A stretch of 64,000 bases of DNA from Spirometra erinaceieuropaei (lineage: Eukaryota; Platyhelminthes; Cestoda; Diphyllobothriidea; Diphyllobothriidae): contig CACRXP010000047.1 in the NCBI GenBank assembly GCA_902702965.1, forward strand, positions 1,840,716 to 1,904,715, given 5' to 3'. This document shows, piece after piece, positions 1-64,000 of this stretch (its first letter is position 1; every line of letters starts with the position of its first letter). The notes beneath the pieces are model-generated. The model was not told the origin of the DNA, searched no databases, and was given only the letters and a program-made list of their open reading frames with translations. The position numbers and the translations under genes were made by a program.

Positions 1-24
1 ACTACTACTACTACTACTACTACA

Positions 25-55
<31 letters not shown>

Positions 56-62
56 ATAATAA

Positions 63-104
<42 letters not shown>

Positions 105-125
105 TACTACTACTACTACTACTAA

Positions 126-180
<55 letters not shown>
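1..180. repeat. (CTA/ACT)n microsatellite
   Basis: The window opens inside a trinucleotide ACT/CTA array. It is interrupted by a few AAT and CTT variant units and one CAA, and ends abruptly at about 180. Its left edge is the window edge, so the full length is unknown. Confidence 0.97.
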
Positions 181-501
181 GAAAGGTCTTCCTATCTAGT
201 TTGCACATGGTGCATAATTTATGGTTGTCTATGGAACCACTGCACTAACCGATGTTTTAGTATCTCAACCGACGTCACTCGTGCGCTAATTAATAGTCAA
301 CCTCACTTCGAAAACGGGCATAACACCCTGAGCTGCTCAGGCGAACCGGACGTGCCTACGGTTAAAAATGACAGTAGAACATGTATATACTTTCCAAAAT
401 GCTATCCTCGGGTCCTCCTGATAGACTAAAGGGATAATTATTGTGGTGCCTAGACGGGCATTTGGTAAACCGATGACAGGCCAATCGAAGTAGGCAGGCT
501 G
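181..501. other. Unannotated sequence
   Basis: AT-rich sequence between the microsatellite and the first MITE. Only short ORFs that look like chance. I see no recognisable motif. Confidence 0.4.
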
Positions 502-1484
502 TACAGTAGGTGGGCTAACATGAAATGTCAACCAAAGTTCCGAAATACGTTTTCGTTTGGAGCGTAATTAAGTAGGTTTGCAAAACTAAACATCATTAAG
601 CGTAATCCTATAATAATTCAGTTACCTCAGGATTCCGGCTGTCGAATAAACTTCCTTCCGGCTACATGCAAAAACCACACTGTAAAAAATGACTACTTAA
701 GTAGCATGAATTCTTCGCATTGATTGTCGATGCCCTTAAAAGTTCAATTATATTTCATGAAAAACATGCACAAAAAATATTCATTCTTTTGCCCATTCGG
801 TAGATAATTACGTTTTCTAATTTTTCACTCGAAGTAAGGGTATAATTCGGTTTTAAAAAAGTTTCTGGTAGTGAGCTTTTTTAATACCGTAAAATGGCAG
901 TTCGCAAAACGTGATGTCTCTGCATTTACCAATGTGACTCGTTAATTTAACAATATGGCTCAAATTTACTGCCAGTTTTTGTGAAACCCATATGGTCTTC
1001 CCTTAATACCGTAGAGAAATGCATGGTTTTCCGTACGCAGAAAACATACGGCTTGTACTTCGGAAACCCTGAATCCAAGTGTAACGGCAGGTCGTGTTCA
1101 AAATTATTCGTGAATTGGAAAAGTTTTTGAAAACAGAATCATACTCTTCCTTTAAGTTTAAAATTGGAAGAAGATGTCATTTTTTACCGAATGAGCAAAA
1201 GAATAAATATTTCTATGCATGTGTTCGATGAAATATAACTGGATTTTAATGGCATCGAAAATAAGTGAGAAAAACGCATGCTACTCAAGTAGTCATTTCT
1301 ACAGAGTAGTTTTTGCATGCAGCCGGAAGGAGGTTCGTTCGACAACCGGAATCCTGAGGTAACCGAATTAATATGGAATTACTCTGCGTGATGGTTAATT
1401 TTACAACCCTACTTAATTAATCTTTTCGAAACGAAAACGAATTTCGGAATTTCGGTTGACATTTCATGAGTTGGCCCACCTGTA
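502..1484. mobile_element. Long-TIR MITE, subfamily A, copy 1
   Basis: The left end reads TA-CAGTAGGTGGGCTAAC and the right end reads GGCCCACCTG-TA. The two halves are diverged reverse complements of each other over about 370-400 bp (roughly 502-870 and 1105-1484), with a central non-palindromic part of about 230 bp. CAGT-type ends beside TA match Tc1/mariner target preference. No transposase ORF is inside, so the copy is non-autonomous. Each arm carries a region related to the 12-bp palindrome CTACTTAAGTAG. The same element recurs at 8.6, 10.6, 16.6, 19.8, 39.5, 45.2 and 48.5 kb. Confidence 0.85.
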
Positions 1485-1545
1485 AAATAAGCCAGTGAAA
1501 CAGCCAGTGCAGCAGGTGGTGAAGTTTAAATTTAATGGTGCATTT

Positions 1546-1830
1546 TGGTCACACTTTTGTTGCGGTGAGCGCGAACGGTGCAGAGTTACGGCCTATGGCG
1601 AAACGACGACGCGGCCACGCGTCGTGCAGGAGACCAACCCGCCGTGCCATGTTAATTCAGTCGAGTAACCTGCGCTGCGGTATCGAGCACGCGTGATGCC
1701 GTCGCTCGCACGTGCGGCGGATCGAATTTCCGATATTTTTTCACATGGGGTTCTCGCGCACGAACCGGCCAATTAACGCCCACGACGCAATAGGCCGGAA
1801 GCTTGTAAAATGCCCGCCACAATTCGGCGC
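1546..1830. other. GC- and CpG-rich island, unassigned
   Basis: This block is clearly richer in G, C and CpG than the flanking sequence and contains runs such as CGACGACGCGGCCACGCG. A 121-codon minus-strand ORF (1652-2017) spans it. I recognise no domain in that ORF. It could be part of an unrecognised repeat or a promoter-like CpG cluster. Nothing decides between these. Confidence 0.3.
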
Positions 1831-3110
1831 ACGATAGGTCGGAATATTCCAGAGCGCTCAGGGGACCAAATAAATGACGCAAGTTTGGATAAAAGAAAGT
1901 AAGTCCGTGTTCGAATTCTGCTAGCAAAGCGCTTGTTTCCTGAACAGGCTCTCTGTCCCACCTACTTGTCGGGTCATAACGGTTTCTTCTTGAGGGCCCG
2001 AGCTCCATCAAAACCAATAAGTAGTTGAAAGGAAGAGGGACGAAAATAACTGACCGTTGTAGATGCAGTTTTTTCTGTTGTAAACGTCTCCTTTCTTTCC
2101 ATCCCCTTACTGGTTATCTTGTTCGCCGTCTCTTTCTCCCTTATACCAACTATGTCGTTCTTTTTCTTTCTCGTTGGTGAAGAGCCTAGTTCTTGCACAG
2201 AGGGCAAATAGATAGGTTTTAAGCATGATTCTGGCAACTGTGCGTTTGACAGTTAATTTTACAACTATTATTTCTTCCAGGCGGTGAGTGATTTGCCATT
2301 TGGTTAGTTGAAACCGTCTTGCACAAAACAGGCCTAACCATATGTCAACAGGCGGAGCAACCTTGTTTATTTGCCTGTGGATGTCTGCCGTTGCGGCGCG
2401 AAATGATGCTGTTTTGTTTAGTCCACTTATGCGAAAAAAGCCTAGACAGGGCGGCGGGGAGTCTCGTCATTCCAGTATTCAAACTTCTTGGCGCGATGTG
2501 TATGCATAAACGACCAGGCCATAGAGGCGCCCAGCCTCTCGCCAATCCAGCAGCGACAAAATCAACCCATGCTTAGGGGTAGGACGGGCCAGTTGGCCAC
2601 GCTCACGTCAAAGGCACTTTATTACATTTGACTGATACACATGCTCATTAGATCCGTCTTCAGTAACTATCCTTGAACGGTGTCACTTGATGAGACATGA
2701 AGACTGGCGCTTATGAACCCACTTAATTTTCCAGGAAATATTTCACGATGAATGGGTATCACGAAGACTACCTCTCCAGAATGTGCACAACGAAATATGT
2801 ATTTTTTTCTAAAAAATGTTTGAGGGAGACGCCTTGAAATGTACAGTCCGGTCAGCTGATGCCACACTGTCAGGCATTCGGCCGGATAGGAGGGGGGTGG
2901 GGGTTCATGCAAAGAACTGTGAACTGGACATGTCAGCGCCTCGTGAAAGAACAGAAGAGACAGCGTTTCTCTGGAATGGTTTTCTTTGACATGAAATCAG
3001 GAAAGGAGGCGTTTTAATGGTTGATCGGTGGTGACTTCCTTTCCGACGTGGAGATTACCTTCTGTCTATTGTATAGAATGCAAGATGTTAACATCAGAAG
3101 GCGAACAACC
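1831..3110. other. Unannotated sequence
   Basis: No recognisable gene. An 85-codon plus-strand ORF at 2319-2576 is overlapped by a 66-codon minus-strand ORF. Neither resembles a family I know, and the open frames on both strands suggest chance. Confidence 0.35.
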
Positions 3111-3119
3111 AGTGGAAAG

Positions 3120-4185
3120 ACGATTTGACATATGAAGAAACAGCAAAGTACCAAAGACGAAGAACAAAGACTTCCTTGATGTCTTAGTCTGCCTGAAAGG
3201 TTGTGACTGTCCGAAATTGGTATGTTCTAAGAACAACCACTCAATCCGTCACAAACACAATTGTGTAAGGACGCCGTAACGCCGTGATAGGTCGCATTGT
3301 AAGAAACAAGAATAGAAGGTTCTCAAATCGTAATAGCTCCGACAGCTGTTCGGAAAGGAAGGGTCGCCCGCGCAACTTTGCGAGCAGCTGCATTCACAGA
3401 TGAAACGACCAATCAGGCCTCACCAGTCCCAAACTTTGATGGCCGTTCTCCATGTCAAGAACATATCGGACGGCGTCAGCCGCCTTTCCACTCCCCTTGA
3501 AGTTGAAGTTGCACGCAGACCATAGGTGGCTATCAGGCGCAAGATAATCGGGCGGACAGATTCATCGCCTCCGGCAGGAAACAACTGGAGTTGTTTGCCG
3601 TATCTGGTGTAGTTGTGCGCTCATTATCTATGTTTGGGAAACTTTAAAACTACAGTGGACGCGCATGGCAGAGCACGCAGCAGCAGTGATGAAGAACCAC
3701 GTCAGCTCCCAGACTGCGGCTCGTTTTATGGGGCCCGTATGCGCATTCAAGCTAAGCGGAGTCAAAATTCTTGCAAGATGTGACAACGGCGTGCGCCGCG
3801 AACTGTTTGAGTCGTGGCTCTTCGTACTGCAGTCCTTTAACAAGCTCAACGACCTTATCCCGCCATATTTGGCACTGTGACTTCACGTGGGCAGGTTAAT
3901 TGGCTACTCGGAGCAAAAGAGGGCATATACCGCCTCTTGTGACAGTATCAGGGAGCTAATTCCCCGACAAATTATCAAACGATTACTTAACTTCAGTGAC
4001 GAAGATGTGGCAACTAATGACTTGGATGCGACTTGCAAAGGACTACTTCGACAATTAGGACCAGCGGTGGGAACCCGGGGGCTGCTGATTAAGGTAGGTG
4101 CGCGATGGTATGGCAGCCACAGCCTGTAAATACTGCGTCCCTTGTGCGCCCCTCACGCTTATCTGCAACCACCTCTGATGATTAA
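3120..4185 (+). pseudogene. Penelope-like retroelement, C-terminal fragment with GIY-YIG-type endonuclease (decayed)
   Basis: Reading through frameshifts, the sequence shows the order expected for the end of a Penelope-like polyprotein. FLDVLV (about 3170) marks the end of the reverse transcriptase. HVKNISDGVSRL (about 3455) begins the linker. TTGVVCRIWCSC then YVWET (about 3580-3645) matches the modified GIY-YIG start. TRMAEHAAAV and ELFESWLFVLQSFNKLNDL (to about 3865) match the family's endonuclease core. PLEs reverse-transcribe at nicked DNA using this endonuclease. Stops and frameshifts break the frame at least at 3520-3590 and at the TGA at 3878; an open stretch continues to 4129. The 5' two thirds, including the RT catalytic box, are absent, typical of 5' truncation. 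The family comparison is from memory of PLE proteins; no search was run. Confidence 0.75.
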
Positions 4186-5261
4186 TTCGAGTAGGAACGC
4201 CGAAAAGCCAGACTAATATAATGCCTGTTTTAATGATACCATCTCCTCAAACGAGTGGATCTGTTGCAAAGTCAACTGATTGCGACCTTGAACACAGGTA
4301 TTTTTTAGCACCATCAAAAGTGTGAGTTCTACAGTGTAGTCGGTTGAAGAAAAATGCTTCAGCACCCACCTCTTGTCTGGCAATTCATGCATTTTCGGTA
4401 CGCTGCTTTGACCTATTTTGGGTCCGGCAGTGAAAAAAGTGAGGCAACAGGAGGTCCTCCGCATGGCTCTTCCGATTTGACATTTACTTGCCACCGAGAG
4501 TGGCTGAGCCCACTTGATCTAATAGACAGTGCGCAGTGACTGGGGTAATAATGCCATATACGGAGGGGGGGGGGGAGGGGAATAGTGGTCGGACGCGTTG
4601 CCTCACTCTGAACCGGCTTGTTCGTAATTTGATCGTCCAGTAGGAAATCAAGGGAAATCCTGTATACCCTTGAAAAAACGGCACCCACTGACAGAACTAA
4701 ATCACTGAGCGTCAGTAGTCTAAATACGGTTTCAGGGATGTTTTTTGGGTTGGTACCATAGCAAAGAGGAAGGTTTTAATGAGAGTTATCACTGTAGATG
4801 CATTTACTTGTGTGAATACGTATCTGGAAATGACGGAATCAGTGCTTAAGCCGCCAATGGCTTGCAAGCAGGTCATCCATAATGTAAGTCAGTAAGTCGG
4901 GATTCCAAAGTTCAGTCAGTTAGGTACCAGGATGAGGGATGATCCGTCATTTCTATTCACCTGAAAAGCATTGTTGTTGTTGACATTTTGGTGCAAAATA
5001 AGGTCAATGAATAAAATTAATTAATTGTCCATCTTAAATGACAGACAGGGCCTAGTTCCCACTAAAATAGCTTTCCCTACTCTCACCAAAAACAAAAAAG
5101 ACGCATGCGTGAATTTTACCGGGTGAAATACGTTACATTTATCTAGTATTGAGGACATTCGACATTCCAATCCGTCTTATGCGACCCGTATTCTGGTCAC
5201 AGCACCCATTAATTGCCTTCCATCTCTAGTTTCCAAACGTTTTGAATGAGCGAGTTCCCTG
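4186..5261. other. Unannotated sequence with a poly-G tract
   Basis: No gene recognised. A G-rich run lies at about 4563-4580. Short ORFs on both strands between 4213 and 4688 overlap each other and look like chance. Confidence 0.4.
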
Positions 5262-6260
5262 TACAGTGAGTGACCGATCTCATGAAATGTTGGCTGAAAT
5301 TCTGAAATGCGTTTTCGATTAGGAAGGATTACTTGGTCGCGGTTGTAATACTGATTATCTTGTGGCATACTCTTATAACATTTTGGACTTGGCAGGATGT
5401 CAGCTTTTGAATAGGCTGCTTTTCAATCTCCTGTAGAAATCGTATTCGGTACAAAATGACTACTTAAGTAGCATGCATTTTTCCCATTGACTTTCGATGG
5501 TCTTGCAAATTCAAATATAACTTATAGAAACCATTAACAAAAACATGCTTTCGTTTAGTCAATCAATAGAGAATCACGTCTTCTTTATATTTTATACTTA
5601 AGGAAGGAGTATAATTAGGTTTTAAAAAAGTTTTCTAATTGCCGAAAAATTTGGAGCCTGATCATTTGTTGCATTAGCGCTTTGTAATTTCAATCTGCAA
5701 GGTGCATGCGTTCCGCGTAAAGAAAATCACATATTTTCTATGCCATTAAAGAGATATCATGCAGAGTTCATAAAATTTTGCAATGGATGCGGATCATGTT
5801 GTACATTTCATGAGGAGCAGTGGTAAACGGCCAGGTACGATGCTATGTAAATGGACATTTCGCGGTCTTAAAAAGACTCATAATTAGAAATTTTTTTTAA
5901 AACCTAATTATACTCCTTCCCTAAGTATAAAATATAATGAAGACGTGATTCTCTATTGACTGCCTAAAAGAAAGCATGTTTTTGTTGATGGTTTCTATTA
6001 AATATATTTGAATTTCCAAGACCATCGAAAATCAATGGGAAAAATGCATGCCACTTAAGTAGTCATTTTTTACCGAGCACGCTTTCTACAGGAGATTAAA
6101 AAGAAGTGCATTTGAAAGCTGACATCCTGCCAAGTCCGAAATGTCATAAGAGTATGCCACAATGTAAACAGTATTACAACCGCGACCAAGTAATCCTTCC
6201 TAATCGAAAACGCATTTCAGAATTTCAGCCAACATTTCATGAGATAGGTCACTCACTGTA
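5262..6260. mobile_element. Long-TIR MITE, subfamily B, copy 1
   Basis: Ends are TA-CAGTGAGTGACCGATCTC and GAGATAGGTCACTCACTG-TA. The inner arms are close reverse complements: the CTACTTAAGTAG motif region, ATTCTCTATTGACTG and TATACTTAAGGAAGGAG-like blocks occur on both sides. The terminal ~30 bp differs consistently from subfamily A (GAGTGACCGATCTC instead of GGTGGGCTAACTC), while the inner arms are related. No transposase is encoded. A degenerate relative lies at 53.35-53.76 kb. Confidence 0.85.
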
Positions 6261-8616
6261 TATCACAAGGAGGGCCGCTAGAATTCCAATTACAGAGACC
6301 CACCATAGTCTTCTTTTGCTGTAGTTTTACGCAAATACTATGGACTGTTTTAATTAAAAAAGCAAAACAAAACTATTTGAAGTATTTCTAGAACTGTGCT
6401 CTTCAGAAAAGCAGTTCATTGGTCAGCTGAACTGGTTTGCGAAATGAAACATACTTCTCAGATTATAAATCGCGCGTGAAAATATGCCGGTCTTTTCTCG
6501 CGAAATTCATACAGATTTTGCCAATGACTCAGCAAACTTTTAAACTAAGATGCCGGCATCGCCTACGCACGCAGATGATATTCCTTAAAGTGTTTTGCTC
6601 TCAGGCCAACTTGCTTTGGTGCGACTGCTAATGAGAAACATTTGCTTCGCACCTGTGGAGATGCCAAGCCAAACAAACAGGATGTTTTTTGCATTAAAAC
6701 CTATCTGCCGGCAACCTATCCGCAAATGAAGCCATAAAAGATGGCACTAGATTGATAGCGCCAAGGATAGCATGTGCTGTGAATCACAAGTTTTCAGTTT
6801 GTTAGGATGCTCCAGTGGAATTCTTAAATACAAGGAGATACCCGAAAACGGGGATTATTTATTTTGTTTTTTATTCAACTTAACATCTTGTAGGCATTAT
6901 TTCCCTTCAGAATGCCATCCAGTAGATGATATGCATACATTCAGCTGCGTTTCCTACTGTTTGAAACACTTTATATTCTCCCGAAGCACTGCTCTTATGC
7001 GCCTCCACCGACTTTTTTTCTTAATCTCTTTTTCGTTCTGGAAACGAGTTCCCTTTAGGTTTTTCTTGTTTCTTGGGAATAGGAAGAAGTTGCGGGTGAT
7101 TAGGTAAGACCAGTAAGAGGGGTGAGAAACCGCTGTCATGCCGTTTTCCCCCAAAACTGGCTGATCCTTAATGCTGTGGGAGCAGGCACGCTGGTGGATC
7201 AACCAGTCCCCCGATCGTCACAATGCAAGTCGCTTTTTCTCACTGCCCCACACAATCACGTCAGCACTCGCAGATGCTAATGTTGACTCAATGTGGCGCC
7301 TTGAGAAACAAATTCAAAGTGAGAGACTCCTTTGGTTTCGAAAAAAACTAAACCATTGTGTACAGGAAACAGACTTTAACGTTGGTGCGTTGCTCCTCGG
7401 AGTTTGTCATCGCAAAATCGCCGAGAGCGGCGGAGGCGCGTTTAGCAAGACAATCACTCTGTCAGCTGGAATGGTCCCCCATGAACGCTGCTCGGACAAC
7501 TAGGAAGGTAGAGTGTCTGGTAAATGCTCCTTGCGGAAGAGGGCAGTATTAGCAACAACGCACTTGCCTGCCGAAAATATTTCTCATTGCCATTGGATAC
7601 CCCCTCGCATGTGTGTAAGCAATCTTATTTCGAGACCGACTGTGCCTGGAAATTCATAGACATCTGTCTTCTAGCTCTAATTTTGTTGATACGTTTCTAG
7701 CTTTCGCTGTCATAACATCATTCGTGTTCGCCATCAACGGGTTTGACATATTGTGGGCATCTGCCATTCACAAGACGTTTATGTCTGTTACAGGCATATG
7801 AACATAACCTTTCACATGGTGCCTTATTTCAGTGTCGGTTTCCTGAAAATTGTTCACAACCCATTATATGAAATTGTCAGGATGAGTGCGTCCAAATTAG
7901 TTACCGAATTTAAGGGTCAGAAGACCTTCAAAATCATTAAACGAATAAACTTCCTCGAAAAATCGCCGTTTCGTAAGATATTGAACTTATAAACTTGGGG
8001 TAACTGTAGGCGAAGATTTCTCGAACATATTGTTGAATGAGTAAATTTATGTAGCAATGAATGGTAGTCAGGTACGTCCGATACATAAATGTTCGTTTGA
8101 TGAGTGAAAGAGCAAATGAAAAGTAAATTTACACTACCACGTCGGGTTTATAGGTAGATTTCGGAGAATTGAGCAAATATAATTCATTTCTTATGCTCAA
8201 TCTACGATGGATGGCATTTGTTTTGGAAGTTTTTCGAATTTTCGGAGTATTGTCGCTTACATGTGGCGTATCTAGATGATTGTGCATTAAAACACACTTA
8301 TTTCACTTGTAATTATGGTTTCCGAAATGCATGCAACTTTTTATCTGGAGCCAAATCATATTGCCATACGTGTTTGTACTGCAAGACATCTTGATTCTCA
8401 TAGAAGGTGCGTAGCTGTGCATGTATATGCACGTTTTTGGTCATCCGTGGTGGTGTTGAGGGTGGGTTGCCGTACTACTTAGGCAATTGTTCTTAGTAGT
8501 AGTGCTCAAGTTTGAATTGTCCAAACACCTGCTTGCTTTTGTCTGCTAATTTCGGAAGTTCGATAGGTCTTAAGGTGGAGTTGCTGGGCGTCCCTTCTCG
8601 GGAATACGGTTGAAGT
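6261..8616. other. Unannotated sequence
   Basis: No recognisable repeat or gene. The longest open frames are 111 codons (6772-7107) and 110 codons (7171-7503) on the plus strand. Their products show no motif I recognise. A moderately GC-rich patch lies at about 7150-7510. Confidence 0.35.
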
Positions 8617-10020
8617 TACAGCAGATGGGCCACCTCATGAAGTGTCATCCAAAATTCGGAAATGCGTTTTTGTTACGAAAAGATTGGTTAAGTAGGGTTG
8701 CAAAACTAATCATCGCGCAACATAAGTCTATAATAATTTAGTTACCTCAGGATGCTGACTTTCGCAAGAACTTTTCGGCTGCATGCAAAAAATGGCTACT
8801 TAAGTAGCGTGCGTTTTTCTCATTGATTTTCAATGCTCTTAAAAATGCAATTATATTTCACGGAAAACATGAATAAAAATATTCATTCTTTCGCTCATTC
8901 GTTAGAAAATTACGTCGTCTCCGAATTTTATACTCGAAGGAAGGGTAAAACTCAGTTCTCAAAAACTTCCAATTCCCGGACAACTTCGAACCTGACCTGC
9001 CGTTACACTTGCATTCCCTGTTTCCAAGCCACAAGCGGTATATTTTCCGCGTACAGAAAACCATACATTCGTTTACGGTATTAAGAGGAGACCATATGGT
9101 GTTTATAAAATTCAGCAGTGAATTTAAGTCATACTGTGAGCTTTACAATCCAAAGAATAGTATAACTAAGAAAGACAAGGGAGACCGGAACGGCCATTTC
9201 TGGCTTATTAGCCGTCGTCAGCCAGTCATACCCATCCCCGAAATGTAGAACACCTGGGGCTCGAACTCGCGGCCTGTTAGTTAGAAGTTCACGCCTTTAA
9301 CCACTGCGCCACGGGCCCGTTGTCCTGTCGGTTTCGATCGACAATATAAAGTAGTAGGAGATGCGTACCGATCGTTCTTTCGTAGCTATGTCTGGCTGAC
9401 GGCGGCTAATAAGCCAGAACTGGCTATTCCAGCCTCCATTGCCTTTTTCGGTTATACCATTTTGCCTATATAATGCGCCGCCGTGCGGGTTCTAGATGGG
9501 CTCGAGAGAGAGCCCATAACGCACAAGGGAACGAGTGAGTTCCGTAGAAACGATCGGTGAGCTTTCCCTACCATCATTTTACAATCCACATTGGTAAACG
9601 CAGAGACATGACGTTTTATGAACGGTCATTTCAGGTTATTAGAATATCTAAAAATCATAAACTTCTTTAAAACCGACTTCTACCCTTCCTCTGGGTATAC
9701 AATTGGGAGAAGGCCTAATTTTCAAGCAAATGAGCAAAATAATGAACATTGATATGTATGTTTTCCATGAAATAAAGTTGAACTTTTAAGGGCATCGAAA
9801 ATCCATTAGGAAAATGCGTTCTTCCCTCGTGGTCGTTTTTACAGACTACGGTTCCTACATGCACCTTGAAAGAAATTCGTTCGAAAGCCGGCATCTTGAG
9901 GAAACTGAATTATTATAGCATTATGCCGCACGATGAGCAGTTTTACAACCTTATTTAATTGATCTTTTCTAAACGCGAAACCCATTTCGGTTGGTATTTC
10001 ATGAGTTGGCCCACTTACTG
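8617..10020. mobile_element. Long-TIR MITE, subfamily A, copy 2, split by a SINE insertion
   Basis: The left end is TA-CAGCAGATGGGCCACCTC at 8617 and the right end is GAGTTGGCCCACTTACTG at 10020. The MITE body is continuous from 8617 to 9152 and resumes at 9578, where the typical centre (TTGGTAAACGCAGAGACATG) continues. The intervening 425 bp is a composite SINE. Removing it restores a normal ~1 kb element, so the MITE is older than the SINE insertion. Confidence 0.85.
9153..9577 (-). mobile_element. tRNA-derived SINE (family A), head-to-head composite with 11-bp target duplication
   Basis: An exact 11-bp direct repeat, TTTACAATCCA, flanks the insert (9142-9152 and 9578-9588), as expected for retroposition. 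On the minus strand, box A-like GTGGCGCAGTGGTTA (reverse complement of about 9298-9312) and box B-like GAGTTCGAGCC (about 9257-9268) form a tRNA-like Pol III promoter. These are followed by the conserved tail GGCTAATAAGCCAGAAATGG. A plus-oriented copy of the tail lies at 9404-9470 without its tRNA part. The last ~105 bp (GGGCTCGAGAGAGAGCCC, then GATCGGTGAGC) is a further family module also seen at 37.8, 52.3 and 59.3 kb. Confidence 0.8.
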
Positions 10021-10022
10021 CA

Positions 10023-10618
10023 TATGTGAATCAAGGGAGCGATAATCAAGTTGGTACTATTTACTCTTCATTTACGTGGTTTGCCAAAAGATGTTTCATA
10101 TAAATCCAGAATATGAAGAAGTACTTAGACAGTGTTTCACGTTAACCATCTTTGAAATTCCATCATAGAAATTTTTTGTTGCATGAGAACATTTTGAAAT
10201 GTCATCAACGATATTTAGGATATGTCAACGCCCGCTGTGTATCTACATTTTTGCGACGCGTAGGCTACTCCACTATTTTTTTGAAAAACTGACCTCCTCG
10301 GAATGCTTAGCAACTTTTCGCTGAAAACAATTTCGTGTTAGACATTTTTTCATCTACTGTGCCATATTCCACACGCAGTAACACAAAATGAGCTCTAAGT
10401 CAGCTTGATGAAATGACAAACGTTTTCGGCAGACGACAGTTCGTCCGGCAGCCACAACGTACACGAAAGAAGTCATCAAGCAGGCATTTAACTAAACGCT
10501 GTCTATAACCTTGCAAGATGCAAATACTGACGGGTCTGCTGCATTTAGAATTTAAATAGAAAGCATAAGGCGCAGAAGAGGCAAATGTGCCAGTTTAAAC
10601 GCTAATAAATCTAGGGCA
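10023..10618. other. Unannotated sequence
   Basis: AT-rich sequence between two MITE copies. I see no gene or repeat. Confidence 0.4.
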
Positions 10619-11609
10619 TACAGAAGGTGGGCTAACTCGTAAAATGTCAACCGAACTTCGTTTTCGTTCCGAAAAGATTAATTAAGTAGGGTTGTAAAAC
10701 TAATCATTGTGCAGCATAATTCTATAACATTTCAGCAACCTCGAAATGTGAGCTTTCGAATTAATTTCTTTCCGGCCGCATGCAAAATCGACACCCTGTA
10801 AAAATGACTACTTATGTAGTACAAATTGTTCTAATTGATTTTTGCTGCCCTTAAAACATTAATTATAGTTCATGGAAAAGATAAATAAAAACATTTACTC
10901 TTCGACTTAGTTGGTAGAAAATAACGTCTCCTTCCAATTTTACACTTGACGAAGGTGTATAATTCGGTTTTAAAAAAGTTTATAATTCTGAGATTTTTTA
11001 ATACTGTGAAATGGCCGTTCATAAAACGTCGTGTCTCATCATTTACCATTCTGACTTGTAAAGTTAACAATATGACTCAAACCCACTGCTAACTTTTATG
11101 AACCCTGTATGGTCTCCTCTTATTACCTTACAGAAATGTATGGTTTTCCGTACGCGCAAATTATACGGTTTGTAGTTTTGAAACCCTGAATGCAAGTGCA
11201 ATGGAAAGTCGGGTTCAAAATTATTCGGAAATTGGAAAGGTTTTTGGAAAGCAAATTATACCCTTCCTTAGAGTAAAACATTGGAAGAAGACGTCACTTT
11301 TTACTGAATGAGCAATAGAATGCATATTTATATGCCTGCTTTCCATAAAATATCGTCGAACCTCTAAGGGCATCGGAAAGAAATGGGAAAAGTGCATGCT
11401 ACTTAAGCAGTAATTTTTTTGCGGAGTGTCGTTTTTGCATGCAGCTTGAAAGGAGTTCATTTGAAGGCTGACATTCCATGGTAACCGAATAATTGTAGAA
11501 TTATTTTTCCCGATGGTTAGTTTTACAACCCTACTGAATCAATTTTTTCGAAAAGAAAACGCATTTCGGAATTTCGGTTGGCATTTCATGAGTTAACCCA
11601 CCCACTGTA
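10619..11609. mobile_element. Long-TIR MITE, subfamily A, copy 3
   Basis: Runs from TA-CAGAAGGTGGGCTAACTC to AGTTAACCCACCCACTG-TA. Both arms contain the GGTATAATTCGGTTTT / reverse complement blocks. The central part has the same orientation as in the copy at 502 (ATGGTTTTCCGTACGC before AAACCCTGAATGCAAG). Confidence 0.87.
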
Positions 11610-11734
11610 ACTATTATCTGCAAAATTTAACGCGGGGGAGGAGAAAAAGAGAAATGTACAATATAAGAGTGATTTTGAATTTGCAAAAAACAACCATATG
11701 CTTTTCTATGTTAAGTTTATCTTCGGGAAAGTGA

Positions 11735-12125
11735 ATCCGGTTTTGAAATTATTATTGCTGGCCGTCAGTCTGTTACACTCAACCGCAGGTTTGGATAACC
11801 TTGGATTCGGGCTCAAGCCCCTTGAGCACTGGGAGTTTGTATGTCTAAGGAAACCGACCCATTGTCCTATCGATAGTAATCGGGACAATTAATTATGATG
11901 GGGAGAAGTTCACCGACTAATTTGCGGGAGGTTAGTGTCTACGAACACAACCGACAGAACAAAGAGTCAGCGGCACTGAGCTTGTAGACACCCAGTGAGC
12001 AAATAGTTGCGGTTCGAATCCCAGGCCATCTGAACATGGGGCTGAGAGCGGCTGGATATCGACTGCTAAAAAGCCAAAAATGGCTATCAAAATCCCTCTT
12101 GTTCTTGTCGATATCTCGTCCTTCA
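11735..12125. mobile_element. tRNA-derived SINE family A, degenerate head-to-head pair
   Basis: The right unit (plus, about 11950-12125) has the leader ACAACCGACAGAACAA, a perfect box B GGTTCGAATCC at 12011-12021 and the tail block TGCTAAAAAGCCAAAAATGG. The left unit (minus, about 11735-11865) keeps a box B-like GGCTTGAGCC, a decayed tail hairpin and the leader ATAGGACAATGGG in reverse complement. Their 5' ends face each other across about 90 bp. Confidence 0.6.
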
Positions 12126-12715
12126 CGATATCTCTCTAAGGATGAACTAGAGTTTAATACAGAAAGCAATAAAAATAAATAAAAAAGGCAATGTGATTTA
12201 ACCAATTCAGTTGTCATGGAGGTCTTTCCAGCTGTCATCTGGTTTTGCTAATTCATGTTAGAATTTGTATGAAATATTAAAGCCGTTAAGGTCAGACACG
12301 TTAAATCGGCATCAAAGCAGAACGGGATCTTGTAAGAAATGTGAATAAATCGAAGGAGGACGTATAACGTGACCAAGAGCTTGCGCTAAGTCAATTGGAA
12401 TGGGTGCCCTCTGATTCGGATTGGAAGGCTTGGGCTGACGAAGGATCGGCACTGATAGTTTAGTTCCCGTAAGGGCTAGGCCAACCGAATCACATCATCC
12501 AACTGCCTGCACAGTCCCGGTTTGTTTATCTGAACTGAGAGGAAGAGGGGGCACACCATCGAAAATGGTGCTCTAAATGACAGCATTTTATCTATTTCAT
12601 TACTAATGTCCAAACGATGATTTGTGGATGAGCTTCTCAACACACTGCTTGCTGCTCTATCGGTATCCACTTAGACAGGTATTCACCTGACTGAGTGATT
12701 GACCGTACCTACATA
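12126..12715. other. Unannotated sequence
   Basis: No gene or recognised repeat between the SINE pair and the LINE2 remnant. Confidence 0.4.
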
Positions 12716-13775
12716 CACGTATCTGGTACGGCTGCGATCATGCCTAATCTAGACGGCCTCAATAATGTCCCGAACTGTATCTTTCGACGCGTGACGTTCT
12801 ACTGCAGCGTATCCGGACAGTTAAACCCATTCTCTTTGCCAGCGACGGGGACCGCCACAGGGATTCACGATAAACGGAATCGACCGCAGTAGCGAATTCA
12901 ACAAAGCAGACGGCCGTCGGTTGTTGGTATTTACGGCGGAATTCGAGAATGCGTCTCAATGTGAGTACCTGGTCCGCACATCCTCGTCCAGCACAAACTC
13001 AGGCTTGGTTGGACCTCGTCCTTGAGTCACGCACAGCCTGGAATCACCTGAGTAGGACAATAGCGAAGCTCTTCGCAGCATCGTTGATGAGGCTTGTGCT
13101 GCGGTAGTTCTTGCATCTCGTCTTATCTCCCTTCTTGAGGCTAGGCACAAGGATGTCTCAAACCCCTGTCATCAGGAGCAAGTTCGTCTCTCCACAATTT
13201 TTACATCACCTCATGGAGATAGAGCGTCAGAATTAAGGCGCAAGACTCGTGGATTTCAGAACAAATACTGTTTTCTCCGGGTGCTTTGCCGTTGAGTAGC
13301 TTTCGTATGGCATCGACGACTCCTCCTTCAGAGAGGGAGGGCACGCATGGCACCACATAGTTTGGAGAGGGAAGAAACTCCGCCCCGATTAGTCCTCAAT
13401 AAAGTCCCCGTTGTCATCGCGAACAAAGTCGTCCAGTGTCAAAGGCTTACCACTAACGTGGCAGATAAGTTAGTATATTTTCCGAATGTTGCCAGCGTTC
13501 GAGGCCTGCTTCATGGAGTTTGATGTTTCAGCCCAATATTGCGTCCGGCCACCCTTAGCCGACTTTGCCGTCATTTTCCGCAGTTGGCGGAAGAAATCGT
13601 CATTACGGGAACTGGATTGAGCCGTCTGAGCAGACAACTACAGGGTAAGTAGGGCGTTCTCGGACGTTCTTTTTTACAATGCAAGCGACGGTTTGAGTTG
13701 TATTTGTAGACTCATCCAAACTTAAAGCCTTATCGTCGGGAAACATTGGCGTTCACAAAAAAGATCTGTGATTAA
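12716..13775 (-). pseudogene. RTE-like non-LTR retrotransposon (LINE2), 5'-truncated and internally deleted
   Basis: Minus-strand reading gives, in order: a linker region (FFRQLRKMTAKSAKGGRTQYW at 13.5-13.6 kb), LTLDDFVRDDNGDF, the RT-entry motif KAPGEN (about 13.28 kb), FAIVLLRR-like and RTRPNQA (13.0-13.1 kb), and a worn motif A (FVEFATAVDSVYRESLW, about 12.9 kb). Sequence then jumps directly to the 3'-terminal segment also seen at 41.77 kb (GGCTGCGATCATGCC), so about 1 kb covering RT motifs B-C and the thumb is missing. Stops and frameshifts are frequent. It matches the better-preserved relative at 41.8-43.1 kb. It once copied its RNA into DNA; this copy cannot. Confidence 0.8.
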
Positions 13776-13991
13776 TATGGTCTCGCTCGGTTGGAGGGCT
13801 GTCTCTAATGATGTATATCTTAAAAAGTGTTTTACTGAGCTACTTTACTGGCAAATATGTCCATCCTCCCACGTTGTTACAACATAAAATCAAGAGGAAA
13901 TGCAAGCATTTCTCTCCTTATTCACTGTACTTAAATGCATTTATAACTTTTTTCACAAACGATCAAAGTACATTCTCCTATTTTCGCGACG

Positions 13992-14467
13992 TACCATACT
14001 TGACGGCGCAAGTACTAGCTAAAAACCTAGGAACGTGTTTTGCCGCTGTTGTTGTACCATTGCATGACACATCTGCGAGAGGTTGGCTCATCAGCGGGCC
14101 CCCTAGCGTCCCCCGTGGGCTTTCCGATAAATACTGCAGACTGGAAATTGTATCTTTAAACTCTCCTCAGAAATTAGTCGCTACTGTGGAGTAAGCCAGT
14201 CTATTTTAGACTTATAGGCTCGGGCTGAAATATGAAATAAATATTTGAGCTGAAGCCCATCAGCCAGAGATGAGTAACCGCGTAATGTTCATAAACTGCC
14301 AGAAGTACATATATAGATTGCACGATATACCATACTTGAGATCCCAGGAGAATGGTGGGGGACTCACTAATGAGCTGAACCTCTCGCATCTGTGCCATAC
14401 ATTGGCAGAATGTCGACAAAACACGTGTCTGGGCTTGTAGCTGGCACCTATGCTGTCAAATATGGTA
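13992..14467. mobile_element. Short palindromic element (family P), TACCATA ends
   Basis: The left arm (about 13992-14115) and right arm (about 14335-14467) are reverse complements with moderate divergence. The ends are TACCATACTTGACGGC and the reverse of TACCATATTTGACAGC; inside, both arms carry an ACGTGTTTTGYCG block and TGCGAGAGGTT. Two related single arms lie at 60.70-60.82 and 61.03-61.15 kb. No ORF of note is inside; the 128-codon ORF at 13808-14194 runs out of it and looks fortuitous. This is consistent with a foldback or MITE-type DNA element. I cannot identify the superfamily. Confidence 0.65.
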
Positions 14468-14473
14468 TTTAGT

Positions 14474-15920
14474 GTGAATTATGAATATGCTACTAGCTGT
14501 CTGCTGGGAGTTTATGAATAATACTAGGTTTGTCCGCTATTGCTGATTGATTCGGCCTGAATTTTCACATAAATTTCAATCTGAGCCTGTAGGCCGTAAA
14601 CAGACTGATTTACTGGAAGTTAGCAATTTATTCCTGGAAAAATTAAGCAGTTGCAATTTTGTCTTTTTTATGACCATTTTTGCTATATTTTCCTATTGCT
14701 AGACCACGTACTAAGATTAGAATCGGACAGGCGATTTGTGATACAAATGATAAAGTATTGTTTAGGGGTTGACTCTGTGCTCGGCTGTTTTCTAAATTAC
14801 GTTTTAGTGGAAGTCAAACCATGAAAAAATGTATCTTAACTGACTCTAACAGATTGACACTACCGTTTGGTAGTTTTGCGGTTACCCTGAAAACAGCATG
14901 TGCACAAAAAATGTCGAGCGTGTTTTGATTCTTATTATTATTGCTCATAAGGCAAAATATGAGGCACATTTCCAAATAAGGATTTTAAAGGAACTAGTAT
15001 TTCGCCTTTTAAAACCAATGTGCTTACTTTCACCACTTCTTGTCTGCATTGTGCGAATGTAGAAATCACATGCCAGTTTGGAAAAGTTGTTTTTCAGTAC
15101 TCTTTCTTGGTCAAATTGGCCTCCTCTACCAGAAAAACATACTAATGTGCATATGCAATCTAGGACACTTGTTAATACAGGACACTTTTTCGGCCAAACA
15201 GAGTAGGCCTTTGGTATAACAACTTAGAATCAGAGTCCGTAATGAAATAAATCCCTCCCTGAACGCGCCAAGCTAATAAATGTAGTACACATCTACAAAG
15301 CCGGATTTCGGCCATCACGTTTTCCATAGCTTATTTTTCCACTCTAAGGCGGTCTAAGACGATGTAATTTTCAGGTGAATTTCGCCAAATACCTGTTGAT
15401 TTTTAGGATGCCTATGAGAGAATTGAGTTTCCCCTCCATGGCGTCAGTTGGAAGACGAAAAATAATTTTCATATAAATGTGCATCTGGATAGACCAGCCG
15501 GATCTCTTGGGCATGCGAGTATTGCAGAAATAGATTTGTGGTTTTACTTGTTTAATCCTGAACTTGCTCTACGTACATATAGATACGTTATTTGCGAAAA
15601 GTAGGAAAATTTATTGGGTTACCTTCCGACGCTTGCATCCTAGGTCGTCGTCAGACGTTGATTAAGTGTGCTAAAACAATTAACGTTTCAAACCTGTTCG
15701 AAAAATCGATATTTGTTCGGCGTTTGCGCGTCATTATAGATTGATTGCTCCTCGTTTCTTTTAATTTTCCAGACATATTTACATAGGGCCTCTAACTCAC
15801 TGTGCCAATTGATGCATGAATCATCCGAATGCATGGCTTCGAAAGACTCTCAGCAGACGCCGGAAATGCGAACGCTGTCCGATGCGGAAGTGCCCCCAAT
15901 ACACACGATAGCTTGACTGT
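14474..15920. other. Unannotated sequence
   Basis: AT-rich sequence without recognised genes or repeats. Confidence 0.4.
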
Positions 15921-15924
15921 CGGT

Positions 15925-16372
15925 TTTGCTGATGTCCACCGTTTGCTCCGCAGCAAGGGTAGAGCGCAGACGGTGACTTGCGTGTGAATTAGTTTATATC
16001 GATACTATATTTGAACTGCATCTGCCGCACACTGTCTTCCTCTCAACCTGGGTCTGGTGTCAAGACAGAGTCAAGATGACTAGCGGCGGGGAAGGACGCA
16101 GGTGGTTAGGATGGCGTAAACCCGTACCTAGGCGTGTCGTCACACCCCCTGGTTCACAACAAACATTTGACCAGAATGTTAACCTACAACAACGACAACG
16201 TCATATAACCAACAACCTACAACAACTGGGTCCGGTCACCGCACCCAGTTTGCATTTGTTATGGGTGCGTATTCCAGATAACGCCTACCAGAATCCGGTG
16301 TGGCGCCCGTTTTGGTCCAGCACATTTACTGCGTGGCCCGTTTGGGGGGCCCGGTATCTAGTGTATGCATGA
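15925..16372 (-). mobile_element. LINE1 3'-UTR remnant
   Basis: Matches the 3' UTR of the 22.6-28.3 kb LINE in reverse complement: GACGGTGACTTGCG, GGTGTCAAGACAGAGTCAAG, CACACCCCCTGGTTCACAAC and TTGTTATGGGTGCG (the last also in the 28.6 kb copy). Only the 3' part is present, as expected for a 5'-truncated insertion. The 98-codon ORF at 16076-16372 is antisense to it and is not a gene. Confidence 0.7.
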
Positions 16373-16602
16373 CCACATGGGACAGACGGTCTCTCCTCTA
16401 AACTGCCAGTTCATGCTCGTTTGGAGGCGGATATTCCTGTTCAACCACTTTATACGGCATCGTAAGGACCGCACGGAATCTTGTAATCGGCTTCCTCCTT
16501 ACCAAGATGGGTTTGAGGGACAATCCGAAACGTCAAGCCAATGAAGTTCTTATTACAGTAATCGCATCTTCGTCTACTGAACTGCTTCCTGACACTCGTC
16601 TA

Positions 16603-17094
16603 TTCGCTTTCTTCAGCAAAAGAATGAGTGTTTTAGGCATGTTTCCCGTGAAATATAATCGACAGGGCAACGGATTCGTGGCTCACTGGTTAGAGGCGTG
16701 GACTTCTAACAAACTGGTCGCGAGTTTGAACCTCGGGTGTGTCACACTTCGGGGTTGGGTAAGACTGGCTGACAACGGCCAATAAGCCAGAAATGACCAT
16801 CCCAGTTTCACTTGTCTTTGTGGGTAATATCATTCTACATACAATGGAATTTTCAAGGACTTCAAAAATCAACAAAATGTTCCTGCTACTTAAATGGACA
16901 TTTTTGTAGACTATAGGTTTTTCATGCAGCCAGAAAGACGTTCGTTTGAAAGCCAGCATGCTGATATACTCGAATTTTTATAGAATTATGCTATAAAATG
17001 ATTAGTTTTCCAACCCTACTTAATTAATCTTTTCGAAACAGAAAAGCATTTCGGAATTTCGGTTGACATTTCATGGGTTAGCCCACCTACTGTA
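16603..17094. mobile_element. Long-TIR MITE, subfamily A, copy 4 (right half, with SINE insertion)
   Basis: The right arm ends GGGTTAGCCCACCTACTG-TA at 17094. MITE sequence is recognisable from about 16603 (AGCAAAAGAATGAG, CCGTGAAATATAAT). It is interrupted at about 16662-16838 by a plus-strand SINE and resumes with TCAAGGACTTCAAAAATC. The left half is missing. Confidence 0.75.
16664..16838 (+). mobile_element. tRNA-derived SINE family A
   Basis: Box A-like GTGGCTCACTGGTTAGAGG (about 16678-16696), box B-like GAGTTTGAACCTC (about 16732-16744), then GGGGTTGGGTAAGACTGGC and the tail hairpin block CCAATAAGCCAGAAATG, ending in GGTAATATC. It inserted into the MITE copy that surrounds it. Confidence 0.8.
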
Positions 17095-17104
17095 TGCTAA
17101 ATGC

Positions 17105-17700
17105 GATTACCGACAAAGATACGGAAGACTGGATTGTGTATTTCTCGTCAGCCATCCTTACACAACCTCGGGTTAGGGACATCTAAGGTTTGAACTCGCG
17201 TCTTTTCGGCTATTATATATTCGTGAATCTCATGCTCTAACTACTGAGCCCCTGGCTCGTTTCGTATCAATCGCGATCGTGAATATTAAGCAGTTTGGGG
17301 ATGCGTTCACAGGCCAAGTTACGGAACATGCTCGTCAAACTGTGTTTTGATATTCGACCTCTGTCTTCATCGATTTTTTTACCTGCCTTTATTACTACTC
17401 GCTATACAACTGTCTGCGGGGCTTGAGAGCGACCTTAAAATCACCAATGGACGAGCAGGTCCTGTAACCCGATCGGCAACCGAATTTTCAACTTAGATAA
17501 TATTCAAGGTCGCAGTCTAGAGGACAGTGAGCCCTTGGTTCAATTTTTAGAGCCTTGAATTTAAAAACGCTCAGTAGCCGAAAGAACGCAGGTTCGAACC
17601 TCAGATGCTCTCAAACGTGGGGGTGGGTAGGTCTGACTGATGACGGCCAATAGGCTAGAAATGACCATCTCAGTCTCCCTCGCCTTTGCTGGCAATCTGC
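17105..17700. mobile_element. tRNA-derived SINE family A, head-to-head pair
   Basis: The left unit (minus, 17105-17270) has a box B-like GCGAGTTCAAACC and a box A-like GGCTCAGTAGTTAGAGC in reverse complement. The right unit (plus, 17525-17700) has GGTTCGAACC at 17591-17600 and the tail CTGATGACGGCCAATAGGC. Between them, CCAAGTTACGGAACATGCTCG (17.31 kb) and CGAGCAGGTCCTGTAACCC (17.45 kb) are themselves an inverted pair, so the whole 600 bp can fold on itself. Confidence 0.75.
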
Positions 17701-17705
17701 TTCTG

Positions 17706-19774
17706 TAAATATAAAGCTTTTCTTGAATGACACAATATTTCAGCTTGTCTGGCTAGGTACTACAATCAGAGTTTCACTACTTGACGTTTGGTTTGAAAGT
17801 CTTGAGGCTTCATGAATTCAGGAATACCTGTTTCCTTCAGAAAATTACTTTCGCTCAAGTGTATATAAAAATGGAATGTCTCATGTCTACGCCGGGCCAA
17901 ACATATTGTACTAAGAGCTACATGCCTTAAATATGCCATCCTTAGTATAAACAACAAGTAAAATGAAGGAGATAATATAAAAGAACCGAACCATCATAAC
18001 ATGTTTTCTGATATCTTTGAGGATGCCGCGAGTTTTAGAAACTCCCAGCCAAGTTCGGACGCTTTTAGAAAGAGACTTTTAAACTCATCTAATCTGTTTA
18101 TGGATGATGATTCGTTCTCCACTGTAACGAACCATTCCGAGAAATAAAGTGACTAGCAATTTCAGTTTCATTCTCAGAATTTTCCTACGCGTGGAGATAC
18201 TCCAGCAGATGTGAATCAAAATGAACAGAGGAAGGCATAAATTCTCATTATTTCACTCGATATCAAAAAATTAGATCATTGAAATTAACTCAGCAGCAAC
18301 CAATTGTTCAGCTGAATGCCGTTTGGCGGAAAATGAGTCACCAGATTGCGTAGGGACTGCCGTTCAAACCGGAAGGGAATACGGTAAGCAGATAGACCGA
18401 GAGGAGTGTCACCGTGCAGGAGAACAACGACGCCCTAACCAAAGGCGAGTAACTTTCGCCTAGATTTTGACTACTGACGAGGAAATAACGCCCACTGCGA
18501 ACGTGACTATTGGCTTTTGGACGTTCCGGCCGCCTTCACCTTCGATTGAGGTATTAACTGATCGGCTATTTCCAGGTTGCAATGAAGGCAAAAAAAGGAT
18601 TCACAGTACAGCCCAAAAAGCAACAAAATGACCGTTCTCTTTATCGGTATATGAGTGTAAACAGGAGGCCTTTCACAGGCGTACTGGTATTTGTGTGTTC
18701 AAACCTGATAGGCGGTCAGAGTTTCAAATTCTCGTTGTTAACTCGTGAACCTTGAGGAGGAACCAACTGCAATATCTTGTACACTCACGAGTTTAGAGAT
18801 TGCAACGCATAGCGGGCTTTTTCTTGTCAAGCAAAGCCCATCCTAAATAAATGGACTAAGCATAACCTGCACGCCATTCAGTTAAATCTATGAACACATA
18901 CTACTCAGCGCATTGCGATATACCAAGAACCGCAAAGACCACCATCTCGTACGACGGTTGATCATACGCCTAAAAGAGTTAGAAGGTTGAATAATAAAAT
19001 ATATACTCCTCTTCCCCCTCCTCCTCCTCCTCCTCCTCCTCCTCATCTCCCCTCATCCTCCTCCTTCGTAAGTCAGGCATCAGGCGATGACTGGCCCGTC
19101 GTCCCCAAGACCGTTTTCCGTTTCCATATCTGGTTCGCTGGCGTTAGGCAGGAAAATTTTTTACGGCGTCATCCACTAGCAGAAAATTCGGAGGAAACGC
19201 TTAGATCACAGCCCACCGCCAAATACTTGCGTGGGATCGTCCTGAATTCGGCGACGGAGGCGTTCATCTATCCATATGGTACACTAGCCTAATCATCTAG
19301 TCAACTGACGTTAGACATTTTTCCTGTCATAGTAACACATTTGGAGATTGTCATCGAGTAGTGGAGACCTATTTGAGGATCAGTGTCCAGCCTGACCTAT
19401 AACTTCACCTACATTTCGCAATCAGACTTCACTGACTGTTGCTCTACTGTCCAATACCTGTGTACGGCATGGGTGATCCGCAGGTAGGCTACCAAATGGG
19501 CCTCTTTGACTTGGTGCTTACCCTTGACCGGGAGAATAGTGAGCCAGTGGAAGTCGACATGCCTTGTGAGGTCTGAAGCAATTTTTTTCACACAGACGAA
19601 ACACGCGTATATTCGCCTTTGCTTCTGTAAATAATAGTCCTTTATGTCACGGTATCCGCTGCTCTAGCACGTCGTACACAGGCCTCTTTTTTCATCCTTT
19701 CTGTGCCTCAAATCTATTCCACCAAACTGTCAACGGGTGCTCTTCAAAGTTCTGCCTCCGCTGTCTATTGTATC
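17706..19774. other. Unannotated sequence
   Basis: No gene recognised. The only clear feature is the CT-rich microsatellite at about 19 kb; the 101-codon ORF at 18987-19292 starts inside that microsatellite. Confidence 0.4.
19008..19064. repeat. (TCC/CTC)n microsatellite
   Basis: Uninterrupted CTC units followed by imperfect TCC/CAT units. Confidence 0.95.
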
Positions 19775-21373
19775 CACAGTAGCTCTGCTATCTCAGGAAG
19801 TATTGACCGAAATTCCAAATTACGTTTTTATTTCTAAAAGATTAATGAAATAGGGTTCATGCTGACCCCGTTGTGAAAAGCTCCGCGCCTCGGTGGGATT
19901 CGAACTCATGACAGCAAGGGGAAGGATTTCGTACAGCTAATGCTCTAGCCGCCTGAGTTACGTGAGTTTAATTTCATTTGTTTCACGTTTACCCGCCCAG
20001 CACACTGTAACGTCTAAAATTCACTAAATCTGATGCAGTAAGCTGACTGCCCAAACAGAAATTTCTAAGTACTCCACATAGAATCCACCAGATGACTACC
20101 AGGTTCACGTAATTCATAGATGTTTTGGCAGATTTGGATAATTAATATTGCCTCAACTGTAAAAGATTCGGCGCCCCGGTGAGATACGAACCCAAGAAAG
20201 CAAGAGCAAAGCTCTAGTATAGTAGGAAATTCTGCTTGGGCAGTCAGCTTACTGGTTAAGATCTGGTGGATTCCAGATGTTGTAGTGTGCTGGGTAGGCA
20301 ACTTGACCCAAATGGAATTATACTCACGTCTTCCGGTGGAGCCTCGCAGCTCAGGTGGCTAGAACGTTGGTTGTACTAGATCCTTCCCCTTGCTATCAAA
20401 GTTTCGAATGTCACCGAGGCGTCGAGTTTTCCACAGTTGGATCACTGTGAATTATTTAGTCTGCCAAAACATCTATTAAATAGGGTTGTCATAGTAATTG
20501 TCTTGTCTCATTATGTAAAGATGTTTCAGTTAATTCAGGATGTCGGCTTTCGAAATAACCACATATCGACCTTTGGATACAATACATTCCGCAAAATAAG
20601 TACGTAAACGGCCTGAATATTCCACGTTGATTTCTAATACCCATATGAATTAAAATATACTTCATAGAAGACATGCGTAAAATATCCTTTCTTTAACTCT
20701 TTCGGTGGAAAATTACTCTTTCTTTAAATTTTTCGTTGGGTGAAGTAGTTTCCTTTTATTTTAAATAATATTACCAATTCTCGAGTAAGTTGGATCTGGG
20801 CCTACCGTTACACTTGCAAATTTCGTACTTTCCATGCGAGAAAAATCACCAATGTTTATACACTAATAAGAAGAATTCATATAGGGCTAAGATACGTTTG
20901 TCATGGAGATAAGCCATGTTGTCCACTTTGTTAACTGCATCAGTAAGTGTCCTATTGAGATGCTGCGTAGACACTTCACAGTCTTAAAAATCTCAAAATT
21001 AGAAACTTTTCAAAAACTGAAAAATGATATTTCTTCAAGTGCCACATTTCAAGAAGACGTAATTTACAATCGAGTGAGTAAAAGGAAGATTACGTTTGCA
21101 AGTGTTTCCTATAAAATGTGTTTGAATCTGCAGGGATATCAAAAACCGATAGGGAGAGTGTGTGATACCTAAGTAGTCATTGCTTGTGGACTTTATTCGT
21201 TGCGAGCCGTCGATAAGAAGCTCATTCAAAGGCCGACACCCTGACAAGGTTGAAACATTCTGGCATTGCACAGCACGATAATTAACGCAACAATCCTACC
21301 TAGACAGTCGTCTTGAATTAAAAATGCATTTTGGAATCTCAGTCCAGATTTCACGAGATAGAACAACACTGTA
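19775..21373. mobile_element. Long-TIR MITE, diverged copy 5, split by a palindromic tRNA-like insert
   Basis: Starts CAGTAGCTCTGCTATCTC at 19777 and continues as GACCGAAATTCC to AATGAAATAGGGTT (about 19860). After an insert of about 600 bp it resumes with TATTAAATAGGGTTGTC (20472) and ends ACAACACTG-TA at 21373. The repeated TAAATAGGGTT-like sequence on both sides of the insert is a probable target duplication. The arms are the most diverged of the near-complete copies. Confidence 0.7.
19866..20465. mobile_element. Palindromic element built from a second tRNA-like unit (SINE B), head-to-head
   Basis: The left arm (about 19872-20100) and right arm (about 20225-20455) are reverse complements. 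The right arm reads outward as GCAGCTCAGGTGGCTAGAACG (box A-like, about 20343), TTTCGAATGTCACC (box B-like, about 20403), CGAGGCGTCGAG. The left arm has GAGTTCGAATCCCACCGAGG in reverse complement. Inner blocks CCCAGCACACT and GTAAGCTGACTGCCCAA pair across the centre. The two promoters point away from each other. The tRNA-like sequence differs from SINE A. Confidence 0.7.
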
Positions 21374-22590
21374 CTTAACTTTACAGTGACTTAGAATCCT
21401 GTTTGTCAGAAAAAGGTGACAGGCGGAATTCGTTCGTAAGGTCGGTTGCGTTTTTCTCAACTCACCGCGTCCTAGAAGCCGCAGGTGCAAACAGAATTCA
21501 TAATTCAGGCGGCGCAAACGAAACAGCTCTAAACGACGCAGGTATTGTTTTTGAACAAAAGAATGTAGTTTTGAGATGAGGCGTACTAACGGCAGTCCAT
21601 TTGATAATTTAGAAAACGACTGCACTGCCTAACGAACCCATGATCATAACCAAGCGGCATTTTATATAAGACAGTGTAACATTCCCCTTTGAACATTCCG
21701 GTTATATTGAAAAGTAGAAATATAATTTAAAGCACAAGGGGGCAGTTTGTTTTTGAAAGAATCCAACACCTCACATCCGAACTTTAGCATTTAGTCATTG
21801 GAGAATTCTAGGAGCTTAAAACCATCAGAAACTGCGATCAGTTTGTTTTTCAACCGAAAAAAACACGCCGTCTTAGTGAGTGCTGGAAAATAACGCATTA
21901 GGGCGCATACAAAAAACGTTTCTTTGAGCATACTGCTCATCGGTTACTAAAGCGAGAGGAACATCCTATTCGGAGTGAAGTTACCTTCTGATTACCACAA
22001 TTTGTCTTTAGCAAGAAAGAATCACATCTGCTTTTGAGTCAAGATGCGCAGAAAAATTGAACTCATGATTTGATTCCACATTTCCTTTTTCGAACATGAA
22101 ACGAGATTTGATGTTTAAGATTCATAAGACCTAGTTCATATTACCCGTCGTAGATTCTAACCAAACAAAGCAAGGGAATGGAATTAAAATTCAGGTGCCA
22201 CGCGAAATGCCTCATAATCCATTTCTGAGAGTTTTAATGGCAAAAAGTGACGTTCTTTGGTTCGTGATTATCAATTCGATTTTAAGAGGCTTAAGTATTC
22301 ACAGTAACTTTGATCCTTCAGATTTATCCCATCAAATTTTCAATTTAAATTTCTCGTTTCGGCTGCAAATTTCAGTGTATTCGTAAAGGAAGGTAATACC
22401 GTACAATTAGCCTTGTTTTTATTTTATGAATATCTATCGTGCTGTTTTTACACACAGATGGAATATTTGCTTTGAGGACAGATGATAACATCGACAGGCT
22501 TAACTACCTACATGATTTTTTAATGGACGAGATACATTCATCGAGCAGGTTACGGAACGTGCTCATTCCGCTGTGTCTTAGTGCTCAATC
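21374..22590. other. Unannotated sequence
   Basis: A 109-codon minus-strand ORF (21296-21625) has no recognised motif. A SINE-family module (GAGCAGGTTACGGAACGTGCTC) occurs at about 22545-22566, just before the LINE1 5' end. Confidence 0.4.
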
Positions 22591-22599
22591 AATTCGAGT

Positions 22600-22968
22600 C
22601 GCTCTCCACTACAACCCGAAGTCGTGGTCCCATAGTGGAGTTCGGCCGTGCCACAACGGCACATGGCAGCCCTATTCAGGGATGACACTGCCAGCCTCCA
22701 CGAGGGGAAGGGCCTAGAAAAGGTGGCGTAGACATTGCTGGGTACCACGCCGTCTCCAGGCTAGCCAGGGCCGCAGACGTCTAAACATGGTCGAAACAAT
22801 CAAAATCGAAACAACAACAATACCAATAACAACAACAACCATACTCATTCTCCTCATCCTACCTCTTCTTCCTCTACCTCCGTCTATTCTTCTGCCTATT
22901 CTTCTCCTTCGTCATCTTCTCCTCCATCTCCTTCCCGTCGCCCCACTCGTCGTCACCAGACTGGCAGG
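22600..22968 (+). promoter_or_regulatory. LINE1 5' UTR / leader
   Basis: Contains two stem-loops (22604-22640 and about 22648-22664), an ATG at 22787 in a different frame that opens a 61-codon ORF ending at the TGA (22970-22972), and a CT-rich stretch. The main coding frame is open from 22765, encoding an Asn- then Ser-rich stretch without any in-frame ATG before 22969. Confidence 0.55.
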
Positions 22969-24360
22969 GTGAGCGCGCTCACTCTGGCAGCCTGGAATGT
23001 TCGTTCCCTTTTAGACAATCCAAGGAGCAACCGACCGGAGCGGAGGACGGCGCTAGTGGCACGAGAACTGGCGCGCTACAAGGTGGACATCGCCGCACTC
23101 AGCGAGACCCGTTTCTCCGAACAAGGCCAACTGGAGGAGGTGGGTGCTGGCTACACCTTCTTCTGGAGCGGTCGACCCAGGGCAGAGCGACGGGACGCGG
23201 GCGTCGCCTTTGCCATTCGGAATGACATCGTGGGACGACTGCCCTGTTTGCCGCAGGGCATCAACGATCGCCTGATGAGCCTCCGCCTGCCTCTCCGGGG
23301 AGGCAAATTCGCCACCATTATCAGCGCCTACGCTCCGACGATGACCAACCCCGACGCCGTCAGAGACAAATTCTACGAGGACCTGCACGCCCTCTTGGCG
23401 ACTGTGTCGAAGGCGGACAAGTTGATTGTCCTTGGCGACTTTAACGCCCGCGTCGGCACAGACCATACTGCCTGGAGAGGAGTGCTGGGTCCCCACGGTC
23501 TCCGCGGCTCAAACGACAATGGTCTGCTGCTTCTCCGCACCTGCGCAGAACACCGCCTCATCCTGACGAACACGTTCCTCTGTCTGCCGGAGCGAGAGAA
23601 GGCCACCTGGAGGCATCCTCGGTCGCGTCAGTGGCACCTGCTGGACTATGTCCTCGTCCGGAGGCGAGATCAGCGGGACGTGCTGGTGACGAAGGCGATC
23701 GCGGGTGCTGACGGGTGGACCGACCATCGCCTCGTCATCTCGAAGATGCGTATTCGCCTACAGCCTCGCAGGAGACCACAAGGTAAGCGACCCCCAGGTA
23801 AGCTGAATGTTGTTTTGTTGTCTTTGCCTGCTCACCGTCTCCATTTCAGCAATGAGCTAGCTCAACGGCTCGACAACCTTCCTATCGCTGCCGCCGCCGA
23901 CGACGCCGCCGCTGCCGAGAACGCCTCCGTGGAGAACCGCTGGTGTCAACTGCGAGACACGGTCCAGTCGACGGCGCTCGCCGTCCTCGGTCGCGCTCCC
24001 CGCCAACACCAGGACTGGTTCGACGACAACGACGCCGCCATCAGAAATCTGCTAGCTGAGAAGAACCGCCTACACAAAGCCTACGTAGATCACCCCACCG
24101 ATGCCACCAAAGCTGCCTTCTACCGCAGTCGCCGCCAACTTCAGCAACGACTGCGCGAGATGCCGGACACCTGGACTGCTCGCAAAGCTGAGGAGATCCA
24201 AGGCTACGCGGACCGCAACGAATGGAAGAACTTCTTTTCTGCGATCAAAACTGTCTACGGTCCGCCGACGAAGGGCACCGCTCCTCTCCTCAGCGCCGAC
24301 GGCAACACTCTCCTGACTGAGAAGACGCAAATCCTGCAGCGATGGGCCGAGCATTTTTGA
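22969..24360 (+). CDS. LINE1 ORF, segment 1: apurinic/apyrimidinic-type endonuclease and linker
   Basis: Encodes the nicking endonuclease that starts target-primed reverse transcription. Catalytic signatures of the exonuclease-endonuclease-phosphatase fold are in order: AAWNVRSL (N10), LSETRF (E46), [15 protein letters not shown] (D157, N159), LLDYVLV, and WTDHRLV (D252, H253). The remainder is a basic, Ala-rich linker ending [17 protein letters not shown] and ILQRWAEHF. The segment ends at TGA 24358-24360, where relatives would be expected to have Arg (CGA to TGA). The frame continues unchanged after it. The stated start is a GTG; the frame is open upstream to 22765 with no ATG, and the first in-frame Met is about residue 103, inside the endonuclease, so the true start is unresolved. 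Confidence 0.85.
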
Positions 24361-25566
24361 GGCGTACTCAACCGCCCCTCCGTCATCTCCGACGCCGCCA
24401 TCGAGCGTTTGCCGCAAGTGGAGACCAACGTGGACCTCGAACTCCCGCCATCTCTCCAGGAGACCATCAGGGCCGTGCAGCAGCTCTCCAGCGGGAAAGC
24501 ACCCGGATCGGACGCAATCCCTGCTGAGGTCTACAAGCACGGAGGTCCCCAACTAATGGATCACCTGACTGCGCTCTTCCAAGAAATGTGGCGTCAAGGT
24601 GCAGTCCCGCAAGATTTCAAAGACGCAACCATCGTGCATCTCTACAAGCGCAAAGGGAATCGCCAAGTCTGCGACAATCACCGCGGCATCTCCCTGCTGA
24701 ACATCGCCGGGAAGATCTTCGCACGAATCCTCCTCAACCGCCTCAATAACCATCTGAAACAGGGCCTTCTGCCGGAAAGCCAATGCGGCTTCCGTCGTCA
24801 TCGTGGAACCACGGATATGATCTTCGCCGCCCGTCAACTTCAGGAGAAGTGTCAGGAGATGCGGACCCACCTGTACTCTACCTTCGTTGACCTGATGAAA
24901 GCCTTCGACACGGTGAATCGTGAAGGGCTGTGGAAGATCATGCAGAAATTCGGCTGTCCGGAGCGATTCACTCAGATGGTGCGTCAGCTGCACGACGGTA
25001 TGATGGCGCGAGTCACGGACAACGGAGCTGTCTCAGAGGCATTCGCAGTGACCAATGGAGTGAAGCAAGGCTGCGCACTGGCGCCTACCCTCTTCAGTCT
25101 TATGTTCTCTGCCATGCTGATGGACGCCTACCGCGACGAACGCCCAGGGATCCGCATCGCCTACAGGACGGACGTTCACCTCCTTAATCAACGGCGGATG
25201 CACTTCAAATCGCGCGTATCCACAACCACCGTGCACGAACTCCTCTTCGCCGACGACTGCGCCCTGAACACCACCTCGGAAGAGGAGATGCAACGCAGCA
25301 TGGACCTGTTCTCCGCCGCCTGCGAGAACTTCGGTCTGGTCATCAATACACAGAAGACGGTGGTGATGCACCAACCGCCACCCAACTCAGCCACAGCCCC
25401 CAACGCGCCGCCGCAAATCAGCGTGAATGGGACCCAACTGCAAGTGGTGGGGAACTTCCCGTACCTGGGCAGTACTCTCTCCCGCAACACCAAGATTGAT
25501 GACGAAGTCGTTAACAGGATCTCGAAAGCCAGTCAAGCCTTCGGTCGCCTCCAAAGCACAGTTTGA
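24361..25566 (+). CDS. LINE1 ORF, segment 2: reverse transcriptase
   Basis: Same frame as segment 1. RT landmarks: SGKAPGSDAIPAEVY (about 24490), HLYKRKGNR and CDNHRGISLLNIAGKIFARI (24640-24730), PESQCGFRRHRGTTD (about 24775), motif A FVDLMKAFDTV (Asp codon 24889-24891), motif B GVKQGCALAPTLFS (about 25060) and motif C LLFADDCALN (FADD at 25246-25257). Both metal-binding Asp of FADD are intact. The first ATG is at 24409, but this segment is part of a longer ORF, not an independent gene. It ends at TGA 25564-25566, replacing a probable Trp (STV-stop-NRHG). Apart from the two TGAs no frameshift is seen, so inactivation looks recent. Confidence 0.9.
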   Translation, partial: GVLNRPSVISDAAIERLPQVETNVDLELPPSLQETIRAVQQLSSGKAPGSDAIPAEVYKHGGPQLMDHLTALFQEMWRQGAVPQDFKDATIVHLYKRKGNRQVCDNHRGISLLNIAGKIFARILLNRLNNHLKQGLLPESQCGFRRHRGTTDMIFAARQLQEKCQEMRTHLYSTFVDLMKAFDTVNREGLWKIMQKFGCPERFTQMVRQLHDGMMARVTDNGAVSEAFAVTNGVKQGCALAPTLFSLMFSAMLMDAYRDERPGIRIAYRTDVHLLNQRRMHFKSRVSTTTVHELLFADDCALNTTSEEEMQRSMDLFSAACENFGLVINTQKTVVMHQPPPNSATAPNAPPQISVNGTQLQVVGNFPYLGSTLSRNTKIDDEVVNRISKASQAFGRLQSTV

Positions 25567-27186
25567 AATCGTCATGGTCTCCAACTGAGCACCAAGCTGA
25601 AGATGTACAAGGCCGTCATCCTGCCGACACTACTGTATGGAGCGGAGACTTGGACGGTGTACGCAAAGCAGGCACGTCGTCTGAACCACTTCCACCTCAG
25701 TTGTCTTCGTCGCATCCTGAGGCTGAGGTGGCAGGATCAAATCCCCGACACCGATGTGCTGGAACGGACAGGAATCCTCAGCATCTACGCCATACTGAGG
25801 CAAATTCAGCTGCGCTGGAGCGGCCACCTGGTGCGCATGAATGACGAGCGACTACCCAAACGACTCTTCTACGGAGACGTCGCGACGGGTTCTCGCCGTC
25901 AAGGAGGCCAGATTCGCCGTTACAGGGATACCCTGAAGTCCTCCCTGAAATGCCTGCAAATCAACCCCACCAACTGGGAGGAGCTCGCACTCGATCGACC
26001 GGCCTGGAGGAGGACAGTGAAGACAGGCGCTGCGATCTACGAAGCCAAACGCATCGCTGCCGCCAAAGCGAAACGTGAAGCCCGCAAATCACAACTTCGC
26101 CCAGTAAGCAACGTCGCCGCACAACCGCTTCCAACGTGTCCTCGGTGTCAACGGACCTTCCGGGCTCGAATCGGACTTGTTGGACATCTTCGGATTAACT
26201 GCGCCTCTCGAACGGCACCAACCATCGTCCCCCCGCCTGCCTCTTCCTCCTCCTCTCCGCCGCCAACTAACCCTGACAATTCTTCTGACCCACCACTTCC
26301 ACCATCCTCCTCCTTCTCATCCTCCTCCTCCTCCTCCTNNNNNNNNNNNNNNNNNNNNNNNNNNNNNNNNNNNNNNNNNNNNNNNNNNNNNNNNNNNNNN
26401 NNNNNNNNNNNNNNNNNNNNNNNNNNNNNNNNNNNNNNNNNNNNNNNNNNNNNNNNNNNNNNNNNNNNNNNNNNNNNNNNNNNNNNNNNNNNNNNNNNNN
26501 NNNNNNNNNNNNNNNNNNNNNNNNNNNNNNNNNNNNNCTCCTCTTCGCCCACTGCTCCAACGGCGGCCGCTCAGGCGACTGTCCCGCGCACAGCAACCGG
26601 CACTACCACCACCTCCCCCAACTCCAGGGATGAGAATCAGGACTACACCTGCCCTCACTGCGACCGTACCTTCACCTCACACATCGGTCTGGTCGGTCAC
26701 TTGCGAATCCATCGTACAGAGACTGGCGAACCAGTGCGTGAAGCACCAACCTACACCCACTGCACTCGCCTCCACTGCCCACACTGCCCTCGCATCTTCA
26801 GGCATCGCATGGGCCTTTTCGGCCACATGCGCATCCACGAGAGCGGCCTTAACCGCACTCCCGACACACCCACTACATCCAACACATCCACCGTGCACAC
26901 CCCCACTCTCGTTCCATCCGTCCGCGACACCACCGCCACCGCCGCCTCCTCTGTAGCTGACACTGACACCGTCGACTTCTCATGCCCACACTGTCCACGC
27001 ACATTCACCTCACGCATCGGCCTGGTCGGTCACTTGCGAATCCATCGCACAGAGACTGGCGAACCAGTGCCTGGAGCACCCACCTATACCCACCAAGCTC
27101 GACTCAACTGCCCACACTGTCCTCGCACTTTCAGGCATCGCATGAGCCTATTCGGCCACATGCGCATCCACGACGACCTGCGGTAG
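25567..27186 (+). CDS. LINE1 ORF, segment 3: RT thumb and five C2H2-like zinc fingers
   Basis: Same frame as segments 1-2; first ATG at 25603. The thumb reads [37 protein letters not shown] and [13 protein letters not shown] basic helix ([13 protein letters not shown]) precedes the fingers. Finger 1 (26134-26205) is CCHC-like (CPRCQRTF...GHLRINC). A Ser/Pro-rich spacer holds the N gap (26339-26537). Fingers 2-5 start at 26650, 26776, 26983 and 27109 and are C-x2-C...H-x3-H. Pairs 2-3 and 4-5 are a duplication 333 bp apart, linked by TGEPV, which resembles the TGEKP linker of DNA-binding fingers. The fingers probably bind element RNA or target DNA (inference). Ends at TAG 27184-27186. Confidence 0.9.
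26339..26537. other. Assembly gap (199 N)
   Basis: A run of 199 N lies exactly at a CTC/TCC microsatellite coding for poly-Ser in the LINE1 ORF. The reading frame matches on both sides with this gap length. Whether 199 is a real or placeholder size cannot be told. Confidence 0.95.
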
Positions 27187-28300
27187 ACAACCGCCGGCCA
27201 CACCACACATTCACTCACTCCCTACCTCCTCCACCACCACCATCACCCCACCAGAAATCAACACTCACATACCTCATGCACCCAACTGCCACCTCCCACG
27301 CAAGTGGGAAGTCCGCATCTCGACTCGGTCCCCATGCGGCTTCGGCTGCACGGGTGACAAGAGTCCGAGACTATCCCGACACGTCAAGCGTCGTGGATAG
27401 GAAGGTTGCTGATTGACGCCCGCTCTCGGTTCACGCAGTTTGTCGCGTTGTGTGTGTGTTGTGTGGAGTGGCGGACTGGTGGGCTGGGAACGGGCTGCAA
27501 CAGCACCTTCCACGGCACTCTCACGCAAGTGAGAGACACGCCGTTCAACCCCCGTTGTGTGAAATCCTGGTTTTGTGTGTATGGGGGGCCAGGTCGTGCC
27601 GTGGCGAGCGCAGTCATGGTCAGTCGACCATGACAGCCACCGCGCCCATTCCCCACTCCAGTCTGCTGACCGGCTCGGACAGCGGCTGGGGTGTGGGAGT
27701 GGGAAGGGAGAGTGAGGTCGACGACTCAGCGCACTTCCTCCTCACTATAAACAATCTGACGCGCTTGAAGCTATCACGGTGCGCTAAAAGCCGTGGTTTG
27801 GAAGGTTGCCAACTGACGGTGTAACTTGGACGTCCTCCATGACCGGAGGCGGTCTGAGAGTCAGGCTGCAATGGCTCCTTTTTAATGTGGCCTTTATGGC
27901 ACTCCCATCACAGTGTGGGATCCGAGCCAGGCGTTGGCGGCACGCCCAGGTGCGGCTTCGGCCGTGCCAGCCTCCAAATCTCTCTTGTGTTGGTTGAAAT
28001 CCTGGTTATTTGTTGTGTGGACCAGGGGGTGTGGTGGAACGCCAAGGTGAGGATCCGTTCGAGTCATCCACCTGCGGCCTCCCTCGTCTCCGGTCTTCTT
28101 GACTCTGGCTTGACACCGGGCTCGGGCGAGGGAGGAGGAGAGAGTGTAGGTAGATGCAGCGCAAGTCCACCGGCACTATAAACCCCTGCGTAAGTCACCG
28201 TCCCTGCTCCCATTGCTGCTGCAACTGTGGGGCACACGGTGGACATCATCGAAACCGATGGTCGAACTGTCAGAGTCCTTTCGGTCAACCGCATAGAGGC
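27187..28300 (+). other. LINE1 3' UTR with conserved hairpins
   Basis: About 1.1 kb shared with the minus-strand copy at 33.1-34.2 kb. It holds several stem-loops: TCCCAC-GCAA-GTGGGA (27294-27309), CTCTCAC-GCAA-GTGAGAG (27518-27535) and CATGGTC-AGTC-GACCATG (27614-27631). The phrase GGAAGGTTGC recurs at 27400 and 27800, suggesting modular duplication. ORFs in this region on both strands (such as 27450-27824) have no homologous reading and are treated as chance. Confidence 0.75.
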
Positions 28301-28385
28301 TTGTAGCAAGGAGTGTGTAAGGCTGGCTGACGACTGCCAGTAGGTCAGAAACAGCCATCTCGGCCTTCCTGGCCTTTTTTTGGAA
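28300..28385 (+). repeat. SINE-like 3' tail at the LINE1 3' junction
   Basis: GTAAGGCTGGCTGACGACTGCC, AGTAGGTCAGAAACAGCC and CTCGGCCTTCCTGGCC match the conserved SINE A tail in plus orientation, ending in a T run. No tRNA-like part precedes it, so it is either a truncated SINE or a tail shared with LINE1. Confidence 0.55.
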
Positions 28386-28392
28386 CCAGCTC

Positions 28393-28700
28393 ATGTACAT
28401 AAAGACAGTTCGATCGTGGCTACGGACGTTGTTCCCCGTGTGCCCACTGCAGTGCGGGCGTAGGGACGGTGACTTGCGTCCCATCTATCGCACTCACTCC
28501 TTCCCCGCCTTCCTGGACACTGTGTCAGGACAGTGTCCGGAAGATCGTGGGGTGGGATATGACACAAGGCAGTTCGCGCGGATTGAGCGTGCACCTAGGC
28601 GTACCTCCACCGCGTCATTTGTTATGGGTGCGCAGCCCAATAACACCTGCCGGATCCTGATCTGCCTACACTGTTGGTCCATCGCTACTCCCGTGTAGGA
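28393..28700 (-). mobile_element. LINE1 3'-UTR remnant, tail-to-tail with LINE1
   Basis: Reverse-complement match to the LINE1 3' UTR: GACAGTTCGATCGTGG, GTGTGCCCACTGCAGTGCGG, GGGACGGTGACTTGCG. It carries TTGTTATGGGTGCGCAGCCC, also found in the 16.25 kb remnant but not in LINE1 itself, so it belongs to a sister subfamily. Confidence 0.65.
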
Positions 28701-31180
28701 AGCCGAGTACGAACATGTAATTCGTTATGCACTTCCCACTGCCAGCATAATTAACTGACAAATCTGTCAGAGAATTCTAGTCTTTCTGTCAAGAACAAGT
28801 CAGTAGCCGTTAGGTAACACTAATTACTTACGGCATTTACACATAGTCAGTAAAGCAGAACTGCCAGGCCTCAGTAGACTGCACGGGATAGTATAGACCA
28901 CAGTGCCCATTAATGGAACTTGAAATAGTGATTGAGATTTTAGCACGGACGTCAATTTGGCCCATCGAGACTGATGATGCGCGAACATCTCGCAAGCAGG
29001 AAAATGCAACGTCAACGTCAAGCAGAATACATTTGACATCCTGCGTGCTCATTGTGCTGAGAGGAAACGCAAAATGAACTGTCCTTTTATTTTCGTGCTT
29101 AAATCTTGACGCGACATAAGGGCACATTTTAATTCAAATGGAATTAAAACTCAAATTTAAATGGGACTGTTTCGACAGCCATAAGGCTAGCATTCTGCCA
29201 CTAGGTCATTTACCAGGCTTAAATCTTAATGAATTAAATTCAGGCCCAAATTTATTGTCGGCTGGGGTGCAGTTTCTAATTAGATTCAGAGGTGGGACAT
29301 CCGTTTGTGAATTTCTTTTGTTTTTGCCATTTTTCCTTCGAAGAGTTCTGCGTTCCCCTCCTCTCTGGGGCAATGTAGAATTGCTGGCATTCTTTAAGAC
29401 TGTCCTTCCGCAATAACCTAATGAGATTACGCGAAACAATTTCGAATCCTTCACACAGGTTTACAACCGTAATTGGGCGATTGTAGTAATCTGTGTAAAT
29501 GGCTAGTTTATAGAAAAACTATGGGTTCTTTTCCTTTTTCGAACTACGGATCTGTCTAAAGATATGGGCTTTGCAGAAAAAAGACCAAGTGCTTTAGGTA
29601 TCTAAAAACTGGGTGAATGTCACATAACCGTCCTTGCTTCTTAACGGCGTATCAGGGCAGGATTATTACCAGTTTGTTATGGTCGATGTTTCTCTTAAAT
29701 TTGCTTTCGCATAAACAATGAAAGCATTTTCTGGATTTTTACCTGACTTGTCAAAATAAACAGCGCTTGCATCCGTTTCAAGTACCCTGTAAATTAGTTA
29801 TAAAATAGTTACTGTTTCATTGCGGTTTCCTTTTAGGGTAAAGCCAGCTGAAGTCCGTATTCCAAAAAGCTTACACTAAAAGAAGCCCTATACTGCCGAG
29901 GAATCGCGATTTTCTACCTATTTACCGGAACCTCTCTCCGAGCCTTTGATCACAGATTTAAACTGTCCAAACTTCGAAAGTTATGAGAAAGACAAGAAAT
30001 CACGCATTTTTGGTAGTAAACTTGTTTTGATGCTTTTTTATAAAGGCGAACACGAACTAGAGTGTTTCTAGCTATCTTGATTTTCATAAACGCGCGCCAA
30101 CAGTATATAAAGATATACTGTTAAAAGGAGTTAATCGCTGCCCAAATATCCACCTAAGCATTCCTGTGGTAAAGTTACTCTTGCAACCTTCATGCACACC
30201 AAAAATCTTAGTGATCACTCTTCTATTGCAATTAGTTGATAACGAACGACCAGTGTGGATTTTACTCAGCAACTCTGTAAACAAAAAATCATAAACCATG
30301 AGAGTAGAGGAGTCCAGCTTTGTTCTGAAATTACGAACTCCTTGCCTACAGTTGGCTGCGTCGATTCTGCTGAAAACTTCGTTTTCAAGTCGACGTAGTG
30401 CACCACTTAGGTTTTTAATCGGTCGTTGAAAAAGATATTAAAGATCATTTATGTTAAGAGTGTAGAACTGAACTTTTATAAGTAGATAGCTTTTGAGTGC
30501 ACGACGCGCATCTGAATTTGGTGGGAATGGCTCATCTTGGTGAACACGCACTTCACTCCTCTTCCTGTTACATAAATGCGTTTTTATGAGGTTGCAGTGA
30601 AAGCACACAAAAATAATACATCGCGTCGATCGGGCGGTAGAGTTTTTTGAACCCTTTCCTGCCATCAGACAGTAGGGGATATTTGCCGTCTAAGATAAGT
30701 CGAGATAAGTGTCATAATATGATTTCCTAACTGTGGATCAGGACAGAAAAATAAAACGACATGTTAATAAATCACTTGCTGAATCGATAGTCGGCACATA
30801 TCTGATAAGGTGAGAGAAGAGGCGGTGCTTGTCAGACGGAAGTTTATATTCTTCCTGACATTGTTAATTCCCCCTTCGTTTGTCAAGGACACGCCCGTGC
30901 GATTAACCAGTGAAAACACACTTGAACTGGCTTGCGTCATTTTGGGAGAAAATAGGTTATAGAAAATAGGCAAGTTCAAAAATACAACTGGAGATACTGC
31001 ACCTAGCACTGGCTACTAACGTCTGATAATTTTTTCTCGTTTAAAAAACACACTCGGCCATGGGACTGGATCATTTTCGTCCCATACTTATGTGACCTCC
31101 ATGAATATATATAACTAAAGTACGGGAGAATTAAGTGAATTTGTCGTACAAAAAGATGTCTTGTAAACCTTCTTAGTTGC
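28701..31180. other. Unannotated sequence
   Basis: No recognised repeat. ORFs of up to 96 codons occur on both strands without motifs. Confidence 0.35.
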
Positions 31181-31186
31181 ATTCAG

Positions 31187-31432
31187 AATAAACCATCTGT
31201 CATAGTTAAACAAGTGGTCTTTAAATGTGATGACTCAGAAGTAAGAAACATAAGAATTTTATACTACAGCATACCCGCAAATGATTCATTCTGCGTGAGC
31301 CCATTAGATCAAAGTTGGAACTTGACAGTTCAGGAGTTAGACGTGACAATTGTGCTGCATTCAGACGTTCAAAACCCCAAAGTCGGAACAATGTTTTCAA
31401 GAATCCAAATATATGATCGGAAACTTACTTAA
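31187..31432 (+). CDS. Candidate host exon or fragment, unknown product
   Basis: A splice acceptor-like TTAGTTGCATTCAG ends at 31186. An open frame follows immediately (NKPSVIVKQVVFKCDD...) and runs 81 codons to TAA at about 31430. The composition looks protein-like (SWNLTVQELDVTIVL), with alternating hydrophobic residues as in beta-sandwich domains. A donor-like GAA|GTAAGA at 31240 would make a much shorter exon. I do not recognise the family and no neighbouring exon is convincing. It could equally be chance in AT-rich DNA. Confidence 0.2.
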   Translation, partial: NKPSVIVKQVVFKCDDSEVRNIRILYYSIPANDSFCVSPLDQSWNLTVQELDVTIVLHSDVQNPKVGTMFSRIQIYDRKLT

Positions 31433-33080
31433 AAGAAATTTGAATGGAAGTTAAATATGAACACAAAGTCACTAGATAAAATTTCTCTGCCAGTTCGATA
31501 GAGGAGGCACTTAGAACCGAGACCAGACACTCCTAAACGAAAACAAGTAATTAGCATAAATTTATCAGTAAGCCACGTAATTAGTCGGTCGGGAACAGTC
31601 TACCTAAAATGCAGAGGATACTACCCTCTTTAATTCGCCCAGACATTATTAATAAGCAACGACGTTCAGAAAAGACGTTATGTAGTTTCCTACAATCCCA
31701 ACCACAAATTTATCCTCCCTATGTTGTGCACTCAACTTAGTCTGGGAATGAGTATGTGGACACTTATCCACTGCTAATGTCCCACACTCAAGCCTATTTT
31801 TAATTTATGAGGACCTTGGCACTCGAAGGGGGTTTTGCAAAAGGAAAAACCGTTCCACGGAGTTTTTTCCTTGAGAAGGTATGAGCAGTACGTAGATGTG
31901 TAAACGGCTAGCTGAGCTCGGGTTTGATCAAACTGATAGTAGATTTTCTCGCAATTTAAAACGTTCATTCGAAGTAAATTCGGACGAGAAAAAGGCGGCG
32001 AAACCTACAGAATCTAAAAAAGTCACAACTTTTAGTGACCCCTTGCACAATTGGATACGATCACTACATAATCACAAAATTAACGATTCAATAAAGGGAT
32101 ATCCTAGGATTATCAAACAAGGCAAATGTGCTTTTCGGGGAGGGAATGTTGGACAGAGATGTTAGCGAACATGGTTCTTAGGGTGAAAAAGATGAGATTG
32201 TCCGAGTTACAGCAGAAACTCGTCAAGCTACACAACATGCAACAATAGTCGGTCCTTTGGAGGGCATGTACGAGAGGAAGATGAGGGAGATGGGATTGTA
32301 CGCCTCACCGCTTTTAGTCACGACAACGTTCGGTGGGTCGTTTAATCACGTGGCGCCAGTAAAGTCGGCAGGTTTCGTCACTTGGTTATCACGTAACTAA
32401 GAAAATTAATTACCCAGGACGCAGCGGTTTCGTTTCAAGATTAGTGTACGTAAGACTTTTTAGATATGAAAAAAATAACAATAAAGTTTATCCTGACATA
32501 TAGAAGAAAGAGGTAATCATACGATAAAGCCATATATTGCATTCCTACGACACCATTCAAGTCGCTTCTTTTTATTCTTACTATGCAACTATGAAACAAA
32601 TGCTGGAGTCGTTTTTACAGGCACAAGTTTCATAAAGCAAGCATTTAATATTTCAGACTATCATTTGGGGTAAAATGCAAATAAAGCGGTTTATTTTGAA
32701 ACGAAAACATTTGATAGTTGAAATCCATTAGTTTTATATTTTGTCAATATGATAAACAATTAATTATATTCGTTTAAAGCCCATTACATAGGCTACACCG
32801 AGAAAGAATGTACGACAGTATGTTGCTTAATCACTTGAGCATACCGATGGCTAAGATATTAAACGGCAGACATTTTGTTCCAGTAACACGCTCATATGTC
32901 CCTACTAATATCTGCTCTATGTATTGCAGATCTCGATGCATTGCTAAACCGAAGTACATGTCGCTTGGAGCTCTTACCATTCTGTGAATGTCCAACTGCT
33001 TGATGAGGAAATAATATTCTTCGTTAGAAAAGTTGATATAAATATATTACTGTTCCAGTCTTTTATAACTAGCTCGCCAC
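31433..33080. other. Unannotated sequence with two unexplained open stretches
   Basis: A 90-codon plus-strand ORF (31896-32165, Lys/Ser-rich) is followed by another open stretch (about 32182-32398, ending WLSRN) lacking an early ATG. Neither shows a known motif. The rest is AT-rich with nothing recognised. Confidence 0.25.
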
Positions 33081-33084
33081 ATGT

Positions 33085-34190
33085 ATGTATATGCCTTTTG
33101 CAGATCCGACAGTTCGTCCGTCGGTTTCGACGATGACCACCGTGTGCCCCACAGCTGCAGCAGCGGTGGGAGCAGGGACGGTGACTTGCGCAGGGGTTTA
33201 TAGTGCCGGTAGACTTGCGCTGCATCTACCTACACTCTCTCCTCCTCCCCCGCCTGGGCCCGGTGTCAAGACAGAGTCAAGAAGACCGGAGACGAGGGAG
33301 ACCGCAGGTGGATGGTTCGGACGGATCCTCACCTTGGCGTTCCACCACACCCCCTGGTCCACACAACAATAACCAGGATTTCAACCATCACAACAGAGAT
33401 TTAGAGGCTGGCACGGCCGAAGCCGCACCTAGGCGTGCCGCCAACGCCTGGCTCGGATCCCACACTGTGGTAGGAATGCCATAAAGGCCACATTAAAAAG
33501 GAGCCATTGCAGCCTGACTCTCAGACCGCCTCCAGTGAAGAAGGAGGTCCAAGGTACCCCGTCAGTTGGCAACCTTCCAAGCCACGGCTTTTAGCGCACC
33601 GTGATAGCTTCAAGCGCGTCAGATTGATTATAGTGAGGAAAATGCGCTGAGTCGTCGACCTCACTCTCCCTTCCCATTCCCACACCCCAGCCACTGTCCG
33701 AGCCGGTCAGTAGACTGGAGTGGGGAATGGGCGCGGTGGCTGACATGGTCGACTGACCATGCCTGCGCGCGCCACAGCACGACCTGGCCCCCCATACACA
33801 CAAACACCAGGATTTCACACAACGGGGGTTGAACGGCGTGTCTCTCACTTGCGTGAGAGTGCCGTGGAAGGTGCTGTTGCAGCCCGTCCTCAGCCCACCA
33901 GTCCGCCACTCCACACAACACACACACACAACATGACGAACTGCGTGAACCGAGAGCGGGCCTCAATCAGCAACCTTCCTATCCACGACACTTGGCGTGT
34001 CGGGATAGTCTCGGACACAAGTCACCCGTGCAGCCGAAGCCGCATGGGGACCGAGTCGAGATGCACACTTCCCACTTGCGTGGGAGGCGGCAGTTGAGTG
34101 CATGAGGTGTGTGAGGGTTGATGTCTGGTGGGGTGATGGTGTTAGGAGGTAGGGGTGAGGGAATGTGTGGTGTGACCGGCGGCTGTCTAC
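33085..34190 (-). mobile_element. LINE1 copy 2 (5'-truncated), 3' UTR
   Basis: Nearly the complete LINE1 3' UTR in reverse complement, with CTCTCAC-TTGC-GTGAGAG at 33842-33859 and TCCCAC-TTGC-GTGGGA at 34070-34085 conserved. Similarity stops near 33090, followed by ATATACATACATG-like sequence on the minus strand, a probable short tail. ORFs reading through it on either strand (for example 33591-33929) are not genes. Confidence 0.85.
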
Positions 34191-34471
34191 CGCTGGTCGT
34201 CGTGGATGCGCATGTGGCCGAATAGACCCATGCGATGCGTGAAGGTGCGAGGGCAGTGTGGGCAGTGGAGGCGAGTGCGGTGGGTGTAGGTTGGTGCTCC
34301 AGGCACTGGTTCGCCAGTCTCTGTGCGATGGATTCGCAAGTGACCCACCAGGCCGATGCGAGAGGTGAAGGTGCGTGGACAATGTGGGCATGAGAGATTG
34401 GCGGTGTCGGTGGCAGCTGTAGAGGAAGCAGTGGTGTTGGTGGTGGCGGATAAGGAATTAAACGCGGCCAT
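34187..34471 (-). pseudogene. LINE1 copy 2, C-terminal zinc-finger fragment
   Basis: A 94-codon minus-strand frame encodes two C2H2 fingers equivalent to fingers 4-5 of LINE1: [21 protein letters not shown], the [13 protein letters not shown] linker, then [21 protein letters not shown], ending HDDQR. Only one finger pair is present before similarity ends near 34475, so this copy is truncated within the finger region. The initial Met is fortuitous. Confidence 0.85.
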
Positions 34472-34475
34472 AATA

Positions 34476-35230
34476 CTCCCTTGCAGGATGACGGTTAGAG
34501 AAGTGTCAGAGTTTCCTTATGGTGCGCTTCAAGGAATTTGAACTGACCAGTGACGGCTACCTAACTAAAGGCAGCTGCTGCAGGAAATGCGGATTTGCAG
34601 CGCACGAACTTGACGCTTTGAGTAAAACAAAATGCCATACGGCAGCGACAGTGGGCGGCGGTCACAAATTAAAATGGACGTATAAATGAGCAATGTTGAG
34701 CAGATGGCGAATTTGTCTTCTTTTACTTTGTTCCGTTGGTCAGACTGGCGGACAAAACCCAGTAACAGCTGTTTAAGCAAAATCCTTGTACTCATTTAAG
34801 ATTCCCATTTTGGGATTTAAGAGAATGCCTAAGCCTCCAGTGTGAACATACTCCTGTCGGAATAAGTAACATGAGAACATTAAACACTATCTATCTTAAG
34901 GAATACCAAATATCAAATAGCTTGAATAAAGCTCGTTTTTACATCTAGTACTGTGGTCTAAATCCTACGTTGTCTGGAAAATACTAGTCGTTTCTTTGAC
35001 TCGATTTAAAAATTAAGATGCTCATATTAGATTTCGGACTGCGTTTAAGAAGGTCTCTTTTGAAAGATTTACTCCAAGTTTCAGCATTAATTTCCTCGGA
35101 GATTAAACAAGGCAAAACAATTACAATGTTGAATTTTTCATCCAAAATTTTACATGTTTAAGAATTAAAGCTCACTGTTTAATGACTCTCCTGTAATTAT
35201 TTTCAGAATGTAAATCTGATGTGCAAAAGC
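34476..35230. other. Unannotated sequence
   Basis: No recognised gene. It may include the untranslated 5' flank of the mariner relic, but I could not locate its terminal repeats. Confidence 0.4.
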
Positions 35231-35239
35231 CTTTTATTA

Positions 35240-35930
35240 CTTATACGAAGGAAGAAAAGTACGTTCACTTTTATGGCATGAGTTCGGACTCGATCATAAT
35301 TGTTTGGAGACAACCGCCAGTGTCTAAAGAGAATAGCGAAAAGGGTCCACATATGGTCAAACAGTATAAAAATAATTTTGAAAACCCTGTAACGACAATG
35401 GGAGCCCTGAAGTTGAATAAGACAGAGGACGGTCATTCACTTTTGAGTATGATGTATTGCAAATACTTCTTGAAGTAAACTCACATCAGCGAGTCAAAGA
35501 AATATCTCGGGCGCTTGATATCAGTATTTCGACGGTGTTCGACCATCTGATGCAATTGGTGAGGTGAAAAATCATGATAAATGGGCCCCCATAGGCTCAC
35601 TAAAAGTCGGAGTCCGGCGTTTTGACGTTTAGTTCACTCGCGGAAACTGAGAACCGCACTAGTAAATTGACGTGGCTCGATTCTGCTGCACGACAATGCA
35701 TGGACGCATTTTAACACTACAAAAACTCACTGAATCGAGATATGAGATTTTCCATATCCTCCACATTTGTTCGACATTTCATCCAATGAATACAATTATT
35801 TTTAAGCAACAAAATTTTCAGAATCAAAATTGAAGTAGAGGTTGAATTTAAAAATGTCTTAGCATCAAGTCATAGATGTTTTACTAACAAGAAGTAAAGG
35901 TCTTTGTTAATCGATGTAAGAGATACTAAG
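35240..35930 (+). pseudogene. Mariner-family transposase relic, near full length
   Basis: Reading through stops and frameshifts gives mariner transposase landmarks in order. N-terminal HTH region: RSLLWHEFGLDHN and LETTAS (about 35258-35315), then GQTV...K..F and DRGRSFTFEYDVLQ (about 35365-35465). Second helix-turn-helix: RVKEISRALDISISTVFDHL (about 35490-35550), then KNHDKWAP. Catalytic domain: ILLHDNA (about 35680, second Asp present), TLQKLTESRYEI, SSNEYNYF (where DYH is usual), and C-terminal FVNRCKRY. The enzyme would cut and paste elements at TA sites. At least eight stops or shifts make it dead. The 85-codon ORF at 35221-35478 lies in a shadow frame. No terminal repeats found. Confidence 0.75.
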
Positions 35931-37374
35931 AGATCCTGACGTTGACTAATTTTGGCATATGTATGTTGTTTTTAATTTTTCAAGAATAAATGTTTGCTTT
36001 TGAAGTTGACCAGTCATTTCTAAACAACCTTATCTATTTAAGCTTGCATAGAAAAATCACTGACACAGATGCGAAAGAAAATTATTAAAAATTTTGAGGC
36101 ATCCTTTTCCTAACAAAACGACGCATCCATAACTTTGTACAATTACCATTTAGGGAAGAAAAAATATCGATTTCGATGTAAACAGAACAGTGGATTTAGT
36201 AATTACTTCTTGCTTGGCAAATCCTGACCTCATCTGCTCATCCAAATGCGATTAATAAAAGAATCGTTAAGAATGATTTCCCGTTTGAATGAGAGTTCTA
36301 CATGTCCTTTAACGTCTTCAACAGGGGCGTGTTGGGTACGCAATCCTGTCAAATTAGAACACCTATCAAACTGAAAGTGGTTGGGTGTAGGTTCAACTGT
36401 CATCACCTATAACGACATAGTCATGCAACTAGTTGAATTCGACATAAACTTACAATTTATTTCCTAAACTTAAATATCGTTATCGAATTGAAGTATTTAT
36501 TCCTTGAGAAAGGTCGAATAGCCAGTGTTTCTTTTTTATGCATTCGGTGTTAAGACTTTTAGTTACCTTTGTTAGTTGCACGTCTAATTTCGCAATTAGT
36601 CAATTTTTACGAAGAGAACTGCCAAGTATTTTGTTTTGCATATTCAACAGGGACAGTTTTGGGTGTTTTCGTACAAAACCTGAATTTAGATAATCCTGTC
36701 ACATGGGGCAGTTTGCTTGGCGCAAAATGTTTCATCCGGGCGCAACTATGAGTTATCATCATGCATAGGGTAATACTGACATTTTAGCAACCAATGCGCT
36801 CGCAACTGTCGATTAGAAGATGTTGGATTTTGAGAGATTATAAGTGCACCCTGCTGCACTTTTTTGGATGTCAAAAAGATATTACGCAGAAAGGTCGTCG
36901 CACTGTTGAAAACGGGTACCCAGAGTGTCAGTGTTGAAAAAAGTATGACGATTAAATTCCGTTTTAAGCTGCTCAGTTTAACTGGTCTTCCTCCAGGCCT
37001 TTACAATGAGACCAAAGCAGATGTTCCTTACTTGAAAGGGAAGGCATTTCTTTCACTCCATTTTTTGAGCCGTCATACAGCGGGAATCATAGTAACGATA
37101 CAGTCTAATGGTCTGTTGGAAAATATTCGAAAGTGTATGCATTAGGAGAAGTGTTTTTACGCTGGGTGTTGTCGATTATGGTAGAAAAGGAAACCTTCGG
37201 GTTGGAGCGTGTACCGCTATCATTTTCTTAAATTGTCTTCCGAAAAACCTCAACTAAATTAGACTGACGTAACTTTTACCTTGGGCTGAACAGCTATCCG
37301 GTCTCTTATTTAAATCATACCTTTGGACACATTAAGTGTGTAGGGCAGTTGTATAAATATAGTGTTATTGATAA
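35931..37374. other. Unannotated sequence
   Basis: ORFs at 36569-36751 and 36864-37145 show no recognised motif. The rest is AT-rich with nothing found. Confidence 0.4.
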
Positions 37375-37890
37375 GGTGATACCGACAAAGACAACGGAAA
37401 CCAGAATGACCATTTTTGTTTTATTAGTCGTCATCAGCCAGTCATACCCAACCCCAAGTGTGGATCACTTGAGATTCGAACCCGGGATCTGTGGTCACGG
37501 AGTTTGACGCTCTACCATGGAGCAACAGAACGAGCATGTTCTGTAACCTGATCGGTGAGCGCTCAGCTGTCATAATTGATATTAACCGATCACAACCGAC
37601 AGGACAACGGGCCCGTGGCTCAATGGTAGAACGTCAAACTCCATGACCAAAGATCCCGGATTGGAACCTCAAGTGATCCACACTTTGGGTTGGGTATGAC
37701 TGGCGGATGACGGCTAATAAGCCAGAAATGGCCATTCCGATCTCCGTTGTCTTTGTTGGTATCACCTTCTCAACATATATCATTAGTCGCTGTGCGACTG
37801 CCTGCGAGGGTTTAAGTATGAGCCCCAAGGCACAACTGAACGAGCATGTTCTTTAACCTGATCGGTGAGCGCCCATCTGCCATAAGTGTT
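37375..37890. mobile_element. tRNA-derived SINE family A, best-preserved head-to-head palindrome
   Basis: The outer ends are inverted repeats GGTGATACCGACAAAGACAA (37375) and TTGTCTTTGTTGGTATCACC (to 37766). The minus unit (37375-37525) has box A TGGTAGAGCG and box B CGGGTTCGAATCTC in reverse complement (37471-37525). The plus unit (37608-37766) has box A TGGCTCAATGGTAGA at about 37617 and a weaker box B GGATTGGAACCTC. The tRNA-like 5' ends face each other across about 85 bp. The module GAGCATGTTCT.TAACCTGATCGG occurs both in the centre (37518) and just to the right of the palindrome (37845). Confidence 0.82.
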
Positions 37891-38425
37891 ATTTTATCGA
37901 TATGGTGCATAGGCTCCTTACTGTTCTATTCCCCCGCCCGGAAAATTAGACTTCGTTTAATTGTACAGGTATAAGAAAGCACATCCTAGTTTAATCAGGC
38001 TTTGCTAATTTCACAATTACAAGATCAATTGCAAAAACTTAATTCTAGCCACTGAGTATTTCAGACTCTAAAGCATTTTTCAGGTTACTGAATAACACCG
38101 ATAAATTAATTTTGATTTCCATTGTATGCCAAAGTGTTTTGAAATAAAAATATCCCTATGCAAAATTTTCAAATAATGATTCTGATTAGGAGGTGCAGTT
38201 TTACAGGAGAAAATTAGGCGGTGCTCACGCGACATTCCTTCAAATCAAATAGACCGCCACATGCTAGATTGTTACTTGCCTATGGACGTATGCGAAAATG
38301 TAAATCGTCATGCGGCCAAATATGGGGTTCGTAATTCAGCGAGCCATCTAACCGATTAAGCAATTGCCAAGAACTGTAAATTCAAAGTTCAGATAAAAAG
38401 ATTACGGCCATGGTAGCCCGATATT
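37891..38425. other. Unannotated sequence
   Basis: AT-rich, nothing recognised. Confidence 0.4.
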
Positions 38426-38429
38426 TAAC

Positions 38430-39110
38430 ATTTTGACTGCCTGTCTCGTCGATGTACACCGTGCACTTTCTAGCGAGGTGACAGCAGAGGCGGTGACTTT
38501 AGAGCAAGTTGGCTTAAGGTGATGGTGGGCTTGTGCTGCATCTAGCGCACTCTCTCCTCCTCCTCCCCAGCTGGGCCTGGTGTCATGACAGAGCCAAGAA
38601 GAGCGGAGGCAGGAGGGTATGCATAACACTGAAACGGCAAAATCCCACGCCAAGTCGTTCCACCACACCTCTTGGTCCACAAAGCATACTGACCAGGATT
38701 TTTACCAAAATAATTATGTGGCGCGTCACGGATCGCAACTGTCGCGGCGTGAGCCTGCAAATGGGCTTGCAAGCATATCCCCGATTTCCGCCTTTACTAG
38801 GGGGATGTGCATTCGCGATAACGCCTGCCGGACTCCCGTCTAGCTCTTTTGTTGGTTCAGCGCGTCAACTGTGCAGACAATTACAGGCGCAAACCGAATA
38901 CAGTACACCCGACACACAGACACACTTGACAATAGAATTATCGCGGCTGACGAAGTCCGCCTCCTTCATATGAGGCGGAGCAAACAACGGCGACTTGTGC
39001 TTTAATTGACTTACGGCGGCGCAGCATTCACCGCACTCTCGTCCTCTTCACCAATGATGCCCTGGTGATGAAGTCAAGACAGCTGAAGGCGAGTACGAAT
39101 TTAATGTCGG
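38430..39110 (-). mobile_element. LINE1 3'-UTR remnants (two adjoining pieces)
   Basis: 38430-38860 matches the LINE1 3' UTR in reverse complement (GCGCACTCTCTCCTCC, CCTGGTGTCATGACAGAGCC, CGTTCCACCACACCTC, CGATAACGCCTGCCGG). A second, shorter match follows at 38985-39100 (GCGACTTGTGC, CACCGCACTCTCGTCCTC, GATGAAGTCAAGACAGC). The 146-codon ORF at 38533-38973 is antisense to the repeat. Confidence 0.65.
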
Positions 39111-39539
39111 ATATGGCTAGACAGCACGTCTACGCGCGGCACACACGGTCTGGTTTCTGTTCATATCTGCGAGGCTGTACCGGGTGTTGGATTAGATCTC
39201 ATTTGGGCAAGAGGGTCACAAACGTCCCGCCAATGCGCCACTGCTGTTTGACCTGGAGTTCGGAGAGGGATCGAGGTGACCCATTATTTTGCAACCTTGC
39301 AGATCAGGCCCCAGAGGCTGATTTGCAGCAAGCATGACGTCCCCCGCGTCGACTTCTTCCTCTTGTCTCTCTTTTACTAATGGATTACGACTGCTTGCCA
39401 TCCAACCGGAAATGGGATTAAAACCAGTGGCCGAAAGAGTCAACTGACCAGTCCACGCGTGTCGCACTCCTGCTGGTTCTATCTTCATAAACCAGGCTAC
39501 CATGAGATGCCTCCCAATTAAATAAGGCAAGTGTGTTCT
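39111..39539. other. Unannotated sequence
   Basis: Moderately GC-rich, possibly part of an unrecognised LINE tail. No motif seen. Confidence 0.3.
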
Positions 39540-40520
39540 TACAGTAGGTGGGCTAACTCATGAAATATCAACTGAAATTCTGAAAAACGTTTTCGTTTCG
39601 AGAAGACTATTTAGTTAGGGTTGTAAAAGTGGTCATTATGAAGCGTACTTCTACAATAATTGAGGTACCCCAGGATGCCAGCTTTTGAACGAACTTCTTT
39701 TCGGCTACATTTAGAAACTATACTTTGCAGGAAAGGACTACTTAATTAGCACGCATTTTTCTTATAGATTTTCTGTGCTCCTAAAACCTCACTAATATTT
39801 CATAGGAAACATGCATAAAAATATTCTTTCTTTTACCCATTAGGTAGAATATTACGTCAGCGACCAGCCTTATGCTCGAAGAAAGGATATAATTCGGTAT
39901 TCGAAAACATTTTCAATTCCCAAATAATTTTGAACCCGACTCGGCGTTACACTTACATTCAGGGTTTCCAAACTACAAACCGTATATTTTCCGCGTACGG
40001 AACGCTATACATTTCTCTACAGTATTATGAGAAGACTATTTAGGGTTCATAAAATGTAGCAGTGGATTTGAGCCTGATTGTAAACTTTGCAAACGACATT
40101 AGTAAATGTAAAGACACAATGTTTTATGAACGGGCATTTCTTGTTATTAAAAAATTTTAAATATAGAAGCCTTTTAAAACCGAATTATATCCTTTCTTTG
40201 AGACGTAATTTCCTACCGGATGAGCAAAAGAAGAAACATTTTTTTGCATGTGTCCCATGAGATATAATTGAATTTTCAGAGGCATCAAAAATTCATGCGG
40301 AAAATGCGTGCTATTAACGTAGTTATTTTTTACAGGGTGTGGTTTTTGCATGCAGCCGGAACAAAGTTCGTTCGAAAGCCGACATCCTGAGGTAACTAAA
40401 TTATTATAGAATTTTTCTGCATGATGAGTATTTTTACAACCCTACTTAATCAATCTTTTCGAAACGAAAAAGCATCACGGAATTTCGGTTGACATATCAT
40501 GAGCCAGCCCACCTACTGCA
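39540..40520. mobile_element. Long-TIR MITE, subfamily A, copy 6
   Basis: From TA-CAGTAGGTGGGCTAACTC to AGCCCACCTACTG-CA (right TA mutated). Long inverted arms. The centre is in the opposite orientation to the copies at 502 and 10619 (TTACACTTACATTCAGGG before CCGCGTACGG). Confidence 0.87.
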
Positions 40521-40699
40521 TATGTGACGTTTTGTCCGCTATATCGGCGTCGGAAAACTGGATCACGCGTTTGCTTTTAGAGTGATGCTCGGTTAGTTGA
40601 GTGAAGGAGGCATCGCATAGGCGCGTGTTGTTGAGTAGGTTGACGTAAAGTATTGTATGTGCGTGTAATAGGGTTCGGCGAAGTACCCGGATGATTTTT

Positions 40700-40835
40700 G
40701 GTCTCGATGCAACAACCTTCGGACCTGAAACAGCACGTGCAGGTAGGGTGCATAATGTTGAGGGTCGTGGCAGCGACTCGCCGGTCTCAGGACAATGGAT
40801 TCGCAAGTGACCGACCAGGCTGATGCGCGATTTTT
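40700..40835 (-). pseudogene. LINE1 zinc-finger fragment
   Basis: Minus-strand reading gives [20 protein letters not shown], matching the second half of a LINE1 finger and its linker, then decays. The long ORFs crossing it (40513-40806 and 40787-41281 minus) read it partly in a shadow frame. Confidence 0.65.
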
Positions 40836-41400
40836 TCGTTTGATGTCAAAATGAACGGGATAAGCAGATCCCTTCTAGTGTAGATAAGGCTGTACCGTTG
40901 ACATAAAAATGTCCCGGTATGGGAGGCGGGTTGCTTCGGGTGATGTTGCTTTGAATTCTGCTGTTTTTGATGCACATCCTGGGCGGAGTGGACATGCAAA
41001 GCGTTTGTTACTTTGGTATGGGGGGGGGGGGGAAATGTTCCAGACGCCAGTTTGCCCGTTCGCCAGGGTGCGCAATGTCCCTCTGACAGCCCACGCATGG
41101 ACACAGTGATGGAGACGGTGAGTTCTAATTTATACCCCGTTTTAACGGCAAATTTTGCGCAGAAAAGCCCCGACTGGCTTGCTGACGGCGTGCTTTTCCG
41201 GCGACTTTGTGACGCATTTTTTGGTCCCCATTCTCGTGCAGGGTTAAACAATGCCACATCTAAATACGGCTGCCTAATCATTCCAGGCGGCTGTCAAATT
41301 CCTCTTTACGTCGCCGGGCTGCCTGCGGTATTGCTTGCTGCCTTTCACGTAAGATATTTTGTTTGGAGGTAATAAAGAAGAATGAGGATTAACGCACGAA
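40836..41400. other. Unannotated sequence with poly-G tract
   Basis: Contains a run of about 14 G at 41019-41032. The 119-codon plus ORF (41013-41372) and 164-codon minus ORF (40787-41281) overlap on opposite strands and run through the poly-G, so neither is credible. Confidence 0.35.
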
Positions 41401-41404
41401 AATT

Positions 41405-41660
41405 TGACCGCCTCTGTCGTCTATGTACATATCGTGTGCTCTCCAGCAGGGTGAGAACAGGGACGGTGACTTTCATATGAGTTAGTTTGATGTAGTAGTG
41501 GACTTGCACTGCATCCAGCGCATTCTCTCCTCCTTCCCCATCCGGACCCGGTGTGAAGACAGAGTCAGGAAGACCGGAAGCGGGGGAGGGCGCAGGTGGA
41601 TGGCATGGTCGAGTCTGTACCGTAGTTAACACAGCAAGTGATCAGATTTTTGACCATAAA
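41405..41660 (-). mobile_element. LINE1 3'-UTR remnant
   Basis: Reverse-complement match: GGGACGGTGACTTTC, GACTTGCACTGCATCCAGCG, CCCGGTGTGAAGACAGAGTC, GGCGCAGGTGGATGG. It ends at a 13-nt poly-G run (41669-41681). Confidence 0.7.
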
Positions 41661-41769
41661 CAACAATGAAGGGGGGGGGGGGACAGGGATCCCACTGTGC
41701 GCGACGGCTGGCGGCAACCGGCTATGCTACCGCACCCCAAAATGTTAGCATTTGATAACGCCTACCACT

Positions 41770-42532
41770 TGTACTTGTACTTGATACGGCTGCGATCATG
41801 CCTGATCTAGCCGGCCACGATGATGTCCCGAACTGTACCTCTCCTTGCGTGACGATCCGCGGCAGCAGATCTAGACAGCTCAACCTATTCCCATCGCCAA
41901 CGACGGAGACCGAATACCGAAGGTCCAAGAACCACCTCCATGTCTTGACGGACAGTGTCGAGCCAGGTTTTGAACTGACCCCCTCTTCGACGCCTCCAAT
42001 GGGGCAACGGTGCTGGATCGAGGGCAGTAGCACTGAGCTCCTGAGGTGGACGACGAAGAAAATGCCCGAACCACCTCAGTCGTCTCTCTTGGATGGCCTG
42101 AGTTATCCTTGCGATGTCGTCGCAGCGAGCGCGGACTGTCTCATTTGAGACGAAGTCGGTTAACTTCACTCGAAGGATGATCCTCAAGCAGTGGTGGTCA
42201 AACACCTCCAGTTTTCGCTCATCCTCCACGCGCAAAGCCCAGCATTCACAACCGTAGAGAAGGACACACCGGATAGATGCACGGTACACGGCGAATCTCA
42301 GTGGCGATGGAGAGGTCACGTCAGATCCATAGGCATTTCCGAAGGCTTTAGAAAACCCAGCGGGCAGCATCGATTCGGGAGACGATGTCGTCCTTACTCT
42401 ATCCATTAGGCGGCAGCCTCGCACTGAGGTATTTAAAACTGTCCACTTCTTCAAGTTGACAGCCACCAATCCCCAGAGGTGTCTTCTCCTGGTCAGGGAT
42501 GCAGCTGGAGAATACTTTGGTCTTCGCAGCGT
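41770..42532 (-). pseudogene. LINE2 relic: RT thumb and C-terminal region plus 3' end
   Basis: Minus-strand reading: INAAKTKVFSSCIPDQEK and FKYL (42.4-42.5 kb, after a frameshift), RASIRCVLLYGCECWALRVE, LEVFDHHCLRIILRVKLTDF, IQERRLRWFGHFLRR and WRRRRGGQFKTWLDTVRQDM (41.95-42.3 kb). The terminal segment GGCTGCGATCATGCC recurs at 12.72 kb; a short CAAGTA-type repeat (about 41773-41790) marks the 3' tail. No zinc finger follows, unlike LINE1. Confidence 0.82.
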
Positions 42533-43130
42533 TTATGGACAAACCGACTGATTTAGCTCGTTCTCCCGTGACACCATAGACTGCAGATCACCAAAACTTG
42601 ACGCAAGTAAGGCGATATCAACGGCATAGTCCAGATCAGTCAGTCGATGTCCGGATGCAAATTCAACGCCGTCACTGTCGCGTAGGGCCCTCCCGAGGAT
42701 CCAGTCAATAGCGTAGTTGAACGGTATGGGTGACAGGATACAACCCTGTCGGACGCCTGACCGAATACCGAACGGTTGGGAAAGATTGTTACGGACCAGG
42801 ACTCTCGCAGTAGTGGAGCGATAGTAGGCCTTGATCATGGCGATTATTTTTGCCAGTACACCATCTAGCGCCATTATCCGCCACAGGGACTCACGGTGAA
42901 GGGAATCGAACGCGGCGGCAAAGTCAACGAAGCAGACGGCCGTCGGTTGTTGGTAGCTAAGGCGAAATTCGAGAATGCGCCTCAGTGTGAATATCTGATC
43001 TGCGCACCCACGTCCAGCACGAAATCCGGCTTGGTTGGGCCTCGTCCTTGAGTCGCGCACAGCCTGGAATCGCCTGAGTAGGACAATAGCGAAGATCTTC
43101 GCAGAAACGTCGATGAGACTTATGCCGCCT
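42533..43130 (-). pseudogene. LINE2 relic: reverse transcriptase core with mutated catalytic box
   Basis: Continuous minus-strand frame with RT motifs: GGISLIDVSAKIFAIVLLRR, RTRPNQAGFRAGRGCADQI, motif A FVDFAAAFDSLHRESLW, motif B GVRQGCILSPIPFNYAIDW and motif C DLDYAVDIALLAS. YADD is altered to YAVD, so the first catalytic Asp is lost. Upstream of GGISLID the similarity to LINE2 stops (about 43130). No endonuclease is present, consistent with 5' truncation. Confidence 0.85.
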
Positions 43131-43560
43131 ACCAGACTCCGATACGTCCCCCTTGTTGGTCCAGTGCATCCACCACGTGGCCCGTTTGGGAGGCCCAACA
43201 CACACACACACATCGGACACCCCCATCCAGGTTAGCCCGCCAGTCAAGGGCGGCCATCGGGGTGTGGCTGCAGTGGTAAGCACAGCAGCATCCAGCAGAG
43301 ATGAGAGTTGGGTGCTAGGGCGGGACGAGACGAAGTGGGAGTATCCACCCGCTTCAGCGCATTGCTCACAAGTACTTGTTCCGGTCGTGGTCGCGCCTGT
43401 GCCAACAAACCTGGATGGTGGCACGTATTTTGCCTCCTCATGCGTAGCAGTTTCCGGACGGGCGCCCGCAAGAACCTGTAGCTTACGTCTCTACCTTCGT
43501 TTTCCAACAACGGTGCAAAATATTGCGGTTTTGACAATACACAACGTGAAAATTTAAAAT
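43131..43560. repeat. Unassigned GC-richer segment with (CA)n
   Basis: Contains a short CA repeat (43198-43212) and the phrase GTGGCCCGTTTGGGAGGCCC, which resembles GTGGCCCGTTTGGGGGGCCC in the LINE1-type remnant at 16.34 kb. It may be another LINE tail. The 155-codon minus ORF (42957-43424) is a shadow of the RT frame plus this segment. Confidence 0.35.
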
Positions 43561-43737
43561 TTTGATACAGGTTCTCGGTACAATCAGGAACTCTTTATTC
43601 GAACAGCCTGCGCTTAATGAATGTATGAAATGATTTCACCATATAATTAGGGGGAGATTAAGGATTGAAGAGAACGTTTTTAAATGCAACATCCAGGTAT
43701 TTTAGTTTATTCATTGATCCATGCACTGCTGAGGGAA

Positions 43738-44182
43738 AAATGATCGGCTAGATCACAGTTGGTAGCCCGGAATAGGAAGCGGACGGCGACCTTAACCCTA
43801 ATACCCACCTAAACCCTAACCCTAACCTCGACCGTTACCGATAACCGTTAACCCTAAAGACAACCCTTACCCTAGCCGAAATCGTAAACGTAACCGTAGC
43901 CCTTAGACATAGCCGTAACTGGGAAGCCTACCCGTAATACTGGAACCCTTTCGTACGCACAAACCCTAACCATAATCCGAAAACCTAAGCCTAAAGGCAT
44001 AACCCTAACCGGGAAATCGGAAACCATTAGCCGGTACCCTAATCCTCACCTCAAACGTAAAACGGAAGCCAAATGTGTCAGATGTGATTATCGAGCCCCA
44101 CAAAATAACCCCAGTAAACAACCCCCCCCCAGCCACCTGTAATGCCAATCCGGGCTACCATCTGCGATCTAGCCAAATAATC
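43738..44182. mobile_element. Inverted-repeat element carrying telomere-like repeats, with 8-bp target duplication
   Basis: The left arm 43746-43776 (GGCTAGATCACAGTTGGTAG...) and right arm 44145-44174 are reverse complements with only a few differences. Flanking AAATGATC (43738-43745) and AAATAATC (44175-44182) match at 7 of 8 positions. An 8-bp duplication is typical of hAT-type transposition (family knowledge). The interior, about 43795-44060, is a degenerate array of TAACCC units. No transposase is present, so it is non-autonomous. Confidence 0.7.
43795..44060. repeat. Degenerate interstitial telomere-like repeats (CCCTAA type)
   Basis: Many AACCCTAA and AACCCTAACCCTAACC units mixed with variants (GTAACCGTAGCCC, AACCGTTAACC). 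The orientation is C-rich on the plus strand. Confidence 0.85.
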
Positions 44183-45172
44183 TCTCTCGAGACGCGAGTT
44201 TAATATCAAATATCTTGATGGCTTTCGTTAAAACTACTATTCAAGCTTATTGGTGGTAAAGGTGATTGCAAACATGCCAAAGTTTGACGAATATTTATTA
44301 GTCAGTAGTCAGTTTAAACATTGTAGCGCCAATAAAATCGATAGATTACAACGCTCTTTACAGCACTATTTAAATAATGATCGCTTTAACGGACCCGCGC
44401 ATTTTGTTCGGATATGCAGGGAAAACGGCACTCATAAATATCAAGAGTTTCCCAAAATTCGAAAGACCTGACAATAAATGCCCTTTAGTGTTAATTATTT
44501 TGAGACTGACTACCATTAATGGGCTTTGTGGTTGTGCGAAATTCTGGAAGTCAAACAGCTGCCAATGCATCGCCCTAAAGACGAACGAGAAGTCTAAATG
44601 GCCCTCGACATCTGAGTAAAGGCTGGTGTCGAATAATCCCACCATCGGACCACAACAATAGTTCAAAACTATTTTGAAGTAGACTAATTAACAAGTGTCA
44701 CTGCGAACTGCCAGATACTTATATGAACTCTGCAGAAACAAACAAACTAACTTTTTAATTTCGTTTATTTTAAAGGTCCTAAAAACGGAGAAGAAAGCTT
44801 TAAATTTTTTCTAATTGCAGTGGGCCTTCCATTTCATAGATGATTAGCGCAGTCTGGTTTCCTGAGGACCCCGTTATTTACCTATAAATAAGCTGCTAAT
44901 CTGAGAAATGTGGATGGCTCATCGGATCAGGGGAATTGTGTAGCTGCCGTTTCGGAAGGCCGAGCTGGCTCTCCAGAATCAAAGTGTTTTATACGAAAAG
45001 TTGATGAGAATTTTAAACAGACGCCCGAAATAGTTGGCTTTGGAACGAGGCTCAAGGGGTGATGCCTAATCTGACGGGTTCTAAGCATGCTACGTCGATA
45101 ACACTGTCACCATTGTGTGATCTTCTGACGTGAAATGCCTTAAACAATTACTGATCTCAGTTGACCTGGATA
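44183..45172. other. Unannotated sequence
   Basis: No gene recognised. A block at about 45050-45085 (CAAGGGGTGATGCCTAATC) is the inverted partner of 46535-46570. Confidence 0.4.
45045..45085. repeat. Inverted repeat flanking a MITE (left partner)
   Basis: CAAGGGGTGATGCCTAATC followed by TGACGGGTT is the reverse complement, with few changes, of AACCCGCCAAATTAGGCATC and GCCCCTTG at 46535-46565. Between the two lies the MITE copy at 45173-46135. Confidence 0.55.
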
Positions 45173-46135
45173 TACAGTGGGTGAGCTAACTTACGAAATC
45201 TCAGCCGAAATTTCGAAATGCGTTCTCGTTTCGGAAAGATTAACTAAGCAGGGTCGCAAAACTAGTCAACCTCAGGATGCCGGCTTTCGATTGAACTTCC
45301 CTCGGGCTGCATGCACAATCTACACCCTACAAAAATGACTACTTTGTTAGCGCCAATTTTCTCGTTGCTTTTCGATGTCCTTAATAGTCTAATTATATTT
45401 CATGGAAAACAAGCATAGAATTATTCACTCTTTTGCTCATTCGGTATAACATTACGTCTTCGTCTAGTTTTATGCTTAAAGAAATGGTATAATTCGGTTT
45501 TCAAAAACATTCTTAATTCCCGATTAATTTTGAACCCTCTCTACCGTTACACTTGGATTCAGGGTTTCCAAACTACATGCCGTATATTTTCCGCGTACGA
45601 AGAACCACACATTTTTATACGGTAATAAAGGCGGACCATATATGGTTCATAATATTTAGCAGTGGATTTGGTTCACGTTGTTAACGTTACGTGCCACAGT
45701 GTTAAATGCAGATACATGACGATTTACGAACGGCCATTTCACGGTATTTAAAAGCCCCACAATTAGAAACTTTTTAAGACCAAATTACGTCCCTTCATTG
45801 AGCATCAATTGTAGCAGAAGACGCAATTTTCTACCGGATGAGCAAAAGAATGAATAATTCTATGCATGTTTTCCCTGAAATATAATTGGACTATTAAGGG
45901 CATCGAAAATCAACGAGAAAATTCATGCTATTAAGCAGTCATTTCTGTAGGGTGTAGTTTGTGCATGCAGCCGGAGGGAAGTTCATTCGAAAGCCAGCAT
46001 CCCGAGGGAACTGAAATATTATAGAATTATGTTGCAGGCTGACTAATTTTACGACCCTACTTAGTTAATCTTTCCGAAACTAGAACGCATTTCTGAATTG
46101 CGGTTGAGATTTCGTGAGTTAGCCCACCCACTGTA
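45173..46135. mobile_element. Long-TIR MITE, subfamily A, copy 7
   Basis: From TA-CAGTGGGTGAGCTAACTT to GAGTTAGCCCACCCACTG-TA. The centre has the same orientation as the 39.5 kb copy. No ORF of note. Confidence 0.88.
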
Positions 46136-48540
46136 CAATTCAGGATGGGAGCAGAAACCAACAACAAACTGCTCTTCTCCGATGTCCTTGTGCGTCGAAG
46201 TGCCAATGGCCAAGTACAAACTACTGCTTTCATAAAAGTCACCCACACAAAACAACTGTTACACTTCAACAGGAATCATCCCCTCTCTTATAAACATGGT
46301 TGTGTCCGCACTGTACCTCAAAGATTTGAAACATACTGCAGCATATTAGCTGAAAAAGAGCTGAACGACAATACCTTCATGAGCGTTTTCGGGCCAGTGG
46401 ATACCTAATTTATTTTGTCGAGCAAAGCAAGCGCCGAGTAAAAAGATGGCGGCCATAAGAAGAGCACCCTGAAGTCTAGAGGGCTACTACTTTCGTTGAA
46501 GCACTCTTCAAGACGGTTTCACTACTATTACAACCCGCCAAATTAGGCATCGCCCCTTGAACCCCAGGCAACAATTCGTCACCGTTTGATGCACCCCAAA
46601 GACACACCGTCGCCCACTGAAACCTCTGTAACTCTCTGTCAGATACACTGTGACGATGGATACTGCAATAACGCTGGAGAAACCATACGGAAATCGTAGA
46701 CCCGCCTACAGGAGCACGAGCTGGCAACTAGGTGACTAGACCCGAGCTCATAGCTTGCGACTCACAACGGAGAAATTGGCCACTGTTTTGACTTCCAAGG
46801 ATCAACCGTCTCAACCAGGGGCACTTCAAGGACAGAAAGTCTTACCCTCCTATTAAAGTGATGACACAACGCAGGGGACCGCCAGTTTTCACAAAAGAAG
46901 AAAAAGTTACTCAGCCAAAGGTCAACTATTTTGGTCGTTTATTTAAAATCCCGGTCAATTTTTCGCATAAGTCGCTTTGATACTGTAGAGCCGGTCAGAC
47001 CCTCCAAAACGTCAGCCACGCAATTCCCCTGAGCGGTAAGCCATTCTCGTTTGTCAGATTATAAGTCCGGATTTCTTACCTTTGCTATCCAAACCGTCAA
47101 TCACAAAGAAAAAGTATTTACGGATTACTAATAGGGAATTGTATTGCATTCTGTCTACTTAGTCTCCTGACGTCTAAAACATAGCGGTTAGCCCACTCGG
47201 AGTTATTTATTTCATTCCACGACGTACCTAGAGCTGTTGATCACATGTTGCTTCTAAAAACGTAAAACCTGAAAGGGGGAGACTTTGGCGACATTGCTGT
47301 CGCAGTTATAAGCATGTAAATGCAATGGCACTACCAGATTCATAAATAAATGCATACTTTAGTCGGAACCATAAGCCTTAAAAGGACTCGAACAGTATTT
47401 AAGCCCTTAAAAATGCCACAAAAAGCTCATTTACCCTAGGATGACCTTTGTAGACTTCCAACCTTAGTTTACGACAATAGACAAAATGCCACATTTGTTG
47501 GGTAATTCTTGGACTTCCCGCGACCACTTTTTATGTGGCAGAGGGCCATTATGCAGACCATCGCACACCAAACAACAAGGCGGTAAAAATAGTAATAATG
47601 GTAGCACAGTTCCTACTGCCATTACTACCGCTACTACTTGCAGTGCCCATATTCCATCGAAGAAATAAAATATTTTCGCCCTTTTAATCGGATTAATAAG
47701 GCAAAAGAAATGCCAAGTACGGTTACGGTCTGGACAACAGTAGACGGCTAACAAGTCCCAAGCGGCCGTTCTTGTTTTCTTTGTCTTTATCTCCTACTTA
47801 CGCTGTGAAACTGTAAGATTTAGAAAACAAAGGGCTTGAAAGGCATTAAGCGAAAACTTGAAATGAGATGTCAAATATAAGGAACAGTTAAGCGGAATTG
47901 TAATATTGAGCCTTACGTGGCATAATCTAAAAACCCTTCGCTCAGGCCAGGATGTCGGTCGTTGGATGCATTTTGTCTGACAAATTTCGATGCTACCATA
48001 AATCAAAGATTCTTTCACGTAAAACAAAAATAAAGTGTTATTCTTTGTACAAATTCCGTAGTAAATCACGTCTTATTCTTATCTTACACTTTCCAAATAG
48101 TGCGTATTGCAGTTTAACAAATTTTGCAGTCGTGAAGAGGGAGACATGATCGTCTGACGTCTCGGATTCCTGCTCGAAACCATCATCAAAGAAAAAAGCA
48201 GATCCGGGTGGTTCGTGAACAAGGGGCTGCAGTATTAATAGGATGCAGTCATTACGCTACTGCATACCTATGAATATTCACGGCTCCCTCTTTCTTCAGG
48301 GATTGTTGCACCTAGTGTGATGACTGTTTGATGCCCGACATTCGCGTCGCTGATTGCTGTAATTCCATCACGTGTTTTGGATGTTGGTGTAATGATATTT
48401 TGAAGACCGTAATTTTTTGCTCAGACAGCATCGTTACATCGGCGTATATCTCCGTAAACTTTTATTAACCCTATATGGAACCTTAGCAACACAGAAAACT
48501 AAATGAATTTCCTTAAGTAGAACTTGTGGGAGTAAAGCTA
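46136..48540. other. Unannotated sequence
   Basis: Holds the right inverted-repeat partner at 46535-46570. ORFs up to 96 codons without motifs. A decayed SINE-tail-like string (GACGGCTAACAAGTCCCAAG, CTTTGTCTTTAT) lies at about 47740-47790. Confidence 0.35.
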
Positions 48541-48544
48541 CAGC

Positions 48545-48865
48545 CTACCATAAATTGTGAGTGGAAACAGTCTCTTTTGAAACTCCAGTATGTTTTTTAT
48601 TTAAATATAAATTTAACGAAGACGGTTTTACCCAAATAACAGCGTGAGAAAGGATAGTTTTGTGAATTTGTTTTATTAAATATGTTTGAATTGATAAGGA
48701 CCTCAAAAATAAATGGAAAGAAATGCACACTGTTTGAGTTGTCATTTTTAGCCCGTATAATTTTCGATGTTACCTAAAGAACGCCCAGTTTAGAGCCCGA
48801 ATCTCGGCATTGTTGAATTATTTTTGGTACTACGCTACCTGCTGCTCAGTGTTATAACCTCACCC
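48545..48865. mobile_element. Degenerate MITE half (subfamily A-like)
   Basis: Follows the order of a MITE right arm: AATTTAACGAAGACG, a GTGAGAAAGGATAG-like block, TTGAATTGATAAGGACCTCA, AAATAAATGGAAAGAAATGC, GTTGTCATTTTTAGCCCG, and a TTGAATTATTTTTGGTACTA-like end. Strongly diverged; terminal sequence not recognisable. Confidence 0.45.
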
Positions 48866-51800
48866 AAGTTATCCATTTTAGCTGAAATCACATAACACAA
48901 CACCGTTTAATGCCCTAGTGAGTTCATGAGCTGATGTCTTCTCCACATTCTTGCTGCAGTAAAGACGGTATAATGTTTTTTTTTCTTAGTCGGTTGAATC
49001 AGCATTCAGTTTTAGGGAAAGTATGCTATGCTCCCAACAGTCGAGAATTGCTGGCCAGGCATTCTGATGGACACAGAAATTTCTCGCAAAAACGATAACA
49101 TGTTTCATATCTCACAAGAAGGTGGCAGAACTGGGGTGAGCCAAATCATCACGCCAACTGCAGCCAGCCACCCAAGAACATATCCCTTTTAAATACTTGC
49201 TGTTTTTATATAGTTCTGTACAATTAGGATAATTCTACGCAAAGAATTTGCCCGACAGCCCTTCGCTAGAACCTCATAGAGAATTTTCTGACTTTTTGGC
49301 AAGGGCGCAATTTCATCCCTCCTTTTAGAGGTACTGGATCTGTTTAAACACCCACGAATTTGAAAACTTGGAGAGGAGATTACGCGCGGTGCAGAGAGGA
49401 GTGCTGGTGGAGGCCTGCCTGACAAAAGATTCAATTCAACTCAAAACAAACTAGACACGCACAACAAGGAAATAAAGCTGTGACTATGTCTGCATTTCTG
49501 GAAGGGGTAAATGAAATGGGTTGGCGAAGGAGGTGATTGTTTGGCCGGTTGGGAGAAGGCAATCCAACCCGAGCACTCTGCTTCGTGTCACTAGTACGCG
49601 CGGTCGCCTGGATAGTGGACATTCGCAACTCCTGGGAAGGACACCGTACAGAGGGAGCTGTTTATGCGTTTCGGTAACTGTGCGCCAAAGCACGCAGTAA
49701 ATAATGGCCAGGAAGAGGGATTTGAAGCAGGAAAGTTTGCTTAAAAAGCCGAAAATCAACTAAACATAAACAGTTGACCGCAAAATACGGTGAATTTGCA
49801 CTATTTTTTAAATCAAGAAGCATGCGGAATAGCACGATTTGTTCTGTGCCTTTTTTACTTACCTTGCAAATGATAAATGTTAGGGAAGAAGTCGGTGCTT
49901 CTTAGGAACCTTTATGGTTGCTGTTTCATCTGCAGAAACTAGTTGAGAGCACCAAAGGAAACACAAAACAGTGGGGATTAGAAGTCAAAACTGTAATTTA
50001 CTATTTCCAACTGCTGCATCATAATTAGAATGCAGTGACAGTGGCGTATAACGTCATCACGCTCTCACTGACGCCAGTGCCAGAATGCTGTGATTGGCGC
50101 AAACTGGCTTAGGTTTTTTTTCATCCGGCTGAAGACTTTCCATCCATTCTTTGATGTAAACTTCAGTGAGAGATGTTACTAAATTGAAAAGAGACGCTCG
50201 AAAGAAATGTAACGTTAAATTAGCACTCGAGAGTCGACTTTTGTGCGACTTCCCAACGGTTTGGTGGATATAGAGACTGTTATAGTACATGGACAGGGTA
50301 AAAATCGAAAGAAAACGCACGCGCTGTTTTTCGTTGCTGAGGACTGAAAGACTAAGTTGCACCTCACGCAGATGAATGCACCGAGAATAATCAAACGGCG
50401 TTCGCTGTCGTAAAAGGACGAAAATGGAAGCCCTGTGATTTAGTTCTTTACAAACGCCTCATCTACTTCACAGCATCTAATGTTACTGCCCCTAGGTTAA
50501 CAGCAGTCTCCGAGGCGTAGTAATTGCAAATTGTTTCATATGACATGTTTCCATCCATCAGTACTCTCTTCAATTAATCTCAGATAGAGAAATAAAAATC
50601 AAACCTGTTTTATCTCTTTTGCAATCTTCATCAATGAGGTGAACCCACCTTTGTGTGCCCACAATATATCCCCAAAAAGGAAACCTCACCTTAACATTAA
50701 AACTTTGCAAAAAGTCAATGTTAGGAAATGTTTTGACAAGGGCGACGCCTCTTAAATTGTTTAGCTTGGCTTTCTTTGACTCGGACACTTTTTCTAAACC
50801 CACCTCCTACCACCGAGTTGTCTATCATACGCAGTTCAAAACAAGACATTTTTTCATGAAATAAGAACTCTAAAGTGCGTGCGTGACTTCGGAACCGCCC
50901 ACTAATCGCCATGACTTTCTTTGTCCGTCTATTCGTTTTTGCATTGGAAAAGTTACTTGATTCCCAGAGTACCAGAAATGACTCTCGATAACATCCGGGG
51001 AATAGGCAAACCGAGCTGGTTAGTAGGTTCTAGCCTTCGGATCTCTAGAAGTAATGAAGAATCTGGACTCCTTATTTAATCTACTCAAATCATTACGGAG
51101 TTAGGTATCCGACTTACTGTTGAATTAACAAATCTTTTGACCGATAACTCTTCTCACACCCATCGTTATTGTGGTCCATTAAGTTAATGGGCAGTTTGTG
51201 CATATTGTACTTCGTCGGTTTATATTCCGAATGGACTTCTGTTGCAGCCAGCAGTACACCATTCAGTCTTCAACATCCGTTGACATTACAAGCAGACGTC
51301 CGGAGTCACGTATCAACATTTCAAAGGGTGATTGCTTTTCCGACTGTCAGGAAAGATAAATAGTTCCTTCCTTAGCTCTTTTCGTGACTTGTCGTGCAGT
51401 AGTTAACCTGCAGATTCGGGTGTCATGATCTTGTCTGATGTTCTGACAAGCATTGCAACACGCACAACGTTTGCTTGCTAGATAACACTCGAAGCCATCA
51501 GCCAGTATCATGCATCACCCTGTCTAGGCCACACACACATACGCATACACACGGAGACGAATATTGCCAATCAACCTGCGTGTATTGTTGCCGCCAGATT
51601 TGTTCATTAAGGCAATCAGAGTGAAAAAGACCCATCGAGTGCAATTTTGGCCCCGGATGTCTACATCACTTATGCCGGGACACACATGGTCATCGTTTCT
51701 CTCCCTAGGTTAGCACAATATTCACACACGAGGATTGAGGAGCAAGTCCGAGGTTCTTGTTGTAAATAAGAATATCGGAAACAAAGCAGTGCGTTCGGGT

Positions 51801-52076
51801 CGGCCTCCCTGTCCGCACTGGATTTCATCATCCTGAAATGACAATCGGATATGGACTGCATGATACTTGAGGCTTTGCATTTGCCTCAGCATACACGGTC
51901 TCTAATTAGAAAATTGCAAAATATGTCCTTATGTGCAACTTGTCGTGGCATACCCTAATCAACACGGAGGAGTACCAGCAAGAGAATGCGTAACAGTCTC
52001 ACTAACGGCAAAAAAAGGCCGCCAGTAATAATTGTAAGAATGCAAACTGCAAAACGATGCTACTGTTGAAAGCGAT
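48866..52076. other. Unannotated sequence
   Basis: More than 3 kb without a recognised repeat or gene. The longest ORFs are about 101 codons (50057-50362, minus) and 91 codons (49484-49759, minus), with no motif. A CA-rich patch lies at about 51531-51552. Confidence 0.35.
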
Positions 52077-52410
52077 GGAGACTGAGATGACTATTTCTGA
52101 CTCGACTAGCCATTTCTGGCCATTTAGCCGTCGTCAGCCAGTTATACCCAACCCCGAAATGTGAAAAATCTGGAGCTCGATCTCGCGACCTGTTAGTTAG
52201 AAGTCCACACCTCTTACCACTGGGCCACGGGCGCGTTGTCCTGTCGATTTCCATCGGAATTATACAATGGTAGAGGAGGCTAACCGATCGTTCTTATGGA
52301 ACTCAGTCGTCATGTTGTGCCTTACGGGCTCTCCCTCGAGCTGAACCAGCAGCCGCACAGCGAGGCATGGTTTAGGTAGAAATGGCCATTTCAGTCTCCC
52401 TGGTCGACAC
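52077..52410 (-). mobile_element. tRNA-derived SINE family A, head-to-head remnant
   Basis: The minus unit (52077-52250) has box A-like GTGGCCCAGTGGTAAGAGG and box B-like GCGAGATCGAGCTCC in reverse complement, leader ATCGACAGGACAACG, and the tail with two AGAAATGGC/AGAAATAG blocks. An isolated plus-oriented tail fragment (AGAAATGGCCATTTCAGTCT) lies at about 52378-52400. The leader module GGCTCTCCCTCGAGC is between them. Confidence 0.72.
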
Positions 52411-53352
52411 ATGCCTGAGAGATAAATGAACTGCTGGTACCGTGTAGGGGTCGGCACGTTTACTATTGTGTTGGAATTAATCCACAGGGCTCATATTCCT
52501 AATATTTCACTTTTCCTGTACGTGATGTACCGTGATGTCCGATTAGAACTGTCTCCGCACAAGAAACACTTTAGCAATAGAGCTAGCCTCATAGTTGGTG
52601 AATTATCGGCTTTTGATATGGTCAAAATTGTCGCTTTTTGTGTTAAAACTAAAAGATCTACCGGGTGAAATTGTAGTCTAAGTAAGTATCTAACAGGTTG
52701 GACGACTCAAGCAGTTGTTTTGTAATAAAAATTTCAGGTGCGGAGCCGGCATATTTTAGCATCGCGCATGGCCCCAGATCTCGTGGTAACTAAATTGGAT
52801 CCCCTTTCTGTTTTAACCAACAGCAGAAATCCAAACGTAGAATGGGCCTGAGGGGTCGGTGTTGGGTCGATTTGTGTGATATGGCTGCTGGTTAAGGGTT
52901 GTTATGATCAGTGGTAACGGAGGCAGACACTAGCAATATGCATCCACGCCATCTTGGCGGGTCGCTAAGATGGGTGTTTGTATCAGAAGATAACTTAATC
53001 AATAACAAACCCACTAAAGACCAAAAACAAGAGGGTATTTTGAATTTTAATCTGCAAGCCACCTTCTACGACGAATGATCCAGAAGTCACGCTTGCCGAG
53101 CTGATGAATGAGTTTTACGAGAAGAATGGATGAAGCTATGCAACGTACCAAGGTTTTCTTAGAACGATGATCTATGGATGCGACGCAGACTGCCAATAGA
53201 ATGACTCTTAGACGCTGATCGCGCACACGCATAGAGGGTATGCGAAATGAAAGTATAATCTTTAGTAGTTACACGGAAATCGGCTAACATATTTATGGCC
53301 TCGCTTGTTTCGTTTTGGAGGTCTCGATGGGAGTCTGACCCCAGATGGCATC
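52411..53352. other. Unannotated sequence
   Basis: ORFs below 81 codons; nothing recognised. Confidence 0.4.
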
Positions 53353-53758
53353 TATAGCATCTGGCCTATCTCATTAAACGTTAACTGAAACTGTAAAAAT
53401 ATGTCTTCGATTAGGAAAAATTATGTAGCTGGTGTTGTAATAACGAGTGTCGTATTTTGCTACCAGATGCGTACGTAAAATAATGCTTTTGTGTATTTTC
53501 TTAAGGGAATATTTGTCTTTTTGGAAACATAGAAAACAATGAAAAATTCACACTACATAATAATTCTTTACCGAGTGTGGTTTTTACCGGCTGTCGGAAA
53601 GAAGCGCTTTCAAAATTCGCATCCTGGCGTGACTGGAATATCTCCAAATTATACTGCATGAAAATCGATTTCAGAATTTCCCCCAGGTGATCCTATCTAA
53701 TCGAAAACAAGTTTCCAATTTTTGGCCAATATCTCACGAAATTGGTCGTGATCTGTAT
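53353..53758. mobile_element. Long-TIR MITE, subfamily B, internally deleted copy
   Basis: Left TCTGGCCTATCTCATTAAACG and right TCTCACGAAATTGGTCGTGATC resemble the subfamily B termini, and both sides carry CTTCGATTAGGAAAAATTA-like blocks as inverted arms. The centre is largely missing (about 400 bp total instead of 1 kb). Confidence 0.6.
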
Positions 53759-54234
53759 AATTCTGCAAGCAGAAATAGAATGCTATAAAAATGATAAAAT
53801 TCATCTATTGCAGCATTATCAACCATCGACAGCATCTTAGAGGCGACAGCCGACGAAGCCGCTTTTACAATTACTTTTTAGCCACTTGGAGAAGGCCTTT
53901 GTATCATCAATCTATGAAACCACTTAATAATCGCGTACAGATTCTCATTCCTTTTTTAGAATTTTTTGGAATCACTTTTCACTTTTCGCTAGTACAGACT
54001 GTCTAAACCACACTCTAAGCCCTTTTGCGGTGAGTTTCGTCTTTCGAGGTAACATTCCATTATGGATACCTTTAGCTTATATTGGATAGGCTTGTGAATC
54101 CTTGCTGGTTTTGTAAAGGCGGACTCGAAGTTGTCTAATCAAGGCAATCGGGACCAACAACACCTGTTCACAATGTGGCCAGGTGTAAAAAGTCAGCTCA
54201 CCAGGGCAGGTTTACGGAAATGCTGCCGTTTCGG

Positions 54235-54545
54235 AGAGCATGGTCGGCTCAAAAAGCGTAAAATGTACTGGGTTGAGCAGAAATTTGAAGTGACATACCA
54301 TGCTGGTCGGAATCGTGTTGATCGATTTTTCCTATTTTTCGCTGCCTCGGCCTTTCGGGGGGTGTTTGGCGGTTTGGTGGTTCATTCACCTCACCCCGAC
54401 GAGGAAGTGCTGACTCACAAGGCACGCAGCCCACCAAACTCCCGAGAGAAGAGAAAATTAAATCTGCATGAGGCCGACCAACGCGCATGCCACTTCAAAT
54501 ATCCGCTCGAGTAAGTGCATTCTACGCTTTGACGGCTATGAGGCG
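54235..54545. mobile_element. Short palindromic element (family Q)
   Basis: The left arm in reverse complement (TGTCACTTCAAATTTCTGC, TACATTTTACGCTTT) matches the right arm (TGCCACTTCAAATATCCGC, TGCATTCTACGCTTT). Inner blocks GGTTTGGTGG and CCACCAAAC also pair. The arms are about 100 bp each and no terminus or target duplication is certain. The 127-codon ORF 54131-54514 is a by-product of this repeat. Confidence 0.5.
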
Positions 54546-55330
54546 TCGAAGCCCTCGCAAACATTATCATTCCAATGAACCTTTTCCGGTAAGCCCATCT
54601 TTTTTCTCAAATCATCAGCCCGGCTCTCTCAAATTTGCTCATATGATCGGCTCGTTGTTGACGCTGATCGTCCACGTATCGTTTAAACCGTTGTCGCTGT
54701 TGCATGGACGGCCCAAGTATGGTATAAAACTAGCGTGAGCGTCGTATGTGCCCTGCCGAAAAAAGCATATGGACAGCGGTTTTGCATCAGTAATGTTGTT
54801 CGAAATTCAAGCCTTGTCATCTTGCTATGTGCAACATGTGCGCTGTTGACTTCAGGGTTGCCACTTATTTTTCCCCCCGGCGGTTCTCCCATGGCCACCT
54901 GCCTTTTGTGAGGGCTTCTCGGCCTGATTGACTGATTTCAGGAAGCTTGATCAAGGCTTTCAGAGTGTCATCGTGAGGCTGCGCCTATCCACCGTCATCA
55001 TACGTAAACCTCCGCAGGAGCTGGGCCCCGACAGAGAAGTTAGATTTGTTTCTGTGTCACACGCCAATCAATTTAAGAAGTCATGCGGTGGAAACCTGTT
55101 CCTGCTGTCTTGCTTCCAACAGTATTTCACTGAATGAACTTTTTTCGTTTCGGTTTGCGGGCGCTCCTGACTTCAACACCACTGCGAAACGCGATCAGCA
55201 GGACGATTTCAGTCAAGTTCTGGGGAGGCCATTGCGGCTGCTCTGCATAAAAATACCTAGCCTACTAAACCCGACCATTTGTCAGGTGATTCCAGAGTGG
55301 GAGGGCAGGTTAACAGGGGTCGTACGTTGG
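54546..55330. other. Unannotated sequence
   Basis: Contains ORFs of 69 and 95 codons with no recognised motif. GC is slightly raised from about 54900. Confidence 0.35.
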
Positions 55331-55479
55331 TAGTTGGTCGTAACCATTGCCCGTCAAACGAACCACGCGGTAGGTGCGCTGGGTCAACATAAAAACATTC
55401 GGGATGCGCTGGAAGGCTTAGCTGCCTGCCCACGTCGCGCCAGCTGGGGTCTCTGGTGCCTCCCCCATTGATGTTATTG

Positions 55480-55745
55480 ACTAAAACGGGATGTGGTAGT
55501 ATGTCTATTTGCGGCTCCGACCGATCCACCACCTGCGGCTGATCCCGCCTCCGATCTTCTTGACCGTTTCTTGACATCGAACTCAGGTGCAGAGGAGAGA
55601 GTGCGGTAGATGCATAACAAGCGCACTCCCATTGCCAACTATTTCACGCACAAATCACCGTGTCTGCACCAACTTGCCGTGGAGCACACTGTGGGCTTCA
55701 TCGGGCGCGAGGTTCAAAGTGTCCTAATCGTAACCGTGAGTCAAA
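55480..55745 (+). mobile_element. LINE1 3'-UTR remnant
   Basis: Plus-strand match to the last ~300 bp of LINE1: GATCCACCACCTGCGGCTG, CTTCTTGACCGTTTCTTGAC, GAGAGAGTGCGGTAGATGCA, GTGGAGCACACTGTGGGCTTC. Apart from LINE1 itself it is the only clear LINE fragment on the plus strand. Confidence 0.65.
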
Positions 55746-58700
55746 TGATCTGGGCATAGTTAGCAACAGTCTTTTTTGAACTGGTGACTAGTCTACATTG
55801 GAAGAATCCAGACTAGACAATGTTGTATTTTTAACCACCACCATGCGACTCCTTCCGCTAAGCGTCCACCAACATGGAATTTCATCCTAGTCGTGCACAC
55901 GGAACTAGGCCTCAACTCTGAAGTCACCGAGATCATGGGCGGAGATGACGACTACAACAAGGCATTTCCACGGACTTCTTGATCATGCGCCTCACAAATA
56001 GGATCGCGCCCACTGGGCATGACGAAACTACTTGACATGGCGTAGGGAAGACGTGTAACCACCGAAGACGACAATAACCACCATAACGGTGTGACGCAGA
56101 CTACGGGCCACATAGGCAGGCCTCGTGCCAATTGTCGGCATTGGCTACCTCCGTGGCGGACACAGTTTAAATGCAATCCAGTTGCTGCATAACAATAGGT
56201 CTGCAGGAGAGTTTTCAGTCTCGGAAGATGGAATATATCGGCTTGAAAGGTTAGAGTACGAATGCACCCCTCCTCAATGAATTTCCCTCGTTTTCTAAAT
56301 ATACTTTTGCCCTTTCGAGACTACCTACGGGCTGAGAGGCAAGCTAGCCCAGGAAGCCAATATTGAAGTCCTAGTTTACGAGCGCAGACTCTATCAGGCT
56401 ACATGGTAATCCTCCTCCGGCTCTCCGCATCGCCTGATTTAAATTTCTCGAACTTACCAAAATATTACTACCACAGTCACCTCGCCAGACTCAAAGGGGA
56501 GATAATCCACAGAATGCGAACCAAGGGCACAGGATAATGCCCAATTATTGGCATACACGCGCACAACCAACGATCGACATCGCTGGCCCGCTGCTTTCAC
56601 AATGTGGTTTCTAAATTTGGAAGTGACTGGCAATCATAACGATCCCACAGTTGGCACTTGCTCGTGACCACCAATTGCCGACTGTTGGAGCAAACTCCTT
56701 AAGAACTCGCATGAAGAGTATGAAGACGAGCCCCGAAAGTCAAAAGACTGTCTGTGGTCCTAGTCTCCGAATAAGCACAATATCCGGAGGCATCTGGGGC
56801 TGAGAGTTTGTTTCTAATGAGCCATTTTGAATGTTTGAATTAACTATTATCCGAAAATTCCGACATTTACCTATGAAAGGGTGAAGAACCCCACTCGGCT
56901 GTCGGCAGACGGGGCATCGTGCCATATGGGAAGGGTGATAGTGAGGGTTTTGCTAATGGGGCAGCACTCCAGGCAGTAAGCTTACGGAATGCAGAAAACA
57001 CAGAAAATGCTTAAATTTTTTGGCCACTTTTATCGCACGTCCTAGTACGGCAACGAAAATGAGCGCGTGGATTAAAAACACAGAAAAAAACAAATTTTCA
57101 GGAAACAACGAAGTTTAACTAATAGATTGAGGCCATGGGAAGTAACAGTTGTCGTCAGTGTAGTCTCTGCAATGGCCTTCAGATGAACGTCAAGTTCACA
57201 TTCCATACGATACGGTCCACAGTCCGTCGACATTTAAGTAAGATCCTTCACTCTACGGTTGCCCAAAAGATTTCGAGGAGACGTTTTTCCGTTGAAAATT
57301 TTCGAAAATCATTAATCTTGTTATGTGTGTTTCCACATGTCGCGCCTCGGAGAAAGCCTATTATGATGAACCAGACAAAGGTCAGTATAAATACTAGTTC
57401 TGGAAGAAATGAGTACTTCGCTAGCAGTTCGACGAAAGAAAGAAAGGCCACCCTTGGTTAAGCATTAGACGCAGTAAACTGAGAAATCGCCTTTTCAGCA
57501 AACAACCTCAACCCATTGGCCAATATTTATTTTTTGTTGCATATAATTGGATTTTCATGCCGGTGCGCGAAACAAGGACCAGAAGACGGTTGCGAAAAAC
57601 AGAAATTGTTCGTAGAGTCTCTGCATCACTTACAACACATCCCGTCTGATTTTTACTTCCCCGTCGCTGTTTGACTACCTAAGAGATCTTAGCTGAAGTT
57701 CCGAATCACAAAAGATATGCTGAATCACGACATCACCCTGGATCATATACTCGTTACACGATTAGATTTTAGGCACACTTGAAGGCATTACTGCTGAAGA
57801 ATTCGGATTGGTTTTCGCCAGGCACTATGCGTCTCTTATTTAAAATTTGTATTTCGCTGGAGCCATTGCATTATTCGCCGCCTGTAAACATTGCGGAGAC
57901 TATTCGTCGGATTTCCGGTGTGACCGAGCCAGGGTATCAAGGAGAAATTTGATCCAGTGATGGACTGTATACCTTCCATCGGAAGAAAATGTTAATGAAC
58001 TATTCTGCATCTAAATGTCCTTGTTGGTAATAAAACCACTGAACAGCAGAGAACGACGGAGAACAGAAAACCAACGAGCACAACGCATATCTCGTCCGTT
58101 AGCCGCAAATGCTCGTTGCAACATAAAAGGGCTTCCACACGTAGGCTTCACTGGCTGACGGACACGACTGTCGTATACCATCTGCAAGAAAGTTCTGTAA
58201 CGTTTCAGAACTCCCGGATACTCGAACAAGTACAGTAAGTGGAAGTATAACCCAGAAGGCCTTAATGGAGCATGTCAGACGACGTACATTACTGTTAACT
58301 ATTCCAGGAGGGACGAATCGTCGGGAGCTGCTGCTAGATCGATATAGGCACCTCGACACCAGATTGTTGTCGTTTTGTGCGCCCAGTGGATCCAGTCATC
58401 AAAAGTGAGGAATATGCCATCTTTCAGATACAATGCAGTTACAGATACTATGCTTATTAGGAGGAAGCCGGCCGACCGTAGGAGGTGCAAGTATCGAAAC
58501 GTGAACAGAACCCTTCTCCCCGCATGAGGGCTTGCGCTGCTCTGTCTGGTCATAAATAATACTTTTGTGCAGTTGAGACAATGAGCAGAGGCGACAATAA
58601 ATCATCCAGGTAGGTAGAACACTTCTGGTCACCATGTCCTCGGTTAACTGAGCGGCATTCTAAACTGCAGGGACCGTGCCATGCTCAAGGATATTTTATG

Positions 58701-59134
58701 TCGGACGGCCAGACTCACCGATGCGGTGCACACGCCCTCCCCTCGTTTTCTCGGTCGTGAACTTTTGCCACCGCGATTGCCATGGAGGACTCACCCGTTG
58801 CTCCGGGACGGGACACGCAGCTAGCTACGACCGTTCAGGCATGATAGAGATCAGAAACATGGAAAAAACAACTCTGGAGTATGCACAGTTTCTGTTCGGA
58901 AGTTTCCTTAAAACACGCTTTAAATATTCCAACCATCTCATCTTACTCATCAGTCAGGCCACGCGGGAGGTTTGTGATTCTGACAGCTACTAACATCTCA
59001 CTCATAGTATAGCCCACTGCTTAAGACAATACGATTGCTCGTCCATAAGCGACTGCCAAAAGGTTACGATTTCGGTCTTCACAAACGGATTCCATGACGT
59101 ATTGATGTGTCACGAAATGATATATTCAGAATGT
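55746..59134. other. Unannotated sequence
   Basis: More than 3 kb in which I recognise no gene. ORFs of up to 108 codons (57135-57461) lack motifs. A GC-richer patch at 55.86-56.17 kb may be another worn LINE tail but shows no decisive match. Confidence 0.3.
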
Positions 59135-59370
59135 TATTACCGACAAAATCAAGGGAGACTGAGATGGCCATTTCTGACTAGTTAGCCGCCGTCAGCCAGT
59201 CATACCCAATCCCTAAGTGTGGAACACCTGGAGTTAGATCCTGCGATCCTGTGGGTAGTAAAATTCTGCTCATATCATGTGCCGCTTTGCTATTGCTGGT
59301 TGAGCTCGAGAGAGAGGGCCCGTAAGGCACAACGGGCCCAGTGAGTTTCGTAAGAACGATAATGGATGCG
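59135..59370 (-). mobile_element. tRNA-derived SINE family A, partial
   Basis: The minus-strand tail is well conserved (reverse complement of GGCCATTTCTGAC and GTCAGCCAGTCATACCCAA). The box B region is worn (ATCCTGCGATCC) and box A is lost. To the right lies the family module GAGCTCGAGAGAGAGGGCCCG, AAGGCACAAC, GTTTCGTAAGAACGAT. Confidence 0.65.
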
Positions 59371-59386
59371 ACTACCTCAGGGGACA

Positions 59387-59406
59387 GGGGGACATAAACG
59401 TCCCCC
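59387..59406. other. Perfect hairpin
   Basis: GGGGGAC-ATAAAC-GTCCCCC: a 7-bp stem with a 6-nt loop, just left of the second telomere-like block. Confidence 0.8.
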
Positions 59407-59459
59407 TCCCCAATAATACAAGCGACCTTGAGATAAACTTGGGGTAGGATAACTATTTC

Positions 59460-59580
59460 CATGTCCTAATCCTAACAAGAGCCCTAACGAGAAACTTAAG
59501 CCTATCGTTAATCCTAACCCTGATTCAACCTTAGCCCTGAACCTAACCCTAACACGAACCCTAACCCTAACAATAATTAC
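59460..59580. repeat. Degenerate telomere-like repeats, second block
   Basis: CCTAACCCTAAC and AACCCTAACCCTAACAATA units with variants, C-rich on the plus strand, same orientation as the 43.8 kb block. The downstream phrase CCACCTGTATAATG resembles CCACCTGTAATGCC right of the first block. The 186-codon minus ORF (59377-59937) runs through this array (RVRVRVRVRF) and is not credible. Confidence 0.8.
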
Positions 59581-60690
59581 GCCGGAATTAACCGCCAACC
59601 ACCTGTATAATGAGGCGATCCTATCCCGCGTCCTGTAGGAGACTCCGTAAATAAAAGCAGAGAAAACTGGCATTAAGATGCAGAATGATAGCAAGATCAA
59701 TAGCATATCTGCTTTTAAGCTGAAATGCACAGATTGCAGTTCCACTAAGAGTTTCCTGAAGTTGAACAGGACTAATTGACATGTTGGGTAGGGCCAAAAA
59801 CAAATATTTTTAAACTGACCTCGGTAGCTCGTGAGAAGGCAGGCGTTGGCGAATTCCCAAAAGGTCTGCTGCACATAGCATTCGAGGAAAATGAAGTCTG
59901 CGAAATAAACGGTGGCGATGCCGACAAAATTATACATTTATATACAAATAGCGTTAATTTCCATAACTTTTCTTCCTTCTGGGCCAACTTTAGTAATTTA
60001 GCGGTTAACTTTGCGGAAAAACCTTCAAGACTGGGTGAATCCTTTAAAGGTGTTTTCAGGAATGAGAGGTGTATTAGCGTGGAATGATTGTTCACCTTAA
60101 AAATCAGGCAGTTGCAAAACGATTAGTGACAATGCACAGTGCATTTCAAAAATTGCACTGAAGATTAGAGAGCGTCATTTCTGACTCAAATAGAGTAATA
60201 ATGACTGATTTTGGAAGGCAATTTTAAGTTGTTTAGGGGACTCTAGCATGTGGAAATTTGTTTAATAATATCTGAAATAAATATTTTATTAAAGTTGTAA
60301 ATACACTGCTTATTGATGGTGTCAAAATTGTCGAAATAATTATATTTCTTTAGAAGACTGGCTGGTGTTTAAACTTCCTTTAGTTGTTTCTTTCCCTTAT
60401 ACCCTCGAAACGTTGAAAGTCAGTTCATAGTTGAGTTCGCAGGAAGTTGAAGAATTGCTGCAAGGTTCGTGACGAAGACAGTGTGTATACAGATAAGTCA
60501 GTTCCTAGCTTACGTTTTTTGCTTATTTTCAGAGACAAAAAATTGCACTTTTATTTTATGGATTTTATAATATGAATCAGAAGCTACAAAAGGAGATGCA
60601 CCTTACACTGCATACACTACAAGTATGACCGACTACACATCGGTTATTAAATTACACCGGTAAAATGACATCAAGGAAAGTGTTTTCTGG
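59581..60690. other. Unannotated sequence
   Basis: Overlapping ORFs of 103 (plus, 59776-60087) and 107 codons (minus, 59772-60095) cover the same DNA. The plus-strand product looks somewhat protein-like but has no motif I know. Confidence 0.3.
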
Positions 60691-60699
60691 CAAACGTAT

Positions 60700-61150
60700 T
60701 TCACCGTACTCCCGACATAGGCTCTAAATAAAGGTCCAGACACGTGTTTCTTCGATATTTTGTCGTTGCATGACACAGTTGCTTCTCAATGGGTCCTTCA
60801 ACGTCCCCTGTGCGGTTTCGGGTATATGAACCCCAGAGAATAATCAAGCGAAAAATGTCGGAAATTATTTAATGCAGAACATGGATTTAAATCCTTAAGA
60901 AATGATTCTTGAGGGTCAGACACGAAATATCGATGAATGGGTCTGCTGTAGAATAAGCACGTAATTTCTATTTTACAAACAAGTAATACCACAATTGGCA
61001 TGAAACGTTCGCGACAAACGCGTTATATCGTATTCGCGAGATAGATATTAACTAAAAGCCCAGACACGTGCTTTGCCGATATTCTGCCACTGCCTGACAA
61101 AGCTGCTGGGGGTGCGTTTCCTCAGTTGGTCCCCAGCGTTCCGTAACACG
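60700..61150. repeat. Two direct copies of a family P arm
   Basis: 60700-60820 and 61030-61150 share CCAGACACGTG, a CGATATT.TG block, a TGCCTGACA/TGCATGACA block and a GGTCC..C..CGT.C end, and both match the arms of the palindrome at 13992-14467. They lie in the same orientation about 330 bp apart. At 61130-61165 a SINE-module-like string (TTCCGTAACACGTTCGGTGAGC) follows. Confidence 0.55.
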
Positions 61151-61165
61151 TTCGGTGAGCTCCAC

Positions 61166-64000
61166 TTCTGCCAAAATTTTCCTAGTCAGTTCGTTCTCGT
61201 TTCAACAGCAGGTATGCGGTCATTCACAAAACCAGCCCGCCTAGGCTAACGTATCGCAAGACAACTTGAATTGATACGCATGGTTCGGCACAGACCGTCA
61301 CCCCTAAGTTGCCGGCTAGTAATGACAAACTTGAACTTATGTTTTAAGCCCAATGAGTGTTCCCTTTAAGTTTTGAACAAAAGAAGTATAATACGTTATG
61401 AATCAAATTATCGATAGGAGTAAAAATAAGGAATTTTAGATATTGAAAAGACTTTAATTACAATGCACGTATTAACCTGTTTTTAATGAAAAATGTTCAC
61501 CAAACTGAGTACCCAACACCCCTAAAGTGGCAAGCGGTTGGTGAATTTGAGGACACAATGCCTGCACTCGTGGCGACACGAATGAATTTGTACAAATTAT
61601 GTACACAGGGGGTCAAATCTTACTATCCGTAGATATTCATGAACACCGAATTCTTCCTTAGTGTATTCTGCACGGATGTTTGTTGAAGTTGTTTCGAAAT
61701 AAAGGGAGTTTTCCGCAGCTTATATGAATAGGGAACCCTTGTTATTTAGCAAGCAAATGCCTCAAGGACACGATTTCATCATGAACTAGAGGAACTGGGG
61801 CCATAAATTCTACCTTGTTAGATCGAGTGAGAAATTTGAATTAAAATATTCGAATTCCTTATTCCTTCAAGTCGTGTCTTCTAGGCCCTTCGTGTATTTT
61901 GAAAGCATTTGCTTCCAACAACAAAAACTATGAGATGTTTACATTTAAAAACATGTTCCTTTGCTACTGGCTTTTGAGACTGCGGGCGCAACAGTTGACT
62001 AGTGCATAAAGTATTTAGTTTGCTGAAAAAGTAAGTCAGCTAATATTCATCCTTTAGCAACATTTGTCTGTAGAAAACGGGAACGAGAATATCAGATTGC
62101 ATAACGTTTCCTTTGTCTTATCTCGCTATTTGAAAAATAAAGTCAGAATTTCTTAATGTTAATATGTATTTTTAAGGATTCAGCAAAACGTTTACATTGA
62201 AATGTCTACGCAAGTCCTTTGCAATTAGCGTAGCCAGGCCTGAAGATTAATAGTCAGAATACCCCAATTCTCATTGAGAATTTTCTTGGATTTCGAAAGT
62301 CTTTGCGTAAACCGAAGGAGAATGTCAGTGTCTCAGGGATTAATTCAGGAAGCGAAGATGGTTCGATCCAGATTTTATAACCAACTTATTTTCTTCTAAA
62401 TATTTGTTTCTTTGGTTATTCAACATGATATTACTATACTTGCCACTTAAGTGGTGTTTTCCGGAGAAAATCGCGAATGAGTCTGCTTTCGCCTGTCACT
62501 CATACAGAAAACAAAAGATGAAGCCTATCTCGAGCAAGTTATTTTCGCAAAATTGACTAAGAGAGCTCTTGTTTACCTGGAACTGGCGGAACATTTATCA
62601 ATAAGAGTGAGTTGTAGTACCTAGAAGGGGGAGCAGGCTAAACAGTTGCCTGTCGAATGTTAATATTTTTTCTTGATTTGGATTTGCATGCATTTCCAGC
62701 AACCTGGCAATCTTATTATTTCGCCGGCTATAGCATGTTTATGCTTTAAGACTTTCAAGTAATTCAGGGTCCTAATTAGTTCAGCCATCAGATTCAAACA
62801 AATAATTAATCTTCATGAACATCCATGTGGGCAGGTATTTTACGTAAGAAGGATTTGTGCATTACTAGTTATACAACCGAAAAAGTAAACCAAATAAGTT
62901 TAGGCGATGTAATGCTGAAATACAAATGGCTGTTGATTATGCCCAGTATCAGTGTTCTTTATGAAAATTAAAACCACTTAAAGGACATATTTCAAAGGAC
63001 TTTCCGGAACAAGTGTGTGAGATATATTACGAAATTTGACGGTTTAAGTGGCCACGTAAAGCTAATTCGGACCATCAACACACCGTTTTTCCATTGCGAA
63101 AATTCTACTAAGCGTTGTAAAATTGGACCTCTGGAACAGACGTGGTGCCAAGTACCACAGCAGATGTTTTAAACAAATAATATTTTCAATAAATGTCAAT
63201 CACTCCGTTTAGAGCAGTTTGCGTGAAAATCTAAATCGCACGGTTGGAAAAATTAATAAAGGTCCGATGGATTGTAAACAGGGGTCTGGGGGCTACACAC
63301 GCCCCCTATCTGTCGTATCTTCTGTTAAAAATAAAGTTCATTTGCCAGTCGGGGGCATCAATGAAAAATTAACTAGTCCAACAACCTTTTCCATAGGCCA
63401 CCTTAGTCGTTAGCGACCAGAATACTCCCCTATGCATTATGAATGTAAATGAAACCCACCAATATTAAAATTAAATGATGAAAATTGCATTTTCCCTCGA
63501 AGCCGAAGTCCTATCCGAGTTCAGACAGTTCGATTCGAGATAGGGGACTGCATGGCGAAGAGTTTTTCAGACTTACTCTGGCAAAGCATTCTCAATAACA
63601 CATAAGATTTCTTCGACGTCAAAAATGTAATTTCCACTATCGTCATCATACGTTGGATAGACGAAAAAAAACAGAGGAACGCTCATGACCTTCCTCAACT
63701 TTTGCTGGAACCATTCCTAGATTTCGGAGGTGGGCAGTGAAAATCCACAATTTCACTGAGTGACTAGTCTTCAAATATGCGGCTACCGGCCTAATTTAGA
63801 AATATCCATCTCCTTTGAGTGTGTTTGTTTGAGCAGGTGATATTTTTTCAAAAAATGTTTCAGTGCCTCTCAAAAAGGTTAATCACCTGGACGTTTGCTT
63901 TTCAGTGATATTTACGTAGAAGACTTTATTATCTTCCAAGATAAATTATTTAATAAACAGTTTGGCTATACATCCGCCGACCAATGCTATTAACGGGCAG
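61166..64000. other. Unannotated sequence
   Basis: AT-rich to the window end. The longest ORF is 64 codons (63219-63413). No repeat family seen elsewhere in the window is recognisable here. Confidence 0.4.

Follow-up and report, generated by a model that had tools for sequence, protein, structure and literature searches.

How do two copies of a short tRNA-derived repeat come to face each other, head to head, within what looks like one element? The question arises at 37.4 kb of the window, the single 64-kb stretch of Spirometra erinaceieuropaei DNA to which the whole analysis refers. The initial annotation had described the unit at this site as a palindrome of two facing SINEs whose outer 20 bp are inverted repeats. 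This unit (unit A) comprises the following features, the arms being called by a sequence profile and its leave-one-out version and the hammerhead-like domains by motif columns and a covariance model:

37361..37369, no strand: left target-site duplication (TSD) AGTGTTATT, 9 bp
37370..37528, minus strand: arm 1, tRNA-like 3' part and tail
37395..37447, minus strand: hammerhead-like domain of arm 1
37523..37884, plus strand: arm 2, X 3' part, mid, tRNA-like part and tail, then directly the X and mid of a second monomer
37694..37746, plus strand: hammerhead-like domain of arm 2
37885..37893, no strand: right TSD AGTGTTATT, 9 bp

The inverted arms are indeed present: the segments 37368-37526 and 37615-37773 are 159 nt long, 87% complementary and separated by a spacer of 88 nt, and the unit read as RNA (37371-37883) folds at -286 kcal/mol (z -20.7), a value equalled by none of 100 shuffles. 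The insertion as delimited by its TSDs (37370-37884) is nevertheless not a symmetric palindrome: its left end is the 3' tail of the element, and its right end lies ∼110 bp beyond the tail, in the X-mid part of the next unit. Similarly, the outer 20-bp inverted repeats exist, but each is a copy of the 3' tail of the element, not a terminal repeat of the transposon type.

The element family was delineated with a profile of 336 positions, in the order X, mid, tRNA-like part and tail, made from the window's own trimmed pieces. This search returned 18 pieces with E below 0.01 at ten loci: six are head-to-head pairs (A at 37.4, B at 9.15, D at 17.1, E at 11.75, F at 52.1 and G at 59.1 kb), and four are single copies in which the second arm is absent (C at 16.66, H at 22.5, J at 28.3 and I at 47.7 kb). 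The recurrence of the arrangement at 9.15, 11.7, 17.1 and probably 52.1 kb, claimed from inspection, is thus borne out in full and extended by the pair at 59.1 kb. When a locus's own pieces were excluded from the profile (leave-one-out), both arms of all six pairs were still recovered, the weakest being the short arm of unit F (52.37-52.40 kb, ∼31-32 bp; E 2.3e-6 per 701-base stretch). Besides units A and B, the family consists of the following members, all found by both the profile and its leave-one-out version, and arm 1 of unit F by the covariance model as well:

11748..11918, minus strand: unit E arm 1, decayed
11932..12121, plus strand: unit E arm 2, decayed
16657..16844, plus strand: copy C, single
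17087..17371, minus strand: unit D arm 1, X-mid-tRNA-like-tail, hammerhead stem II deleted
17387..17715, plus strand: unit D arm 2, X-mid-tRNA-like-tail
22528..22619, minus strand: copy H, X-mid fragment, single
28310..28401, plus strand: copy J, tail only, single
47743..47790, plus strand: copy I, tail fragment, single
52048..52373, minus strand: unit F arm 1, X-mid-tRNA-like-tail, insertion in hammerhead-like loop II
52373..52404, plus strand: unit F arm 2, short tail piece
59117..59265, minus strand: unit G arm 1, tRNA-like 3' part and tail (pair absent from the initial annotation)
59270..59360, plus strand: unit G arm 2, X

The units measure 0.2-0.65 kb, with arms from 32 to about 360 bp and a monomer of about 314-336 bp. 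All six inverted junctions in the window are head-to-head and abutting; the profile search of the window found no tail-to-tail junction of the family, only two head-to-tail junctions (tail then X), within A and B, and no longer tandem array of the element. Exact patterns of the element gave 0 matches in the viral contig and genome contig collections. A published table gives about 35,000-37,000 SINE copies for Spirometra/Sparganum genomes (PMC8166898).

A single TSD encloses the whole pair at A (9 bp) and at B (10-11 bp), the two loci with a readable TSD, so the shared duplication round the whole palindrome that the initial annotation had proposed looking for is present at both. The features of unit B are as follows, its arms being supported by profile, leave-one-out profile and covariance model:

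9142..9151, no strand: left TSD TTTACAATCC, 10 bp, or 11 bp counting the next A
9152..9381, minus strand: arm 1, mid-tRNA-like-tail, hammerhead-like domain at 9179-9231
9383..9577, plus strand: arm 2, tail-X-mid, hammerhead-like domain at 9386-9438
9578..9587, no strand: right TSD TTTACAATCC, 10-11 bp

Unit B (9152-9577) sits inside a palindromic transposon; two other copies of this transposon, at 40.0 and 45.6 kb, are uninterrupted and thus represent the empty site. Because one TSD surrounds each whole unit, and because B's empty site is preserved in other copies of the transposon, A and B are single insertions. Both TSDs were first spotted by eye; among 4000 random 30-mer pairs, a shared word of 9 bp occurred in 0.2% and one of 11 bp in 0.1% (an earlier control used 24-mers, slightly shorter than the stretches compared, and was repeated with 30-mers). 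No TSD was found at pairs D, E, F and G or at single copies C and J, where the longest shared word, 3-4 bp, is at chance level; this could reflect the age of the inserts, wrongly placed ends or insertion without a TSD.

These data bear directly on one alternative account of the pairs, two independent insertions, the second landing in or beside the 5' end of the first. A family with ten loci in 64 kb is dense enough to invite such an account, but we regard it as very improbable: a single TSD surrounds both halves at A and B, the halves abut with no TSD between them, and all six inverted junctions have the same head-to-head orientation. The spacing between halves runs from overlap to 15 bp with the full profile, and up to 48 bp at D with leave-one-out. 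Since the halves abut and no TSD was seen between them at any pair, a preference for insertion into the element's own 5' end, one of the options originally suggested, is not supported; the accompanying claim that the pairs are not random neighbours holds, given the uniform junctions and the single TSDs.

The arms of unit A are 87% (also 91%) identical, exceeding all 45 between-locus comparisons (mean 65%, maximum 79.5%); the corresponding values for B (77%) and D (60%) lie inside that range. In both arms of unit D (17087-17715) the tRNA-like part contains an 11-nt insert, absent from the other aligned copies, from which it appears that one tail may combine with different tRNA heads.

Most outer ends lie where the tail finishes on its 3' side (T-end): 7 of 12 arms end at profile positions 320-334 (permutation P 0.002). 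Trimming has partly fixed these positions, since the pieces that went into the profile were trimmed and came from the window itself, and for two arms the outer end was taken from the TSD. The inner ends are scattered along the profile. The second arms of A and B instead end in mid (M-end), 14 and 15 nt past the same GGTGAGC, so that they coincide within 1 nt (two cases only); the distance from T-end to M-end is about 110-120 nt. For copy C, a 5' end at profile position 118 was considered as a further instance of the M-site and was dropped, because the copy had been trimmed there and leave-one-out moves its end to 133.

Arm 2 of unit A, at about 360 bp, is longer than the 314-bp period of the element, as would be compatible with an RNA circle or multimer, and arm 2 of unit B crosses the same tail/X junction. 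A linear monomer cannot template either arm, while a multimer or circle can; judged by the layout of these two arms, the template RNA at A and B is multimeric or circular. The initial reading of the family stands in part, but it missed both this multimeric nature and the hammerhead-like domain in the tail.

Within pairs, the inner ends differ by 92 (A), 163 (B), 28 (D), 26 (E), 69 (F) and 161 nt (G). Together with the asymmetric outer ends of A and B, this inequality at all six pairs does not support the proposal that the element moves as a fixed dimer or foldback unit. It also makes it unlikely that a cDNA copied itself: in snap-back self-priming, a single cDNA folds back and copies itself, as has been proposed for the inverted repeats of head-to-head Penelope copies on an antisense template (PMC3846280), and the two arms should then share their start, unless the centres were later deleted. 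Units D and E come closest to this symmetry, with the two smallest offsets, but over the six pairs we consider the mechanism improbable. A foldback DNA transposon or MITE with tRNA-like sequence inside its inverted arms we hold to be scarcely credible. The long inverted arms are what it would show, and true palindromic transposons do occur in the same window; against it, A and B have tail at one end and mid at the other, so that neither end is an inverted copy of the other, arm lengths vary from 32 to about 360 bp, and single truncated copies exist.

The palindromic transposons just mentioned have long inverted arms and ends TACAGT..., and are probably Tc1/mariner-type MITEs. They lie at 545-1487, 5262-6260, 8617-10029, 10619-11609, 16890-17097, 39540-40520 and 45173-46135; the arms of the one at 5262-6260 are 379 nt long and 92% complementary.

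What, then, is the element itself? The consensus carries an A box (TGGCTCAGTGG) and a B box (GGTTCGAACCT) 55 nt apart, which are degraded in individual copies. ARAGORN at default settings found a tRNA in 0 of 10; relaxed to 80%, it called Gln (ttg) in the consensus and Arg (tct) in the B copy, and at 60% the calls were mostly noise on both strands. The Rfam search of the window (gathering score, and E up to 10) gave no tRNA match. The initial annotation expected the divergent promoters to give self-complementary RNA. The two promoters of a pair do face outward, but for that reason both would yield the same sense RNA; a hairpin requires transcription through the whole unit, and only such a read-through transcript would be self-complementary.

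A type I hammerhead ribozyme is probably present in the tail, about 33 nt upstream of the usual 3' end. In eight ungapped copies this domain consists of stem I (GACUGG), the core CUGAyGA, stem II (GGCU-AAUA-AGCC), GAAA, a 2-bp stem III with a 4-nt loop, the cut site AUH and finally CCAGUC. Pairing is present in 87 of 96 cells over these copies, a level reached by 1 of 500 shuffles, with slid controls at 46.9% at most; omitted from this count are F (insertion in loop II), the left arm of D (stem II deleted), E (8/12 pairs) and I (9/12). The covariation score was reached by 6 of 500 shuffles. Three pairs are compensated (both sides changed), a count that is not unusual, being reached by 75 of 500 shuffles; nor is the number of pair types (352 of 500). 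The excess conservation of the core columns is marginal (P 0.052), and all eight copies have C-A at the base of stem II.

A strict scan for the hammerhead motif, designed after the motif had been seen, gave two sites, both in the element family, versus 0.05 expected, and the covariance model of the eight copies gave 14 matches at E up to 2, all within the family's loci. Under the Rfam thresholds given above, no hammerhead match was found in the window, and none of the minimum-energy folds of five single tails contained the full hammerhead. The hairpin CTGGCT/AGCCAG was rejected as the conserved structure of the tail: it is 89.6% paired, but has zero compensated pairs. The hammerhead-like domain of unit F (52076-52147, minus strand) is enlarged by 19-20 nt precisely within loop II, where a hammerhead tolerates insertion.

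To explain these inserts, we propose, with moderate confidence, a non-autonomous, retrozyme-like element with a tRNA promoter, inserted in the manner of Penelope via priming on both target strands. The observations behind this reading are the family itself, its head-to-head arrangement at six of ten loci, the single TSD at two, the junction-crossing arms at A and B and the unequal inner ends. The element would be driven by a Pol III-type promoter of tRNA origin, with its A and B boxes; the type I hammerhead-like domain, which may cleave the transcript, lies downstream, and the RNA would form multimers or circles. The enzyme, most probably supplied by a Penelope-like element (PLE), would combine reverse transcriptase and endonuclease; it would cut the two target strands about 9-11 bp apart, and priming would occur on BOTH strands at preferred RNA sites, either the T-end right past the hammerhead or the M-end about 110-120 nt beyond it, in the next monomer. 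The two cDNAs would halt at variable points and be joined centrally, leaving heads in, tails out and one TSD. More specifically, and only tentatively, the element may be a Pol III-promoted hammerhead retrozyme parasitising Penelope, that is, a PLE-dependent SINE with two preferred start sites and random stops.

The main rival to this proposal is twin priming of the LINE type, in which the first strand is primed at the 3' end and the other target strand then primes the same RNA internally. Twin priming also yields head-to-head order, variable inner ends and one TSD, all of which are therefore expected under both readings; the head-to-head look would reduce to the 5' inversion that is common in LINE and SINE inserts, the donor would be a LINE of CR1 or RTE type, and a PLE would be unnecessary. 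LINEs, moreover, make up about 31% of Spirometra/Sparganum genomes according to the published table, and Penelope about 10% (PMC8166898). But twin priming expects the outer ends of second arms to be scattered, and those of A and B coincide, in the two cases available. There is no poly(A) and no shared LINE tail, the sole readable LINE 3' end in the window being without the element's tail, and a hammerhead and a multimeric template are PLE/retrozyme traits (PMC7229834). On balance, we judge LINE-type twin priming unlikely, though a serious contender.

The LINE at 22765-28280 encodes an endonuclease, a reverse transcriptase and C2H2 zinc fingers; its reverse transcriptase ORF (24361-25566) has up to 95% identity to Sparganum proliferum and Spirometra erinaceieuropaei proteins among the best 120 of 4332 matches. 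An inverted, 5'-truncated copy at 33105-34448 is 86-95% identical to it in parts, and a second reverse transcriptase remnant lies at 41885-43231 (minus strand), with RVT_1 in 42533-43231. Copy J lies in a region (28285-28480) flanked by two LINE 3' ends facing tail-to-tail; that copy J is itself the 3' end of the window's LINE was ruled out, as the inverted LINE copy at 33.1 kb is without it.

It is instructive to compare the proposed Penelope-style insertion with what has been described for PLEs. Penelope inserts are reported to contain one inverted copy alongside direct copies, usually in head-to-head orientation, with TSDs of 8-10 bp and an optional 3' tail extension (PMC3846280), and an Anolis PLE protein cuts and extends both strands in vitro, starting at two internal sites of an RNA that has a hammerhead close by; mutants of this hammerhead remain able to insert in vitro (PMC11167929). 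The inserts in the window match the published Penelope pattern in TSD length (9 bp at A, 10-11 bp at B), orientation, two end sites and multimeric template: direct and head-to-head inverted copies in one insert, a probable hammerhead near the proposed start of reverse transcription, and two putative start sites. They differ from PLEs in that no reverse transcriptase or endonuclease ORF was found within the element units, and in the spacing of the putative start sites, about 110-120 nt here versus a tail of 30-40 bp in the published PLEs. The window offered no Penelope sequence for comparison in a crude scan with reverse transcriptase motifs, whose one match, within a stop-containing stretch, is not credible; GIY-YIG had no match in the ten longer ORFs scanned.

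Metazoan non-LTR retrozymes are described as combining a type I hammerhead with tandem units of about 150-450 bp, no ORF and TSDs of >4 bp, and their authors name PLEs as a strong candidate for retrozyme mobilisation (PMC7229834). The present element is alike in monomer size, the absence of an ORF and TSD length, and its probable type I hammerhead, the 314-bp period of unit A and the tail-X junction at A and B may correspond to the remaining traits. In contrast, the tRNA-like promoter, the short head-to-head inserts and the mere two tail-X junctions are features of the present element, and retrozymes seem, according to a review, to have no promoter (PMC7761336). Hammerhead SINE-like elements of flatworms are already known: Sm-alpha and Sj-alpha of schistosomes are alike by description, and Sm-alpha-like elements match tRNA-Gln(TTG), as the relaxed ARAGORN call does for our consensus, but the parts of the source describing them do not mention head-to-head single-event pairs (PMC2770079). 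Finally, the element shares with tRNA-derived SINEs its A and B boxes, short length and dispersal, and differs from them in the conserved sequence upstream of the tRNA-like head, the multimeric template and the hammerhead-like tail. In the open-licence literature searched we found no tapeworm element that combines a tRNA-like promoter, a hammerhead and Penelope-style two-arm inserts, whereas hammerhead SINE-like elements and animal retrozymes are known kinds.

For the annotation of such genomes, these inserts would carry a warning: repeat annotation may split a single insertion into two SINEs. Self-priming was put forward in 2013 as the origin of head-to-head Penelope copies (PMC3846280), and in 2024 both strands were shown to be cut and extended in vitro (PMC11167929). 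Because the inserts described here are short and numerous, with arms that can be aligned base by base, the priming models can be separated by end counts in one genome. If the proposed mechanism is true, a SINE gains a Penelope donor and the retrozyme plan gains a promoter; these small inserts would then record two-strand target priming base by base, and such priming would explain the head-to-head copies of the Penelope type.
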